Position numbers and translations under genes: made by a program. The notes beneath the pieces were generated by a model. It was not told where the DNA came from and did no database searches. It saw only the letters and a list, made by a program, of their open reading frames with translations. A stretch of 64,000 nt of DNA. Source: Colius striatus (Eukaryota > Chordata > Aves > Coliiformes > Coliidae). Location of the stretch: contig NC_084768.1 of NCBI RefSeq assembly GCF_028858725.1, forward strand, positions 4,571,853 through 4,635,852. The letters are read 5' to 3'. Positions 1 through 64,000 of the stretch are shown piece by piece (position 1 is the stretch's first letter; every line of letters starts with the position of its first letter).

Positions 1-611
1 CTGCTACAATTTACTATCAAAACAGAGCGGCCCAGAAGATAAATACATTGTCCTGAACAAAGTGCGTTTGAGCATGTTGGGCATATTTCATGTGCAAAGC
101 AGAGTGAGTGAGGCCTGAGCTCCTTCATCCCCCTCAGCACCGGCCTCAGGGCTGCTGAGGCTGCTCAGTGCTTCAGGGCTGTGCTGGGAGGGACAAGCCT
201 GGGTCAGCTCACGATTCCTTTTCCTTTTGACTTCATCCCTGAAAAATGTGAAACGCTCAGAGGGAAACCAGAGCCGCGCTGGGACTCGAGGGGCTGCTGA
301 GCTCTGCCCAAGGCAGGATGCTGCTACTCTGCATTCTCACAGCCAGGCAGGATGCAGGGGCAGAGCCCCTTCCAGCCTTCCCAGTGCTTGTGCAGCCAGG
401 GCTCTTCCTCCTTCAGGTGCCTGGGAAAGCTCTGCAGCCTCAGCACTCCCCTGGATCTCTGCATAACCCCACAAGCAGTTAAACAGAAAAATTCTCTTTA
501 TGCTTCCCAGAAGGAACTGACCCACCAGAGACAGGAGAGAATGGGGGGTTTTGCTACAGGATAGCCAGCAGCAGTTGTGTGTGTGTGCAGGCTGGGAGCC
601 TGGGCTGGCCT
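1..611. other. Gene-free flank before the pentamer array
   Basis: No exon, repeat family or RNA gene is recognisable here. Short open frames occur on both strands but have no repeat-independent support. Confidence 0.4.
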
Positions 612-2192
612 CGGTTGTGCTGGGCTGGGCAGGGCTGGGCTGTGCTGGCTTGGGCTGGGCTGGGCTGGGCTGTGCTGTGCTGGGCTGTGCTGTGCTGGGC
701 TGTGCTGTGCTGGGCTGTGCTGTGCTGGGCTGGGCTGGGCTGGGCTGGGCTCTGCTATGCTGGGCTGGGCTGGGCTGGGCTGTTCTGGGCTGTGATGTGC
801 TATGATAGGCTGGACTGGGCTGGGCTGTGCTATGATAGGCTGTGCTGTGCTGGGCTGGGCTGTGCTGTGCTGGGCTGGGCTGGGCTGGGCTAGGCTAGGC
901 TAGGCTAGGCTAGGCTATGCTATGCTATGCTATGCTATGCTATGCTATGCTATGCTATGATAGGCTGGACTGGGCTGGGCTGAGCTATGCTGGACTTTGT
1001 TGTGCTGGGCTGAGCTGGGCTGGGCTGGGCTGTGCTGTGCTGTGCTAGGCTGTGCTGGGCTGGGTTGGGCTGTACTGGGCTGTACTGTGCTAGGCTGGGC
1101 TGTGATGTGCTATGATAGGCTGGATTGGGCTGGGCTGTGCTATGATAGGCTGGGCTGTGCTGGGCTGACTGTGCTGGGCTGTGCTGTGCTGTGCTGTGCT
1201 GTGCTGTGCTGGGCTGGGCTGGGCTGGGCTGGGCTGTGATGTGCTATGATAGGCTGGACTGGGCTGTGCTGGGCTGGGCTGGGCTGGGCTGGGCTGGGCT
1301 GGGCTAGGCTAGGCTATGCTATGCTATGATAGGCTGGACTGGGCTGAGCTATGCTGGACTTTGTTGTGCTGTGCTGTGCTAGGCTGGGCTGGACTGTCCT
1401 GGGCTGTCCTGGGCTGGGCTGGGCTGGGCTATGATGGGCTTGGCTGGGCTATGATGGGCTCGGCTGGGCTGTGCTATGATGGGCTCGGCTGGGCTGTGCT
1501 AGGCTGCACTGGGCAGGGCTGGGCTGGGCTGTGCTGCACTGGGCAGGGCTGGACTATGCTGCACTGGGCAGGGATGTGCTAGGCTGGGATGGGCTGGGCT
1601 GTGCTAGGTTGTACTAGGCTGGGCTGTGCTAGGTTGTACTGGGCTGGGCTATGCTGGGCAGGGCTGACTATGCTGTGCTGGGCTGGGATGTGCTAGGCTG
1701 TGCTGTGCTGTACTGTGCTGGTCTTGGCTGTGCTAGGCAGTGCTAGGTTGGGCTGAGCTGGGCTGTGCTAGGCTGGGCTGTGGTATGATGGGCTGTGCTG
1801 GACTATGCTGGACTGGTCTGGGCTGTGCTGGGCAGGGCTGGACTATGCTGTGCTGTGCTGTGCTAGGCTGTACTGGGCTGTGCTAGACTGGGCTGGGCTG
1901 GGCTATGCTGGACTTTGTTGTGCTGGGCTGGGCTGTGGTTGGCTGGGTTGGGCTGGGCTGTGCTGGACTTTGTTGTGCAGTGCTGTGCAGTGCTAGGCTG
2001 GGCTGTTCTGGGCTGTTCTGGGCTGGGCTGGGCTGTGTTGTGCTGTTCTGGGCTGGGCTGGGCTTTGCTAGGCTGGGCTAGGCTTGGCTTTGCTGTGCTG
2101 TGCTGGGCTTTGCTGTGCTGGGCTTTGCTGGGCTGGGCTATGCTGGGCTGTGCTAGGCTGGGCTGGGCTGTGCTGGGCTGTGCTGTGCCCAC
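612..2192. repeat. Pentanucleotide array (GGGCT / GTGCT / variants)
   Basis: About 1.6 kb built almost wholly of 5-bp units on the + strand. GGGCT and GTGCT are the main units. Runs of TAGGC (about 890-915) and TATGC (about 915-957) and scattered GAGCT, GGACT and GATGT units also occur. Long pure GGGCT runs (for example 1271-1305) fit the G3N2G3N2G3N2G3 pattern of G-quadruplexes. Because 5 and 3 share no factor, each frame reads all repeat phases. This yields long Leu-Gly-Trp-Ala-type or Ala-Gln-Pro-Ser-type frames on both strands, which are repeat artefacts and not genes. Confidence 0.95.
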
Positions 2193-5100
2193 ACTTCCGC
2201 CCAGGAGAACCTGGGAAGCCATAAAAGCAGCAGCCGGTTAATTTATAACCCCTGTCTCTCCAATGAGATGGCTGCAGACCCACAGCACACACAAGGGAGC
2301 TGGGACTTGGCCACCTCAAAGCAGGAATCTCAGGAGCATGAATTCCAGTGTGCTCACAGTGACTCGTGGCCCCATAAATCGCCGGCGAGCCGCAGGACTC
2401 GGACTGTAAATACCTTTCCAGGCTACTTGCCAGTGGGTTTTGGAAAGGGTCCAGCACGCCCAAGCTTGCTGGTCTCGAGGAGCCTGTGGGTTGTGAGCTG
2501 CTGCTTCATGAGCCAAGTCTGGGTTATTATTCATTTGAAAGCCCCCAGGGATCCCTGGGTGCCAGTGGGCAGCTGGGGAGGCTGCTTTTGCCTTGGCACC
2601 CGGGGCTGCAGGTACTCCTGCCCTGCCCTCACACATTGTCTCAGCTTGTGCCCATGCAAGGTGGCTCACTGTGGTGGGGATGCTGCTCACACACCATCAG
2701 CAGCTCCTGCTGGGGTCAGGGAGATGCTACGTGTAAGACCTGAGCACAGGAGCAGCTGCCCCAGAGCTGGCAGCAGCCAGAGCTATTGGCTGTCACCCTT
2801 CCTGCTGCTCGAGAGAGAACAGATGTGCTTCCCCTGGTCCCATCTCTGTCATCTCACAGCCTTTTGTGCTCTGTTGCATTCTGGTTTTGGTGGTTTTTTA
2901 ATGTAGTTTTGTTTTGTGTTGAAACTGAGATGACAGTCACAGACAAAAGGAGCCTTTTATGGTTCCTGTGTGGGGCCAGGGCTGGCGGTGAGCCTGCTGC
3001 TGCCCTGTGTCTCGTCTGTGCCGAGAGCCCCTTGGAAAGCCCATCCTGGTGTCACTGGGAGGCCGTGGGGCTGGGGCTGTGCTGTGGGGCTGAGGCTCTA
3101 TTCTGCTTAAAATGTCTCTAAGCTGGGGGCTGAGGGCTGGTGGTGCCCTTCTGGTGCCCCAGACCCAGCTCTGCGTGCAGCATCACTGCGAGGGATGCGC
3201 CACGGCTCTGCCAGCGCCCTGACCCCACAGCCTCCCACTTATCGAGGCATCTGAGCTGCTGCTCTGAGCTGATAAGCAGGAAGGGGAAAACTCTAACTGA
3301 GCAAACCAACCCAGTTAAATGAAATGGTGGAGACCATTGCAAGGGAGAGCTGATGCTCAGCTGCTGCTGCCTGTACAAGCCCCCAGGCTGTGGCCAGTAC
3401 GTGAAGGAGTTTCTGCTCTGTATTATTTGTTATCTACAAATGTCACGTGAAAGAAAATGAATAAATGAATTGAGATTTGCTACTCTTGCTGTCTAAACCT
3501 TATGTTTTAATTTAGAACATGTGGCACTGAGCAGGGGATCTCCTGGGTACCTGAGGATTTAGTTCTGAGCGTCGGGCCAGTTTGGGTGCCTGACACCTCC
3601 TCCTCACCAGCTCTATCTTGCTCTTTTGGGGAATGATTTGTTTTGGTCTGCTTGGCACAAGGAGCCCCCTTTTTTATGCTGAAGCACCCACAGAGGAAGG
3701 TGTTTGTGCTCCCTGCTGTTCCCCAGGAGTGGAAGATTTCAACCCCACGTCGCTGTTGCTCGAGGTCTGCTCACATTTGCACACTAATAGATGAAAATGA
3801 AGTGTTGGTGATTAGTGATGGCATTTCCCATTCTGCAGTGAAATGGTAGGATGAGAAAGATTAAATGAAGGTGCTTTTGCTGTTATTCGACACAGAGCAC
3901 CCATCCCCAGGTTTCCATCAGCCTGTGACTGTTGACACCGACTCCTGCCCCAGCTGCTGGAGAGGTTTACACCATACGCAGGTTTCTGCACCCACCACAG
4001 GACTCTTCAGGAAGTCCTTTGTGAAGGGCTCGTTTTCTGGGAGAATCTGAAAGTACAGCCAAGAAAAGCTGTGCTTTTAAAGATGAGCTTCACTGTCTCT
4101 CTCTCCTTTGCCCGTTACCTTGTGGCCATCTCTCTGGGGTGCCCGTCCCCACCGCACAGCAACCGGTGTGAAGGGCCTGGGATCAGGCAGGGCCAACTGC
4201 ACAGGGTCACTTGCTGTGTCTCCCTGAAGGCCATTGAACTTGGGAGGAACAGCTGGTGAGGTTTCCCTGGCTCGCTGGGGGAGCACACCCAGTGCTGTTG
4301 TGCTGGTGGGTTGGGTTCCAGCCCGTTAGTGGAGCTCTTCTGTATAAATCTGCTCTAGAAGCTCACGAGGTTTGTGACAAATTACACAAGGTGGGGGAAG
4401 AAATAAAAGTAAAATAATGTAAATATTGTACAAAGCTGTGTGAGAACCTTGGTGAGAGAGAGGGGCCGTGGGTGCTGGCTCAGGTGGGCTCTGCCACACG
4501 GGCTTGGCCAGAGCGCTGCAGGTGCTGAGCTGGGTCTGAGATCTGGGGTGCTGAGCCCCATCCTGGTGCTCCTCCCGGCGCTGGAAGGCGGGAAGGAGCC
4601 GGCTCTCACCGTGGGCAGCACCTGGCCCAGCCACAGCCAGAGGCACTGCCTGGGAGGCTGCAGATAACATCTCACCTACCCAGCCTGTCCAGACCTGCTG
4701 TATCCCATTGCAGGCGGTGCCTCTGCACAGCTCGCTTAACCATTTACTGGCAGGCCTGGTCCTGCAGAGAGCTCTCGGCTTTCAGACTGACCATTCTCCA
4801 TCCTCTGCCCCTCTCTGCATCGGGCCCCTGCAGGAGGGTGGGTGAGCAGCCCCTGGCTCCATCCCGCTCAGCTCAGCGAGCTCAGTCCCACTGAGGCATT
4901 GTGTCCCACAGCAACCAACCAAACCGAGACCAGCTGCCCCCAGGAGCTTTTATTCTGACCAACACAAGACACAGGGACTTGGCACACAAACAAACCAGTT
5001 TTTAAGGCAAGCAATGATCTCGAAAATCGTTTTTCCATATCCTACAGTTGCCACAGAGTCTCTGTTGGGAGTACGACGTTAAAACCAGCACCAGCAACAC

Positions 5101-5623
5101 TACCGGGGAGCATTTTCAACACATCACATGAAAGGTGTCTTCAAAGAAATGCAACAAAAATGCACCTTCCCACTCAAACAGGTGAATGGGAGGGCAAAGC
5201 TATCACTCACCCTTCAGCTCTTGGCATTTGCTTTGGAAAGTGCGTTCCCTCAGCTGTGGCCCTGTGGCAGCCCTGGCTGGCAAACAGTGCTTCAACTCCT
5301 TTTCTGTAAACAAATCACAAGCAGACAGTCTTTCCCATTTCCTGATATTTAAATTAGCTTCTTGGTATTGCTGCACCCAGAGATGGACAGAACTGCCTTT
5401 CCCCAAACACAGCAGTGTCCTTTCCCACTACACAAAGGCACGGCGTACCGGGATCCTTTTAACCAGCTGAAGTGAAGCTGCCCCTGACCCTTCAGCACAA
5501 GGAGCTCGTGTCCTGCTCCTCCCGAGTGTCCCTGAGCACGGGCCCCTTCCCACACTCAGGGCAGAGTCAGGCTGAGCTGTGCTCTGGGTTATGGTGTGCA
5601 GGGAAAGGCAGCAGCCTGACAAA
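2193..5623. other. Gene-free stretch between two tandem arrays
   Basis: No exon with recognisable protein similarity is visible. On the minus strand an AATAAA (plus-strand TTTATT at about 4950-4955) could end a transcript from higher coordinates, possibly a long PTGER3 3'UTR, but nothing else supports that. Plus-strand AATAAA words at about 3459 and 4403 have no adjoining gene. Confidence 0.35.
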
Positions 5624-6304
5624 GGGGCTGACACAGGGCACTGACCTGCTCTGTGCCCCTGCTGTGCTGACACAGGGCATCGACCCGCTCTGTGTCCCTG
5701 CTGTGCTGGCACAGAGGACCAACGCTCTCTGTGCCCCTGGGGTCCCAAGGAGCTGTGTGCTGACACAGGGCACTGACCCACTCCATGCCCCTGGGATCCT
5801 GAGGAGCTGTGTGGTAACACAGGGCACTGACCCACTCCATGCCCCTGGGATCCTGAGGAGCTGTGTGCTGACACAGGGCACTGACCCACTCCATGCCCCT
5901 GGGATCCTGAGGAGCTGTGTGGTAACACAGGGCACTGACCCACTCCATGCCCCTGGGATCCTGAGGAGCTGTGTGCTGACACAGGGCACTGACCCACTCC
6001 ATGCCCCTGGGGTCCCGAGGAGCTGTGTGCTGACACAGGGCACTGACCCACTCCATGCCCCTGGGATCCTGAGGAGCTGTGTGGTAACACAGGGCACTGA
6101 CCCACTCCATGCCCCTGGGATCCTGAGGAGCTGTGTGCTGACACAGGGCACTGACCCACTCCATGCCCCTGGGGTCCCGAGGAGCTGTGTGCTGACACAG
6201 GGCACTGACCTGTTCCATGCCCCTGGGGTCCCGAGGAGCTGTGTGCTGACACAGGGCACTGACCTGTTCCATGCCCCTGGGGTCCCGAGGAGCTGTGTGC
6301 TCTG
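5624..6304. repeat. 54-bp minisatellite, open on both strands
   Basis: Ten units exactly 54 bp apart start at ACAGGG at 5765, 5819, 5873, 5927, 5981, 6035, 6089, 6143, 6197 and 6251. Two or three shorter, diverged units precede them. Variants at the unit end (GGTAAC or GCTGAC) and in the middle (GGATCCTGAGG or GGTCCCGAGG) recur with a period of three units in 5873-6196, suggesting a 162-bp higher-order repeat. Since 54 is divisible by 3, frames of roughly 230-320 codons stay open on both strands as 18-residue repeats. I treat these as by-products of the repeat. Confidence 0.93.
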
Positions 6305-6682
6305 TGAGTGTTGCTGCTCACACACGTCCTGGTGCAGAACGATTGTCCAATTGTTAAGGTCACTGTGACACATTTCACAAGCCACTGGGCTTGATTATTT
6401 GTTGTAAAAAGCTGCTGTGCAGAAACCGGGCGGTGCGAGCCCTCTGCACAGAGGAGCAGGCATCTGAGGCTCCAAAATAAATGCTACACAAAGGTAGGGA
6501 TCCTGCAAGGCACTTTCCCAAAGAGAGGGAGTAACATTTTTCTCCCGATTGTTGCCCACAGTGCTGCTCAGTGCAGGAGGAGAGGCTGCCAGCTGGCAGG
6601 AAGCAGAACTAGAGCAGTGAGTAGCCAGTCTCCCTCTTTTGAGTAGTCCTGGGCTGCAGCACCAGCAGCATGGGCAGCAGGG
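6305..6682. other. Gene-free spacer between minisatellite and CR1
   Basis: Nothing recognisable is seen here. Confidence 0.4.
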
Positions 6683-7222
6683 CAAGGGAGGGGATTTTGC
6701 CCCTCTGCTCTGCTCTGGGGAGACCCCCCTGCACTGGTGCCTCCAGCTTTGGGCATCAACAGCAGAAGCACATAGAGCTGCTGGAGTGGGTCCAGAGGAG
6801 GACGTGAAGATGACCAGAGGGCTGTGACACCTCTCTCCTGTGGAGACAGGCTGAGAGAATTGGGGTTGTTCAGCCTGGGGAAGAGAAGGCTCCAGGGAGA
6901 CCTAAGAGCAGCCTGCCAGTGTCTAACGGGGCAGACATGAAAGCTGGAGAGGGACTTTACAAGGCCCTAGAGTGACAGGAAAATGCATGATGGCTTCAAA
7001 CTGAAAGAGAGGAGACTTGATGAGATATGAGGAAGAAGTTCTTCCCTTTGAGGGTGTTGAAGTCCTGGCACAGGCTGCCCAGAGAGGCTGTGGCTGCCCC
7101 ATCCCTGGCAGTGTCCAAGGGCAGGCTGGACGGGGCTTGGAGCAGCCCATGGCAGGGGGTTGCAATGAGACAGTCTCTAAGGTCCCTCCCACCCAACCCA
7201 AACCTTTCTATGATTCTATGAA
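6683..7222 (+). mobile_element. CR1 LINE, 3' fragment
   Basis: This is a 5'-truncated copy of the avian non-LTR retrotransposon CR1. Diagnostic pieces in order are the GAGCTGCTGGAGTGGGTCCA segment near 6775, GGCTGAGAGAATTGGGGTTG near 6850, CAGGCTGCCCAGAGAGGCTG near 7072, and the octamer tail TTCTATGATTCTATGA ending near 7222. No reverse-transcriptase frame remains. Confidence 0.9.
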
Positions 7223-8367
7223 ACAAACTTCAGCTGTGACACAAACGGATTAGAACTCAGTTTTCTAATAAAACCTCAAGTTACCTGGGAGTAAGGGCTG
7301 CTTAACACACACATTTCTACTCTATTTTGAACATTCCCAAAGCTGCCTTATCTCTCAAGTTGGTATTTCTTGGAGGAAAGAAAAGTTAAGCTATTTTGGG
7401 CTACTATTTTGGCCACTTGGCAGGACATTTTAGTAATGAAGAAGTTTTGAATGGCACCACCACTACTTAGAAATCATTTGATGTTGATTTGATTCCTGGA
7501 CATGTGCATTTCCAAGTAAAACCACTCATGAAAATGGTATTTTTGGCTTTGTAAACCTTTGCCATTAATCTACAGGAAGAACATTTACTGTCTCCTACAA
7601 CCTGTTTATCACTCTCCATCTGCTCAAAGTAGTTTTATAGTGTGCTTTGCAAACAGCAACACTTGTTATGCCTGGGTACTTCACAGGCTTCTATTTCTCA
7701 CTTGTGCTATCTGTCCCAGTGCCACATGCTCCTCAGCAGATGAGCTTACTTCAGCATCCACACAGACTGAGCACTTGTCAGGGCAAATCCACGTGTCATG
7801 GGACTCGTGCTGGCTTCAGTCCCTGAAGAAGGATGATCTACCATCAGTGGTACAACATAACCTTTTCAGTTTCGTGCCACTGGAATCCAAATAAAGTCTC
7901 CTAGTTTTGTCTTCCTTCAATTCTTGTATTTTTTTGACCCCTTTTCTCCTTGTCCCTCCAGACAAAAAAAAGAGGAGAAAGGACTCTGTGAAGTAGATAA
8001 TCTTAATACTAAAATATATCTAGGAGTGGGTCTCCAGTATTTTCATCTGTTGAACCTGTTCCCAATGTCCCCAATGGGAAAAGCATTTTTTTTCTACCTT
8101 AAAGCTAGAAAATTCCTTCCAAACTCTGTTTTAGGCACACGAAAGGTGATGTTCTGCACCTCAGCTCTGAATGGCAGTAACAGAAGGCAGAAACAAAGCC
8201 CACCCCCTCTTCTGCCCTGGAGAGTTTTTGGCACGTTGGACAACCAACTCTTTGGCATGATCAGTGCCCTCAGCTGCTTATGCAGACCACGGGTTACAGA
8301 TGCCCCGATTCACAGTAAGATTTGAAACTACTCCTTGACAAAGGCAGTTTCCATGCAAATGGGTCCC
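7223..8367. other. PTGER3 3' flank or 3'UTR
   Basis: This stretch directly follows the PTGER3 stop codon in transcription direction and probably contains its 3'UTR. No convincing poly(A) signal is visible on the minus strand close to the stop, so the transcript end cannot be placed. A plus-strand AATAAA near 7888 has no attached gene. Confidence 0.35.
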
Positions 8368-8655
8368 TCACGCCGCTGTCCGTCGGATTTCCTCTGACAA
8401 GGTGATGGATCTCTCCTTCCACTCGTTGTTGGAGCACTTGGAGACGGCGTTGGCCGCTTGGCAGAACTTCTGGAGGAGGATCTTCCTGAGCAGCAGGTAA
8501 ACCCAGGGATCCAGTATCTGGTTGAGCGAGGCCAAGCGCACGGCTGTCAGGAAGAAGTTGCACTCTTTGTGCAGTTCGGAGCTCTGGGCTTCACCGGAGA
8601 ACCTCCTGCAGCGTTCGAACGACGTGTGGCTGAAGATCATCTTCAACATCGTTAT
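8368..8655 (-). CDS. PTGER3: PTGER3 coding exon 2 (terminal)
   Basis: The acceptor is CCCTTAG before ATAACGATG, which starts [12 protein letters not shown]. Encodes residues 279-373: loop 3, TM7 and the cytoplasmic tail, ending with stop TAA or TGA class at 8368. The tail after FCQ runs on in the same exon as [17 protein letters not shown] and onward. This aligns with the EP3-II-type tail (VANAVSS...) known in mammals. Confidence 0.94.
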
Positions 8656-11600
8656 CTAAGGGAAGGTCAGAGGCAAAAGAGAGATGTGCTGAGGGACTGT
8701 GACCTGTGGATCCCTGTACGCAAAGATCCCTAAAGACAAAGCCCTGGTCCTCCATCACCCAGTTCAAACTGTCATCAGAGCCAATAAGCACTGAGAGACC
8801 AGCTCAGCTTGTGCACGTGTGCACGATGTCGTGACCCCCTTCAGCTATCAGCCAGAATGATTTACAGAGCTCAGGCTAAAACATGCAGTACAGCCTCCTG
8901 CCCTGCTTCACACACAACAGAAAGCTAAAGCCTCCAGGTCCAGGATGGCCTTGGCTATTGCTGATCTGTGCAGTGAGACATCACTCATGGGAACTTCCAC
9001 CTGTGTGAAACGTTTTACAGCATGAACGGTGTCTCTTGGGACCTTGTGGGGAACAGATTCCTAAATAGATCCCTCAGTTCCCTCTCAGGGGACATTACTG
9101 ACTTTGCAAAATTGACTTAAAGGGCCTCACATTACCCTATTATCCCAATTACAAGAACAGCTGAATAGCTCACGATGAGTGGAGCTCTTCAAAATCATGT
9201 TACGAGCAGCAAACGTCAGGAAAAAGAATTTCAAGTGCAGAAACGACATTACTTTAAAGCTCAGATGTTCTATGCCTCTAAATTATAGAGTCTGATTTTA
9301 AAGGAAACTATTCTGCTTATAAACTGAGCCAAATCAAGAGAAAGGGTTAATAAAGGTGTTTGGGCTTGGAGTCAAGAAAACATCTTAAGTCAGGAGGAAA
9401 AAACCCTCTTTTTCTTGTCAAAAGCCACAGACTGCATTTCATGTTACGCTAATGTTCCTGCTTTCCCTGCTCAGCTCAGCTCCCCCAGCCAACAGAGGGA
9501 TCCATTTAGGAACCTGTTCCCCACAACATCCCAACTGGTGCGACCAAGAGACACTGTTTGTGCTGTAAAACGTTTCACCCAGGTGGCAGTTTCTGCACCC
9601 GATATGCCCCGTACCTCACAGCACGGAGCAGCAAGCAAATCCACATGCAGCTGCATTTGGAGGGGGATTTAATACCATCAGGCATGGCAGCAACTTGTTT
9701 TACTAGCAGAGGACTGTGGGGGTCCTGCCATGGGTATTGCAGGCATGGCATATGTCAGGACACACACTGGTTTACTCAGAAAAGCCAAAGAAGAGGCAGC
9801 TTTGTTTAATAACTTCACATTGAAATCTGTAATTTAAGGTAATTTTATCGCTTCTGTTTCAAAGTATCAGCAAAGGTTACGTGTTGTTGGCACCCTACTG
9901 GCACCAGGGAGGATCCCTTTCTCTCCTGGGTTGCTACAAGGCCCACAGTCTTTAAAAGGTGGATAAACTGAAGGCTGCACTGTAACAACCCAATCAACTA
10001 AAGCAACACTTTGTATGTCCCTGTTTTCCAAGGGAGGACATGAACTTGCATTACAGCTACCAATGCCCCGAGCCTGGAAACACAACGAAACCTTCATTCT
10101 CTCGTTCCAGACCCCTGCCCTGGGCTGCTGCAGGCTGCCCACAAAACCTGAGCCTGAAGACCCCCAGCTTGGGGTCACCAGTGAGGTGCTCCAGCTGCAG
10201 AGCACCCGCTCTGTTATCAGGCTGCTGAGTATTCAGGGACAAACTGAAAGAAGCCTCTTCTTACTTGTTTTTACTTTAAAGCTGGTGAGAGAGTTCACCA
10301 GAGCTGGTGTTGTGATGCTCATGTACACTAATACCTTGCCATAGGAAACATGAATCACGGTTTGAAAGATGTCAGACTGAGCTCTCTGTGGTTTAGACAG
10401 TATCTGCTGTCTCAAGATTTCTCCTGAGCTTTCTGTACCAGCTACAGCTTCTTAAAAATATACCACTTCAGAGACTTTGAGTTGCTTCTCTGCAGGCAAG
10501 CTGCATTAGATTTTGTATTGCAATGTTTTTCCCCAGGAAAACACCAGTATCAGAAGGTCTGGGCAAGCTCTTGCTCTGCAACTTGCCCCCAAATGCTGTG
10601 TGTATCAGCTATGTAACAGGGAAAATGCCTGTGCTCCTGCAGCACTGGGATGCCCTGGGCAGCTCTTGGGGCAAGGGGAAAGGTGTGTGTGATGGGTACC
10701 TGTGCATGGTGATGGGTACCTGTGTGTGTGATGGGTACCTGTGTGTGATGGGTACCTGTGTGTGATGGGTACCTGTGTGTGTTGATGGGTACCTGTGTGT
10801 GTGATGGGTACCTGTGTGTGTTGATGGGTATCTGTGTGTGTGATGGGTACCTGTGTGTGTGATGGGTACCTGTGTGTGATGGGTACCTCTGTGTGTGATG
10901 GGTAACTCTGTGTGATGGGTAACTCTGTGTGATGGGTACCTGTGTGTGGTGCTGGGTACCTGTGTGTGTGATGGGTACCTGTGTGTGATGGGTACCTGTG
11001 TGTGGTGCTGGGTACCTGTGTGTGTGATGGGTACCTGTGTGTGGTGCTGGGTACCTGTGTGTGTGATGGGTACCTGTGTGTGGTGCTGGGTACCTGTGTG
11101 TGTGATGGGTACCTGTGTGTGATGGGTACTTGTGTGTGGTGCTGGGTACCTGTGTGTGTGATGGGTACCTGTGTGTGGTGATGGGTACCTGTGTGTGTGA
11201 TGGGTACCTGTGTGTGGTGATGGGTACCTGTGTGTGTGATGGGTACCTGTGTGTGATGGGTACCTGTGTGTGGTGATGGGTACCTGTGTGTGATGGGTAC
11301 CTGTGTGTGTGATGGGTACCTGTGTGTGTGATGGGTACCTGTGTGTGGTGATGGGTACCTGTGTGTGATGGGTACCTGTGTGTGTGATGGGTACCTGTGT
11401 GTGGTGATGGGTAACTCTGTGTGATGGGTACCTGTGTGTGATGGGTACCTGTGTGTGGTGATGGGTACCTGTGTGTGATGGGTACCTGTGTGTGTGATGG
11501 GTACCTGTGTGTGGTGATGGGTACCTGTGTGTGATGGGTACCTGTGTGTGTGATGGGTACCTGTGTGTGGTGATGGGTACCTGTGTGTGTGATGGGTACC

Positions 11601-14600
11601 TGTGTGTGGTGATGGGTACCTGTGTGTGTGATGGGTACCTGTGTGTGATGGGTACCTGTGTGTGGTGATGGGTACCTGTGTGTGATGGGTACCTGTGTGT
11701 GTGATGGGTACCTGTGTGTGGTGATGGGTACCTGTGTGTGGTGCTGGGTACCTGTGTGTGTGATGGGTACCTGTGTGTGGTGATGGGTACCTGTGTGTGA
11801 TGGGTACCTGTGTGTGTGATGGTACCTGTGTGTGTGATGGGTACCTGTGTGTGTGATGGTACCTGTGTGTGGTGATGGGTACCTATGTGTGTGATGGTAC
11901 CTGTGTGTGTGATGGGTACTTGTGATACCACTCTGCACAGTAGCTCCAACACACACCCCACCGCTGTCTTTGCCCCGATCAGTGCCACCACACACCAAAG
12001 AAACCAGCAGCCTGTCCTGGGAACACAGGGCACAGCCTGAGGGACAGGACCTGCAGTCTGTTACTCGCAGCTCTGTCCAGCTTCTTGACTTCACCCTTTC
12101 CAGCGGCACATGCTGGTGGGTCCCCGCTGAGGCTTTCCCACACAAGCCTGTCTTCAGAGTTCAGTATCACCCAGAAAGGTCACATCTGGCCTGCTGCTGC
12201 CCCAGAAACTGGGACAGATGGAACAAGAGCTCAGGACCAGGAGCACAGGCTACGGGGGAGGATTTTTCCATTCAAAGGCATATTCTGGGTGCCAGATCAA
12301 TAACCACGTGTTGACCTTGGAAAGACTTTGATGAGTCCGGAAGGCAGCGCAGCTCGGACAGCAAAGCAGAATTGTTTGTGCTTCTTTAAATAGAAGCACT
12401 TTGAGGAGTCCATCTACTCCATTTAATTTAAATGGAAATGAAAACAAGTAACCACTGACAGAGCTTTTCAAAAAACCCAGCAGAGCTCTTTAAAAACATG
12501 GATGGATTCAGATCCAGATCCAGACCACATGAAGCAGCCACAGGCCCGCAGCCCTACCACTTCCTCTGTGTGGGAGACTGTCCCTCTCACTGCTGGGACC
12601 ACACTGCCCGTGGCATCCACCTCCTGCACACACCCCCGAGCCCATTGCCACAGAGGGCAGCAGCCCCACGGACCCACGCTGTGCCCCCCTGGCAGCCCGT
12701 GGAAACCACGCTGCATCCGCCATTCACAGCACCAGGATCCCTGCTGGAACTCCTCTCTGCCAGATCAGCTCTTCCTTTGGGATCTCTGCAGTGGCCCTTG
12801 TTTTGCAGACCCCGCTGTCTTGCTCTTTTGTTGGTAAGTCCACAGAGCTACAAAAATATCAGGCTAATAAAAGCCTTTTCCCAAGCATGGAGCCACTGCT
12901 TATTTTTGTATTTATTACATAATATTCTGTTACTGGAATATCTGTTGCAGCAATAATTGCTTTACTAGAAATTTTGTTTGATAGCCTTAGAGGTTATTAA
13001 TGATGGTCTGTTCTGATCTTCTAAATGAATTAACAGAAAGGCTGCAGAAGGTAGAGAAGCAACATCAGGTGGAATAAAGTCAATGCACCTACACAATTTA
13101 TGCCCATAAGAACAACTATGGCTGAAAATGCATTTAGTAATATGGCTGGTAACTGTATTTATCCAACCAGAGTAGATAAAACCTTACTGTTATCACTGAA
13201 CGCAGTCTCGTAACAACATTAAACCTCTGCTGCTCTGGTTTTCAGACTCACAGCCAAAGACAAGATGTGGTTTGTGAGATACCTTTACTATGCTTTGAAT
13301 AAAGCTGGGCTGGGGTACACCAGAACTTTTCAGGGTTGTTTCACAGGCTCCTGCTATTAACCATCCCTGTGATACACCACCACCAGCTTAACTGTACCTG
13401 GGAAGCCTGTGTTACCTCAAGGACTCTCAGGCAACTTACTGTTACATTGCAAAGAGTATGAGACGGACTTCCACTGCAGTTAGGAGACAATAAAACCCCA
13501 CAAAACCCCCAAACAACAACAAAACAAGTTTCCCAAAGATATTCTTCCAGTTTTACAAGCCCTGTTGGAAATTGCTGCTATCTGCAGTAAAAGATGGAGG
13601 ATAAAACAGTTGATGTGCTTAAAGGTGCATCTATTGCAGCCAAGCAAGAGCTGAGCAGCTCCTTTGGAATGTGGGGTAAGAATCTGAGGGGAAATTCCTG
13701 GTCCCAGGCTGCAAAATCTTTCCTGAGATAGCTTCCAAAAAACCAAACATGCTTTCTATGCATCACGAAGACAGGTGGACTTGTCCTCTTATTCTGCTTC
13801 TCCCCTCCCAGTAGCCCTAATGCTGCTACAGGCATTCTCTCACACATAAAGCAGTGAGCTGTAGGAGCTAAGTCTGGCCAACTAGCCTACAGAGGGGCAT
13901 GTCTGGCATCAGCAGCACCTTAAGCTTGCCTCACCTCCCCACTGTAGTTGCTAACTGGAGAAGGCTGAGGACTTTCATAAGAACGTGTTTGCAGAGGGAC
14001 ACTACCGGAGGGAACTGCGACAAGGGCCCATTGAAGTCAAGCAGGATTCCAGCAAAGGCCATCTCATTTGTACCACGTGGCTGTGACCTTACTCCAGACA
14101 CACACAGCAAAAGTCAGGCTTGTGGCCCAACAGCCAGCACGCTGGGGCAGGTTTGGAAGAGGTGGCTATCTCAGCCTCAGATGGAAGCAGAGTGGTGGGA
14201 AGGGAGCCATCTGTTTTCCTGGCAGGGCAGTGAGATCCCTGTCTTTTTGCCTCTCCAAGCGAAGGTGCTTTCCATAACTACATTCTGCACAGTTAAATTA
14301 ATAAAACCCATTATCTTTTCAACAAAAAATCCTGTAAAGAGCATGGATTTCATTTCTGCCTGGCAGGAGGGTTAAGGAGGAGTAGTATTTTAACAGGAAA
14401 AGCAGCAGAATACCTGAGCATTTTGGCTTTAAAAAGCCTCAAAACAACTCCTAGTGAAGAACTTTGTAGCCTGGAGCTCTAAAAGAACGACTAGGGGAAC
14501 TGTAGTTTGTGCTGCACTGGTGTTTCAGTGCAATCAAGGAATAGCTTCCTCTGTTTCACCTCTGACTCATTTCAACCTGCTGTCACTTTAGTTCAATGGT

Positions 14601-17600
14601 TGTGTTCCACAGCTGAGCGCCAAAATAAACAGAAGATGAGCGTGACCTGGAAAGTACTTCTGATAAAGCGATATCATACTGAAATGGAGCGTTTTCCTGG
14701 GCTCTCCATGCTGAACTCAAGCAAGATCCTGAGTACACAGCAGAGAGGCACTGCCTGCTTTTACATAGGCACTTCCTCTCTTGTGCCAATCCCAGCACAA
14801 CCCAAGAGGCGGCAGGACACTTTGTCACATCTGATTTTGTCATTTTCACCAACAGATCAAGTCTGAAATACTGTCTGTGTAAAAAAGCATGGCTTACCTT
14901 GTGGTAAGAGTTGTCAGAATCCATTAGTTTTCAGTTATAAAACTCGGATTTCTTTTTCAAACAACCCAAACCCCTCCTTCCAACAACCCCTGGGTTCCTG
15001 TCTCAACTACTCTGCTTGCGACTGCTCAACAATGCAGCTGCAGGTTGAAGGAGTTGTACAACTTGGCTGCCACTGAAAATGCATTCACGTTACTCCACGG
15101 TCGCTTTTCAGCTTTCAAAGTATAAATTAAGAATAAGAGGCCAGACCCGTGGAAGTACCCATATAAAAACGCTTCCCTAGTCACGACTTCATCTCGAGAA
15201 TACAAACACTGAAGAATAAGCTGGACCAGAGAAGTCCTGCAGAGCTCCACAGGGCAAGTTCTATGATTCCAGGGTTGCTGCTGCACAGGGAGGTGACCTG
15301 TTTCCTGCCCAGTCAGGGTGACAGCAGTGTCACCCACTGGGGCAGCAGTGCTCTGGGTGATTGTAAAGGGCACCTGAAGCGTGCCTAACCAGCAGCTTTT
15401 CAACTGGCCTTGCCTCTGGCTTGGAGCGCCGGGCTCCTGGCCAAGCGCTTGGTTCACCTGCCACAGCCACAGCTCCCGTCAGCCCTGCTGTCTCTGAGCA
15501 GCTGCCCCAGGTTTCAGGAGGTGCCAGCGTTGTTTACAACAGGCTGCCTGACCGGGCTCTGCTCCATTAACTCGTCCCATTAACACTTCCCACGGCTCCA
15601 TTCAGTGGAGCAGGGGCAGCTTGATCCCTTTGATTTCCAACAGCTACATCTGCAAGAATCACAGAATGGTGGGGGTTGGAAGGGACCTTTAGAGATCATC
15701 CAGCCCAACCCCCCTGCCAGAGCAGGTCCCACCTAGATCAGATCACAGATCTGAATGCCACGGGAAGCAAACCACCAAGAGGAGTCCCTACATCTTCACT
15801 GATTTTCCTGAGTACACAGGTTCTGAAGGACAAGAAAGTGTCCCTCACCTTAGGGACTTTCTCTGGCTGCTCCAGGGCTGCTTAAACCCTCAGTGCCGTG
15901 GGTCCCTGCCCCAGGGAGCAGCAGTGGTCCTGCCGCCTTGGCTGCAGAGCAGGGCAGAGCCCATGTCCCCACAGGGAGACTGCAAACGCAAGGGCTGAGA
16001 GGCAAACACACCTCCTTCTTTTAACAAACACCCTTCCTTTTCCCATCTACTTAATTACAGACAAGCACGTAACAGTTAACTTGTGTAAAAAAAGAGCTCC
16101 TACCCCCCCCTCCACACAGGCAGGGTGTGCCACAACGATGTTAGCCACGGTGCCTGGGACTGCAGAGGCAGAAATGATGCCAGGGCAGGCTCTTGGTTCA
16201 GCCTATCCAGTCTAATAACCTTCCTTGGGGTTTGAGGAGCAGGACAGAATTCTTTGCTCTCAAGTTCTCACCAGATCTTCAGCGTGGATTCATATTTTGC
16301 TTTCGTCACAGGCTGTTACTGAGCATTAGAAAGTTATCCTGCAGCCCCTGACTTACGTTGGGGCAGGGTGATTTTGGAGATTTGATGGCATTCTGATTAC
16401 TCTACATGGATAACTTCACTAAGTTAAATGAATCTGGTTGCCATTTTACCTCATGCCCATCAGCCGTTAGCTGTGTCAGCCACTCCTCTTGTCACAGCCC
16501 CGCTCACCAGAGCTCAAGTTCATTGTGCATGAGAAGAAAAAACTTTCTCCAGCCATACAGCACCTTTAACATAACTTCAAAATTACCACAGCTAGCTTCA
16601 GCCCTTTCCTGCTCACGGACCCACACACAAATTATCTGAAAGTCGTACTGTCCTCTGACAGCAGAACAAGCTGTCCTGAAAAGGATGGAGAACCAGCCTC
16701 CCTTGTCCCACATGGCAGAAAGAGATATGGATTTGGCCTTCTCCACTCCTAAATCATGAGGAGTGCCCAGTTTGACACGAAAAAGCCTAAGTGAAATGTC
16801 ACAAAATAGTGGAAATGCACACAAGGGTCCTGTAGAAAAAAAACCACAAGAGCAAAACAACAGCAACAAAAACCCCAGAAACAAAAAGCCCAGAGTCTAA
16901 ATAAGACACAGTGAGCAAGCTGCCGGAAACCAGAAGGCACAGACGAAGTTCTGAGCCATACCTTTTGTCATAAAGCACTCAAGTGAGTTTTGCTAAAAGG
17001 TGGCAGCAAATAAAGAATGCCAAATAGCTCATGGTCATGAGCACAGCGCTCCATCACAGTATGGTCTCGATAAACTTCCTTACAGGTTCCTCCAAATGAG
17101 GAACAAGCAGGTTGTGGTTCCCCTGGTCCCATGCCCTTCAGAGCCCCGAGATGCCACGGAGCAGGCAAGGGGAGCTGGGCAGGAGCACTGCCTGCCCTGC
17201 CGCTCCCCCTCCCCTCTCAATCTGCCCTTGTCTGCCTGTGGCTCTGTGCCACCAGTGCCCAGTGTCCTGTGCCCAGACCCACGATCTCCTCATGTTCTGC
17301 CTCTCAAGACCCTTTTTTTGCTCAAAGTCCCTTCTTTTGACTCAGTTTCCTTCGTCCTATTTTTCAAAATATGCTGTACTTTGGCTGTCATCTTGGACCT
17401 CTCCCAGCTTCTCTCACACCAGCTTTCCATGCCTGACTTCGCTCAGGCTGTCCCTGTGCCCTCTTTCTCTTCTTAGACACCATTCACAGCCATACTGGCA
17501 ACAAGGAACCTGCACGGCCAGTGCCCCCCACCCTGGCTCCCAGGACCACGGTGCCTCCTGCCCTCAGGGGCTGGCCCGCAGCAAGGTGACCTACCAGCAG

Positions 17601-18428
17601 TGGTGACCAGCAGGCTGAGAGGACACACATGATCCCCAGGAGCTGGATCAGAGTCTCCATGGCGATTCGTCCCCACTGCTTGCTGGAGCGCGAGGCAGTC
17701 GCTTTGGTCCGACAACGAGACACCAAGGCCTCGATGGTGGCCAGGTTGCAGGCCACCGTCACCACGAGGGACAGGAGCCCCAGGACGGCGAAGGTGGAGG
17801 CGAAGATGAGGCTTCCTGTGAGCTGGCTGTCGCTGGTGCTGATGAAGCACCATGTGCCAGGCCACTGCAGCGTGTACTGGCCCAGGCCGGTGATGGGCAG
17901 GAGGGCGAAGGCGAACACAGCCAGCCAGATGCCGAGCAGCACAGTCTTGGTCACCCGCGTCTTCATGTGGCTGGCGTACCAGTGCGGCGCCCGGATGGCC
18001 AGCGTCCGCTCCACGGCCATGGCGCTGGCGATGAAGAGAGGGCAGAGGCCAAAGACGGTCATGCTGAAGCCGAAGAAGGCGCAGAGGTGGCCAGAAGGGT
18101 CGACGGCGTCCCAGGCGCGGTCGGCCAGGTAGACGGAGATGACGATGGGGCTGGTGAGCAGCTGTCCCAGCAGGTCGGTGAGCGCCAGGGAGCCGATGCA
18201 CAGCAGGAAGGATCGCTTCCGACGGCTCTCCTTGGCCCGGTAGCTGCGCGACACCAGCAGCATGGCCAGGGCATTGCCCACGATGCCCGTGACCATCATG
18301 GTCAGCGGGAACGCCACCGAGACGGCGCCGCAGCCCTCTGCCGCCCGCCCCGTCGCGTTGCCCCGCTGCCGCATGGCGCCGGGCTCGGTGCCGTTGGGGT
18401 CGCCCTGGCACTGCGGCCAGCGGCTCAT
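8368..18428 (-). CDS. PTGER3: Prostaglandin E2 receptor EP3 (two coding exons)
   Basis: Class A GPCR of the plasma membrane that binds prostaglandin E2. The family couples mainly to Gi and lowers cAMP. Joined coding exons 18428-17595 and 8655-8368 give 373 aa, close to the 388-390 aa of human isoforms. Visible marks: two N-glycosylation sequons near residues 12 and 24; TM1 with [13 protein letters not shown]; Glu140-Arg141 at the end of TM3 in place of DRY; the prostanoid-receptor loop-2 motif [10 protein letters not shown] (189-198), whose Cys194 can pair with Cys116; and TM7 with Arg318 and [10 protein letters not shown], where the family's Arg contacts the prostaglandin carboxylate. The start at 18428 was chosen because it is the first in-frame ATG in the CpG island and gives a normal N-terminus. 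The tail after FCQ resembles the human EP3-II type. Confidence 0.95.
8996..9085 (+). repeat. Inverted repeat, left arm
   Basis: About 90 bp, including GTGAAACGTTTTACAGCA, TGTCTCTTGG and TGTGGGGAACAG. It recurs as a diverged reverse complement at 9489-9588, about 400 bp away. It lies in the PTGER3 intron. The source family is not recognised. Confidence 0.75.
9489..9588 (-). repeat. Inverted repeat, right arm
   Basis: Reverse-complement partner of 8996-9085. Shared blocks include TGTGGGGAACAG, TTCCTAAAT, GATCCCTC and GTGAAACGTTTTACAGCA. One gap of about 12 bp lies between the TGTCTCTTGG and TGTGGGG blocks. The arms are old enough to have diverged at many sites. Confidence 0.75.
9589..10683. 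other. PTGER3 intron 1 (3' part), no feature seen
   Basis: Unique intron sequence. No exon, RNA gene or repeat family was recognised. Confidence 0.4.
10684..11925. repeat. GGTACC-bearing TG-rich minisatellite
   Basis: About 1.24 kb of 15-20-bp units with core GATGGGTACCTGTGTGTG, by my estimate about 65 copies. Length variants carry an extra GT or GTG before GATG. A GCTGGGTACC subtype is clustered at 10950-11160 and recurs near 11740, and a TAACTCTG subtype is scattered. Most units carry the KpnI word GGTACC. The alternating GT stretches could favour Z-DNA. Open frames of 470-530 codons on the minus strand (His-Thr-Gly-Thr, Arg-Tyr-Pro-Ser) are repeat artefacts. The array lies in the PTGER3 intron. 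Confidence 0.95.
11926..15654. other. PTGER3 intron 1 (middle), no gene seen
   Basis: Mostly unique sequence. A short A/C-rich tract at about 13490-13530 is low-complexity. No exon or RNA gene was recognised, and the open frames here lack family features. Confidence 0.4.
15655..15748 (-). mobile_element. CR1 LINE, short 3' fragment
   Basis: Starts with AGAATCACAGAATGG and continues GGTTGGAAGGGACCT, GAGATCATCCAGCCCAACC and CACCTAGATCAGATCACA. This is the reverse complement of the last about 95 bp of CR1. The rest of the element is absent. Confidence 0.9.
15749..17594. other. PTGER3 intron 1 (5' part)
   Basis: Unique intron sequence up to the exon 1 donor. No further element was recognised. 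Confidence 0.4.
17595..18428 (-). CDS. PTGER3: PTGER3 coding exon 1
   Basis: Encodes residues 1-278, from the N-terminus through TM6, ending in CWSPLL. The donor is GTAGGT immediately after CTGCTG, and the junction is in phase 0. Unspliced read-through stays open to 17484 but adds residues foreign to the family. The exon is very CpG-rich. Confidence 0.95.
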
Positions 18429-18720
18429 CGCGGCGGGCTACTGCGGCGGCGGGGCGCACAGGGGCCGGCCCATGGCTGCCCGCACCTCCCCGCCGAGCCG
18501 AGCCGAGCCGAAGCCAAGCGGCGGTGCCGGCCGGAGCGCGGCCGTTATAAGGCGGGGGCGGGCAGGGGCCGGTCGTTCCCGCCCTGAGGGGCCGGCAGAG
18601 GCGGCCCGGCCCTCCCGCCCGCCGCCGAGCCGCTCCGGGCGCGGGACGGGCTCCGCCAGGCCGCCGCCGGGCTGCCGGCGCCAGAGCGGCTCCCGCGGCC
18701 CTGGAGCTTTCCAGTCAGTA
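17600..18720. promoter_or_regulatory. CpG island over PTGER3 exon 1 and promoter
   Basis: CpG-dense and GC-rich from within exon 1 to about 300 bp upstream of the start codon. GGCGGGG/CCCCGCC boxes lie near 18545-18560. A TTATAA word at about 18545 lies roughly 115 bp upstream of the ATG and could act as a weak TATA element. The true start site cannot be read from sequence. Confidence 0.6.
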
Positions 18721-18889
18721 ACGGGCCCGATGAAGCGGGCCGGGGGCACCTGCTGGAGAGCGGCGCCAGGAGAGGAACCTGGGAGTTCCTGTGGGCAGCA
18801 AACGAACCACGAGCAGCAACGTACCCTCATGGCGGAGGCCAATGGCATCCTCGGGGGTATCAAGCAGAGTGTGGGCAGCATGTCGGCTG

Positions 18890-19345
18890 AGGTTGTCTTC
18901 CCTCTGCTTTGCCCTAGAGAGGTCTCACCTGGAGTCCTGTGTCCAGTGCTGCGCTGCCCAGCTCAAGAGAGACAGGGAACTGCTGGAGAGAGGCCAGTGC
19001 AGGGCCACCAAGAGCTGAGGGGGTGGAACACGTGTGTGAGGAAAGGCTGTGGGCCCTGGGGCTGTTCAGCCTGGAGAAGGCTGAGGGAGGAGGGAAATCT
19101 CATCAATACTGCTCAATCCCTAACAGGTGGGTGTCCAGAGGATGGAGCCAGTCTTTTTTCTTTAACACTCATTGACAGGACACCGGCACAAGCTGTAACA
19201 CAGGACGCTCAGAACATGAGGAGAAACTCCTTTGTTGCTGAGGTGAGGGAGCCCTGGGTGAGGAGGCTCCTCCTTGGGAGCTTTCCAAACCCACCTGGAC
19301 ATGGTCCTGTGCCCCTACATTGAGGGGGATACCTAGTATAGCAAG
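18890..19345 (+). mobile_element. CR1 LINE, internal 3'-region fragment
   Basis: Runs from TCTCACCTGGAGTCCTGTGT through GGCAGG-like, GGAGAGAGGCCAGTGCAGGG and GAGGAAAGGCTGTGGGCCCT to CACCTGGACATGGTCCTGTG. The terminal octamer tail is not recognisable, so the 3' end is lost or diverged. The element sits about 0.4 kb upstream of PTGER3 exon 1. Confidence 0.88.
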
Positions 19346-20207
19346 TACTTTATCTCCAGCTCCTCACCAGAGTTGCCTGTATCAGGCAGCAGCGTACAGG
19401 AGTTAGTGACACGGTGTGGAAATGAAGTAACTTTGCGTTAAGATGCAGCAACATCTACATTTTAATTAATAATATAAAGCATGGACTGGCACTCTGCAAA
19501 AAACCCAAACATTTTTCAGTAGTGGATTTTACTCTGCTGGGAAATTTATATAAACTGAAGGGCAAGGCTGCTGTTATTATCACACTCCAGTTTTCAGTCA
19601 CTGCAGCAGAATGCTTATGCAAACTAATACTCATGGATGTATTCACTTTTTCTTACAAAAGCATGTTACCCCTAATCTTACCCTCATCACCACTTCCTCC
19701 TTTGCCATGGCAAATGTCACAGATAAAGCTGCACAGAAATACCCATTTACTTCTACAGGCAGCAGATTCTCTGACCCCAATGGCTGAACTGAGGCAAGGG
19801 GTGTATTTACTGATACAGTAACTAAAGAGAGGTATTTTGGGCTGTTTGTACCAGGCATGCAGAGCCCCAGTCGCTGTGCCACTGTGCTTCCAAACACACA
19901 AATCAAAGCAATGTAAACATCCTGCTTCCTCTAAAAACTCTCTAAAGTATGGTACACACACAACAAAAATACCTTCAAGTTTTTGCCAAAGCTCATGTTA
20001 CACGTGCTGCAGTTCAAATCCAGAATGATTTTCTCCACTGAAACAATGAGCACAGATGTGACACATCTGGCCAGGTTGAGGGCACGTGCTGCCCCGCCTG
20101 TGCTGTGGTGACACAGAAGGTCACGAAGTCACCCGTCGGCAGAGGCTACAAAGGAAGACACTGATGTTCTCAAGAGACAGCACTCACTGCACAGTTGACT
20201 CACAGGT
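19346..20207. other. PTGER3-ZRANB2 intergenic spacer
   Basis: Short spacer between the PTGER3 promoter and the ZRANB2 3' end. No feature was recognised. Confidence 0.4.
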
Positions 20208-20213
20208 TTTATT
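20208..20213 (-). terminator. ZRANB2: Candidate ZRANB2 poly(A) signal
   Basis: Plus-strand TTTATT reads AATAAA on the minus strand, about 1.74 kb past the ZRANB2 stop codon. A second candidate is at 21008-21013. The choice between them is not decided by sequence. Confidence 0.35.
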
Positions 20214-21952
20214 TACACTTGTCTACAGCATTATTTTGCCTTACATTTTGTCTAAGCCAAATGAAACCATAATTTGCCTTTGCCTGTAGCCTATCACTTG
20301 CTAGATTTTTAAAAACTTTCACCTGTTAAGTACAGCAACGATTTTAATACAAAGCACGAGGAAGAAACTGAAAGGCTAACAACATAGCATCTATCTGATC
20401 TGGTTTTTACAGTTTAGTAGTTGGAAGTCTTCAGAGGCACAGTTACAACTGCTCTTGTGCAACCTACACACATTTAGCATCAAAGTTAGATATAAAAGAA
20501 AGCATTAAAGAAGAAACTGCAGAGCAATTTTCTTTTCCTGCAAAAAGGTTATCAAAATATTTCTCCACCAAACTCCTTTTGCTCGTGTACCAGTCCAAAA
20601 GAAGTGTCTCCAACAAAACAAAAGGAACATAAAACCCAAAGGAAAGCAGAATGGAGTTTTTAGGTTTCGCTCCGTTTGTTTTTGTGCAGTTCATTTAAAA
20701 AAAAGCTGAGGTCAAATACGAGCTGGGAAGTTTCACTACTGAAATCAATGCAGATATATTGCTGTTTGCTTGCTTCAACAAAAACAACCAACCACAAAAA
20801 AGAGGGATTTTCCTTACCATACTTACCTTGTGATGGTACTGAAGATACTTAAACCTTTCTTAAACCAAACGGAGCTCAAGAGAGACCAAGTTTTAATGCG
20901 ATATTGCTAGTGAAATAGTCAATAAAGCATTTTAAGCCATAAATTATGTTTGAGGGAAAAAGAATGGTCGATGAAGAACACATTGAAGATGCCAGAACTT
21001 TCTACAGTTTATTAATTCTCATTGTTATGTATAAATAAAATTCAGATACCTGGGAAATTTTAGTCAGCCCAAAAATGAATTTTACAGATGGCCTGCAGAA
21101 GCTTCACTTGATTCCAAGGAGCTAGTTCCATACTCCTCCATCTCAAGAGTAGTTCCTAAATGATCCTCTTATAAGAAAAGATCACGGAGTCCAGAGTCTC
21201 TATGTGTGAAAATACCATTGTGAGTACCCACTGCAGACAGGGCAGCAACGTCTGGTGCCAGGCACCAGCAGCTGTGAGACCCCAGCAATGAGAGGACAGT
21301 GCCCAGTGCCTCACACCCTCTCACTCGAAGGAAGGAGCTCTAACTCCTTCTCTGCAGAATCCTGTGACAGATGGGGTATTTCACCGCTACTTCACACTGA
21401 ATATAAAGAGAACAAGAGGAGCACCCATCTAGACTTCAACACAGGAAAATAAACAACTAGACCTAAGCACTCCCTACAGTCACCCAAGGGGGAACCCCAG
21501 CCCTACAGCTACGCTACTCCCCTGTGGTCCCATACGAGCTACATCAATCAAGCTCAGGAGCCGGATGCAGAAAGCTCATGGGTTCTTCCTGTGCTCGGAT
21601 ACTGCTTAGATGTTGTCCTACGAAGGGCACAGTTGCATTAGAACATATCCGACCCGTGCCTGCTCACACACATGAAGAGAGCCAGGAATCGAGTAACTGA
21701 GTCCTTTTAAAGACTGCAAACCCACCTTACTCGAGTAATGAAATGTCACACCTCCTCTGGGGAGTTTATGGCTTAAAATGCTACCTCACTTTTTGTTTCA
21801 TGAATGAACAAAGCTGCAGTTTTCCAGAAAGCAAGGACAGACATGCACCTCTACTAGCAGATTTAGCACTTCTGACCAAGTAAGACACCAACTTCTTAGA
21901 AATGTCTCATGCACTGACTGGAATTGGGTTTTTTTATGTGAGCTTTAACACA
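20214..21952 (-). other. ZRANB2: Probable ZRANB2 3'UTR
   Basis: AT-rich, non-coding sequence between the stop codon and the candidate poly(A) signal. The extent is inferred from the signal only. Confidence 0.4.
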
Positions 21953-22016
21953 TTATTTCTTTTTAGAACTTGTTCGGGACCCAGAATGGGAAGATCCAGA
22001 TGATGATCTGCGGCGT
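21953..22016 (-). CDS. ZRANB2: ZRANB2 coding exon 10 (terminal)
   Basis: 64 nt with acceptor CTTGCAG. Encodes RRRRSSSGSSHSGSRTSSKKK-type C-terminus (the first Arg is split), then TAA at 21955-21953. Confidence 0.95.
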
Positions 22017-25000
22017 CTGCAAGATACAAATGGAGAAAGCATGCAAAGAAATAAGTTGAAATTAATTTTAGCATCCACCTCGAGTAGTCTGTATCCTATA
22101 ATAGCTGGAAGCCAAGTATATCTGATAAGGGGCCTCACAAGAATACAGAAGTAACTTTAAACCACTCAAAGCTCGTGAACGTGGCTTTAAGACTAAAAAT
22201 GTAAGTTTAATACTGAGAGTATGATTTCTAAATGCAATAATTAGTTATGAAAGCGAACCAGCCATGTACACACTGGCACTTTGACACACCGAAAGAACGG
22301 TGACCCAGGTCTCTCTATGGAGCACGCTCCCAGCAGAATGAAACTTTCATTGGAAGGAAGGGGGAAGGCAATTACAGAGGTTTAAATAGGAAGTAAGAGT
22401 AGGGGGGAGCAAGAAAACTACTTTTACTATTGGAATAACTGATCAGATTCTTTCCCAGTGAATCTCTGTCCTTAAGAAAAAATAAAAACCAAACCAAACC
22501 AAACCAAAATCACACATTTCAATACAGCCATTCTTATTCTACATAAACCCAAACCTTTCGGGTGACCGTGATCTCGATCGTCTTTTTTTGCGATCACCAG
22601 ATGAAGACGATCTAGAGCGACTCCGCTTCTTGCTTCTCTCGGGGGAGGATGACGAACGAGAGCTGGAGTAAGATCTTTTCCTTGGGGTGGAAGACCCCCT
22701 GTAGGACCTGGAGCTGGATCTTTATTGATTAAGAAATAAATGAGATTTAATTCTGGTATAATACGGAAAGAACACAGAAAGAACAAAAAGAGACACTTTT
22801 GATGAACGCTCGCTACTCTAGTTACATCAGTGCGCTGTCAAATAAACGTCTGGGTGCTTTAATACTTACTCCTTAGTTATCTGCCAATCAAGACTTCTAC
22901 TGTCGTGGTAGTTTTCTTAATAAATTTTGCTAATTGGTGTTTCTTGAGATACAGAAAAGAAATCTCTTTCCAGCATCCACCAGAATGGCGCCTTTTGACA
23001 AGGAAGCGATGGGAGACTGGCAGAGGAAGCAGCCTACATAAGGACCTTCCTCACCAGTTGAATTCACAAAGCCAACCACAGACTTAATGTTGACTTCATG
23101 TTTCACTTCATACTACAGGGCATTTCACACTGGAGATTCGGAAAGTAATGTTCATCTTACACTCTCTGAGAGGTTTCACTCTTCTAGTATCTATAAATCA
23201 CAAAGGAGATTTGTGTAGAGGCCAAGACCTTCAACAACAGAAGTAGTCTTAAAAAAATCCTTCTCAGAATACAGTCATTTTGGCATTTAAAAAAATCCAA
23301 AGAAATAGCTTCACTTACAAGCACTCAAAAAAATCACTTTGGTTATCTAAAGAAAAACCAAAACCAAACCAACAAAAAAACCAGCCACCTGTGGAAAAAG
23401 TAGCAGAGCTAGAAAGCCCTCAAGTCTAATTCCAAAGTTACAGAAACACACCCAACACGACCTTCCAGTGAGCTGGGCAAAACCTTTACAAAAAACACCA
23501 ACAGCACAGTGTGTGTTGCCGGCAAAATATCTTCAGGGTTCTCATTTCACATGAGCTAACACACTCAGGACTCTCAGGATGCCGCGTGGCACAAACAGCC
23601 CAGCTCAGCTGAGGAGCCACCTGAGCATCTGGTGGGGCACCAGCACCCTTTTTCTCTTCCTAAAGCACAGGCTTCATCTCATGCTGACCCTCACACGTGT
23701 CAACCCACAGCATCCTGCTGCCACCAAAGGGTGATGGCACGATTTGTGATTGGTCTGCCCCATTCCAAACTCCTTATTTAAAGGTTCTCTGCATGCATGG
23801 AGATGGGACAGTCCTTCCTTCCACTGCAAAGTGAAAATCCTGTGCGAGGAGACCTCGAGGAAGCCACAGGCCTTGGTTACGCTTCCCCACACGGGTGGCT
23901 GACTGCTGCACCCAAAACATCCAGCCAGCTCAAACTCCTCTCAGCTTCTCATATCACTCACTGCCAACATCTTTATACACCTCCCCTCCCCCGTTTATAA
24001 CGATAATGGCAGCACTATCTAGTAGGAGTTTGATGTGTTAGGTGAGTTCTCACTGAACACAAACCCAGCAGCACAGCATATTTGCTAGCATTCCTCCACA
24101 TCAAGTAGTCACAAGTGGAAACAGTAAAACAAGCACAAATGACTGAAACAAGTAAGCACGCCTTCAAATTCTTCTTCCTTCCAAGTGAAGATCAGTAGTG
24201 TCCACTCGTCTAGCTTAGATCAGACTTAAAACTCTTCAACCAAAACCTTGCCTTCTCAAGCCATACATCTGTGGTGGGAACAAGCTCTTGCAGAGACCCC
24301 AGGGATTCTGACTTCCAAGATAAAAATGAGTTAATGTGTTTAGACCAGCATAACTTTACGATGAAATCAACAAGCCGTTGGTTCTTCTGCCCGTTTTGCT
24401 CTCTGCAAGCAGAGAGTGCTACCTCATTCACCTTGATTTCGACCCACGAGATCTAGAGTGTTCTCTGGAACTGGAACGAGATCTTGATCTGGAACTGGAA
24501 GAACTTCTTGAATGGGACCTGAAACAACACAGAAGACATTTTTCCAGTGTCTGACTTGTATCTAGCAGAATAACTGCCACTGTTAGCAGCAGAGATAACG
24601 ATGCATCAATACAATGAATACAATTTGGCCCAGAGTCACTAAAGGAGTGACAGTTTTACTCCCTCAACATCAACAGGGCATATTTTACAACAGCAACTTC
24701 AACACAGTGCATTAAACATTTTATAAAGTCAGCTTTTTATTACGCTTTCCTAGAACAAAGCACAAAAATGAAACAGGATTGCAGTTATTTGGCAAAATGA
24801 AATGACTGTCTGCCTAGTAACTGTTCAACGACACCAATGCCTTAACTCTTAATTTGTGCTTTAACTTGAAAACCATCAGCTTCCTTGAAAAGCGGAGTAG
24901 GTAAGAGTATTAGTCCTGCTAGCTCCAACCTTCCCCCAAGTCAGTTCTCACGAGCTTTTTGTAAGCAGTTTGAAGTTTTCATAAAGGTTTTCCCTTGCAT

Positions 25001-28000
25001 TAAAAGTTGTTAGTTAATTCTTGTTTAAAAGAGAGATGTATCTAACACTACTGTATGTATCTAAATAGTCAACATTATTTTCAGGTTGTTTCACGTTGAT
25101 GGATTTTCTTTAAAGCACAAATCACAGAGATGTAAAAACGGTAGCAGGTTTGCAGTCACCACTGTATAAAGAAGCCATTACAATCCAATTCTAATCATCT
25201 TTGCAGGAAAAATGTATTACACACACTGTCAGCCTCCCAGTTCGTATTGTTACCATGTCATTTTCCTTTTACTGTGCACAGCCCAAGCACTAGGAAATGT
25301 GTTCAAACCCTTTAAAACCCACTAAAAAGCATTCACAAAGGGCAACTGATGTTCTCATTTTATTATCTGTAGCTGGAAGCAAACAGTTCAATGTCAAGTC
25401 AAAAGATCCCTAGCAAGCTTTCAGTTATGGCAAGCCACTTCTTACTTCACTGCTAACATCTGTGAATTAACGAACTAAGCTACGGCCAGATGAGGTTGTT
25501 CTGTCTTCTTTACCTTGCCACCTCTAAACCTAAGGGCTGCACTCAAAGGCAGCCCATACTGGCCGCATGCTATCCTCACACCAGACAACACAGCCAGTTC
25601 CCCAAAGATCTTGCTCCACATCTCACTTTATGTATAGTATTTGCTGACAACCCACCAGCTTAGTCACTATTATTCACTTAGTGCTTCTCCTTGGAATTAC
25701 GTGGCAAATGCACGTCTCAGGACGGCAGCTGAGGAGTAGGGAGGCTGACACAAGGTGTGGTGAACAACAAATTTGTCATAGAAGAGGCAGCATGAAAAAA
25801 AGCATGACAGTAATGGGGAGAAACACAGAGAGAAGCTGACATCTGGTTAGTACGAGGGGCTGAAGGATTTCGGCAGTGATCGTAGGAGTGTGAGCAGAGA
25901 GGTGCAGGTACAGAGCTAGAAGATTAGAAGAAACTTGAACTTTGTGTACATGAACTTTAAGTCCAACCCTACCAGCTTGTCCGGACTTCAGATGTTAAAC
26001 CTACCAGCACCACCCTTGTACTAGCTGTGAGGCAAAAGCTACAGCATGAATTACATCTCATCACTGCAAAACGTTTATTGAATTGTTCATATGTTACTGA
26101 ATTTAAATAATAACTTGAGATCTTAAAAATCACAGAATGGTTTAGGCTGGAAAAGGCCTTTAAGATGGAGTGCAACTGTTACCCTAGTACTGACAGATGT
26201 TTTTGTGGCCCCATGACTGACATAAAGCTTCAGTGTCATTCTGACAATGCCTGCCACATCTCTTGCCATCGAATCAAGTTCAAGTTTCCTTCTTTATTTC
26301 CAGGATACTTTCCATTCTGCCCTTCCACTGAGTCTGTCTGGACTGTACCATCCCTGCCCCTTTCTGCCACCTCTCCCTACTTGACCGCTGCCACCCCTCC
26401 ACCTCTCTGTTCAGCAGCTCCACTCAACACTGCTAAGATAAGTTGAATGACAAAGAAAACTGAAAATAAGTTACACTTTTAAATGCATTTGCAGGATTCA
26501 ATCGAAACATCACTTAAATGTACTGAAACAAAACAAGGAGACATCTGAAGTCTCTCTACTGAGGATCCAGGGAGTAGATCAGCACAGAACATTGTCTACC
26601 TCTGTAAAGCCTGCACATAACATCGTTAACATTATTAAACTCAAACTGTAAGGCAATCAAGGAAAAAAAAAGTAAATAAAGAAGTTAGATACTGACATTT
26701 TGCCTGGCGTTACCCTTGACCTGTACCCGTTTACCTGGACCTAGACCTTGAGCTTGAGTGAGAGGATGAGCGCGATGAAGAGCGTGAGTGGGAAGATCGA
26801 GACTTAGAACGACTGCGTCTATTGGATTTCTTTTTCTTATTAGTGTCCTCTTCCTCACTGGCATCAAGATTGTATTTTGAGAGGTCAGCATCATCTTCAT
26901 CCTCATCCTGAAAAAAATGCAGGCAAGACAAAAAGTCCTTTAAAAAAAGAAGCTCTGATTGTTTCCTCCAGTTGGTTGTTTTCACTTGTGCTGGGGTTTA
27001 TTTTGTCAGTCCACTCAGATCCAAAAAGGTGCACAGCCACTGAAAGTCTGTCTCAAAGCAAACTGTTAAAAGCCCCATGTGAAGTCCTACTGCCTGTTAT
27101 TTCATGCTGTTACTGGAAATACAGACGCTCCTTCTCACCAGCACTTTGAAAGGTGTGCTTGGAAGAATTTTCAGACTCAGAAGCTAACACCACAGCCCAA
27201 CTCTGCAGGGACATGTTTCACACGTGGCATTTGGTGACTGCTGTGTCACAAAGCAGCATATATGCAGGTCTCTGCAGGACCCTTGTCCGAAGATGTGGAC
27301 GATCCAAAATGTGGCGATTGCATATTTCAGGAAAGATGGAAAAAAACCCCCACCTCTGAGTATTTTATTCCACTTCATAAAACTAGATCTGAGGTGGTTT
27401 TAAAAGGCTAAGAACGAAATTCAAGCACATTCCCTTTATATAGCAGCTGTACATAAGGGGTCCAAATAAAGATCTCAACAGGTTTTATTATGGTCTCAGA
27501 TAAGCTTTTCTTATGGGTTAAGAAAGCCACAGATCTTTGACTGGAAGTATTCTAACTAAAACAGAGCTTGTGTACACACTTTGCAGAAGCTGTAGGCACT
27601 GTTATTCTGGTCACTACTCCACATTGCTGTGAAGGCAGCTAAAGATCCAGACCAAACCTCACCTACTTACACTGAACAACTCTGTAGGAGTAACTAAAAA
27701 GCAATTGTTAGGGGAAAAAAACCCCAAAATACCTACCTCATCCAACTTATATTTGGAGAGATCTTCATCCTCATCCTCTTCATCTTCCCCTTCAGATTCC
27801 TTATCTTCTACTTCCTTCAGGATAGATGCAGGACCAACTGGCTTCCCTCTGTACTTTTTCTTCTTGCGTCCAAACTAAGAGATTTGATTCCATTAGAGTA
27901 AGATTTCATCAAAAGTAATTCCAGCTGTGTTTTGTGATAAAACTTCCACAAGAAAATAAACAGACATCAATTCCAAATCAGCTATTGGCTGAAGGGAAGG

Positions 28001-31000
28001 ACAAGTATCCTGAAACATCAATTAGTGTCAGGAAACTTCCTAAAGAGGTGCCTGCTGTACACACAGTTGGTGCCCACACCCCAGGCTAGTGGAAATCTGA
28101 AAGTAACAAAAGTCTGTTTGTGCCTAGGAGGTATCTATAAACAGTGTGGAACACCTGATGGAATCAACATGCACCACCCTGAAGCCAGCTCCCTAACAAG
28201 TTTAACAAACTCCGTTTGTACCAGATATGTTTGAACTCCTTCTTGGCTTTTAACTCCCCAAAAAGACACCACAGATGCCTTCACTTGCAGTTCAAAACAA
28301 CTTCCCCGCTTGAGCGTCTGACAAAGAGCCGCACCACAGTGTATTTCTGTGACCCTGAACACAAATCCCACGGCAGGCCCCTCTCCCAGAGCACCCCGTG
28401 TCCCCAGCCTCACCTCGTCGTACTCCCCGTCTGACTCCTCACGTTCTATATATTCAACGTTCTCCCGCTCATTAAATCCTCCTCCGTATCCTTTAAAAAG
28501 GGGTAAAACAAGACAATCTCTTGAGCTGCACCAAATTCGGCTCCAATTAGGTACAGAGTTTCCACAGAGGTTCTGGAAGCTTTCAGTGGATTTATAAATG
28601 TGTGCCACGAGGCTGTGACAGAATCTCAAGAGGAACACGAATTGTTCCCACACACATTGATTAAATATAGTTCCTCAGAAACCTAGTTGAGAAGATGGAT
28701 TAAGACACAGAAACCACACAGAAGCAATAGGGTCTAAAAATAATAAACCAAAATCATCCTGTAGCTGGAACAAATTGTACAGTTGCCAAGATTTGCCTTA
28801 AGAATCTTTCTGTTCCATTTTATAACGCGAGTGGGAAATCTCAACAGCTCCTCTTAACTCCAGCCGACTCTGTAATTTACTACAGGCACGTGCAACACGC
28901 TTGGTGTCCTGCACAGGGCTGCAAATTTACTCTGAAGGACACCAGAACTTGCAAAAACAATTAAATCTCAAACCCTACTCAGTTACAGCAAACATTGTAA
29001 GAAATAAACGTAAACATTGCTCCTGTTATTATTACAATATTAGCTAAGAATCCAAAAAGACTTCATTTTTTAACAATAAGCTCTGTGCTCTTCTCCAGGG
29101 TTCCTTTTTCACATGCACTAGTGTTACACTTAATGCACTAACCCCTCTGCCTGCCCGCCTTTGCAGTGTGACTGGTCCTGCTGTAAGGGTATCCTGTGTT
29201 CCAGTTACCACTGGGGAGCTCCCTGGTAATGCAGGACGACCCTCAAATGCATCACAGGGTGACCAAGCCTCAAACCTCATTAAGAGGTAACAGTCTAATC
29301 CACGCAGCCCTCAAACATTGGTCTTGTGACTGATGTTCTTCTCTTCAAACACTGTTTGTACGGCCTCTCCAGAGGGACACCATACACACACTGGACCTTT
29401 TGGGGCTTAATAAAGTCCTGCACTGCTCCTTCCAAATGCCTCAGTATCAAAGTCAACCACGGAGGCAGTTTCAGGTGAGCGTTTGTTGACTGTCCAAATG
29501 AAGACATCACACACTTTACATGCTGCTAAAGTCACCAAGAGCCTACAGATTTATCTACATGTGAGGATCACCCAACCTGCCAGTTCTGCTGTGAAAACAA
29601 TCCCTTTAATTAAACTGTGACTGACAAAGAGGCATTTCCTTACAGTTCTCTGAGTATTTTAGACCCATGCAGCCCTTACCTGTCCTCTCCTCCAACTTGG
29701 CGTACTTTGGAGTATTACACATGTTACACTCTGATCTTCTGGCCCAGTTCACGTTGCCACATCTTCAGAGGCAAAAAGACCAAAACACAAAATGAGAAAT
29801 CTCAAATCCAAAAGCTTAAGTGTTGAGGCAACACTTCCAAAAATCATACAAATGTACTTCCCAAGTTTTAGCAGTGAGCTCTGGTCAGTGGCACAACACA
29901 ACTAACGTCGAGGCCAATGGTCACCAGCACCAGGAGAAACCACGGAGAAAGATGCCAGACCAACAGGCAGGCAGGCAGGCAAGGCAGCAGAAGTAAGAGG
30001 ACACACAAAGCACTAAACTTCCTCATTCCTCTCCACCAGTGGCACTGACAGTGCAGAGGAGCTGACGAAGCTACCAGGGGAATGCTGCTTTGAGCAGCCT
30101 TTGTCATCCACTGCTGCACAGCTATGTGTTCTGCTGCTGCATTTCTACCTCAGTGTCCTCAAAGGACACTCACCCCCGGTGGCAGCAGCATGCTGAGGAG
30201 GAGGAGGTCTGTAGCAGACAGCACAGCTATGACCTTGAGAGAACAGGACAACCCTGAAAGGTGCCATGGGGTGGGATCTCTCACCCTCGTCCTGCTGCAG
30301 AGCAGCACAGGGGGAACCATGGGGCTGAGCACAGCCTGGTGCTGACTGGAAAACCAAGCCCCTCGGGTTTCAGTGGTCAGACTGCTCAGTCAGCAAGAAC
30401 TGAGATCATTATGAGTGCTCCAGGAAACCTGAAAGCACCCTCCTAAAATCAAAGCATTTTACTGAAGGAGTCCTTTTCCAATTCAGAGTTTAACTCTGTG
30501 CTAAACTTCACTCCCTCAATATTTAGTGAATGGTCACAATTAACTACCACACCGGTGTGATACCCACACACACACTTCTTCCCAGCTTGAGACGTGTCTC
30601 AGCTCACCACAGACAAACACCGACTTTTAACTGGGCAGACTTGACTTTGTTTATCTTTTTCAAGTCATGTTTAATTAAGTAGCTGCTGCCCAGCAAATAA
30701 AACCAGGTGCTACCCTCACAGCAAAGCAGCACTAGTGGATCAGCTGCAACTCTGCCTGGTCTCCTTTCCTCAGCACCAGTGAACTGCAGCACAGGGGCTG
30801 TTGTGCAGCAGGTGTGCTGTGGTGTGTAAAGGGCCCTACGTTTTACACTGCCAGTCGTTGGCACTGAAGAGGCCGCGGCTCTTCTCAGCCAGTGTCTTGC
30901 CTATCTCGGTCCCTCCAGCCTTCATCATCTTGGCTTCTGTTGTTTTTTCTGGAAGAGAAAAAGAAACAAAAAACCTCAAACAGTTCCCAAAGGTCTTGCT

Positions 31001-31937
31001 TTAGGATTAATTCAATGGAACTGATGGCGTTTTCTCTTAAAAAACCCAGTCCAAGAGGGGCAGGGAACTGCTGGAGAGAGGCCAGGGCAGGGCCACCACG
31101 ATGATCAGGGGACTGGAACATCTTTCATACGAGGAAAGGCTGCGGGACCTGGGGTTGTTTGGAGGAGACTGAGGGAGGATCTCATTAATATCTACAAATA
31201 TCCAAATAGTGGATGTCAGGAGGTTGAGACAGCACTTTTTTCTGTTGTAGCCTGTGACAGGACAAAGGGCAATGGAAAGAACCTGGAACACAAAAAGTTC
31301 CATTTAAGCACAAGGAAAAACTATCACACTGTGAGGGTGAGGGAGCCCCGGCCCAGGCTGAACAGGGAGGGTGTGGAGGCTCCTGCTCGGGAGGTTTCCA
31401 GCCCCACCTGGACACGTTCCTGTACCCCGAGTGAGGGGAACCTGCTTTAGCAGGGGCTGGAGCATCTCTGCGGGGCCCTTCCAGCCCCCACCATTCGGGG
31501 ACTCTATGAATAACGCAGAGCTAGACGGGGAGAAGCCGTCACATGCCCTCAGCCACTCACCTCTCCCGCATCTGTTGCAGCTGGTTCTCCTGGCGAAGTT
31601 GACGTTCCCGCACCTGAAAGCAGACGGCGGTTACCGGGCGCCGCGGGGAGCTGCGGCTCACACTGACCCCGTCCCGCATTCAACCCGCGCCTTTCCGGGT
31701 CCGCGCCACGCTGCGGGGCTGGGGCCCGGGAGCTGCGCACCCCGCGCAGGGGCTGGCCCCGGCCCGCCGGCGGGGACGGACGGACGGAGGGAGGGTGGCC
31801 CCCGGCGGCCGCAGCTCCCGCGGCCCCGGCGCGGCCCCGGCGCGGCCCCGCCCCGCCCCGCGGGCCCCGTCCCGCGCTCACTTCTTGTCGGGGCAGATCC
31901 AGTCCCCGTCGCTCACGCGGAAATTCTTGGTCGACAT
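21953..31937 (-). CDS. ZRANB2: Zinc finger Ran-binding domain-containing protein 2
   Basis: SR-like nuclear RNA-binding protein that binds GGU-containing single-stranded RNA and influences alternative splicing. Ten coding exons join in frame to 1005 nt, 334 aa (human isoform about 330). Two RanBP2-type zinc fingers are intact: Cys15-Cys20-Cys31-Cys34 after Trp13, and Cys71-Cys74-Cys85-Cys88 after Trp69. A glycine/acidic linker follows, with YGGGFNERENVEYIEREES, then Asp/Glu-rich stretches with repeated DLSKYKL/DLSKYNL motifs (about 165-190). From about residue 197 the protein is an Arg/Ser domain, ending SGSRTSSKKK. Finger 2 reads CGNVNW, where I recall CSNVNW in human. It lies head-to-tail with PTGER3, as in mammals. 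Expression presumably starts in the CpG island at 31.6-32.3 kb. Confidence 0.97.
22555..22719 (-). CDS. ZRANB2: ZRANB2 coding exon 9
   Basis: 165 nt, acceptor AATAAAG (no pyrimidine-rich run directly before it), donor GTTTGG (weak). Encodes RS sequence with RGSSTPRKRSYSSS and SSGDRKKRRSRSRSPE. Retention of the next intron would stop after five more codons, giving a slightly shorter protein. The weak donor makes that plausible. Confidence 0.93.
24432..24518 (-). CDS. ZRANB2: ZRANB2 coding exon 8
   Basis: 87 nt, acceptor GTTTCAG, donor GTGAAT. All RS domain, including SREHSRSRGSKS. Confidence 0.95.
26128..26265 (-). mobile_element. CR1 LINE, old 3' fragment
   Basis: AATCACAGAATGGTTTAGGC followed by TGGAAAAGGCCTTTAAGAT is the reverse complement of a CR1 end. 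The similarity fades after about 26200, so the right end is a guess. It lies in ZRANB2 intron 7. Confidence 0.65.
26735..26907 (-). CDS. ZRANB2: ZRANB2 coding exon 7
   Basis: 173 nt, acceptor TTTTCAG, donor GTAAAC. Encodes DEDEDDADLSKYNLDASEEE and the start of the RS domain. Confidence 0.95.
27737..27874 (-). CDS. ZRANB2: ZRANB2 coding exon 6
   Basis: 138 nt (46 codons), acceptor CTCTTAG, donor GTAGGT. Encodes the basic FGRKKKKYRGK patch, then an acidic run ending DLSKYKLDE. Confidence 0.95.
28414..28490 (-). CDS. ZRANB2: ZRANB2 coding exon 5
   Basis: 77 nt, acceptor TTTAAAG, donor GTGAGG. Encodes GYGGGFNERENVEYIEREES followed by DGEYDE. Confidence 0.95.
29680..29762 (-). CDS. ZRANB2: ZRANB2 coding exon 4
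   Basis: 83 nt, acceptor TGAAG, donor GTAAGG. Encodes the rest of finger 2 (CGNVNWARRSECNMCNTP) and KYAKLEERT. Confidence 0.95.
30840..30948 (-). CDS. ZRANB2: ZRANB2 coding exon 3
   Basis: 109 nt, acceptor CTTCCAG, donor GTAGGG. Encodes the linker from EKTTEAKMMKAGG to the start of finger 2 (NDWQCKT). Confidence 0.95.
31045..31512 (+). mobile_element. CR1 LINE, 3' fragment in ZRANB2 intron 2
   Basis: Runs from GAGGGGCAGGGAACTGCTGG through GAGGAAAGGCTGCGGGACCT and AACACAAAAAGTTCCATTTA to a tail with CCACCATTCGGGGACTCTATGA. It is antisense to the host gene and fills most of the 612-bp intron. It ends only about 49 bp from the exon 2 boundary. Confidence 0.92.
31561..31613 (-). CDS. ZRANB2: ZRANB2 coding exon 2
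   Basis: 53 nt, acceptor CTTTCAG, donor GTGAGT. Encodes the rest of zinc finger 1 (CGNVNFARRTSCNRCGR). Confidence 0.95.
31882..31937 (-). CDS. ZRANB2: ZRANB2 coding exon 1
   Basis: Begins MSTKNFRVSDGDWICPDK and ends AA before donor GTGAGC (Lys19 is split). This is the first ATG of the CpG-island transcript and matches the family N-terminus. Confidence 0.95.
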
Positions 31938-32346
31938 CTTGGGCCCCGCCGAGCCGAGCGCCGCCGCCGCGCATGAGGACCGGGGCCCTGCGCCCGCCGG
32001 GCTGCCCCCACAGCGCCTGTGCCTTGCCGCCGCAGCGAGCGCCGCCGCCGCCCCGCCGGATTTTGGTCAGGCAGCGGCTCGGACGCCTCAGCCCGTCCAC
32101 GGGAAGATCAGGCGAGCGAAGCGCGCCCCCCCGCGGGCGGGAGGTCCCGGCGGTTGCGCGCATGCGCAGTGCGCTCCCGGGCGCGGGAGGGGGCGGCGGC
32201 GCGGGCGGGCGGCCTCCGGGCCGCAGCTTCTCCGTCTGTGGCTGTGGCTCTGTCAGCCCAGCGTCCCGGGGCAGGGGCCGCTCGGAGCTGAGCCTGCCCG
32301 TGAAATCCCGCCCTGTGGGCAGGGAACCAGCAGCTGCTGATACACC

Positions 32347-32505
32347 ATGAAGGAGAAGCGGAGCAGGGCCCCAGTCCCAGACGGGCTCCGGATGGTGCCT
32401 CCCGGGGATGGCCCCAGCGAGCCCCCACAGAACATTCAGGTGGTCTTAAATAGGAGCAAGAGCACCGGTATAACATTAGAGCCGTTAAGTAAAACCATTA
32501 TTTAA
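32347..32505 (+). CDS. Small open frame divergent from ZRANB2, uncertain
   Basis: 52 codons starting at ACACCATGA, a fair Kozak context, about 400 bp from the ZRANB2 start and on the other strand. It reads MKEKRSRAPVPDGLRMVPPG, then a Pro/Glu-rich part, and ends LSKTII. I recognise no family. It could be the first coding exon of a divergent transcript (a CAG/GTGGTC possible donor lies inside), a peptide in a non-coding RNA, or chance in GC-rich DNA. Confidence 0.2.
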   Translation: MKEKRSRAPVPDGLRMVPPGDGPSEPPQNIQVVLNRSKSTGITLEPLSKTII

Positions 32506-33617
32506 AAGAAGCACTGTAAAAGTCGTGATTGCAGAGGCGTTGGACCCACATGTGACGGTGCCCAGGAGCGTGCCAGAGCTGCACCCACGTGCTGCTCCTC
32601 TTCCAGGCCACCTCTGAGCCCTTTCCGCTTTGCTCTTTGGCCTGGTGAGATCTGCTGCACTCAGGTTGACCAGCATTACCTATTTAAGTACATGCCATTT
32701 ATAGCAAATGTCACTCCCCTGGCAGTTTTGATTCCCTTTCCTTCCTGTGCTGTGGCCACATCCTGTGGAAAAATCATCCGGAGTCTGGTTACGCGTCTGG
32801 TTTTTATCACATCCAGTTGCCAGGTCTCGAGGGAAGATGACAGTGTTATTGCTGTTTACTTATAAAAGTGTAAACCAGCATGAGTGTACTGCAGAAATGT
32901 GTTGGGGCATCTGGTTTGCCTGCTGCGGAAGGCCATGTGCAAGTTCCCACCTACAAATCATCCACAATAACCAGGAGGGACTAAACTTGGAGGAGGTCCC
33001 AGGTGAAGGGCTGTGCTGGAATTCCGAACAAGGGCTGTGAAAAGTCTTTTCTCTACCCCAGAAGTAGAAGAACGAAGGGGAAGTACCAGATGAAAAGGAG
33101 GTGGTGGCAGGGCGGCTGCTGTGGAGATCCTGATGTGCCTTCCTGTACACAGCCTGTTTCGGAAGAGGTGCTTCACTGGCAGGCAGGGCAGCCTGAGAAA
33201 CAGAAAAGCCCCCGTTAGCAAGTTGGTTTTTTCCCTCCAAACCACATTCCTGTGTAGCTGAATAATCAATCTAAGCTTTAAACGAGAAATCAGCATCTTA
33301 GCACTGTAGTAGATGGCAACAAATCTTCTTTGGTCATTTTGTCAGCAGCAATTAAAACAAAGTAAATAAAGAAAGAGTTTGTGAAAAGCTGGAGAATCCA
33401 GTTGCAGCCCAAGAGCCTGGCAGGATCCAGCCCTGCCATTGTGGGACCCGTTAGTCAGTATAGCAGGTGGCACTTCAGTAACACACATGTGTTTCCTGTT
33501 ACTGTTGTTGCTGCAGATTAAAAGCCTGCTTTTTGTTTTTACAGGATTCAGGGGAGATATTTTAAAAAGAGCATCATATTGATAACTCTGTAATTTTTTT
33601 TTAAAAAGAAAAAAGCC

Positions 33618-33650
<33 letters not shown>

Positions 33651-36111
33651 ATGTCCATGACTTGCACTGGGGATCGGATGCTTGGGGAGTTGCCTCAGGA
33701 CCATGCTTCTCTGTCCAGACCTGCCACAAGCTGGGTTGTTCCATCACCCACCTTTTCCTCAAAAAAACCCCAAACCATAGGCACTTCCCAGCTGCTCCCC
33801 TGTTTCTGCCTGGGGAAGGCTCTGCTGTTGTCAGGAGGATTACAGGGAGTGACCAAACCCAGACATTGGCCACCAGAAGTTGATTCCTGTGGGCCGTCAG
33901 GAAAGGCCCTTTTATAAGTGTGGTGATTTGGCCCAGCCAGCACAGATCCACCCTGCTGCCATCTCCCTTATTCACCTTCACAAAGACTGTCTATAAACTG
34001 GAGGAATATAAAGGGCAACATTTAAAAGGATGTAGTAGTGTTGGCACATAAGGAGTGCTAAGAAACTGTACATCTGACCTCCTCATGAGATACAGCTACA
34101 GCAGTAACATTTTTTTAATCAGCTAGTGCTACTGGTTCCAGTTTTCCACAGATTGTCCAGTCTTTGCTTAGGTTTTCTCTTTGCTCCAAATTTTATTTGC
34201 TATGAATTGGTGCAGATGTGCTTTCAGAGGGATTTTTTTCATCAATATATGCTGTTAATTCACAACTAAAAAGCAGTCAGGAACACTATACTCTTATTAA
34301 TAAATGATCCTTTCATAAAAGACACATTTAAAACTATCAGCAATGCCCACGAGCAAACATATATATATAATAAATCTAACAGAAATATCCCTTCCTACAA
34401 AAGTTAGGGAAGATCTCAGATAAGACCCCAAACCTTTAGCTTGATAATATTCATATGGATCAGTCTAGTATCTGTTCATTCAGTGTTAAAATTGATTGAA
34501 GATGGTTACTAATACCCCCATCATTTGCTCCACTGTCCATTCTTTTAAATAACCTTTACAACTTTAATATAAGAGGCATTCATAAATATATTTTTTCCAC
34601 TGTTCACACAGAACTCAAAGGTAAAACCAGAAGTTACTTCACTGGCTCTGGATATTGCAGCAAGCTTCCAGTGGCTACTCAGTTAAATACCCATTAGAGT
34701 CATTTCTAAAGGAGACATTCAAAAGCACTTCTGCTTAAAATCATGTGTAATATCATGGTTGGGACATTCACTTTTAGTATTGAACCATTCAGTTCAAATC
34801 TCTGCTCCTGACCAGGAAGGAAAGGCATATCAAAACATCAGATGAGTATTGTGGTGTATGGGTAGAGGAGGAACGCTGGCCTCTCTTACTTTTGAGGAGG
34901 GATGGGAGCCACTTATACATTCAGGAGAGGAATCCAGGACAATAAAAATGGCATAGGCACAGGAACAGCTACTGTGGGACAACAGAGAAATTGAGTGTTC
35001 ATATCCCAGATCAGAGAGAGGCATAACAGCATGAAAAAGGAATAATCTACCTCGTATTCACCGAATTTATCACAGGGAAAGAGCATGCACATGGAAGTTT
35101 ATCACACAACCAGCTGCTTTACTTCACTGTCAGCAAGTTACCTCCCAGTAACTTCTTATATCTCAAAGCCCTCCTTACTTTCCTGGGCAGGATTTAAACC
35201 ACAGCCTCTCCTTAATGTCTTTAGAGGCCATCTCAGATATTTCTCTGCAAATGAGTTTTTATTGTACACACTGGTCCTGCAAGCACAATTTTCTTCTTGC
35301 TTTGTACAAGAGAACGTGGGTCCCCTATGCAGAAGTATGCTAACAAAGCAGGGTCTCTGGGAGCAGCCATCAGTGTCTTACTTGCTTCTGAAGTTACTGC
35401 AAGGAGACACTGAAAATTTCATCTGTCACAGGAAAATCAAACAGCCTATTTTCATTCTGCACACCGTACCTACACAAAGACATTTGGCCACCTGCTTTTA
35501 AAATGCCGAGTGTAAACACCTCACACTAACAAAAGTAGAGAACAATGTTTTTGATGGAGCTTGTTTTGATCTGGGCTATTGCCTTGCACATCTGGAGCCT
35601 ATTGATAACAGCAGTCCGTCCTTAGGCTTAAAACTGGAGACATGACGTTTTTGTTAGTGTCGTTAATCTCATTAGATATCTACCCAGAAGTTTTTTGACA
35701 GGAAAATGAGTCAGAGACTGGAATGGATATGGATTTTTGGTTAACTTGCAAGACTTTTTCTCCAGCTTTGGAACACGCACAGTCACTAACATGAAAGAGC
35801 TTACACTGTGCAAAACCCTGTAAGCCCGGCATAACTCATGGCAGAAGGCAATTCCAACTGGTTCAACAATGTGAAGGCTACTTTCCGTTTGTTTCAACGG
35901 TGTGTAGACTGCATTCTACAGAATAGCTTAACAATTCGGGTTATTTCAATGAGCTGTTCACATTCAACCAACTTGTAGCCATTTGTTCAACCTTACAGTT
36001 CTAAATGCAACCAAATATTGTTCACAGTTTTAGTTGGGGTACATTCCCTTCCCAGCAGGGAACGTAGACCTAAACTGGGAAAACTTTCTTCTGATGCTAC
36101 AAGTTATTTGA
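32506..36111. other. Gene-free stretch
   Basis: No exon recognised. The only structure is a short CCTGTC hexamer run at 33617-33659. Open frames are short and featureless. Confidence 0.45.
33617..33659. repeat. Short CCCTGT hexamer run
   Basis: About seven hexamers, the last two being CATGTC variants, next to an A/T-rich run. A simple repeat. Confidence 0.85.
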
Positions 36112-36655
36112 GAAGTTCTCCCTCTCTGCTCTGCCCTGCTGAGGCCTCATCTGGAGTCCTGTGTCCAGTTCTGGGCTCCTCAGCTCAAGAGGGACAGGGA
36201 ATTGCTGGAGAGAGTCCAGCACAGGGCACCAAGATGATCAGGGGATGGAGCATCTTTCATACGAGGAAAGGCTGTGGGAACTGGGGCTGTTTAGTCTGGA
36301 GGAGACTGAGGGGGGATCTTATTAACATTCATAAATATCTAAAGGGTGGGTGTCAGGAGGTTGGGACATCCCTCTTTTCTATAGCAGCCAGCAACAGGAC
36401 AAGGGGTGATGGGATGAAACTGGAACACAAAAAGTTCCACTTAAATGTAAGAAGAAACTGTTTGAGTGTTTCAGTGATGGAGCCCTGGCACAGGCTGCCC
36501 AGAGGGGTTGTGGAGGCTCCTTCCTTGGAGGTCTTCAAGACCCACCTGGACACGTTCCTGTGTGACCTGATCTAGGTGACCCTGCTTCTGCAGGGGGGTT
36601 GGACTGGATGATCTCTAAAGACCCCTTCCAACCCCACCATTCTGTGATTCTATGA
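36112..36655 (+). mobile_element. CR1 LINE, 3' fragment with intact tail
   Basis: Well-preserved 3' region: AAGTTCTCCCTCTCTGCTCT, GGAGTCCTGTGTCCAGTTCT, GAGGAAAGGCTGTGGGAACT, CAGGCTGCCCAGAGGGGTTG, GGTTGGACTGGATGATCTCT and the tail ATTCTGTGATTCTATGA. The close match between this copy and the one at 60.8 kb suggests both come from one fairly young subfamily. Confidence 0.93.
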
Positions 36656-39600
36656 AGACCATAGTAGTTTATAGATTATAATGTGGTGTTTGTGATGAGC
36701 ACCAGATAAAGTACAAAGTGTTTAAATGGTGTTTGAAAGCACCATTCCCTTTTCACATTCACCCCTATGTTCCTGACTCTCTGTACTTGTGTGCCTGATA
36801 TAGCATGAAATCCACTAGTGAGAAAAGCAACTGTAATGCACAAAGCCTCAAAGGAGATACTGTGATATATCCTCCTTGCCTTTTCTAATATGATGCAATT
36901 ATTGAAATGGAAAATGAATAATATTTCACCATGCTGAGAATCAAAACGATACTCACTCTGTTTCTGGGATTATGGCCATTTAAAGGATTAACTTCAGAAC
37001 AGCAGTCCAAGGAGATCTCAGCACTTTTGTACCAAAGGAAGCTGTTGCATGGCAGAATCAGCATCTGTGCAAACCGATACACTTTCTTCTCTAAAGGAGC
37101 TTCTCTTTCAGACTCAAAACCTCAAAATGAGCTGTCATCAGGAAGCCCAAGAGGATTTTCCTGTTTCTAGGGTTTTTTTTAACCTTTTCAATTAAAGTAT
37201 TAACTTGTGGCTTACTCTGCTTGCAAAGGGCAGCCTTGCAAAATGACAGCTATGGGCCACAAGGTAGTTACACTTACTGAGGTGCCGATATTCAACTGGG
37301 AATTGATTGCTAATGGTGCAATTTGCCTTGACAATATCTCAGCATAAGAAACTGTTTCAACATTCTCAACAATCTTACTTTCTAGACATATCAAGATATG
37401 TCAAGATATTTTTCTTTCCCTCTGCTTTCAGTACCTTTTGGGGAAGTGATAACATGACATTTTGCACTTCAGTGCAAAGGGTACCAGGAACACCCATATG
37501 TAAAAATTAGGCAGCTGGCTTTACTCCTTCAGAGTGACAGATGTGATACGTTTTTATATAGGACAACTTGATGGGGCTGAATTGTGTGGTGAAGTAACAC
37601 ACTGTGAAATGCAGACACCTTTCTGCATTGTCCTCTGAAGGAAGGGAGAACCCCTGTGTCTCTGTCCCTGCTGCAATGCTGAGCACTATAAGCATCACGG
37701 TTGCAAACAGAGCATTTTGTCAGATTCATCTCTGCAGAAAGCCACAGAAGGTATGTAAGAAACTTTGAGGTCTGTTTTAGAAAACCCAGGGGAACAGTTG
37801 CAGAGTCACAGCAGTTCACAGACATGTTTAAGTTGTACAGTGCTACAACCAATTGCCATCTTAGAGTCTGCTGCACAGCTATCAAAAGAATTTGGGTTGG
37901 AAATACAGCCCACACACCTGCCTTGCTCTGCCAAAGACCAGTCAGAATAATGAGAGTGGAAAAGGAAAACTCAGAGCAGACCCCTCAACGTGCTGACTAT
38001 ACTCTTCCCAGATTGGTTTTTACTGAGCTCTCATTTTTCTTTCTGTGACTGAAGGGAAAAGCAGAAAAAAACCCCCAACAACACACCTTGCCAATTAGAT
38101 TTAAACATTTAAATTGCCCCAACACATTGTATGAGAGAATTGATATTTACAAAGTTGATTAGAGAGATCTGACAAGTTCAATCAAACAAGACACAGCCTA
38201 GTACAGAATAAAGACTAACTTTGCAACAGCACAAGATTGAGACGTATCAGAAAAGCACCCAAAGGAGCAAATGCTCCATGGGAGGCTACTATGGCAACAA
38301 GCTCTTCTGGGTTTTTGAGCCCCTCCAGCACTCATGTCCCTCAACAGCTCCCACCACCCTGGAAGCAACAATTATATCTGCTCTAGAAATTAGCAGGAGT
38401 AGCACATGCCACTTCAAGCCTGGTGTTTCAGCCTGCACAGTGCTGAGCTAGGACATGGTAAATGACTGAAAAATGACAGCAGAGCAGCAGCTCTCCAGAA
38501 CTTGTCACTCAAGGTTTTGTTTAAAACCAACAGGTTTTAAGTGCAGCTTTTCATTGCCATTTCTCAACCTTAGAACAACTGCAGTAATAGTGTTGGAGCT
38601 GTGGAGGACCCTGATAACAAGATTCATTTTATCTTAGATGTTCCCACTTGTAGCCATCTATATTTTTGCTAGTCAGGTAAACTGACACTAGAGTCAATAG
38701 GGAGTAATGAGTATTTCTAGAGAACAACTCATCTGCTTGTATTTACACATTCAATCCAAGAAGAAAGGAATCATGCTCCATAAGTAGCTTTTTCCTTCAT
38801 CTGACTAGAAAAGAAATGTAGACAATCAGTTCAGATGCTTGTAATAACAGACACATCAGCATTGTATAAATCCTAATCCCAGTAATTTATTTTCACACTT
38901 TTTCAACTACAGATCACTTTTTCCTCCTCTGCCCAGATTACTCTGGAGGTCTTTTTTTTCCTGCTAAACATTCATGTCCTATACAGTAACACATTACATA
39001 CACTTAATTCTCTAGGCCTCTGTTTTCACATTTGCTTGTACTCTCAGCTCTCTCCCTGTCAATGTTATTCTGGTTGCTGCCTTCTCCGAAACACGTCATT
39101 CTTAAACATTTTGGCTGGGGGTTGGGGTGGGGAGGGAAGAGGGTTTATTTCAAACAGCAAACCTCAAAAGACATTTAAGAATTCCATATAATCCCAGAGA
39201 TATCCCACACTGTGGTCATTGCTATGCTTCCTTTACGTTTCATAAACCAGAAGGAAGCTGCATTAGTTTGTGCCTTTTGATTGTAGATAAAGATAACAAC
39301 TGATGCATAAGATTAATGTATATTCATGAGTAGAATTATAGCTGTTCATGAAAGCACTACATTAGTGCCTGGTAATCAACATCTACTTTGCTTTCTTTTA
39401 ATTTTAAAGTTAGCACAGTCACTAATCAAAGGTAATTACAACGCTGCCATTTGAAATGTTTATAAGGAGTTCTGTAGGAGGAAGAACAAGAAGAAGTGCA
39501 ATTTCTTCCTCTACAGTGACACACGGTACTAGTGAACAACACTGTGATTTGGCTTCACAGAGCTTATCTGCAGAGTTTTGGCATGGAAATAGTAATTGTA

Positions 39601-40216
39601 AAAGCGATATTTTCATATCTGAATAAAGCCTTTTGCCCAAGAATCACAAGGCCAGAGTAAATATTAATAATTCCTATCTGCAAGATGAAGTACAGAAACA
39701 CTGAAGCCACTCTTATTGGTAAAAGTGGGGCAAAGAATAGAGTAAGTTTCCAAGGAAGTACAAAACATCAGTGGCACAATCAAGGACAGCATTCACATGC
39801 CCTTCTTCTCACTCCTGAGACTGAGACAACCTTTGGAAAATAAGAATGAAATGAGTAGTCATTTTCATTCTTTCTAAACCACAGAAAAATAGGTCAGCCA
39901 TGTTTTCATTTTAGACTACTACCCATTAATTCTATTTCCATTACAATTTGTTCTGTCAGCTTGCAAGAACTAGCCATCACAAGCTACAATCACGTGTTTG
40001 TTCCTAGACTAGCCTAACAGCACCTTGAATACAAAACACGGCTTTCTCTGAGACAGGAAAAGAAAGACTGGGGAAAGGAGAGCTACTGGTGTTTCAATAT
40101 ACACTTTACAAAAATGGTTGTTGCTTTTGCAACTTCTCCAATGTTCCTGGGAATAAGCCAGGTTCAGGTCCATCTATACATAAACCAGAAACCATAAACC
40201 ACAAACCACAAATCTA
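36656..40216. other. Gene-free stretch before the satellite
   Basis: Unique AT-rich sequence. No exon, RNA gene or known repeat was recognised. Confidence 0.45.
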
Positions 40217-43200
40217 TGTTTTTTAGTGACTTTTTAGTGGCTTTTTTACTGGCTTTTTGAGTGGCTTTTTTAGTAGCTTTTGAGTGGCTTTCTAAGTGTC
40301 TTTTTTTAGTGTCTTTCTTTATTGTGTTTCTCTGATTCTATGGTTCTACGGTTCTCTGATGATGTTGTTTCTACGAGTCTATGGTGACAGGGCTCAGTGC
40401 TGCCGCCTTGTGTCCGAAAGCAAGAGCTGCAGCCGGGCTGCTCTCGTCTGCCACCATGTGGTGCAGCGTGAGTACTGCAGCGCTCGATTGACACCGCAGC
40501 GTGTGCGCGGCGCTGGGCTGTGACTGATGTCGGGGCATTCCCGCACTATTCTGATGGGCTGCTGGCTCCACAGACTATTTAGGAATTAGGAATTAGGAAT
40601 TTAGGCTTTTTATGGTTTTGGTGGCTTTTTAGTGTCTTTTTAAGTGGTTTTTTAGTGTTTTTTTTTAATACAATGCTTTTTAAAAATAATATCCTTTTTA
40701 GGGGATTTTTTGTGGCTTTTTGTTAGCATTTTTAGTGGCTTTTTTAGTGACTTCTTTTCTTGTGTTTCCATGATTCTGTGTTTCTCTGGTTCTACGATTC
40801 CACGGTTCTCTGGCGCTGTGTTTCTACGAGTCTATGGTTCAGGGCTCGGTGCTGCCGCCTTGTGTCCGAATTGAAGAGCTGCGGCCGGGCTGCTCTCTTC
40901 TGCCACCATGTGGTGGAGCGTGAGTACTGCAGCGCTCGATTGACACCGCAGCGTGTGCGCGGCGCTGGGCTGTGACTGTCTGCTGTCGGGGCATTCCCGC
41001 ACTATTCTGATGGGCTGCTGGCTCCACACACTATTTAGGAATTAGGAATTAGGAATTTAGGCTTTTTAGTGGTTTCTTGTGGCTTTTTAGTGGCTTTTTA
41101 TGTTTTTTGGTGGCTTTTTAGTGCCTTTTTAAGTGGCTTTTTAGTGGCTTTTTTTAATACAATGCTTTTTAAAAATAATATCTTTTTTAGGGGATTCTTT
41201 TGTGGCTTTTTTCTCTTTTTAATGGCCTATTAGTGGTTTTTAGTGGCTTTTTTAATGACTTCTTTTCTTGTGTTTCTGTGGTTCTATGATTCTCTGGTTC
41301 TCTGGCTCTGTGTTTCTACGAGTCTATGGTGACAGAGCTCAGTGCTGCCGCCCTGTGTCCGAAATCAAGAGCTGCAGTCGGGCTGCTCTCTTCTGCCACC
41401 ATGTGGTGACGCGTGAGTACTGCAGCGCTCGATTGACACCGCAGCGTGTGCGCGGCGCTGGGCTGTGACTGTCTGCTGTCGGGGCATTCCCGCACTATTC
41501 TGATGGGCTGCTGGCTCCACACACTATTTAGGAATTAGGAATTAGGAATTTAGGCTTTTTAGTGGTTTCTTGTGGCTTTTTAGTGGCTTTTTATGGTTTT
41601 TGGTGGCTTTTTTAGTGGCTTTTTTTATACAATGCTTTTTAAAAATAATGTCTTTTTTAGGGGATTTTTTGTGGGTTTTTAGTGGCTTTTTTAGTGATTT
41701 CTTTTCTTATGTTTCTATGATTCTGTGATTCTATGGTTCTATGATGTGTTTCTACGAGTCTATGGTGTCAGAGCTCAGTGCTGCCGCCTTGTGTCCGAAT
41801 TGAAGAGCTGCAGCCGGGCTGCTCTCTTCTGCCACCATGTGGTGGAGCGTAAGTACTGCAGCGCTCGATTGACACCGCAGCGTGTGCGCGGCGCTGGGCT
41901 GTGACTGTCTGCTGTCGGGGCATTCCCGCACTATTCTGATGGGCTGCTGGCTCCACACACTATTTAGGAATTAGGAATTAGGAATTTAGGCTTTTTAGTG
42001 GTTTCTTGTGGCTTTTTAGTGGCTTTTTATGGTTTTTGGTGGCTTTTTTAGTGGCTTTTTTTATACAATGCTTTTTAAAAATAATGTCTTTTTTAGGGGA
42101 TTTTTTGTGGGTTTTTAGTGGCTTTTTTAGTGATTTCTTTTCTTATGTTTCTATGATTCTGTGATTCTATGGTTCTATGATGTGTTTCTACGAGTCTATG
42201 GTGTCAGAGCTCAGTGCTGCCGCCTTGTGTCCGAATTGAAGAGCTGCAGCCGGGCTGCTCTCTTCTGCCACCATGTGGTGGAGCGTAAGTACTGCAGCGC
42301 TCGATTGACACCGCAGCGTGTGCGCGGCGCTGGGCTGTGACTGTCTGCTGTCGGGGCATTCCCGCACTATTCTGATGGGCTGCTGGCTCCACAGACTATT
42401 GAGGAATTAGGAATTAGGAATTTAGGCTTTTAATGGTTTTTTGGTGGCTTTTTTAGTGGCTTTTTAAGTGGCTTTTTATTGGCTTTTTTATACAATGCTT
42501 TTTAAAAATAATGTCTTTTTTTAGGGGATTTTTTGTGGCTTTTTAATCTTTTTTAATGGCTTTTTAGTGGTTTTTAAGTGGCTTTTTTAGTGACTTCTTT
42601 TCTTGTGTTTCTATGATTCTGTGATCCTATGGTTCTATGATTCTCTGGTTCTCTGGCTCTGTGTTTCTATGAGTCTGTGGTGTCAGAGCTCAGTGCTGCC
42701 GCCTTGTGTCCGAATTGAAGAGCTGCAGTCGGGCTGCTCTCGTCTGCCACCATGTGGTGACGCGTTAGTACTGCAGCGCTCACACTGCAGCGTGTGCGCG
42801 GCGCTGGGCTGTGACTGTCTGCTGTCGGGGCATTCCCGCACTATTCTGATGGGCTGCTGGCTCCACAGACTATTTAGAAATTAGGAATTAGGAATTTAGG
42901 CTTTTTAGTGGTTTCTTGTGGCTTTTTAGTGGCTTTTTATGGTTTTTGGTGGCTTTTTTAGTGGCTTTTTTTATACAATGCTTTTTAAAAATAATGTCTT
43001 TTTTAGGGGATTTTTTGTGGGTTTTTAGTGGCTTTTTTAGTGACTTCTTTTCTTGTGTTTCTATGGTTCTGTGATTCTATGGTTCTATGATGTGTTTCTA
43101 CGAGTCTATGGTGACAGAGCTCAGTGCTGCCGCCCTGTGTCCGAAATCAAGAGCTGCAGCCGGGCTGCTCTCTTCTGCCACCATGTGGTGGAGCGTGAGT

Positions 43201-43787
43201 ACTGCAGCGCTCGATTGACACCGCAGCGTGTGCGCGGCGCTGGGCTGTGACTGTCTGCTGTCGGGGCATTCCCGCACTATTCTGATGGGCTGCTGGCTCC
43301 ACAGACTATTGAGGAATTAGGAATTAAAAATTTAGGCTTTTTAGTGGTTTCTTGTGGCTTTTTAGTGGCTTTTTATGGGTTTTCGTGGCTTTTTTAGTGG
43401 CTTTTTAGTGGCTTTTTTTATACAATGCTTTTTAAAAATAATGTCTTTTTTAGGGGATTTTTTGTGGTTTTTTAGTAGATTTTTTAATGGCTTTTTAGTG
43501 GTTTTTAGTGGCTTTTTTAGTGACTTCTTGTGTTTCTATGGTTCTGTGATTCTCTGGTTCTCTGATGTGTTTCTACGAGTCTATGGTTCAGGGCTCGGTG
43601 CTGCCGCCTTGTGTCCGAATTGAAGAGCTGCAGTCGGGCTGCTCTCGTCTGCCACCATGTGGTGAAGCGTGAGTACTGCAGCGCTCGATTGACACCGCAG
43701 CGTGTGCGCGGCGCTGGGCTGTGACTGTCTGCTGTCGGGGCATTCCCGCACTATTCTGATGGGCTGCTGGCTCCACAGACTATTTAG
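40217..43787. repeat. Eight-unit composite satellite (about 430-490 bp unit)
   Basis: Eight head-to-tail units. The anchor word AGAGCTGC recurs at spacings of about 451, 494, 436, 436, 478, 431 and 474 bp. Each unit has two halves. One is a T-rich half of GTGGCTTTTTAG-like steps, a TACAATGCTTTTTAAAAATA block and a TTCTATGATTCTGTGATTCT run that resembles the CR1 tail octamer. The other is a CpG-rich half of about 200 bp holding GCTGCCGCCTTGTGTCCG, TGCCACCATGTGGTG, GCAGCGTGTGCGCGGCGCTG and GGGGCATTCCCGCACTATTC. TTAGGAATTAGGAATTAGGA joins the halves in most units. The CpG-rich half is much better conserved than the T-rich half, which varies in length. Recurrent 62-75-codon frames on both strands are side effects of the repeat. 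Confidence 0.95.
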
Positions 43788-43893
43788 GGAATGCCGCGCC
43801 GCCACGTTGAGCCGCTGGGCAATGACAATGCGGCGTCAGGCGTTGCCAGGTAACGTCCATGCCAGCAGCCCATCAAAGAATTGCAAGAATGCC
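43739..43893. repeat. Inverted repeat at the array's right edge
   Basis: The 32 bp at 43739-43770 in the last unit (GGCATTCCCGCACTATTCTG onward) recur as a reverse complement at 43862-43893 with 26 of 32 matches and no gap. A shorter inverted piece, GGGAATGCC, lies at about 43788. The arms enclose GC-rich sequence found nowhere else in the array. Confidence 0.8.
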
Positions 43894-46800
43894 TTGCCGT
43901 CATTTTGGGTCACAAAATAGACTCAGTATCATATTCTTCCTCTCATCTACCTGCTTCTGAAATACAAGAAATTAATTAATGCTTGAAGCCAGCACATTTT
44001 TCTGTTGTAAACAGCAAATGGGCTTCATGAAGACACCCTTAGGTATTTACCTCAACAATCCTAGAGGATGAAGTCTTTAGTTTTACCTCCTCTCTTCCTC
44101 TCACCACCTTCTTACCCTTACTTAACTCTGTCACAGCTGAGCTTACTGGAGGGTTTTGGCACAAGTGTCATAACACAGCTCCATATAAGACTCATTTCCT
44201 GAAGCCAGATTTGACCATCTCCAGACCTCACACCCAGTGCCATCCTCACACACCTCTTCCTTTGGCTTTGGAAGGGCTTTGCCTATAACACTCCCAGGGC
44301 CCTGAGCTTTGCCACACAGGAGGAGAGCTTCTCCAGATAGCTAAATGTGTTTATCAGTCTTTCTGATGGTTAGTTAATTAAAACTTTTAACAGTTAGCAA
44401 CCTTGGAACAGGCACAGGTTTACTCACCATTTTGACAGAGATCCATGCCTCCAGGATTCAATGTGCACAGGTAGACAACATGCATGGTTTGTCCCACTGA
44501 CTGTCCCCACCTCCTCTGTCCACCCAGTGAAAACCAGCTTGTGACTCACGAAAGCATCCTGGTCTCCAGTGGCATTTTGGATTCCATTTGACAAGGACAA
44601 TAGTTGCTATGGCTGGACGTTAGGAAGGACCACGAGCCCCCTTACTCAGTGCTCAGTGCTGTGGCTGCTGCTGCCTTAGATACCAGCACCAACCACAAGA
44701 TCGGCTCTTCCCAGGTATCAGGATCTCCTTCAGAACTGGCTGATGTTTTGCTTTCACCAGTAAGAAGTCCTTGTGTTGTAGTCGTTAGAGACCACTGCTG
44801 GGCAAGAGAGCCAACATCAAAGCACACATCGCTGTCCCGTGCAGAGGCAAAGGCAGCAGTGACTGCAGGTGCCGGTGCTGCAGTGCCGCTCACACTGTGC
44901 AGGAAGCGAGACAGAGCACATGGCAAGCAGGACAGGAACGTACAATTGCCCTCTGACTGGCTCTCTTCTCAGAGGACAGGTAAGACATCAGCTATCCCTG
45001 CCTATGTAATTCAGCCCCTGGCAACATTTGCCCTTTAAGCAGTAATCAAGACCATTACCTTTCAGCATCACATGTTGCCAAAATGCCGTGAAAAACAACA
45101 TTAGGTCTTTTAATTAAAACAGTGGATCAGTTCCACCTCTAGGACCTTCATGTCTTTTCTCAAGTTTCTTTCCATTCCTTCTGAAGAGTCTTGATGGAAA
45201 AAGTCGGTTTTAAGGGCTAGTTTAACTTCTGGGTGAACAGCAGGGCCTGACTGTTAAATCCTGTCCAGTTACCCCAGGACATCAGCAACATTGCTCCAAG
45301 GAAACTTGGACCCAGTGCACTGGAGCAGGTTCTATGATCAGACAAAGTACCCTCAGAAATTCACTATAATTCTGTCATTTCATTTGGAATGACTTTTTTT
45401 AAAATGACATCATTTGTATTTTTTTCCCTTGGCTATGCCAAAACCAAAGAACCAAGGCAAAACCTGAGGCAAATCACATTTTATAACTCTGAAAGCATAA
45501 ATCTCAGCCACTTATACCTGTGCTTACAGAGGAGTCCTTGCTCTGTATGAACATAAAAGTACCAACCAGAGAGCTGCTTGAGAGGGTTATATGCTTCCCC
45601 ATAAATGGAGATCAACCTTATAAACTCTTTTGTTTAACTGCATCTTTTTGCTGATTTCCACCAATTCGTTCAGGCACTAAGTTGCCAACGGTGGAATAAG
45701 GGTTGTTGGTGCTTGTTGCATTGCTGTCTTACCCTCGAGCTCTGCTTTAAAGCTGAGAGCTCTGCCAGGAAGGTGTGTGTCCAGCTGGGCAGCCAGGGGC
45801 AGCCAATGGCCTGGGTCACCTTGGGGAAGGCACATTCCAGGCTTATTTTTGTAACTTTCTATGACAGAAGTTTATAGAAATTAGATAAATGCAACTTTTC
45901 AAAGCCAATTCTTCCCCACTTCCTTATTTTGCAGAAGTAAGAGGGGGTTTTGAGTGTTGTTAAATTTAAGCCAACCATTACTTCGTGCAATCACAAGGTG
46001 ACATTTGTTTGTCCCCAGACAACATTCAAAAATTCTGTGAAATGTACAGTGCAAAAGCTGTTTAAAAAGCCTTTGTAGTACTGAGAAAATCTACAGCAAG
46101 GTATCAAGCAACCAAAATAGATGAGTACTGCTTCAAGAGATGCTTGATCACGTATTAGAAAGAAAATGAGAAGAAAACGGACTTCTACAGTTTAAAGTAG
46201 TACTGCAAATTCAAACATCAGCTTTTAGCAAAAGCAGCCTCTGCTGGAGTAGCACATCTAGAATGTAAGAGCTAAATTACTGCAGGGCTCACTTGCCCAG
46301 TGGTCTGTTGGATGATTGTGCCGATGGAGCAACACATCTTTCTTGCAGCTGTATGACACTTTACTGACTCCATAGCTGCCCAAGAAGGCTGCAAAAACTT
46401 AGGGAAATAGGGCATCCCCAGGAGGGTGGGGATGATATATGCCTAGGATCCTCACAAGGTTAGACCAGAGGTTATTTGCCCCTAGCACTCAAGCATTCAA
46501 AGAGCCCAAATCTAGATACAGCCAGTTTTTATCAGGTCAGTTTCCTTGTTTCATCAGTAAGTGGAATCACTTACTGACATGGATTCTACTCATTTTCATA
46601 TTGCCAGATTGAGGTGTCAGTTATGCTTCTGTGGGCAAACAATGCAGCAAGTCTATCAACATTATAATAATGTAATAACTCTATAGCATATGGAGTTGTC
46701 TTATATAAGTTTATGTCTTGCTTTATTATATACTTAGAAAAAAACTAAGTTAGTAAGACATAAGCAAGAATTCATTACTGTGTCAAAGATCATGGCCACA

Positions 46801-49800
46801 TGGCTCATTTCAACTGTCACAGAGATACAGCTTGTTTATAATTACCTGACAGACACACACAAAGGTTCCTGTGAGAATAAGCCACCAATAGTAAAGCAAA
46901 ACCTCAGATCTTGTACAAAAATCAGTATTCCTAACTATTAAAACAGTCAGCCTCTAATTACTTTAAATAATACATCTCTTTGAAACATTTCAGGCAATAT
47001 ATGAGCTCTTAAGTCTCTCAAAATACAAGGAAGGTTGTGATAATTTCTCTTAAGCATCTTCTAATTACAACAGAAATTGATCATTTCTCTAGAGCAAAAG
47101 CCTAACAGATAAACATTTTTTTTGTAATCACCTTCTTTAGGTTTTTATTAAGTAGTTGTGATCCTTCCTACAAAGTAAGTGAAATTAGTCTCTCATATTA
47201 CCTGGCCTGGTTCCTCAAGGCACCCCTTACTACCCTGTGTCAGAGAATTTACTTGTTTAACAAAACTGGACCATGTTCTGCTTCCCAACAGTACAGAACT
47301 ACTTTTGCTGAGGGCCTGATGCTGGGGTATTGTTTGGTTGGTTGGTTTGGTTTGAGGAGAGTGTGTTCATCCTCTCCTGGTAAGTCCTGTGCTTTAGGTT
47401 TAAATCCTCATTACACTTTCCTGCGATTACCCTGTATTAATCCTGAATTTGTTTCCATATCAGTCCAACTACAGCAAGAAACAGATGATGGAAAAGTTAA
47501 GCAAAGGTTGTGATTTGCTCCAGAGTATTTGCTCCACAGAATACGTTCATCTTGTTAAAAGACAGCAAAACACAGAGCCCTTGTGTTATTGCTCACAGGT
47601 ACAGCAAAGCAAAGATGAGATTAATCATTTGAAGCTACCAAGATGAAAACATCCTAAAGATGAAGAGCACTTCAGCTTCTAAATGAAGAGCACTGATAAA
47701 ATTATTTGATAAGGACCAAAAATGCTTATCTTCATTCATTGAATTCATTGCATTCCTCTGTCAATCCAGCTCCACAGGTCCTGGCTTCCTTGAAAATTCC
47801 TGCTTTTTTTTTTCCCACAAGTGCCTTGAAGAAAATAGTTCAAAGGAACCAGCAGCACAAGCCCATTCAGCCTCTGGTCCAACTCCACCTGCCAAGTCCA
47901 ACTGATCTTTGCACATTTCTAGCAGTGACACAAATTCTGCAGACAACCCTTCCATCTGTGATACTCCACACACAAATAACTAGCTCACTGGAATCTGTCC
48001 CTCCTGTTATTCCCATTCTTTTTTGGTTCTTAATTATATAACTGACAAGCTTTTAGCAAGCAGTCCACTGCTACCAACACATTTGTCTGAGATTTGTCTG
48101 TCTGTCCCACAGGAAGCCTCCTGTGCAATGAACACTTTGTATCTCTTTCAGCAGTATTTTGATGTTTTACTTGACAGAAATCCTGCTTTCATTTCAGTCT
48201 GACACTCTGAGGCAGCTGCAGAACACTGAGCTAATCACCACCTTTCATTGCATTGTTCTTTAAACTTCACCTTAGCCCATGCATCCAGAAAATACCTTTG
48301 GCAGGAATGGAATCGGGTTTCTCAGCAACTTGCCTCTGTCTGCTCAAAGGGTTTTATAAACACATCCCATGTTTGTCTTCTTTTTGAGAAGATTTTTCCT
48401 CTGCAGCATTTGTTATGGAAAGAGGAGTCAGTATCTCCTCCCAAGTAGCCATTTCCACTCTTGCTGCTGGAGCAACAAGCCTGTCAATGAGCTCACCTCC
48501 GTAGGGCACCAGCACAACCACGCCTGTGTCCAGGCCTGATGGTGCTCAAATTGTTCCAGTTAGCTGGAAACCAGCCTTTGGATTTTTCCAGTTTGATAAG
48601 CAACTGTGGGTGTCCTTAAACATTTTCTCTCAAAAGGGAAATGCTGCAGAGCTGTAGCCAAGGACAGGAACCCATCTATCCCTGAAGGATGCACACTTCA
48701 GCTGTGATCAGCTTCCATGCTTTTAATACAGTGCTGTGTTGTTCTCGCATCAGACCCACATCCAATGCAAAAGTACAAACATCTGTGACCAGTAGTCAAA
48801 GGGATCTGGAAAAAAACAGCAAGCTAAGAAACAGACATGAGAGCCTTTCAAGACTGAGCAGAAAACCCAAATGAGCTTCCTGTCACCAGAAGAAGTCACC
48901 CAGCGCCACACAGCTTGTATTTCTCCTTGTTGAGCCAAAAAATCCTCCTGTGCCGATTCCAGGTTCATGACAGATTACACTTTGTGGAACACGCTGCATT
49001 TCCCTGCATTCACTTGCAGATTTTTCAGCCTTAACACAAAGCACTTGTAAATGAAGCAGTTCTTCTGTAGCATTAGCATGCATCAAGCAGTTGCATAGGA
49101 ACAGCAGATCCACACGAGGGACCTTCAACCACCCCTCCATCAGCATTTCTGGGAGGAAGCACTGCCTGCCATGAGTCATTATCTCCAACAGCTGTACATC
49201 TGTACTGATTGGAATTCTTCTTTTGCAGATCATCCTGCCTTTCTTGGGTACCCAAGCAATAGAGCTGCCATTGTGCCAGCACCTGGACTCCCCACAATGC
49301 ATCCATGGCAAGTCAATTGCCTTCCAGCCACCATTTTTCTAATCCTGACAAACTTTAAAAAGCATTTTCTCAAACCAAACCTGTGTGCATTTTTTACTGC
49401 CTTTTTCCCATGTTGCACATAATGATCATCATTACATTTTATTCATCACAACAGCAGTGCCATGATGAGTTAATACAGCCCTTATCTTCAGAGCCAGACC
49501 TCTCTATTTGTCAGAGGGAGTGTACGTTCCTTGTCACTCTCTCCTCTTGAAAGACAACCCAGGATAAACTGTTCTCTCATTATAGATTTTTTGAACATCT
49601 GAGGTATCAGTTTAAGTTTAGTAAGTGTCCACTCACACATTTCACAGATGCAGAGTAGCCAAATTTTAATTAGCTGCCCAAACCCGAAGAAAGCCTGAAA
49701 GTCTGTTTCCTGTTCAATCAAGCTTTGTCCTTCAGCTTTGTGTCAGCCCTTCCCACTTCCACTGTCAAAACAAATGAGAAAAAATTATTGCTCAGTTCTT

Positions 49801-52683
49801 CACACTTACCTTATCTGCTTCCTTTAAGCACTGCATCATTCCTTGGTTTGTACCTCTGTGTCCCTCCTAATCATGCAAAAACGGGATGGAGACAACTTGA
49901 ATTCCATTCTGGGGGCTGCTGGATGCACTTCTGTAATTGCAAGGCTTATTGTGACATGGTCATGCTCTCTCGTGACTTATTGAGGAACATGAATGGTGGC
50001 TGGTAATTTCACACCTTTGTAGCTATAAATGCCATGGATGTGTTACCAGGAATCTTGAAGCCCAACTCTAGATGAGCATTTATTAATTTAGCCTATTGTC
50101 TACGTTTCTTAGAAGCTTTTTGTGGTACCTGAATAAGATTTTAACAGATCCTTGGCAAAACCAGTGGCCTTTCTTGTCCCTTCTTCCTCACCTTGCTGGC
50201 AGCTACATACCACCTACTCCTGTAGCCATTTCCAAACAGCCTCCTTGTACCAGCTACAGATACAGTGGGTTTGCCCTGCAGAAACAATTTGTGCCTTTCC
50301 AGTCATTTTCTCACACAGTTAGGACTCTAGCAATTTTTCCCCTGTGAAGAGTTCTGTAGTTGTTTGCATTACAAGTCACTGATGATATGAGCATTACATT
50401 TCTGTTACACAACCTCATTTACTTCCAATAAAACACACAGGCTGTTCTCTCTGAACTCTGAGAGGTCAGTCCCCCTCCCTGCTCTGAGCGTTTTTGTATG
50501 CCCTGTATGTCAAGAAATCTTCTGAGTTACTTGAAGCTGCAGCATTAGCACTTCTCTCATCATCGTCATCTCCTGAAGATGATGCATTGAAGCCTCTCTA
50601 CCAAAAACCTTCCATCAGCAGAACCAGTCCACCCACATAACAGAGTTTCAGACAGGCTCTCACAGCTTTGTTTCAGAGGTTTTACTTCAGAAACATAGTT
50701 GCTTTTGCTCTTCCTCCTGAATAGGGAAGCAGCCATGGTCACTGCTTACAATGAGGATTTCCTCAACCTGTATATAATACAATTAATCAATTCTTCTCTC
50801 AGATTAACCACACTGGTTTTCTCCTTGGAAACTGAGTATCAGATGGTGTTAACTTCAGGACAACTGGATACTCATATGATACTCATGTATCATATGATCT
50901 GAAAACAAAGGGAGCGATTAGCAAGGTAACTTCCTGAGCTACCCCACAGAATGGCAGAGCAAACAATACCAGGACAAAAGCCTCCTTGGTCACGGCAGGC
51001 GTGGGAATGCATCCTATTTCCAGAGCTGGTGACATTAACCTTCAGCTGTAAGGCTCTTCAAGGAGCACTTCAGCAGCAAACAGAACTACTGTAAGGCTTG
51101 AGAATTAGGCAGTCCACTGGACCATGTACTTAGTGTCACATCCTTCAGATTTTAAGAAATGGTCCCATTCATCTCACATAGACCTGGAAATAAACTCTGA
51201 TGAATTCTATCAAATAGGACAGCAGAGGCTGATTTCTCACAAAGTGTCACGCTAGATTATACTAGATCTGCACCTCGCTGCCTGAATATAAACCTTTGGG
51301 AAACTGGTCTAACATCCAATTTTAATATCTGAACAGGAGCTTGCTGCTGTTCCCTACCCTCAGTTCTATGCCAGCTACAGTATCAACACATTCCCCTTAA
51401 AAACGGAGCATTAACAGTGTTTTCTTGTACCACATTCTCTGAAGATTAGCATCTTCAGTCCAGCTACGTTAGAACAACATCTACAGACAAAAAAAAGCAG
51501 ATTAGCCTGAGCTTTGTCATTCAGAGATCTTACCTTTAGCACTTCAATAACAACATGCTTCCCTTGTAAGCAAGGCTCACAGAAACCACTTGATCCCAGA
51601 TGATCAGGACCCGGGACCAGCTACCCAAGTAGCTTGTGACAATCCACACCGTGGAGTGCAGGACGTAAGGCTGCATTACGTGCATGGAGACAGCTATTCC
51701 TATAAGAGAACTGGGCTGCACTAGATGCTACTTGGCAGTGGAAGTCCCTGCTCTATCCCAGCCACCACAGCCCAAGATGGACCATCTCGAGATACTACAG
51801 AGATGTGGCACTTCAACAGCTGTGACTGCAACACAGTCCCTCATCTGCTAGCATGCTGCGACAGCATCGAGTATTTGGGGCTGTGCTAAGAGAGCTGGGG
51901 AACCCTCAGCTCTGTGCAAGTACCATTTATTGAATCGTTTCCAGACTGGCAGCCCTGAGGGGATGCAATAAATCATGGACTTGGCCCAACAGCCTGTGAA
52001 ATTGGTAAGGAGCAGTTGTTGAGTCTGCAGGTAGAGAAGGATCCAGAGCAAGCATTATCACACTGCCAAGACTGGAATTGCACAATTTCATATGCTCACT
52101 AAAATGGAACAGTTTTCTATATATTGAGGTTCAAAATATTTAAAAAAAAAAGTTTAGAAACATTACCCTTGTGTTAGCAGCTACAGAACCTCTCCTGCCA
52201 AAATAAAGTTAGTCCAGGATAGAAGAAAAACAAAAATGATGAACCTTTGCGTTAAAAGTTTGATTACATGAACCTCTGTCAGTAGGCTTAATCTCACTGG
52301 AGATTTCCTAAGGCACAGAAGTTATATTTGAAAATAAACCTAGAGCAGCCCTTCCTCCAACTCAGTTTTGCTGGTCCTTCCTCATACACAGACCTCAAAA
52401 TGCATGCAGCAGCATATCACAAGTGCAATATACACTGACTAGTACTTGGAGAAGATTACCCATTGTTTGCACTGAAATAATTTGGCAGATGAAGCTGTGA
52501 TAGAGCCTTGTGGTTTTTTCCCCCTAGAAATATCTATGTCCTATTTTCAATTTGAGGAACAGTATGTTAAATGCTTCAATTCCTCCCGCATCACTCAGTC
52601 TCACGTTTCACTGACACAGATCATGTAACATCATAACTAACTTTTAAAGTTGATTCTGGTTTTTTTCAGTTTGCAGTTGTGTG
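43894..52683. other. Gene-free stretch after the satellite
   Basis: About 8.8 kb of mostly AT-rich unique sequence. I found no exon with family features, no CR1 tail and no RNA gene. The longest open frame, 144 codons at 44604-45038 on the plus strand, has no recognisable motif. Confidence 0.45.
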
Positions 52684-52689
52684 TTTATT
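52684..52689 (-). terminator. C1orf52: Candidate C1orf52 poly(A) signal
   Basis: Plus-strand TTTATT gives AATAAA on the minus strand, about 600 nt past the C1orf52 stop codon. The 3'UTR would be 52684-53287. Confidence 0.45.
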
Positions 52690-53287
52690 ACAAACAAAAC
52701 CCTGAGGAACCTGTTATGACACAAGAAATACATCATGACAATTCATACAGTACAGAATTCACCCTCCTATTCACCAAGCACACAAGGCAGTATTTGTACT
52801 GCAGATGTTTCCAGATGTAGTTTTATTCCAGCGACTTCTTTGCAGTCTTTACATACATTTCAAAACAACACTAACCAAACTTATCACAGGACAGTACTTC
52901 AAAGAATCTTTAGTATATACTCCTTTATAAAAGGTTTTGACACAATGGAAAAGTCAGTCCAAAAAAGCTCATGTTACCAGGCTTCTTGATAAACAAGACA
53001 CCGTGAAGTCCTGTAACCGGCATGAGCACAGGCATCCCTTAACAATGGATCTCTCTTCCAAATTCCTCTCTTAAATAAACAGGTTTCAATTCTGTTCAGT
53101 AGACAAGTTTCTATTATGATACTGTCCATTGACTGTTGTGCTTTCCAAAAGGCAAGCATACTACAGAAATAACATTCCCTACCTGACAGGAGAGAGACAT
53201 TTAGTAAACATGTATTTGTTTCCTGTTCCAGCAGAGGAATCCAAGTTCACTGAAATTCTCATCATGGCTAAATCCAGCACGCCCCGC

Positions 53288-56337
<3,050 letters not shown>

Positions 56338-56343
56338 TTTATT
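56338..56343 (-). terminator. BCL10: Candidate BCL10 poly(A) signal
   Basis: AATAAA on the minus strand, about 1.96 kb past the BCL10 stop codon. A second candidate is at 56908-56913. A 3'UTR near 2 kb would fit the long BCL10 mRNA known in mammals. Confidence 0.4.
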
Positions 56344-58303
56344 CCAAAAGTTGTGACAAAAATATTTCAAATCTAAAAAAACCACAGCATGTTATAAACA
56401 CTTGGTAAGACATTCACTGAAGGCCTGGGGTCAGTCGGCTCCACAGCAGCAGCGGCGCCTGCTCGGGCCAACTCCGGCCGCAAGCGCCCCGCGGTCGGGC
56501 TCCAATGTGAGGCCGTCTGTGCCATGCGCCCAGGCACCTCCTTGGGGAAGGCCAAGCTTGCTTGCCCTCATCTGTTACAGGAAAGGAAGCAGGGACCCAA
56601 ACCCAAGTACAGCTCTTTAGGCGGTTACAGGAGATACTTAGAGAAATCAATTTTGTGGCATCCAGAGTATGTGTAAGAGGTTAATGGAAGAGAGGGATTT
56701 AAGACTACCCTTAATGTCATGTTAGAGAGCAAAATTTTGCCTTCTGAGCCAAGCAGTTTTGTTGAAAAGAATTTTCACTGTCTGACTTTAGCTGTATACA
56801 AGAAAACCAAGGATTTTTTATAAACACTGAACAGAAGCCCATATCCACATCTTTACTGGATGTAAGCTGTTTATACGCTAAGTATGGAGTGTAGGTGAGC
56901 ATTGCAGTTTATTTTAATCTACTTTCAAAACCAGAGTAAACATGAAAAAAAACACCCAGAAACGATGCTGAGGTCCTGCAGATGGCCTGTCTCCACAGGA
57001 GAACACAGCTTACCTGGGTTTGAACTGGAATGGAATTACATGGCTTCAGCGCTGTACGAGAGCCAAAATCATTTAAAGCCTTAAATACAAACCTACCCTT
57101 TGATATGTCAAAGCATCCCGCTAAAGTCCCATCCTGCAGAACACAACTGTACACATTCCCAAGTAAGAGTTTGCCTTTGATTGGTAATTTTAAAGTGATC
57201 ATAGGCCTGCTTTGTAAAAACTAGATTACAGCTCAAGAGTAGAGTATGAGAGGAACAGAGCATGTTACATTGTGTCAAGAAATGAGAACCTTCCCATGTT
57301 GAAATAGTTTAAAATGCATTCGACTCTAAACAATCTGAAATGTAAACGTGTCTATCTGCTTTGAAGAGTAGGTATCTGAAGTGCAACACTTCCAAGAGTC
57401 TTTCAGGTACCGACCCTTCCTTGCTACAGGACTCCTCCTCCACTTCCCTACTAGAACAAAACATACCAGCTTTGTTTCTTAATAGCATGATACAGTGACA
57501 AAGAGCATTCCCCAGTGATATTTTCTTACAGCCCAGGTGATGCTGTTACAGCAGTTTATGTTCCTTTTCCAGTACTAATGAGAATTTGTGTTTAAAGTGC
57601 ATCTCAAATCACAAATCTCTAACGCACACACACGAGAACCATACGCAGAGATTTGTGCAAGTACGTTTGCTGTCCCACCTCACTGTGATTTTGGTTTACT
57701 ACACAAAGTCCAGACAATTCAGAGACATCTCGCAAACAAGCATAGCTACAGATTTGTCCAGATTTCAGGGCTTTTTGGAAATGGAGCTGCATACACATAC
57801 ATAGAAGGCAGAATTTATCCTACAGAGGAACATTTAATTTGGTAAACAAGTTCAAGGTTTTTGGTAAGAACGTTTAAACTTCTTATTCAGAATTTTTTAA
57901 TACTCAATATTTTTTCTAATTATCTTTCCAAATTCACCCATCACAGAAACATTAAGAAAAGCAGATTTGTAAGGTTCTGTAGGAAGAAAACACCCCTTTG
58001 CTCCATAACTGCAGCTTAAGTATCTGCAGCCAAACGTGAAGTCTTAAACACACTGCTTTAAAAAGCAAATCTTTGCAGGTATAATACCATGATCTTTTGA
58101 AAAGTAGAAAAAGCTCCCTAAAAAACATAGATCAAGCAGCTCCAGAGTCACTCAATTACAAAAATCAAATTACCCCTTTAAAACAGTAAATTGCATCGAT
58201 TGCTTCCTCTGATATTGCTAGTTAAGTTTGAAGACAATTTAGAACGTTCTAAAGCATCACACAAAGTTTCAGTACGTTGGGATCAACAGAGAAGTTGTTA
58301 TGT
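56344..58303 (-). other. BCL10: Probable BCL10 3'UTR
   Basis: AT-rich, non-coding sequence between stop codon and candidate poly(A) signal. The extent is inferred. Confidence 0.4.
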
Positions 58304-58671
58304 TCACTGGGGCTGAAGAGAACGTGATCTTAGAGGCAAAAAGCAATTGTCACTGGAACTAGTGCAGGGCTCCTGCTGCTCTGCCTGGAGCTCTGGGGGG
58401 AGTGGAGGAGCGCCGGGATCGCCAGGCCCTGGAAGGGTGCCCGAGAACACAGCACGTGCTGCATTTCCCATCTCCGCAACTGGCACGTTCATGGAGTGAA
58501 GGGAGACGGCAGACACAAAGGCAGCGGTGCTGTAATCTTCTTCTGGATGGTATATTGGGGTAGATTCCTTGTCTTTTGTTTTATCAAAAAAATTGGATTC
58601 ATCAGAATACGATCTAGAAAGATTGTTTGTTCCTCCATACAGTGAGGTCATACAGGTGCTGCAGCTTAGAC
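58304..58671 (-). CDS. BCL10: BCL10 coding exon 3 (terminal)
   Basis: 368 nt, acceptor GTCTCAG. Encodes the Ser/Thr-rich C-terminal region, stop TGA at 58306-58304. Confidence 0.94.
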
Positions 58672-60044
58672 CTGAGACAAAAACGAGAGACTGGATTTAA
58701 TTGCAAGACAGTGCACTCTTAAAACTGTGCTCCGGTTTAGCATCAGTTGATCTCGTCAAGGAGCAACTGTCTGTAATTTTAACAGGCTAACCTCTTCATC
58801 TCACCTGTGACACCCCAATACACACGACACATTAAAAAAATACATGCAGGTTACTTAGGCTGATGTGAATGATTTCTCTGTATCTCTGTACCAGCTACTG
58901 TTTTCCAGAGACATCATAATTTAAGGTTTGTTTTAGGAAGTCACTTTAGTCCCTTGAGTCATCTTTTGATAGTTTTTTCTCCCTATTCAAACCTTTAAAA
59001 GCTTCAACCACATGGTTCTACTCCAAAGCGGACTGCACTTGAAGGCTGGTTTACCTGAAGCCAGAGAAAACTTTAGGTCTTTCATCTCTAGTGTTGAAAT
59101 GTACCTCTTCCTTCCTTATTTCTCTTTTGATGGGTGTGAAAGGAGAAGTAAGGTTTTTGGTTTAGATGGCTTTGGCTTTTTTTAATCTTCCTTAAAACTG
59201 AAGTGCATATAGTCACTTCAAGATTTGTGTGTCAACAAAATCTCTCTGCCTGTATGAAACAAAACACACACATTTGCAGTGTCTGATTTTAAGTTTTGGC
59301 ATTGAAGGCATATAGGAGAATTCCTCTCAGGCTTTTGCTGGCTTATCTTCTGCTGAGGTGCAAACTTTGACAAAACCAGAACATCCTGCCACAGCAGTAA
59401 ATAGCTTCAAGAGAAATGCAAGATGGAAGATAACCACGTATTGTGAGTTCTGAATTAGAGCTTCAGAGAAAGCAAAACTGAAATGTGAAGACAGACATAT
59501 CCATCATAAATACACCTGACAGAGCTTTCTGAAATCTGTTACTTGTGATGTGTTCAGGTAGTAAAAAGGCAAAGGCAGGGTATATGCACTAGGTAAAGTC
59601 CACACGTTCCAAAATGTTTCTCCTAAACACTATGAGGAAAAAATCCCACCAAAACGTCATTACTAAGAAACATGATTTAAAGAATCATTGACATTTAATT
59701 TTGCAGACCCTCAAAATAAAACATGTCATACAAAATATTCCTATAAAGTCCTTACCTTTGAGAGCTTCAAGTTTTTCATTTTTTACTTTTAACACCACAT
59801 CAGTTATCTTTTGTAACAGGAAGTTTTGTGTTCTTTCTCGTCTGATGGATTCAATTAAAAAATCTAGTCCCTTTGGGTTTTCTGCTAAGTAGTCCAGTAA
59901 CTTCCCAGTTTTTTTCCTACTGGAAGATCTGGAAGAAATTTCTTCTGTATCTTCTCTTGTGAGGATTTTCTTTGAACGTAGGTAATCAAAATGTCTCTCA
60001 GCTATGATTTTATCACACAAGTAAGGACGCATCCGTTCTAAAGC
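58304..60044 (-). CDS. BCL10: BCL10 immune signalling adaptor (5' exon missing from window)
   Basis: Cytosolic CARD adaptor that bridges CARD-coiled-coil scaffolds such as CARD11 to MALT1 and activates NF-kB after antigen-receptor signalling. Two exons are present, 60044-59756 and 58671-58304, giving 218 residues. Human has 233 residues with 19 in exon 1, so this protein would be about 237. The first exon here holds nearly the whole CARD: RPYLCDKIIAERHFDYLRSK, ILTREDTEEISS, KLLDYLAENPKGLDFLIESI. The second starts GLSCSTC and carries NNLSRSYSDESNF, the Ser/Thr-rich tail and GPGDPGAPPLPPELQ, ending SLQPQ. No ATG-bearing exon 1 ending in a Val-Lys-Lys-Asp-like codon string is visible up to 64000. 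Confidence 0.95.
59756..60044 (-). CDS. BCL10: BCL10 coding exon 2 (CARD)
   Basis: 289 nt, acceptor TTTTTCAG before GCTTTAGAA, donor GTAAGG. 96 codons plus one base, phase 0 at the start, as expected if exon 1 encodes 19 whole codons. Confidence 0.94.
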
Positions 60045-60801
60045 CTGAAAAACAAAGACCGGTATTAGCCCATCTTTCCATTTATTCAGAAGCCCTGTAT
60101 TTGAAACCTGGATGATCCTGACACAAGTTAAAGGAAACAATTCTTAAAGCTGCTCCTGTGTTACCTAGCAGATATTATTCTCCTTGTAAAGAAAACAATT
60201 AAAAAGTTATCTAATTTACTCACCTCTTTCATTAGTTTCCTTTGAGGGAACTCAGGACTTTTAATGCACGTTAAGTAATATGGCAAAGAGCTACTGAAAA
60301 CGTTACCTGTATCACGTCTGTGGTTATCCCATTTCAGAACAGTCAGGAGTAAGAATGAAAAGAGACTACACCAACAAAACACATCAACCAACAAGACACA
60401 TCAGCACCTACTCACTTTGTCTACAGACACACTAATTCTCGATGACTACCCAATGACCATGTTTCCATACTATTTGTATTCACAAGGCACCACTCAAAGT
60501 ATTGCAGTTACTGCTCTTTTCTGTACATCCAGCAAAAGCAGTCTCAGAGCAACAGCATGAATATATTAATGTTTTAAAAGGTTTGTTAAATAAACACCAC
60601 TATTTATAAGTTCAAGAGGTTACTGGCATCCAATACACATGCCCTTTCATCCACAGATGTATCTATTCTCAAAAGATTTTACTGTCTGCCTTTTGCCCTC
60701 ATCAAACTGTCTTCTTTTGGTTTAAAATTTTGTCTTAAGCACCTGCAGCAACTTGCACATCTCTAACACGCTGCATAGGCCACTGAGATACTGCAACTCT
60801 G

Positions 60802-61197
60802 ATGAGGAAAGGCTGTGGGAACTGGGGCTGTTTATTCTAGAAAAGAGAAGACTGAGGGGGGATCTTATTTATATTTACAAATACCTAAAGGGTGGGTGGC
60901 AGGAGGTTGGGACATCCCTTTTTTCTATGATATCTAGCAACAGGACGAGGGGTAATGGGATGAAGCTGGAACACAAAAAGTTCCACTTAAATATAAGAAA
61001 AAACTACTTCACTGTGAGGTGAGGGAGGCCTGGCACAGGCTGCCCAGAGGGGTTGTGGAGGCTCCTTCCTTGGAGGTCTTCAAGACCCATCTGGACATGT
61101 TCCTATGAAACCTGATCTAGGTGACCCTGCTTCTGCAGGAGGGTTGGACTAAATGATCTCTAAAGGTCCCTTCCAACCCCTACCATTCTATGACTCT
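60802..61197 (+). mobile_element. CR1 LINE, 3' fragment with tail
   Basis: Starts near GAGGAAAGGCTGTGGGAACT and runs through GGTGGCAGGAGGTTGGGACA, AACACAAAAAGTTCCACTTA and CAGGCTGCCCAGAGGGGTTG to CCTACCATTCTATGACTCT. It is antisense to BCL10 and lies in its presumed intron 1. Confidence 0.92.
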
Positions 61198-64000
61198 GGC
61201 AGAAACAAAATTACTCTATCTGCAGTACAACCTTGGTTTACAAGTGCTGACTGGCGGCTCAGGTCCTCTCTACAACCAGTGAAAAGAAAGAGGTGGAACA
61301 ATCTGCCCAAGGAAGGGGACTCCATCCACCAGCTAAAGACCCTAACCTGCAGATGTCTGTCTTAAACACTGAAATAGCAGTGCCACTTTCCATCTCCAGG
61401 GACTGCAACATCCACTATCAGATCACACTCGCTCAGAAATAATCCTCCTGGGGAAACATGTTCTTTTCTGTCATCATATTCAACTCCAACCTGACCACTG
61501 ATTTATTTCTGAGGTAGTTTTATAGAAGCTATGTCAGAACTGAAGACTGCCATGTCACTGCTTTAACTTCCTCCTCGGAGGATGGAGTGTCCTCTCCTAC
61601 ACTGCTCAATTTATTTTACAGTTATCAGAACAAAAACCAATTTCCCTCCACCTTGTTCAGAGGGTGTATACAAGCACAAACATCACCCAAATCTAAATGG
61701 CATTCACCTCACTTCAATCTGTACATTAACAAGCCTGCTTGATATCAACATTGGAACATAACTAACAAGTGTTCACAACTCTCTGGTTTCAGTATCTGCT
61801 ACTCTGTTAAGATGAGAGTTACAAATAACATCTCTGTGCTTGAAAACCAAGCTCATTTTATATAATACTACAAATTTGTCAGCTTCTGCCACCAACATTT
61901 TCCCCTTCATACAAGAAGTCAAATATGCAGTAGGTGAATATTACTGATGTGAAAAAACTAATCTGCACAAAGTTTCCCTTCATTCAAAAAAAAAGAAAGA
62001 AAGGAAACAGAAAAAAGGAGAGCCAGAAGGAAAAACACCTTTACATACAAGTCATGTGAAGAGATAGAAAGAAATGTAACTTATTTCCTGAAGCAGAAGA
62101 TGTGTTCTAGTTGCTCTTCAGGATCCAACAAATGCTAAACCATCAATAAACAGCCTGTGGTTACACAGTTGTTAAAGAAAACATCAGTTGAGCATGCACG
62201 GAAGATAAAGGAAGACTTTTGGCAGCAGACTGTCACCACTAGAACAAACACAACATAAAACTGAAAATACAAGGGTGTAGCTCCACGCTAGCCAATCTAA
62301 GTGCAAGGAATCCCTTCCTCTGCAGGGCAGTTGCATCTTCCTAAACTTTCCATTGTCCAGTCAAGAAATGGAATCAGTGGTTTTTATTCCCCCCAGTCCA
62401 ACAGCCAGCTTAATTACCTGATCCAGTTTAATGTGCAGTCACACTGGCACCAGTGGTAGCATAACAACTATGATAAGAGCAGAAAAGTGCAACAGTATAG
62501 CCTATATCAATTTAGGTAGCTTGGGAATTCATCTCGAGTGTCCAACTGCAATAAGCCCATGCCTGAGTGGTTATGAATGCAGCATGTAATACAGATTTCT
62601 TCAGTTCTCATGGAAATGTCCTCCTACCACCAGAAGGATCAATCAGTAAACTCTGAAACATAAATCAGTCAACATTTCAACACAAAAAGAATGGAGTGAG
62701 GTGCTACTGAATAGGACTACTATTGTGTTTTGACTAACATCTTCCTGTAATGAGTCTTTCACCATACGAAGCGCATCAGTTCTGAATTCCCCTCTGCACT
62801 GTCCTCACAGGCTAGCAGTTTATGCAGGACAGAAAGAGTAAACACATTAGAACAGAAGAACTAATTACACTTTGCTCTCCAGTGATGATTTTGTATGGCT
62901 CACTGCCTCCCCCTCAGCTCTCAAATGAAGGAGTTCGACCTTTATAATTTCTCCTCAGGTTTACCCAGACCAAGTTATCCTTGCAAGTTAGCTTTCTGAG
63001 GTATGCTATCACATAGCATACACAGCACTTCTGGTCACGCAGCACTTCTGTTCAGTGGGATCCTACCAGAGTTACTTGAACAGCTTTGAAACAGATCAGT
63101 GAGTTTACGCTGAACCAGCACTTTGTATTGTGAAGCTGTGACATTTAAAATCTGACAGAAGAAGCTCTGAAGTCAGATTTATTGGATTGTATTTTGATGG
63201 TAAAACTAATGTTATTTCTTTCTTATTATTAGGTGTTTGTCAAGTTCTCCAGTTACTATAGAAGGCCATATAAGACAAAGGGCTGAAGCAACATACGTGT
63301 ACTTCTGTGAGATGCAACTGTGAATTCAGTTAGGCACAGATTAACATACATGTAACATTATACATATAGTTTTAAGTAGGTCTTATCTTTTTTGGTGTAT
63401 CTACCGGATGCTAACCGTTGCAGTATTACCCTGTGGCTCCAAAGAAGCAAGTAATAACTTGAAAAAGGTGCCTCACGTAACTATGACAAAGCAGTTAAAG
63501 ACAAGTACGTGCGCATAACACTAGTAAGAAACCAGAACTCAACTCCAAGCGTTCTTTATTGTACTGTAAAGGAACACAAAATCCCAAGCAACTCAAACAT
63601 AAGGCACTGTAAATCATACACAGAAGCACTGATGGTCACTAACTAATTCATAAACTGCTCCTGTTTTTTTTGTTGCTGTTGTTTTTAAATCAATGACTTG
63701 CTGAGGATGGTTAGCACATTGCTTACTCCCAGTGTCGAACAGAAATGAGTAAATCCAGACTGAATCAAGGTGAAGTGTTCCCTCAGATTCCAGACACCAC
63801 TGAATAAAAACGGGATGTGGGGGGGAAATTCCTCCAAAAAAACCCCAAATTAACCCAAACATTCATGGTCTGTAAGACAGATCTTACTAACATCAAGAGA
63901 AGTATATACCTTTTGCAGCCAACCCTTGGATGCCATGCTAGTTACTCATCCCTCATCCTCTACTCGGTCTCCTCCCTGCACAGAGGCACCGTGACAGCCA
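61198..64000. other. Presumed BCL10 intron 1
   Basis: No exon was recognised up to the window edge. There is no CpG island, so the BCL10 promoter is probably outside the window. Confidence 0.4.

Follow-up and report, generated by a model that had tools for sequence, protein, structure and literature searches.

Homology within a single assembly identifies the tandem array at positions 40217-43786 of the window, i.e., the whole 64,000-nucleotide stretch of Colius striatus DNA analysed here, as a fragment, truncated at its 3' end and amplified locally, of a composite repeat that is dispersed through the genome at low copy number. The joint reading, namely an amplified dispersed-repeat fragment that spread by unequal exchange and whose activity, if any, would most likely be CTCF binding, is considered fairly probable as a whole.

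Organisation of the Array

As the original prediction had it, the array consists of eight tandem units, arranged head-to-tail and each composed of a T-rich part and a CpG-rich part, and the modular make-up claimed for it is borne out by the structure of the units as well as by their composite relatives. Unit lengths range from 365 to 493 bp (n = 8), with a period of 436 reported by Tandem Repeats Finder in two overlapping rows, i.e., 40604-43788 (score 3423) and 41235-43788 (score 3603). In all eight units, the CpG-rich part measures 215-220 bp and contains 13-16 CpGs, with a G+C of 0.58-0.60 and an observed/expected (o/e) CpG ratio of 0.72-0.85. The T-rich parts (149-273 bp) have 0-3 CpGs each, and the CpG o/e is 0.18 in the kilobase on either side of the array. 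Beyond the array end at 43786, related single-copy CpG-rich DNA runs to 43913 (the FL block); the unit 8 CpG part and FL together make 343 bp with a G+C of 0.59 and an o/e of 0.88. CpG islands are defined by a length of at least 200 bp, a G+C of at least 0.5 and a CpG o/e of at least 0.6, and all eight CpG-rich parts have this composition; together with the CTCF-like words described below, this agrees with the earlier view of a high-CpG part carrying regulatory-like words. As a head-to-tail repeat with concerted evolution, the array is satellite DNA. An EP3-like frame lies to one side of it, and C1orf52-like and BCL10-like frames to the other. Its features are as follows:

40217..43786, plus strand: whole array, eight T-rich + CpG-rich units
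40217..40365, plus strand: unit 1 T-rich part, without the ATACAATGC core
40366..40581, plus strand: unit 1 CpG-rich part
40582..40818, plus strand: unit 2 T-rich part
40819..41037, plus strand: unit 2 CpG-rich part
41038..41310, plus strand: unit 3 T-rich part
41311..41530, plus strand: unit 3 CpG-rich part
41531..41746, plus strand: unit 4 T-rich part
41747..41966, plus strand: unit 4 CpG-rich part
41967..42182, plus strand: unit 5 T-rich part, identical to that of unit 4
42183..42402, plus strand: unit 5 CpG-rich part, 2 differences from that of unit 4
42403..42661, plus strand: unit 6 T-rich part
42662..42876, plus strand: unit 6 CpG-rich part
42877..43092, plus strand: unit 7 T-rich part
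43093..43312, plus strand: unit 7 CpG-rich part
43313..43567, plus strand: unit 8 T-rich part
43568..43786, plus strand: unit 8 CpG-rich part
43599..43617, minus strand: CTCF-like site 1 of unit 8, 13.6 bits (working matrix)
43647..43665, minus strand: CTCF-like site 2 of unit 8, 12.2 bits (working matrix)
43787..43913, plus strand: FL, single-copy second CpG-rich block, with X-box-like GTTGCCAGGTAAC
43861..43902, minus strand: inverted diverged copy of the CpG-part end (GCCAGCAGCCCATCA...), within FL

Divergence and Exchange between Units

The CpG half had been called nearly invariant. With a mean pairwise substitution of 3.8% (28 pairs, eight units), the wording is fair, but the contrast with the T half, at 6.1% (21 pairs, units 2-8, unit 1 being left out of the T-half statistics because its T part lacks the T core), is carried mainly by indels. 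Gap events per aligned site amount to 0.0043 in the CpG part vs. 0.0216 in the T part, and the T/CpG substitution ratio over units 2-8 is 1.75 with an interval reaching 1 (95% 1.00-3.33); restricting the columns to gap-safe ones gives 1.66 (0.87-3.35). In the CpG half, 35 of the 66 informative site pairs fail the four-gamete test, failures being rarer between close sites (10/30) than between distant ones (25/36; permutation p 0.014), which upholds the claim of recent spread with exchange between units. The last duplication left its mark as a stretch of 542 bp that recurs exactly at lag 436. The unit distance matrices of the T and CpG parts show a weak correlation (r 0.36, p 0.13), so that other processes have acted besides whole-unit duplication.

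CpG Retention and Decay

A special cause for the persistence of CpGs in every unit is not supported by the counts. Within the array, transitions hit 2 of the 28 majority-CpG columns and 3 of the 101 remaining G/C columns; with the 5-fold CpG rate measured in a control block of this genome, about four CpG columns would be expected to be hit (probability of two or fewer, 0.22), and only a 10-fold rate would make two or fewer unusual (P 0.011). Young copies that exchange sequence with one another are enough to explain why CpGs are kept inside the array. Between loci, counting one copy per locus (n = 9) and leaving L026 out of the control block, the ratio of CpG to non-CpG transitions is 2.7 (95% 1.0-7.1) in the CpG part and 5.1 (4.0-6.4) in the control block, a non-significant difference with overlapping intervals (resampling P 0.09). 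For the pair of loci L009 and L011, the ratio is 2.3 in the arms of 61-bp repeats, and 1.0 and 3.6 in the CpG part plus FL, with shared CpGs at 8/58 in the arms, and 34/52 and 26/50 in the CpG part plus FL. The higher shared fraction in the CpG part plus FL was not accepted as proof of hypomethylation, since CpGs are sparse in the arms, these are more diverged overall, and their normalised ratio is no higher.

Dispersed Relatives in the Same Genome

No family had been recognised for the array, and a match to a known dispersed repeat had been named as grounds for refuting the original reading; such a repeat does match within this genome, where the CpG part occurs at nine further loci, so that the array is not an isolated satellite. 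The CpG part of the window gave 22 matches outside the window at eight loci and a second query added two loci, the one at C12:16.87 Mb having the FL block only; the CpG part is carried by six contigs, five of chromosome size and one of 365 kb. At the fetched loci, the CpG part is mostly followed by the FL block, of which the window retains one copy. The order T part, CpG part, FL is found at L009, L010, L011, L012 and L014, as well as in one of the four copies at L013, and at L009, L011 and the last L012 copy there come next a part designated P (TATA-like stretch) and 61-bp repeats. In the fullest copies, this 61-bp minisatellite runs forward and then inverted, and the CpG part is found again at 4055 bp in L011. 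Besides the window, the fetched loci with multiple copies are L010, L012, L013 and L014 (three to six copies each); the L012 unit junction is unlike that of the window, and a 717-bp LTR-like inserted block has been copied along at L012. The left flank of the window array (39700-40217) has no match in any of L009-L037. Among the P matches listed, 11 loci lie less than 400 kb from the terminus of a chromosome-size contig, and every one of them is oriented towards it, with eight on the minus strand near starts and three on the plus strand near ends. This count leaves out C5, C32 and interstitial matches. The between-locus alignment comprises 25 of the 30 long copies, leaving out L012c, L013c, W3, W5 and W7, and also five partial L014 copies (69-74 bp) and short copies elsewhere.

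The window copy is probably dead as a promoter, because the two CCAAT boxes of its FL block, present at five other loci, are both altered and the TATA-like stretch is absent. An inverted match of 33-42 bp at the right end of the window array was considered as the terminal inverted repeat of a transposon and rejected, because it is one of several internal CCAAT-box repeats of the composite.

CTCF-Like Sites

In each CpG part, two CTCF-like motifs lie on the same strand at a spacing of 48 bp, all bit scores resting on a working CTCF matrix. Site 1 scores 13.6 bits in six of the eight units and 9.1 in units 3 and 7, and site 2 scores 12.2-13.1 bits in seven units and 9.8 in unit 1. As such, every unit has at least one minus-strand site of at least 12 bits and five of the eight have two, the scores being moderate; 13 sites of at least 12 bits fall inside CpG parts, all on the minus strand, and four in the rest of the window. 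None of 2000 column-permuted matrices did as well, and among 5000 Markov sequences, 40 had one site of at least 13.59 bits and none had two same-strand sites of at least 12.1. Each site has a strongly disfavoured base, at position 12 in site 1 and position 9 in site 2, and the plain CTCF consensus with up to two mismatches misses site 1 entirely.

The core of the CpG part is homologous to stronger CTCF-like clusters with a period of 48-50 bp, at L014 and L015, whose sites reach 12.6-18.4 bits (0/1000 shuffles in each of 10 comparisons). In 20 scored copies elsewhere, site 1 stands at 9.1 bits in 14, lower in five and at 12.1 at L015; at L011 both sites are lost, and CTCF-likeness is graded over the loci and sites, from about 1 to 15 bits. 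With one copy per locus (n = 9), conservation between loci is no greater in the CTCF-like columns than in the remaining CpG part, the majority identity being 0.93-0.97 in on-site windows and 0.88-0.97 in all windows printed.

Proposed Mechanism

At its fullest copies, the repeat comprises a T-rich stretch, an octamer run and the CpG part with paired CTCF-like sites, then the CCAAT-box CpG-rich block, the TATA-like stretch and the 61-bp minisatellite, forward and inverted, the window remnant being the T-rich and CpG modules eight times over plus one decayed second block. The T-rich direct repeats flanking the CpG part may have permitted unequal exchange in unit-length steps, and short exchange tracts would then have homogenised the units. 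Bird recombination is enriched at CpG islands (PMC12047795), and more recombination there would favour expansion of the array. The young age of the copies and, perhaps, low germline methylation of the island presumably account for the persistence of the CpGs. If the array acts at all, it would most likely do so by binding CTCF, with up to 16 predicted sites of weak to moderate strength clustered on one strand between the EP3-like frame on one side and the C1orf52-like and BCL10-like ones on the other; insulator or promoter activity is a prediction from sequence.

Going further, the repeat might be a portable chromatin module, i.e., a CpG island grown from a CTCF-site cluster and coupled to a CCAAT/X-box promoter and a core promoter, the latter telomere-facing at the 11 terminal loci counted, which spreads and re-amplifies at several sites, every array making a fresh boundary that is tunable and marked by direction or, where the copies are full, the point at which a long hairpin transcript begins. 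This is put forward as a long shot. A CTCF-like CpG-island fragment that is amplified in the window and at four other loci of one genome makes a small, fully readable case with graded CTCF-likeness. It allows a test of whether tandem CTCF-like arrays arise via CpG-island recombination and whether copy number then determines how strong a boundary is. Should CTCF not bind, the array is an ordinary young satellite.

Alternative Explanations

That the array is a function-free satellite, i.e., a young local expansion whose CpGs and CTCF-like words are unbound leftovers of the source repeat, stands at about even chances; it is compatible with a dispersed-repeat origin and competes with the preferred reading on activity. 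It accounts well for site columns without excess conservation, CpG loss as expected at the control-block rate, altered or absent promoter parts and a sameness of units explained by exchange, but less well for a site 1 more CTCF-like here (13.6 bits in six of eight units) than in any of the 20 scored copies elsewhere, or for the homology of the core to stronger clusters. The opposite view, of a DXZ4-like regulatory macrosatellite whose CpG half is maintained by purifying selection because it binds CTCF and organises chromatin, appears very unlikely: the paired same-strand sites, the CpG-island composition and the lower divergence of the CpG half favour it, yet no conservation peak falls on the sites, which are lost at L011, the T/CpG ratio interval reaches 1, and the units are short and only eight in number. 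Of the macrosatellite likeness originally suggested, the CTCF-like motif in all eight units stands, whereas the units are not kilobase-scale and the motif is not conserved beyond its surroundings.

On origin, a transposable element, whether a DNA transposon with inverted ends or an LTR element with the T-CpG-FL block as its repeats, is improbable. The spread of the CpG part over six contigs, the CpG block that flanks the 61-bp region of L011 on either side and the inverted match at the right end would suit such an element, but that match corresponds to an internal repeat of the relatives and to no terminus, inspection of the window by eye showed no target-site duplication, the retroviral-looking frames (by eye) near L011 lie outside the repeat, and copies are few. 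A subtelomeric derivation, with the P and 61-bp parts coming from chromosome ends and the interstitial loci being blocks scattered by fusions or duplications, is rather doubtful. It draws on the endward orientation of the 11 P loci, yet a common orientation is expected of any subtelomeric duplication, and the P matches at 52-54 kb of C5 (the 365-kb contig) point away from the nearer end. Moreover, the CpG part is in none of the nine terminal 1.8-kb stretches read, FL-like sequence being only in L026, and doubled TTAGGG/CCCTAA is absent from 38 records including the window, three of the five contig starts read being all N.

Likeness to Known Systems

Human subtelomeric 61-29-37 (TERRA) promoters combine a CpG island, CTCF sites and transcription facing the chromosome end. 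The P part resembles them in facing the chromosome end at the 11 terminal loci counted, and differs in the terminal stretches lacking the CpG part and in the absence of a telomere repeat from the records searched. DXZ4/Dxz4 of mammals has units of 3 kb or 3.8-5.7 kb, with measured CTCF binding whose site is the conserved part, and the mouse array is small, with about six or seven unevenly sized units (PMC3491370); the tandem array, the CTCF-like motif per unit and, in human, the CpG richness are common to both, whereas the present units are of 365-493 bp, have dispersed relatives and carry predicted sites without special conservation. D4Z4, compared by description, shares the tandem units, these being of 3.3 kb and reported, with insulator assays, as a CTCF-dependent insulator (PMC2639723). 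The tRNA tandem repeat of human 1q23.3 (7.3-kb units with tRNA genes) is likewise a tandem repeat in which the CTCF site is proposed as the part that matters, but its 24-bp site is conserved between human and mouse (PMC4041453), unlike the CTCF-like sites here, which are not specially conserved. Firre has locus-peculiar repeats too, inside a lncRNA gene, one with a DNA enhancer role (PMC4820808), the present array being known from DNA alone. Chicken MHM, again compared by description, is an avian repeated sequence, i.e., a 2.2-kb Z-chromosome repeat yielding noncoding RNA with methylation-linked regulation (PMC4004567).

Other Searches

Exact CpG-part and T-part patterns of 22-31 bases had no match in viral contigs or in the genome-contig collection, BLAST of 43093-43786 found none in phages, and Rfam gave none in the window, nor any up to E 5 in 40150-44050. 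As single-stranded DNA, the unit 7 CpG part shows no unusual folding (z -1.5). Among titles and abstract beginnings, no publication on the array or its sequence was found, and the repeat may be published. In one chicken study, a literal sequence word occurs within a PCR primer.

Organisation of the array

The array at 40217-43786 is most plausibly a young fragment, amplified locally, of a composite repeat of low copy number. The original prediction of eight tandem composite units proved right: all units run in the plus direction, each with a T-rich part (149-273 bp) followed by a CpG-rich part (215-220 bp), and they are placed between an EP3-like frame on the one hand and C1orf52-like and BCL10-like frames on the other, i.e., the following features flanking the array region:

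17484-18437, minus strand, EP3-like prostaglandin receptor frame (best chain EP3)
54354-55410 (~54.4-55.4 kb), minus strand, DUF4660 frame, which we take to be C1orf52-like
59685-60143 (~59.7-60.1 kb), minus strand, BCL10-like frame

Units 2-8 start with GGAATTAGGAATTAGGAATTTAGG or a close variant, continue with imperfect TTTTTAGTGGC repeats containing an invariant core, ATACAATGCTTTTTAAAAATAAT, and carry a run of TTCTATGA-type octamers between these repeats and the CpG part; ahead of its CpG part, unit 1 has nothing but plain T-rich sequence and the octamer run. A 542-bp run is identical between units 4 and 5 at lag 436, which makes a duplication of unit length the most recent step.

Divergence and exchange among units

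With the two halves measured apart, the CpG half was indeed the less divergent, the mean difference between units being 3.8% for CpG parts and 6.1% for T parts, but the 95% interval of the T/CpG substitution ratio reaches 1.00 (1.00-3.33; 0.87-3.35 in gap-safe columns). The T parts have about five times the density of gap events, and the CpG part has fewer variable columns among the gap-safe ones (16/202 vs 22/136, Fisher p 0.022). Within the CpG part, all four combinations occur in 35 of the 66 informative site pairs, namely in 10/30 of those within 35 bp vs 25/36 of the more widely spaced pairs (permutation p 0.014). The T and CpG distance matrices of the units are not significantly correlated (r 0.36, p 0.13), and unit distance does not rise with separation along the array (r -0.02). 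This is what short tracts of exchange, taking place among all units, would produce. In birds, recombination is enriched at CpG islands (PMC12047795), and such islands may drive the exchange in this array.

A dispersed family with repeated local amplification

Searching the same genome (1.21 Gb, 191 contigs; match counts being lower bounds) with the CpG part returned the eight window units and at least 22 matches elsewhere, and a second query added at least two further loci. Both queries combined, the family loci outside the window are:

contig C11, 20.67 Mb; contig C1, 163.37 Mb; contig C5, 52-53 kb
contig C12, 2.20, 2.92, 8.69, and 16.87 Mb
contig C14, 0.18 and 24.29 Mb; contig C9, 40.28 Mb

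The 16.87-Mb match on C12 is limited to FL, a second CpG-rich block that is single-copy in the window (43787-43913). Across the eight of ten loci covered by sequence-level comparison (records L009-L016), the CpG part differs by 6-18%. The order CpG part then FL is found at L009, L010, L011, L012, and L014, where the CpG part is cut ahead of FL, as well as in one of four copies at L013; no FL was found at L015. At L009 and L011, FL is followed by P, a stretch whose TATA-like word is GTATTTGACC at L009, GTATATGACC at L011, and GTATATGAGC at L012. After P, both loci continue with 61-bp repeats, forward (L011 3292-5171) then inverted (L011 5160-6448), a presumably CR1-like bit and, beyond it, T and CpG parts again, the CpG part recurring at 4055 bp in L011. 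This forward-then-inverted layout was seen at L009 and L011 only, where it forms a ~3-kb palindrome (L011 3292-6448; L009 684-4342) of ~65% arm identity that could yield a long hairpin transcript. The window match to the family ends at 43913. At L011, the frames at 7217-9889 (minus strand), which adjoin the repeat on its truncated right side, are retroviral-looking by eye.

Several loci hold more than one long CpG part, i.e., three at L010, four at L012, four at L013, and six at L014, the latter with five partial ones besides. The two junctions compared have different break points, the start of FL being joined to the T part in the window and a point after FL at L012. The fragment thus tends to expand where it has landed. 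The L012 unit also contains a block, LTR-like by eye, which opens with TGTTGACGG, closes with GCAACA, and has CTAC on its flanks; being inside the unit and present three times, it was copied together with it:

L012 3589-4305, 4929-5581, and 6205-6857, three copies of the LTR-like block, ~0.65-0.72 kb

CTCF-like sites and possible function

Of most interest is that the CpG part probably descends from a CTCF-like cluster. Scored with a matrix that we take to reproduce JASPAR MA0139.1, the CpG parts contain 13 sites that reach 12 bits, each of them on the minus strand, vs four in the remaining window, and none of 2000 column-permuted matrices places as many in the array. Of 5000 unit-length Markov sequences, 40 have one site of at least 13.59 bits and none has two same-strand sites of at least 12.1 bits. 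By contrast, the plain CTCF consensus with two mismatches matches 31 times in the window (16.8 expected); 17 of these matches lie inside the array and come from site 2, the second of the paired sites, and its near-palindrome, site 1 being absent among them. Both sites are 48 bp apart and identical at 13/19 positions. Two other clusters can be aligned with the core of the CpG part, over lengths of 67-95 bp:

L015 462-1191 (G000:C14 ~174 kb), ~15 tandem units of 48-50 bp, each with a plus-strand CTCF-like site (15.3-18.4 bits)
L014 8060-8250, four CTCF-like sites of 12.6-17.9 bits

A 17.3-bit site occurs in 9/15 units of the L015 cluster, which is set in a region of CpG o/e ~1. As the alignment score was reached by 0/1000 shuffles in each of ten comparisons, homology, and not scoring alone, suggests that the paired sites are what is left of a stronger cluster.

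Taken at the level of sequence, the most likely activity of the array would be weak or moderate CTCF binding, and an array without any function is a close rival. Elsewhere, site 2 reaches at least 12.1 bits in 16 of 20 copies scored (6/8 loci), being lost at L011 and the L016 copy being cut; site 1, at 13.6 bits in 6/8 window units, scores 9.1 bits in 14 of these 20 copies, lower in five, and 12.1 at L015. In the between-locus alignment, site columns are not more conserved than neighbouring columns, so that nothing points to selection on binding. Regarding the proposed likeness to regulatory macrosatellites, the layout does resemble a small one, but the array fails on both size and site conservation and is therefore not classed as such.

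A promoter-like block was also considered, CCAAT and X-box words being read in their usual meanings. Along the stretch that spans the CpG part and FL, and P as well at some loci, RRCCAATSR boxes number six at L009, three at L010, three per copy at L011, and two to three at L012, with X-box-like words in the stretches of L009, L010, and one L011 copy. The shorter window stretch, i.e., the CpG part of unit 8 plus FL without P, lacks CCAAT boxes and contains a single X-box-like word; when nine FL copies representing six loci are aligned, both CCAAT boxes prove altered in the window, and L009, L010, L011, L012, and L014 carry them.

CpG retention

It had been argued that CpG sites kept in every unit depart from normal decay. 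Within the array, transitions affect 2/28 majority-CpG columns vs 3/101 other G/C columns. A control block of eight subtelomeric copies (pairwise difference 0.2-14.6%) gave a 5.1-fold CpG transition excess (95% 4.0-6.4; 78/386 vs 242/6126), some copies being near-identical and the cells thus not all independent. At a 5-fold rate, about four CpG transitions are expected in the array, and the probability of no more than two is 0.22 (0.011 at 10-fold), so that the argument falls short of significance at the rate of this very genome. Between the nine loci compared, the CpG part has a 2.7-fold excess (9/208 vs 11/693; 95% 1.0-7.1), which is below the control excess at P 0.09. In raw terms, CpG transitions are much rarer here than in the control block (4.3% vs 20.2%, Fisher 2e-8), but other G/C sites are also slower (1.6% vs 4.0%). 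Hypomethylation of the CpG part is plausible.

The P block and chromosome ends

Querying with P gave at least 67 matches (40 of 44 candidates scored). Among the P matches listed, 11 loci lie <400 kb from the end of a chromosome-size contig and 11/11 point toward that end, a count that was made without the length of C10 and that omits C5, a 365-kb contig whose P matches face away from its nearer end. In nine 1.8-kb terminal stretches, P is present, the CpG part is in 0/9, FL-like sequence in one, and a CTCF-like site of at least 11 bits in one. P thus has a subtelomeric life, but a link of the CpG part to telomeres is only a lead. The doubled telomere word was not found in 38 records, three of the five contig starts read being N. 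Twelve more P places (G000:C32 ~943-1106 kb), spaced 9-28 kb apart and with eleven in minus-strand orientation, are a separate amplification of the P block.

Other repeats and composition in the window

Further repeats are as follows:

600-2185, CTGGG-like pentamer, ~317 copies, strongly strand-asymmetric
5732-6301, 54-bp minisatellite, 10.6 copies
10683-11924, 19-bp GTGTGTGTGATGGGTACCT minisatellite, 66 copies

At 22001-23000, CpG o/e is 0.67 at G+C 0.40, which is unusual in the window for such base composition.
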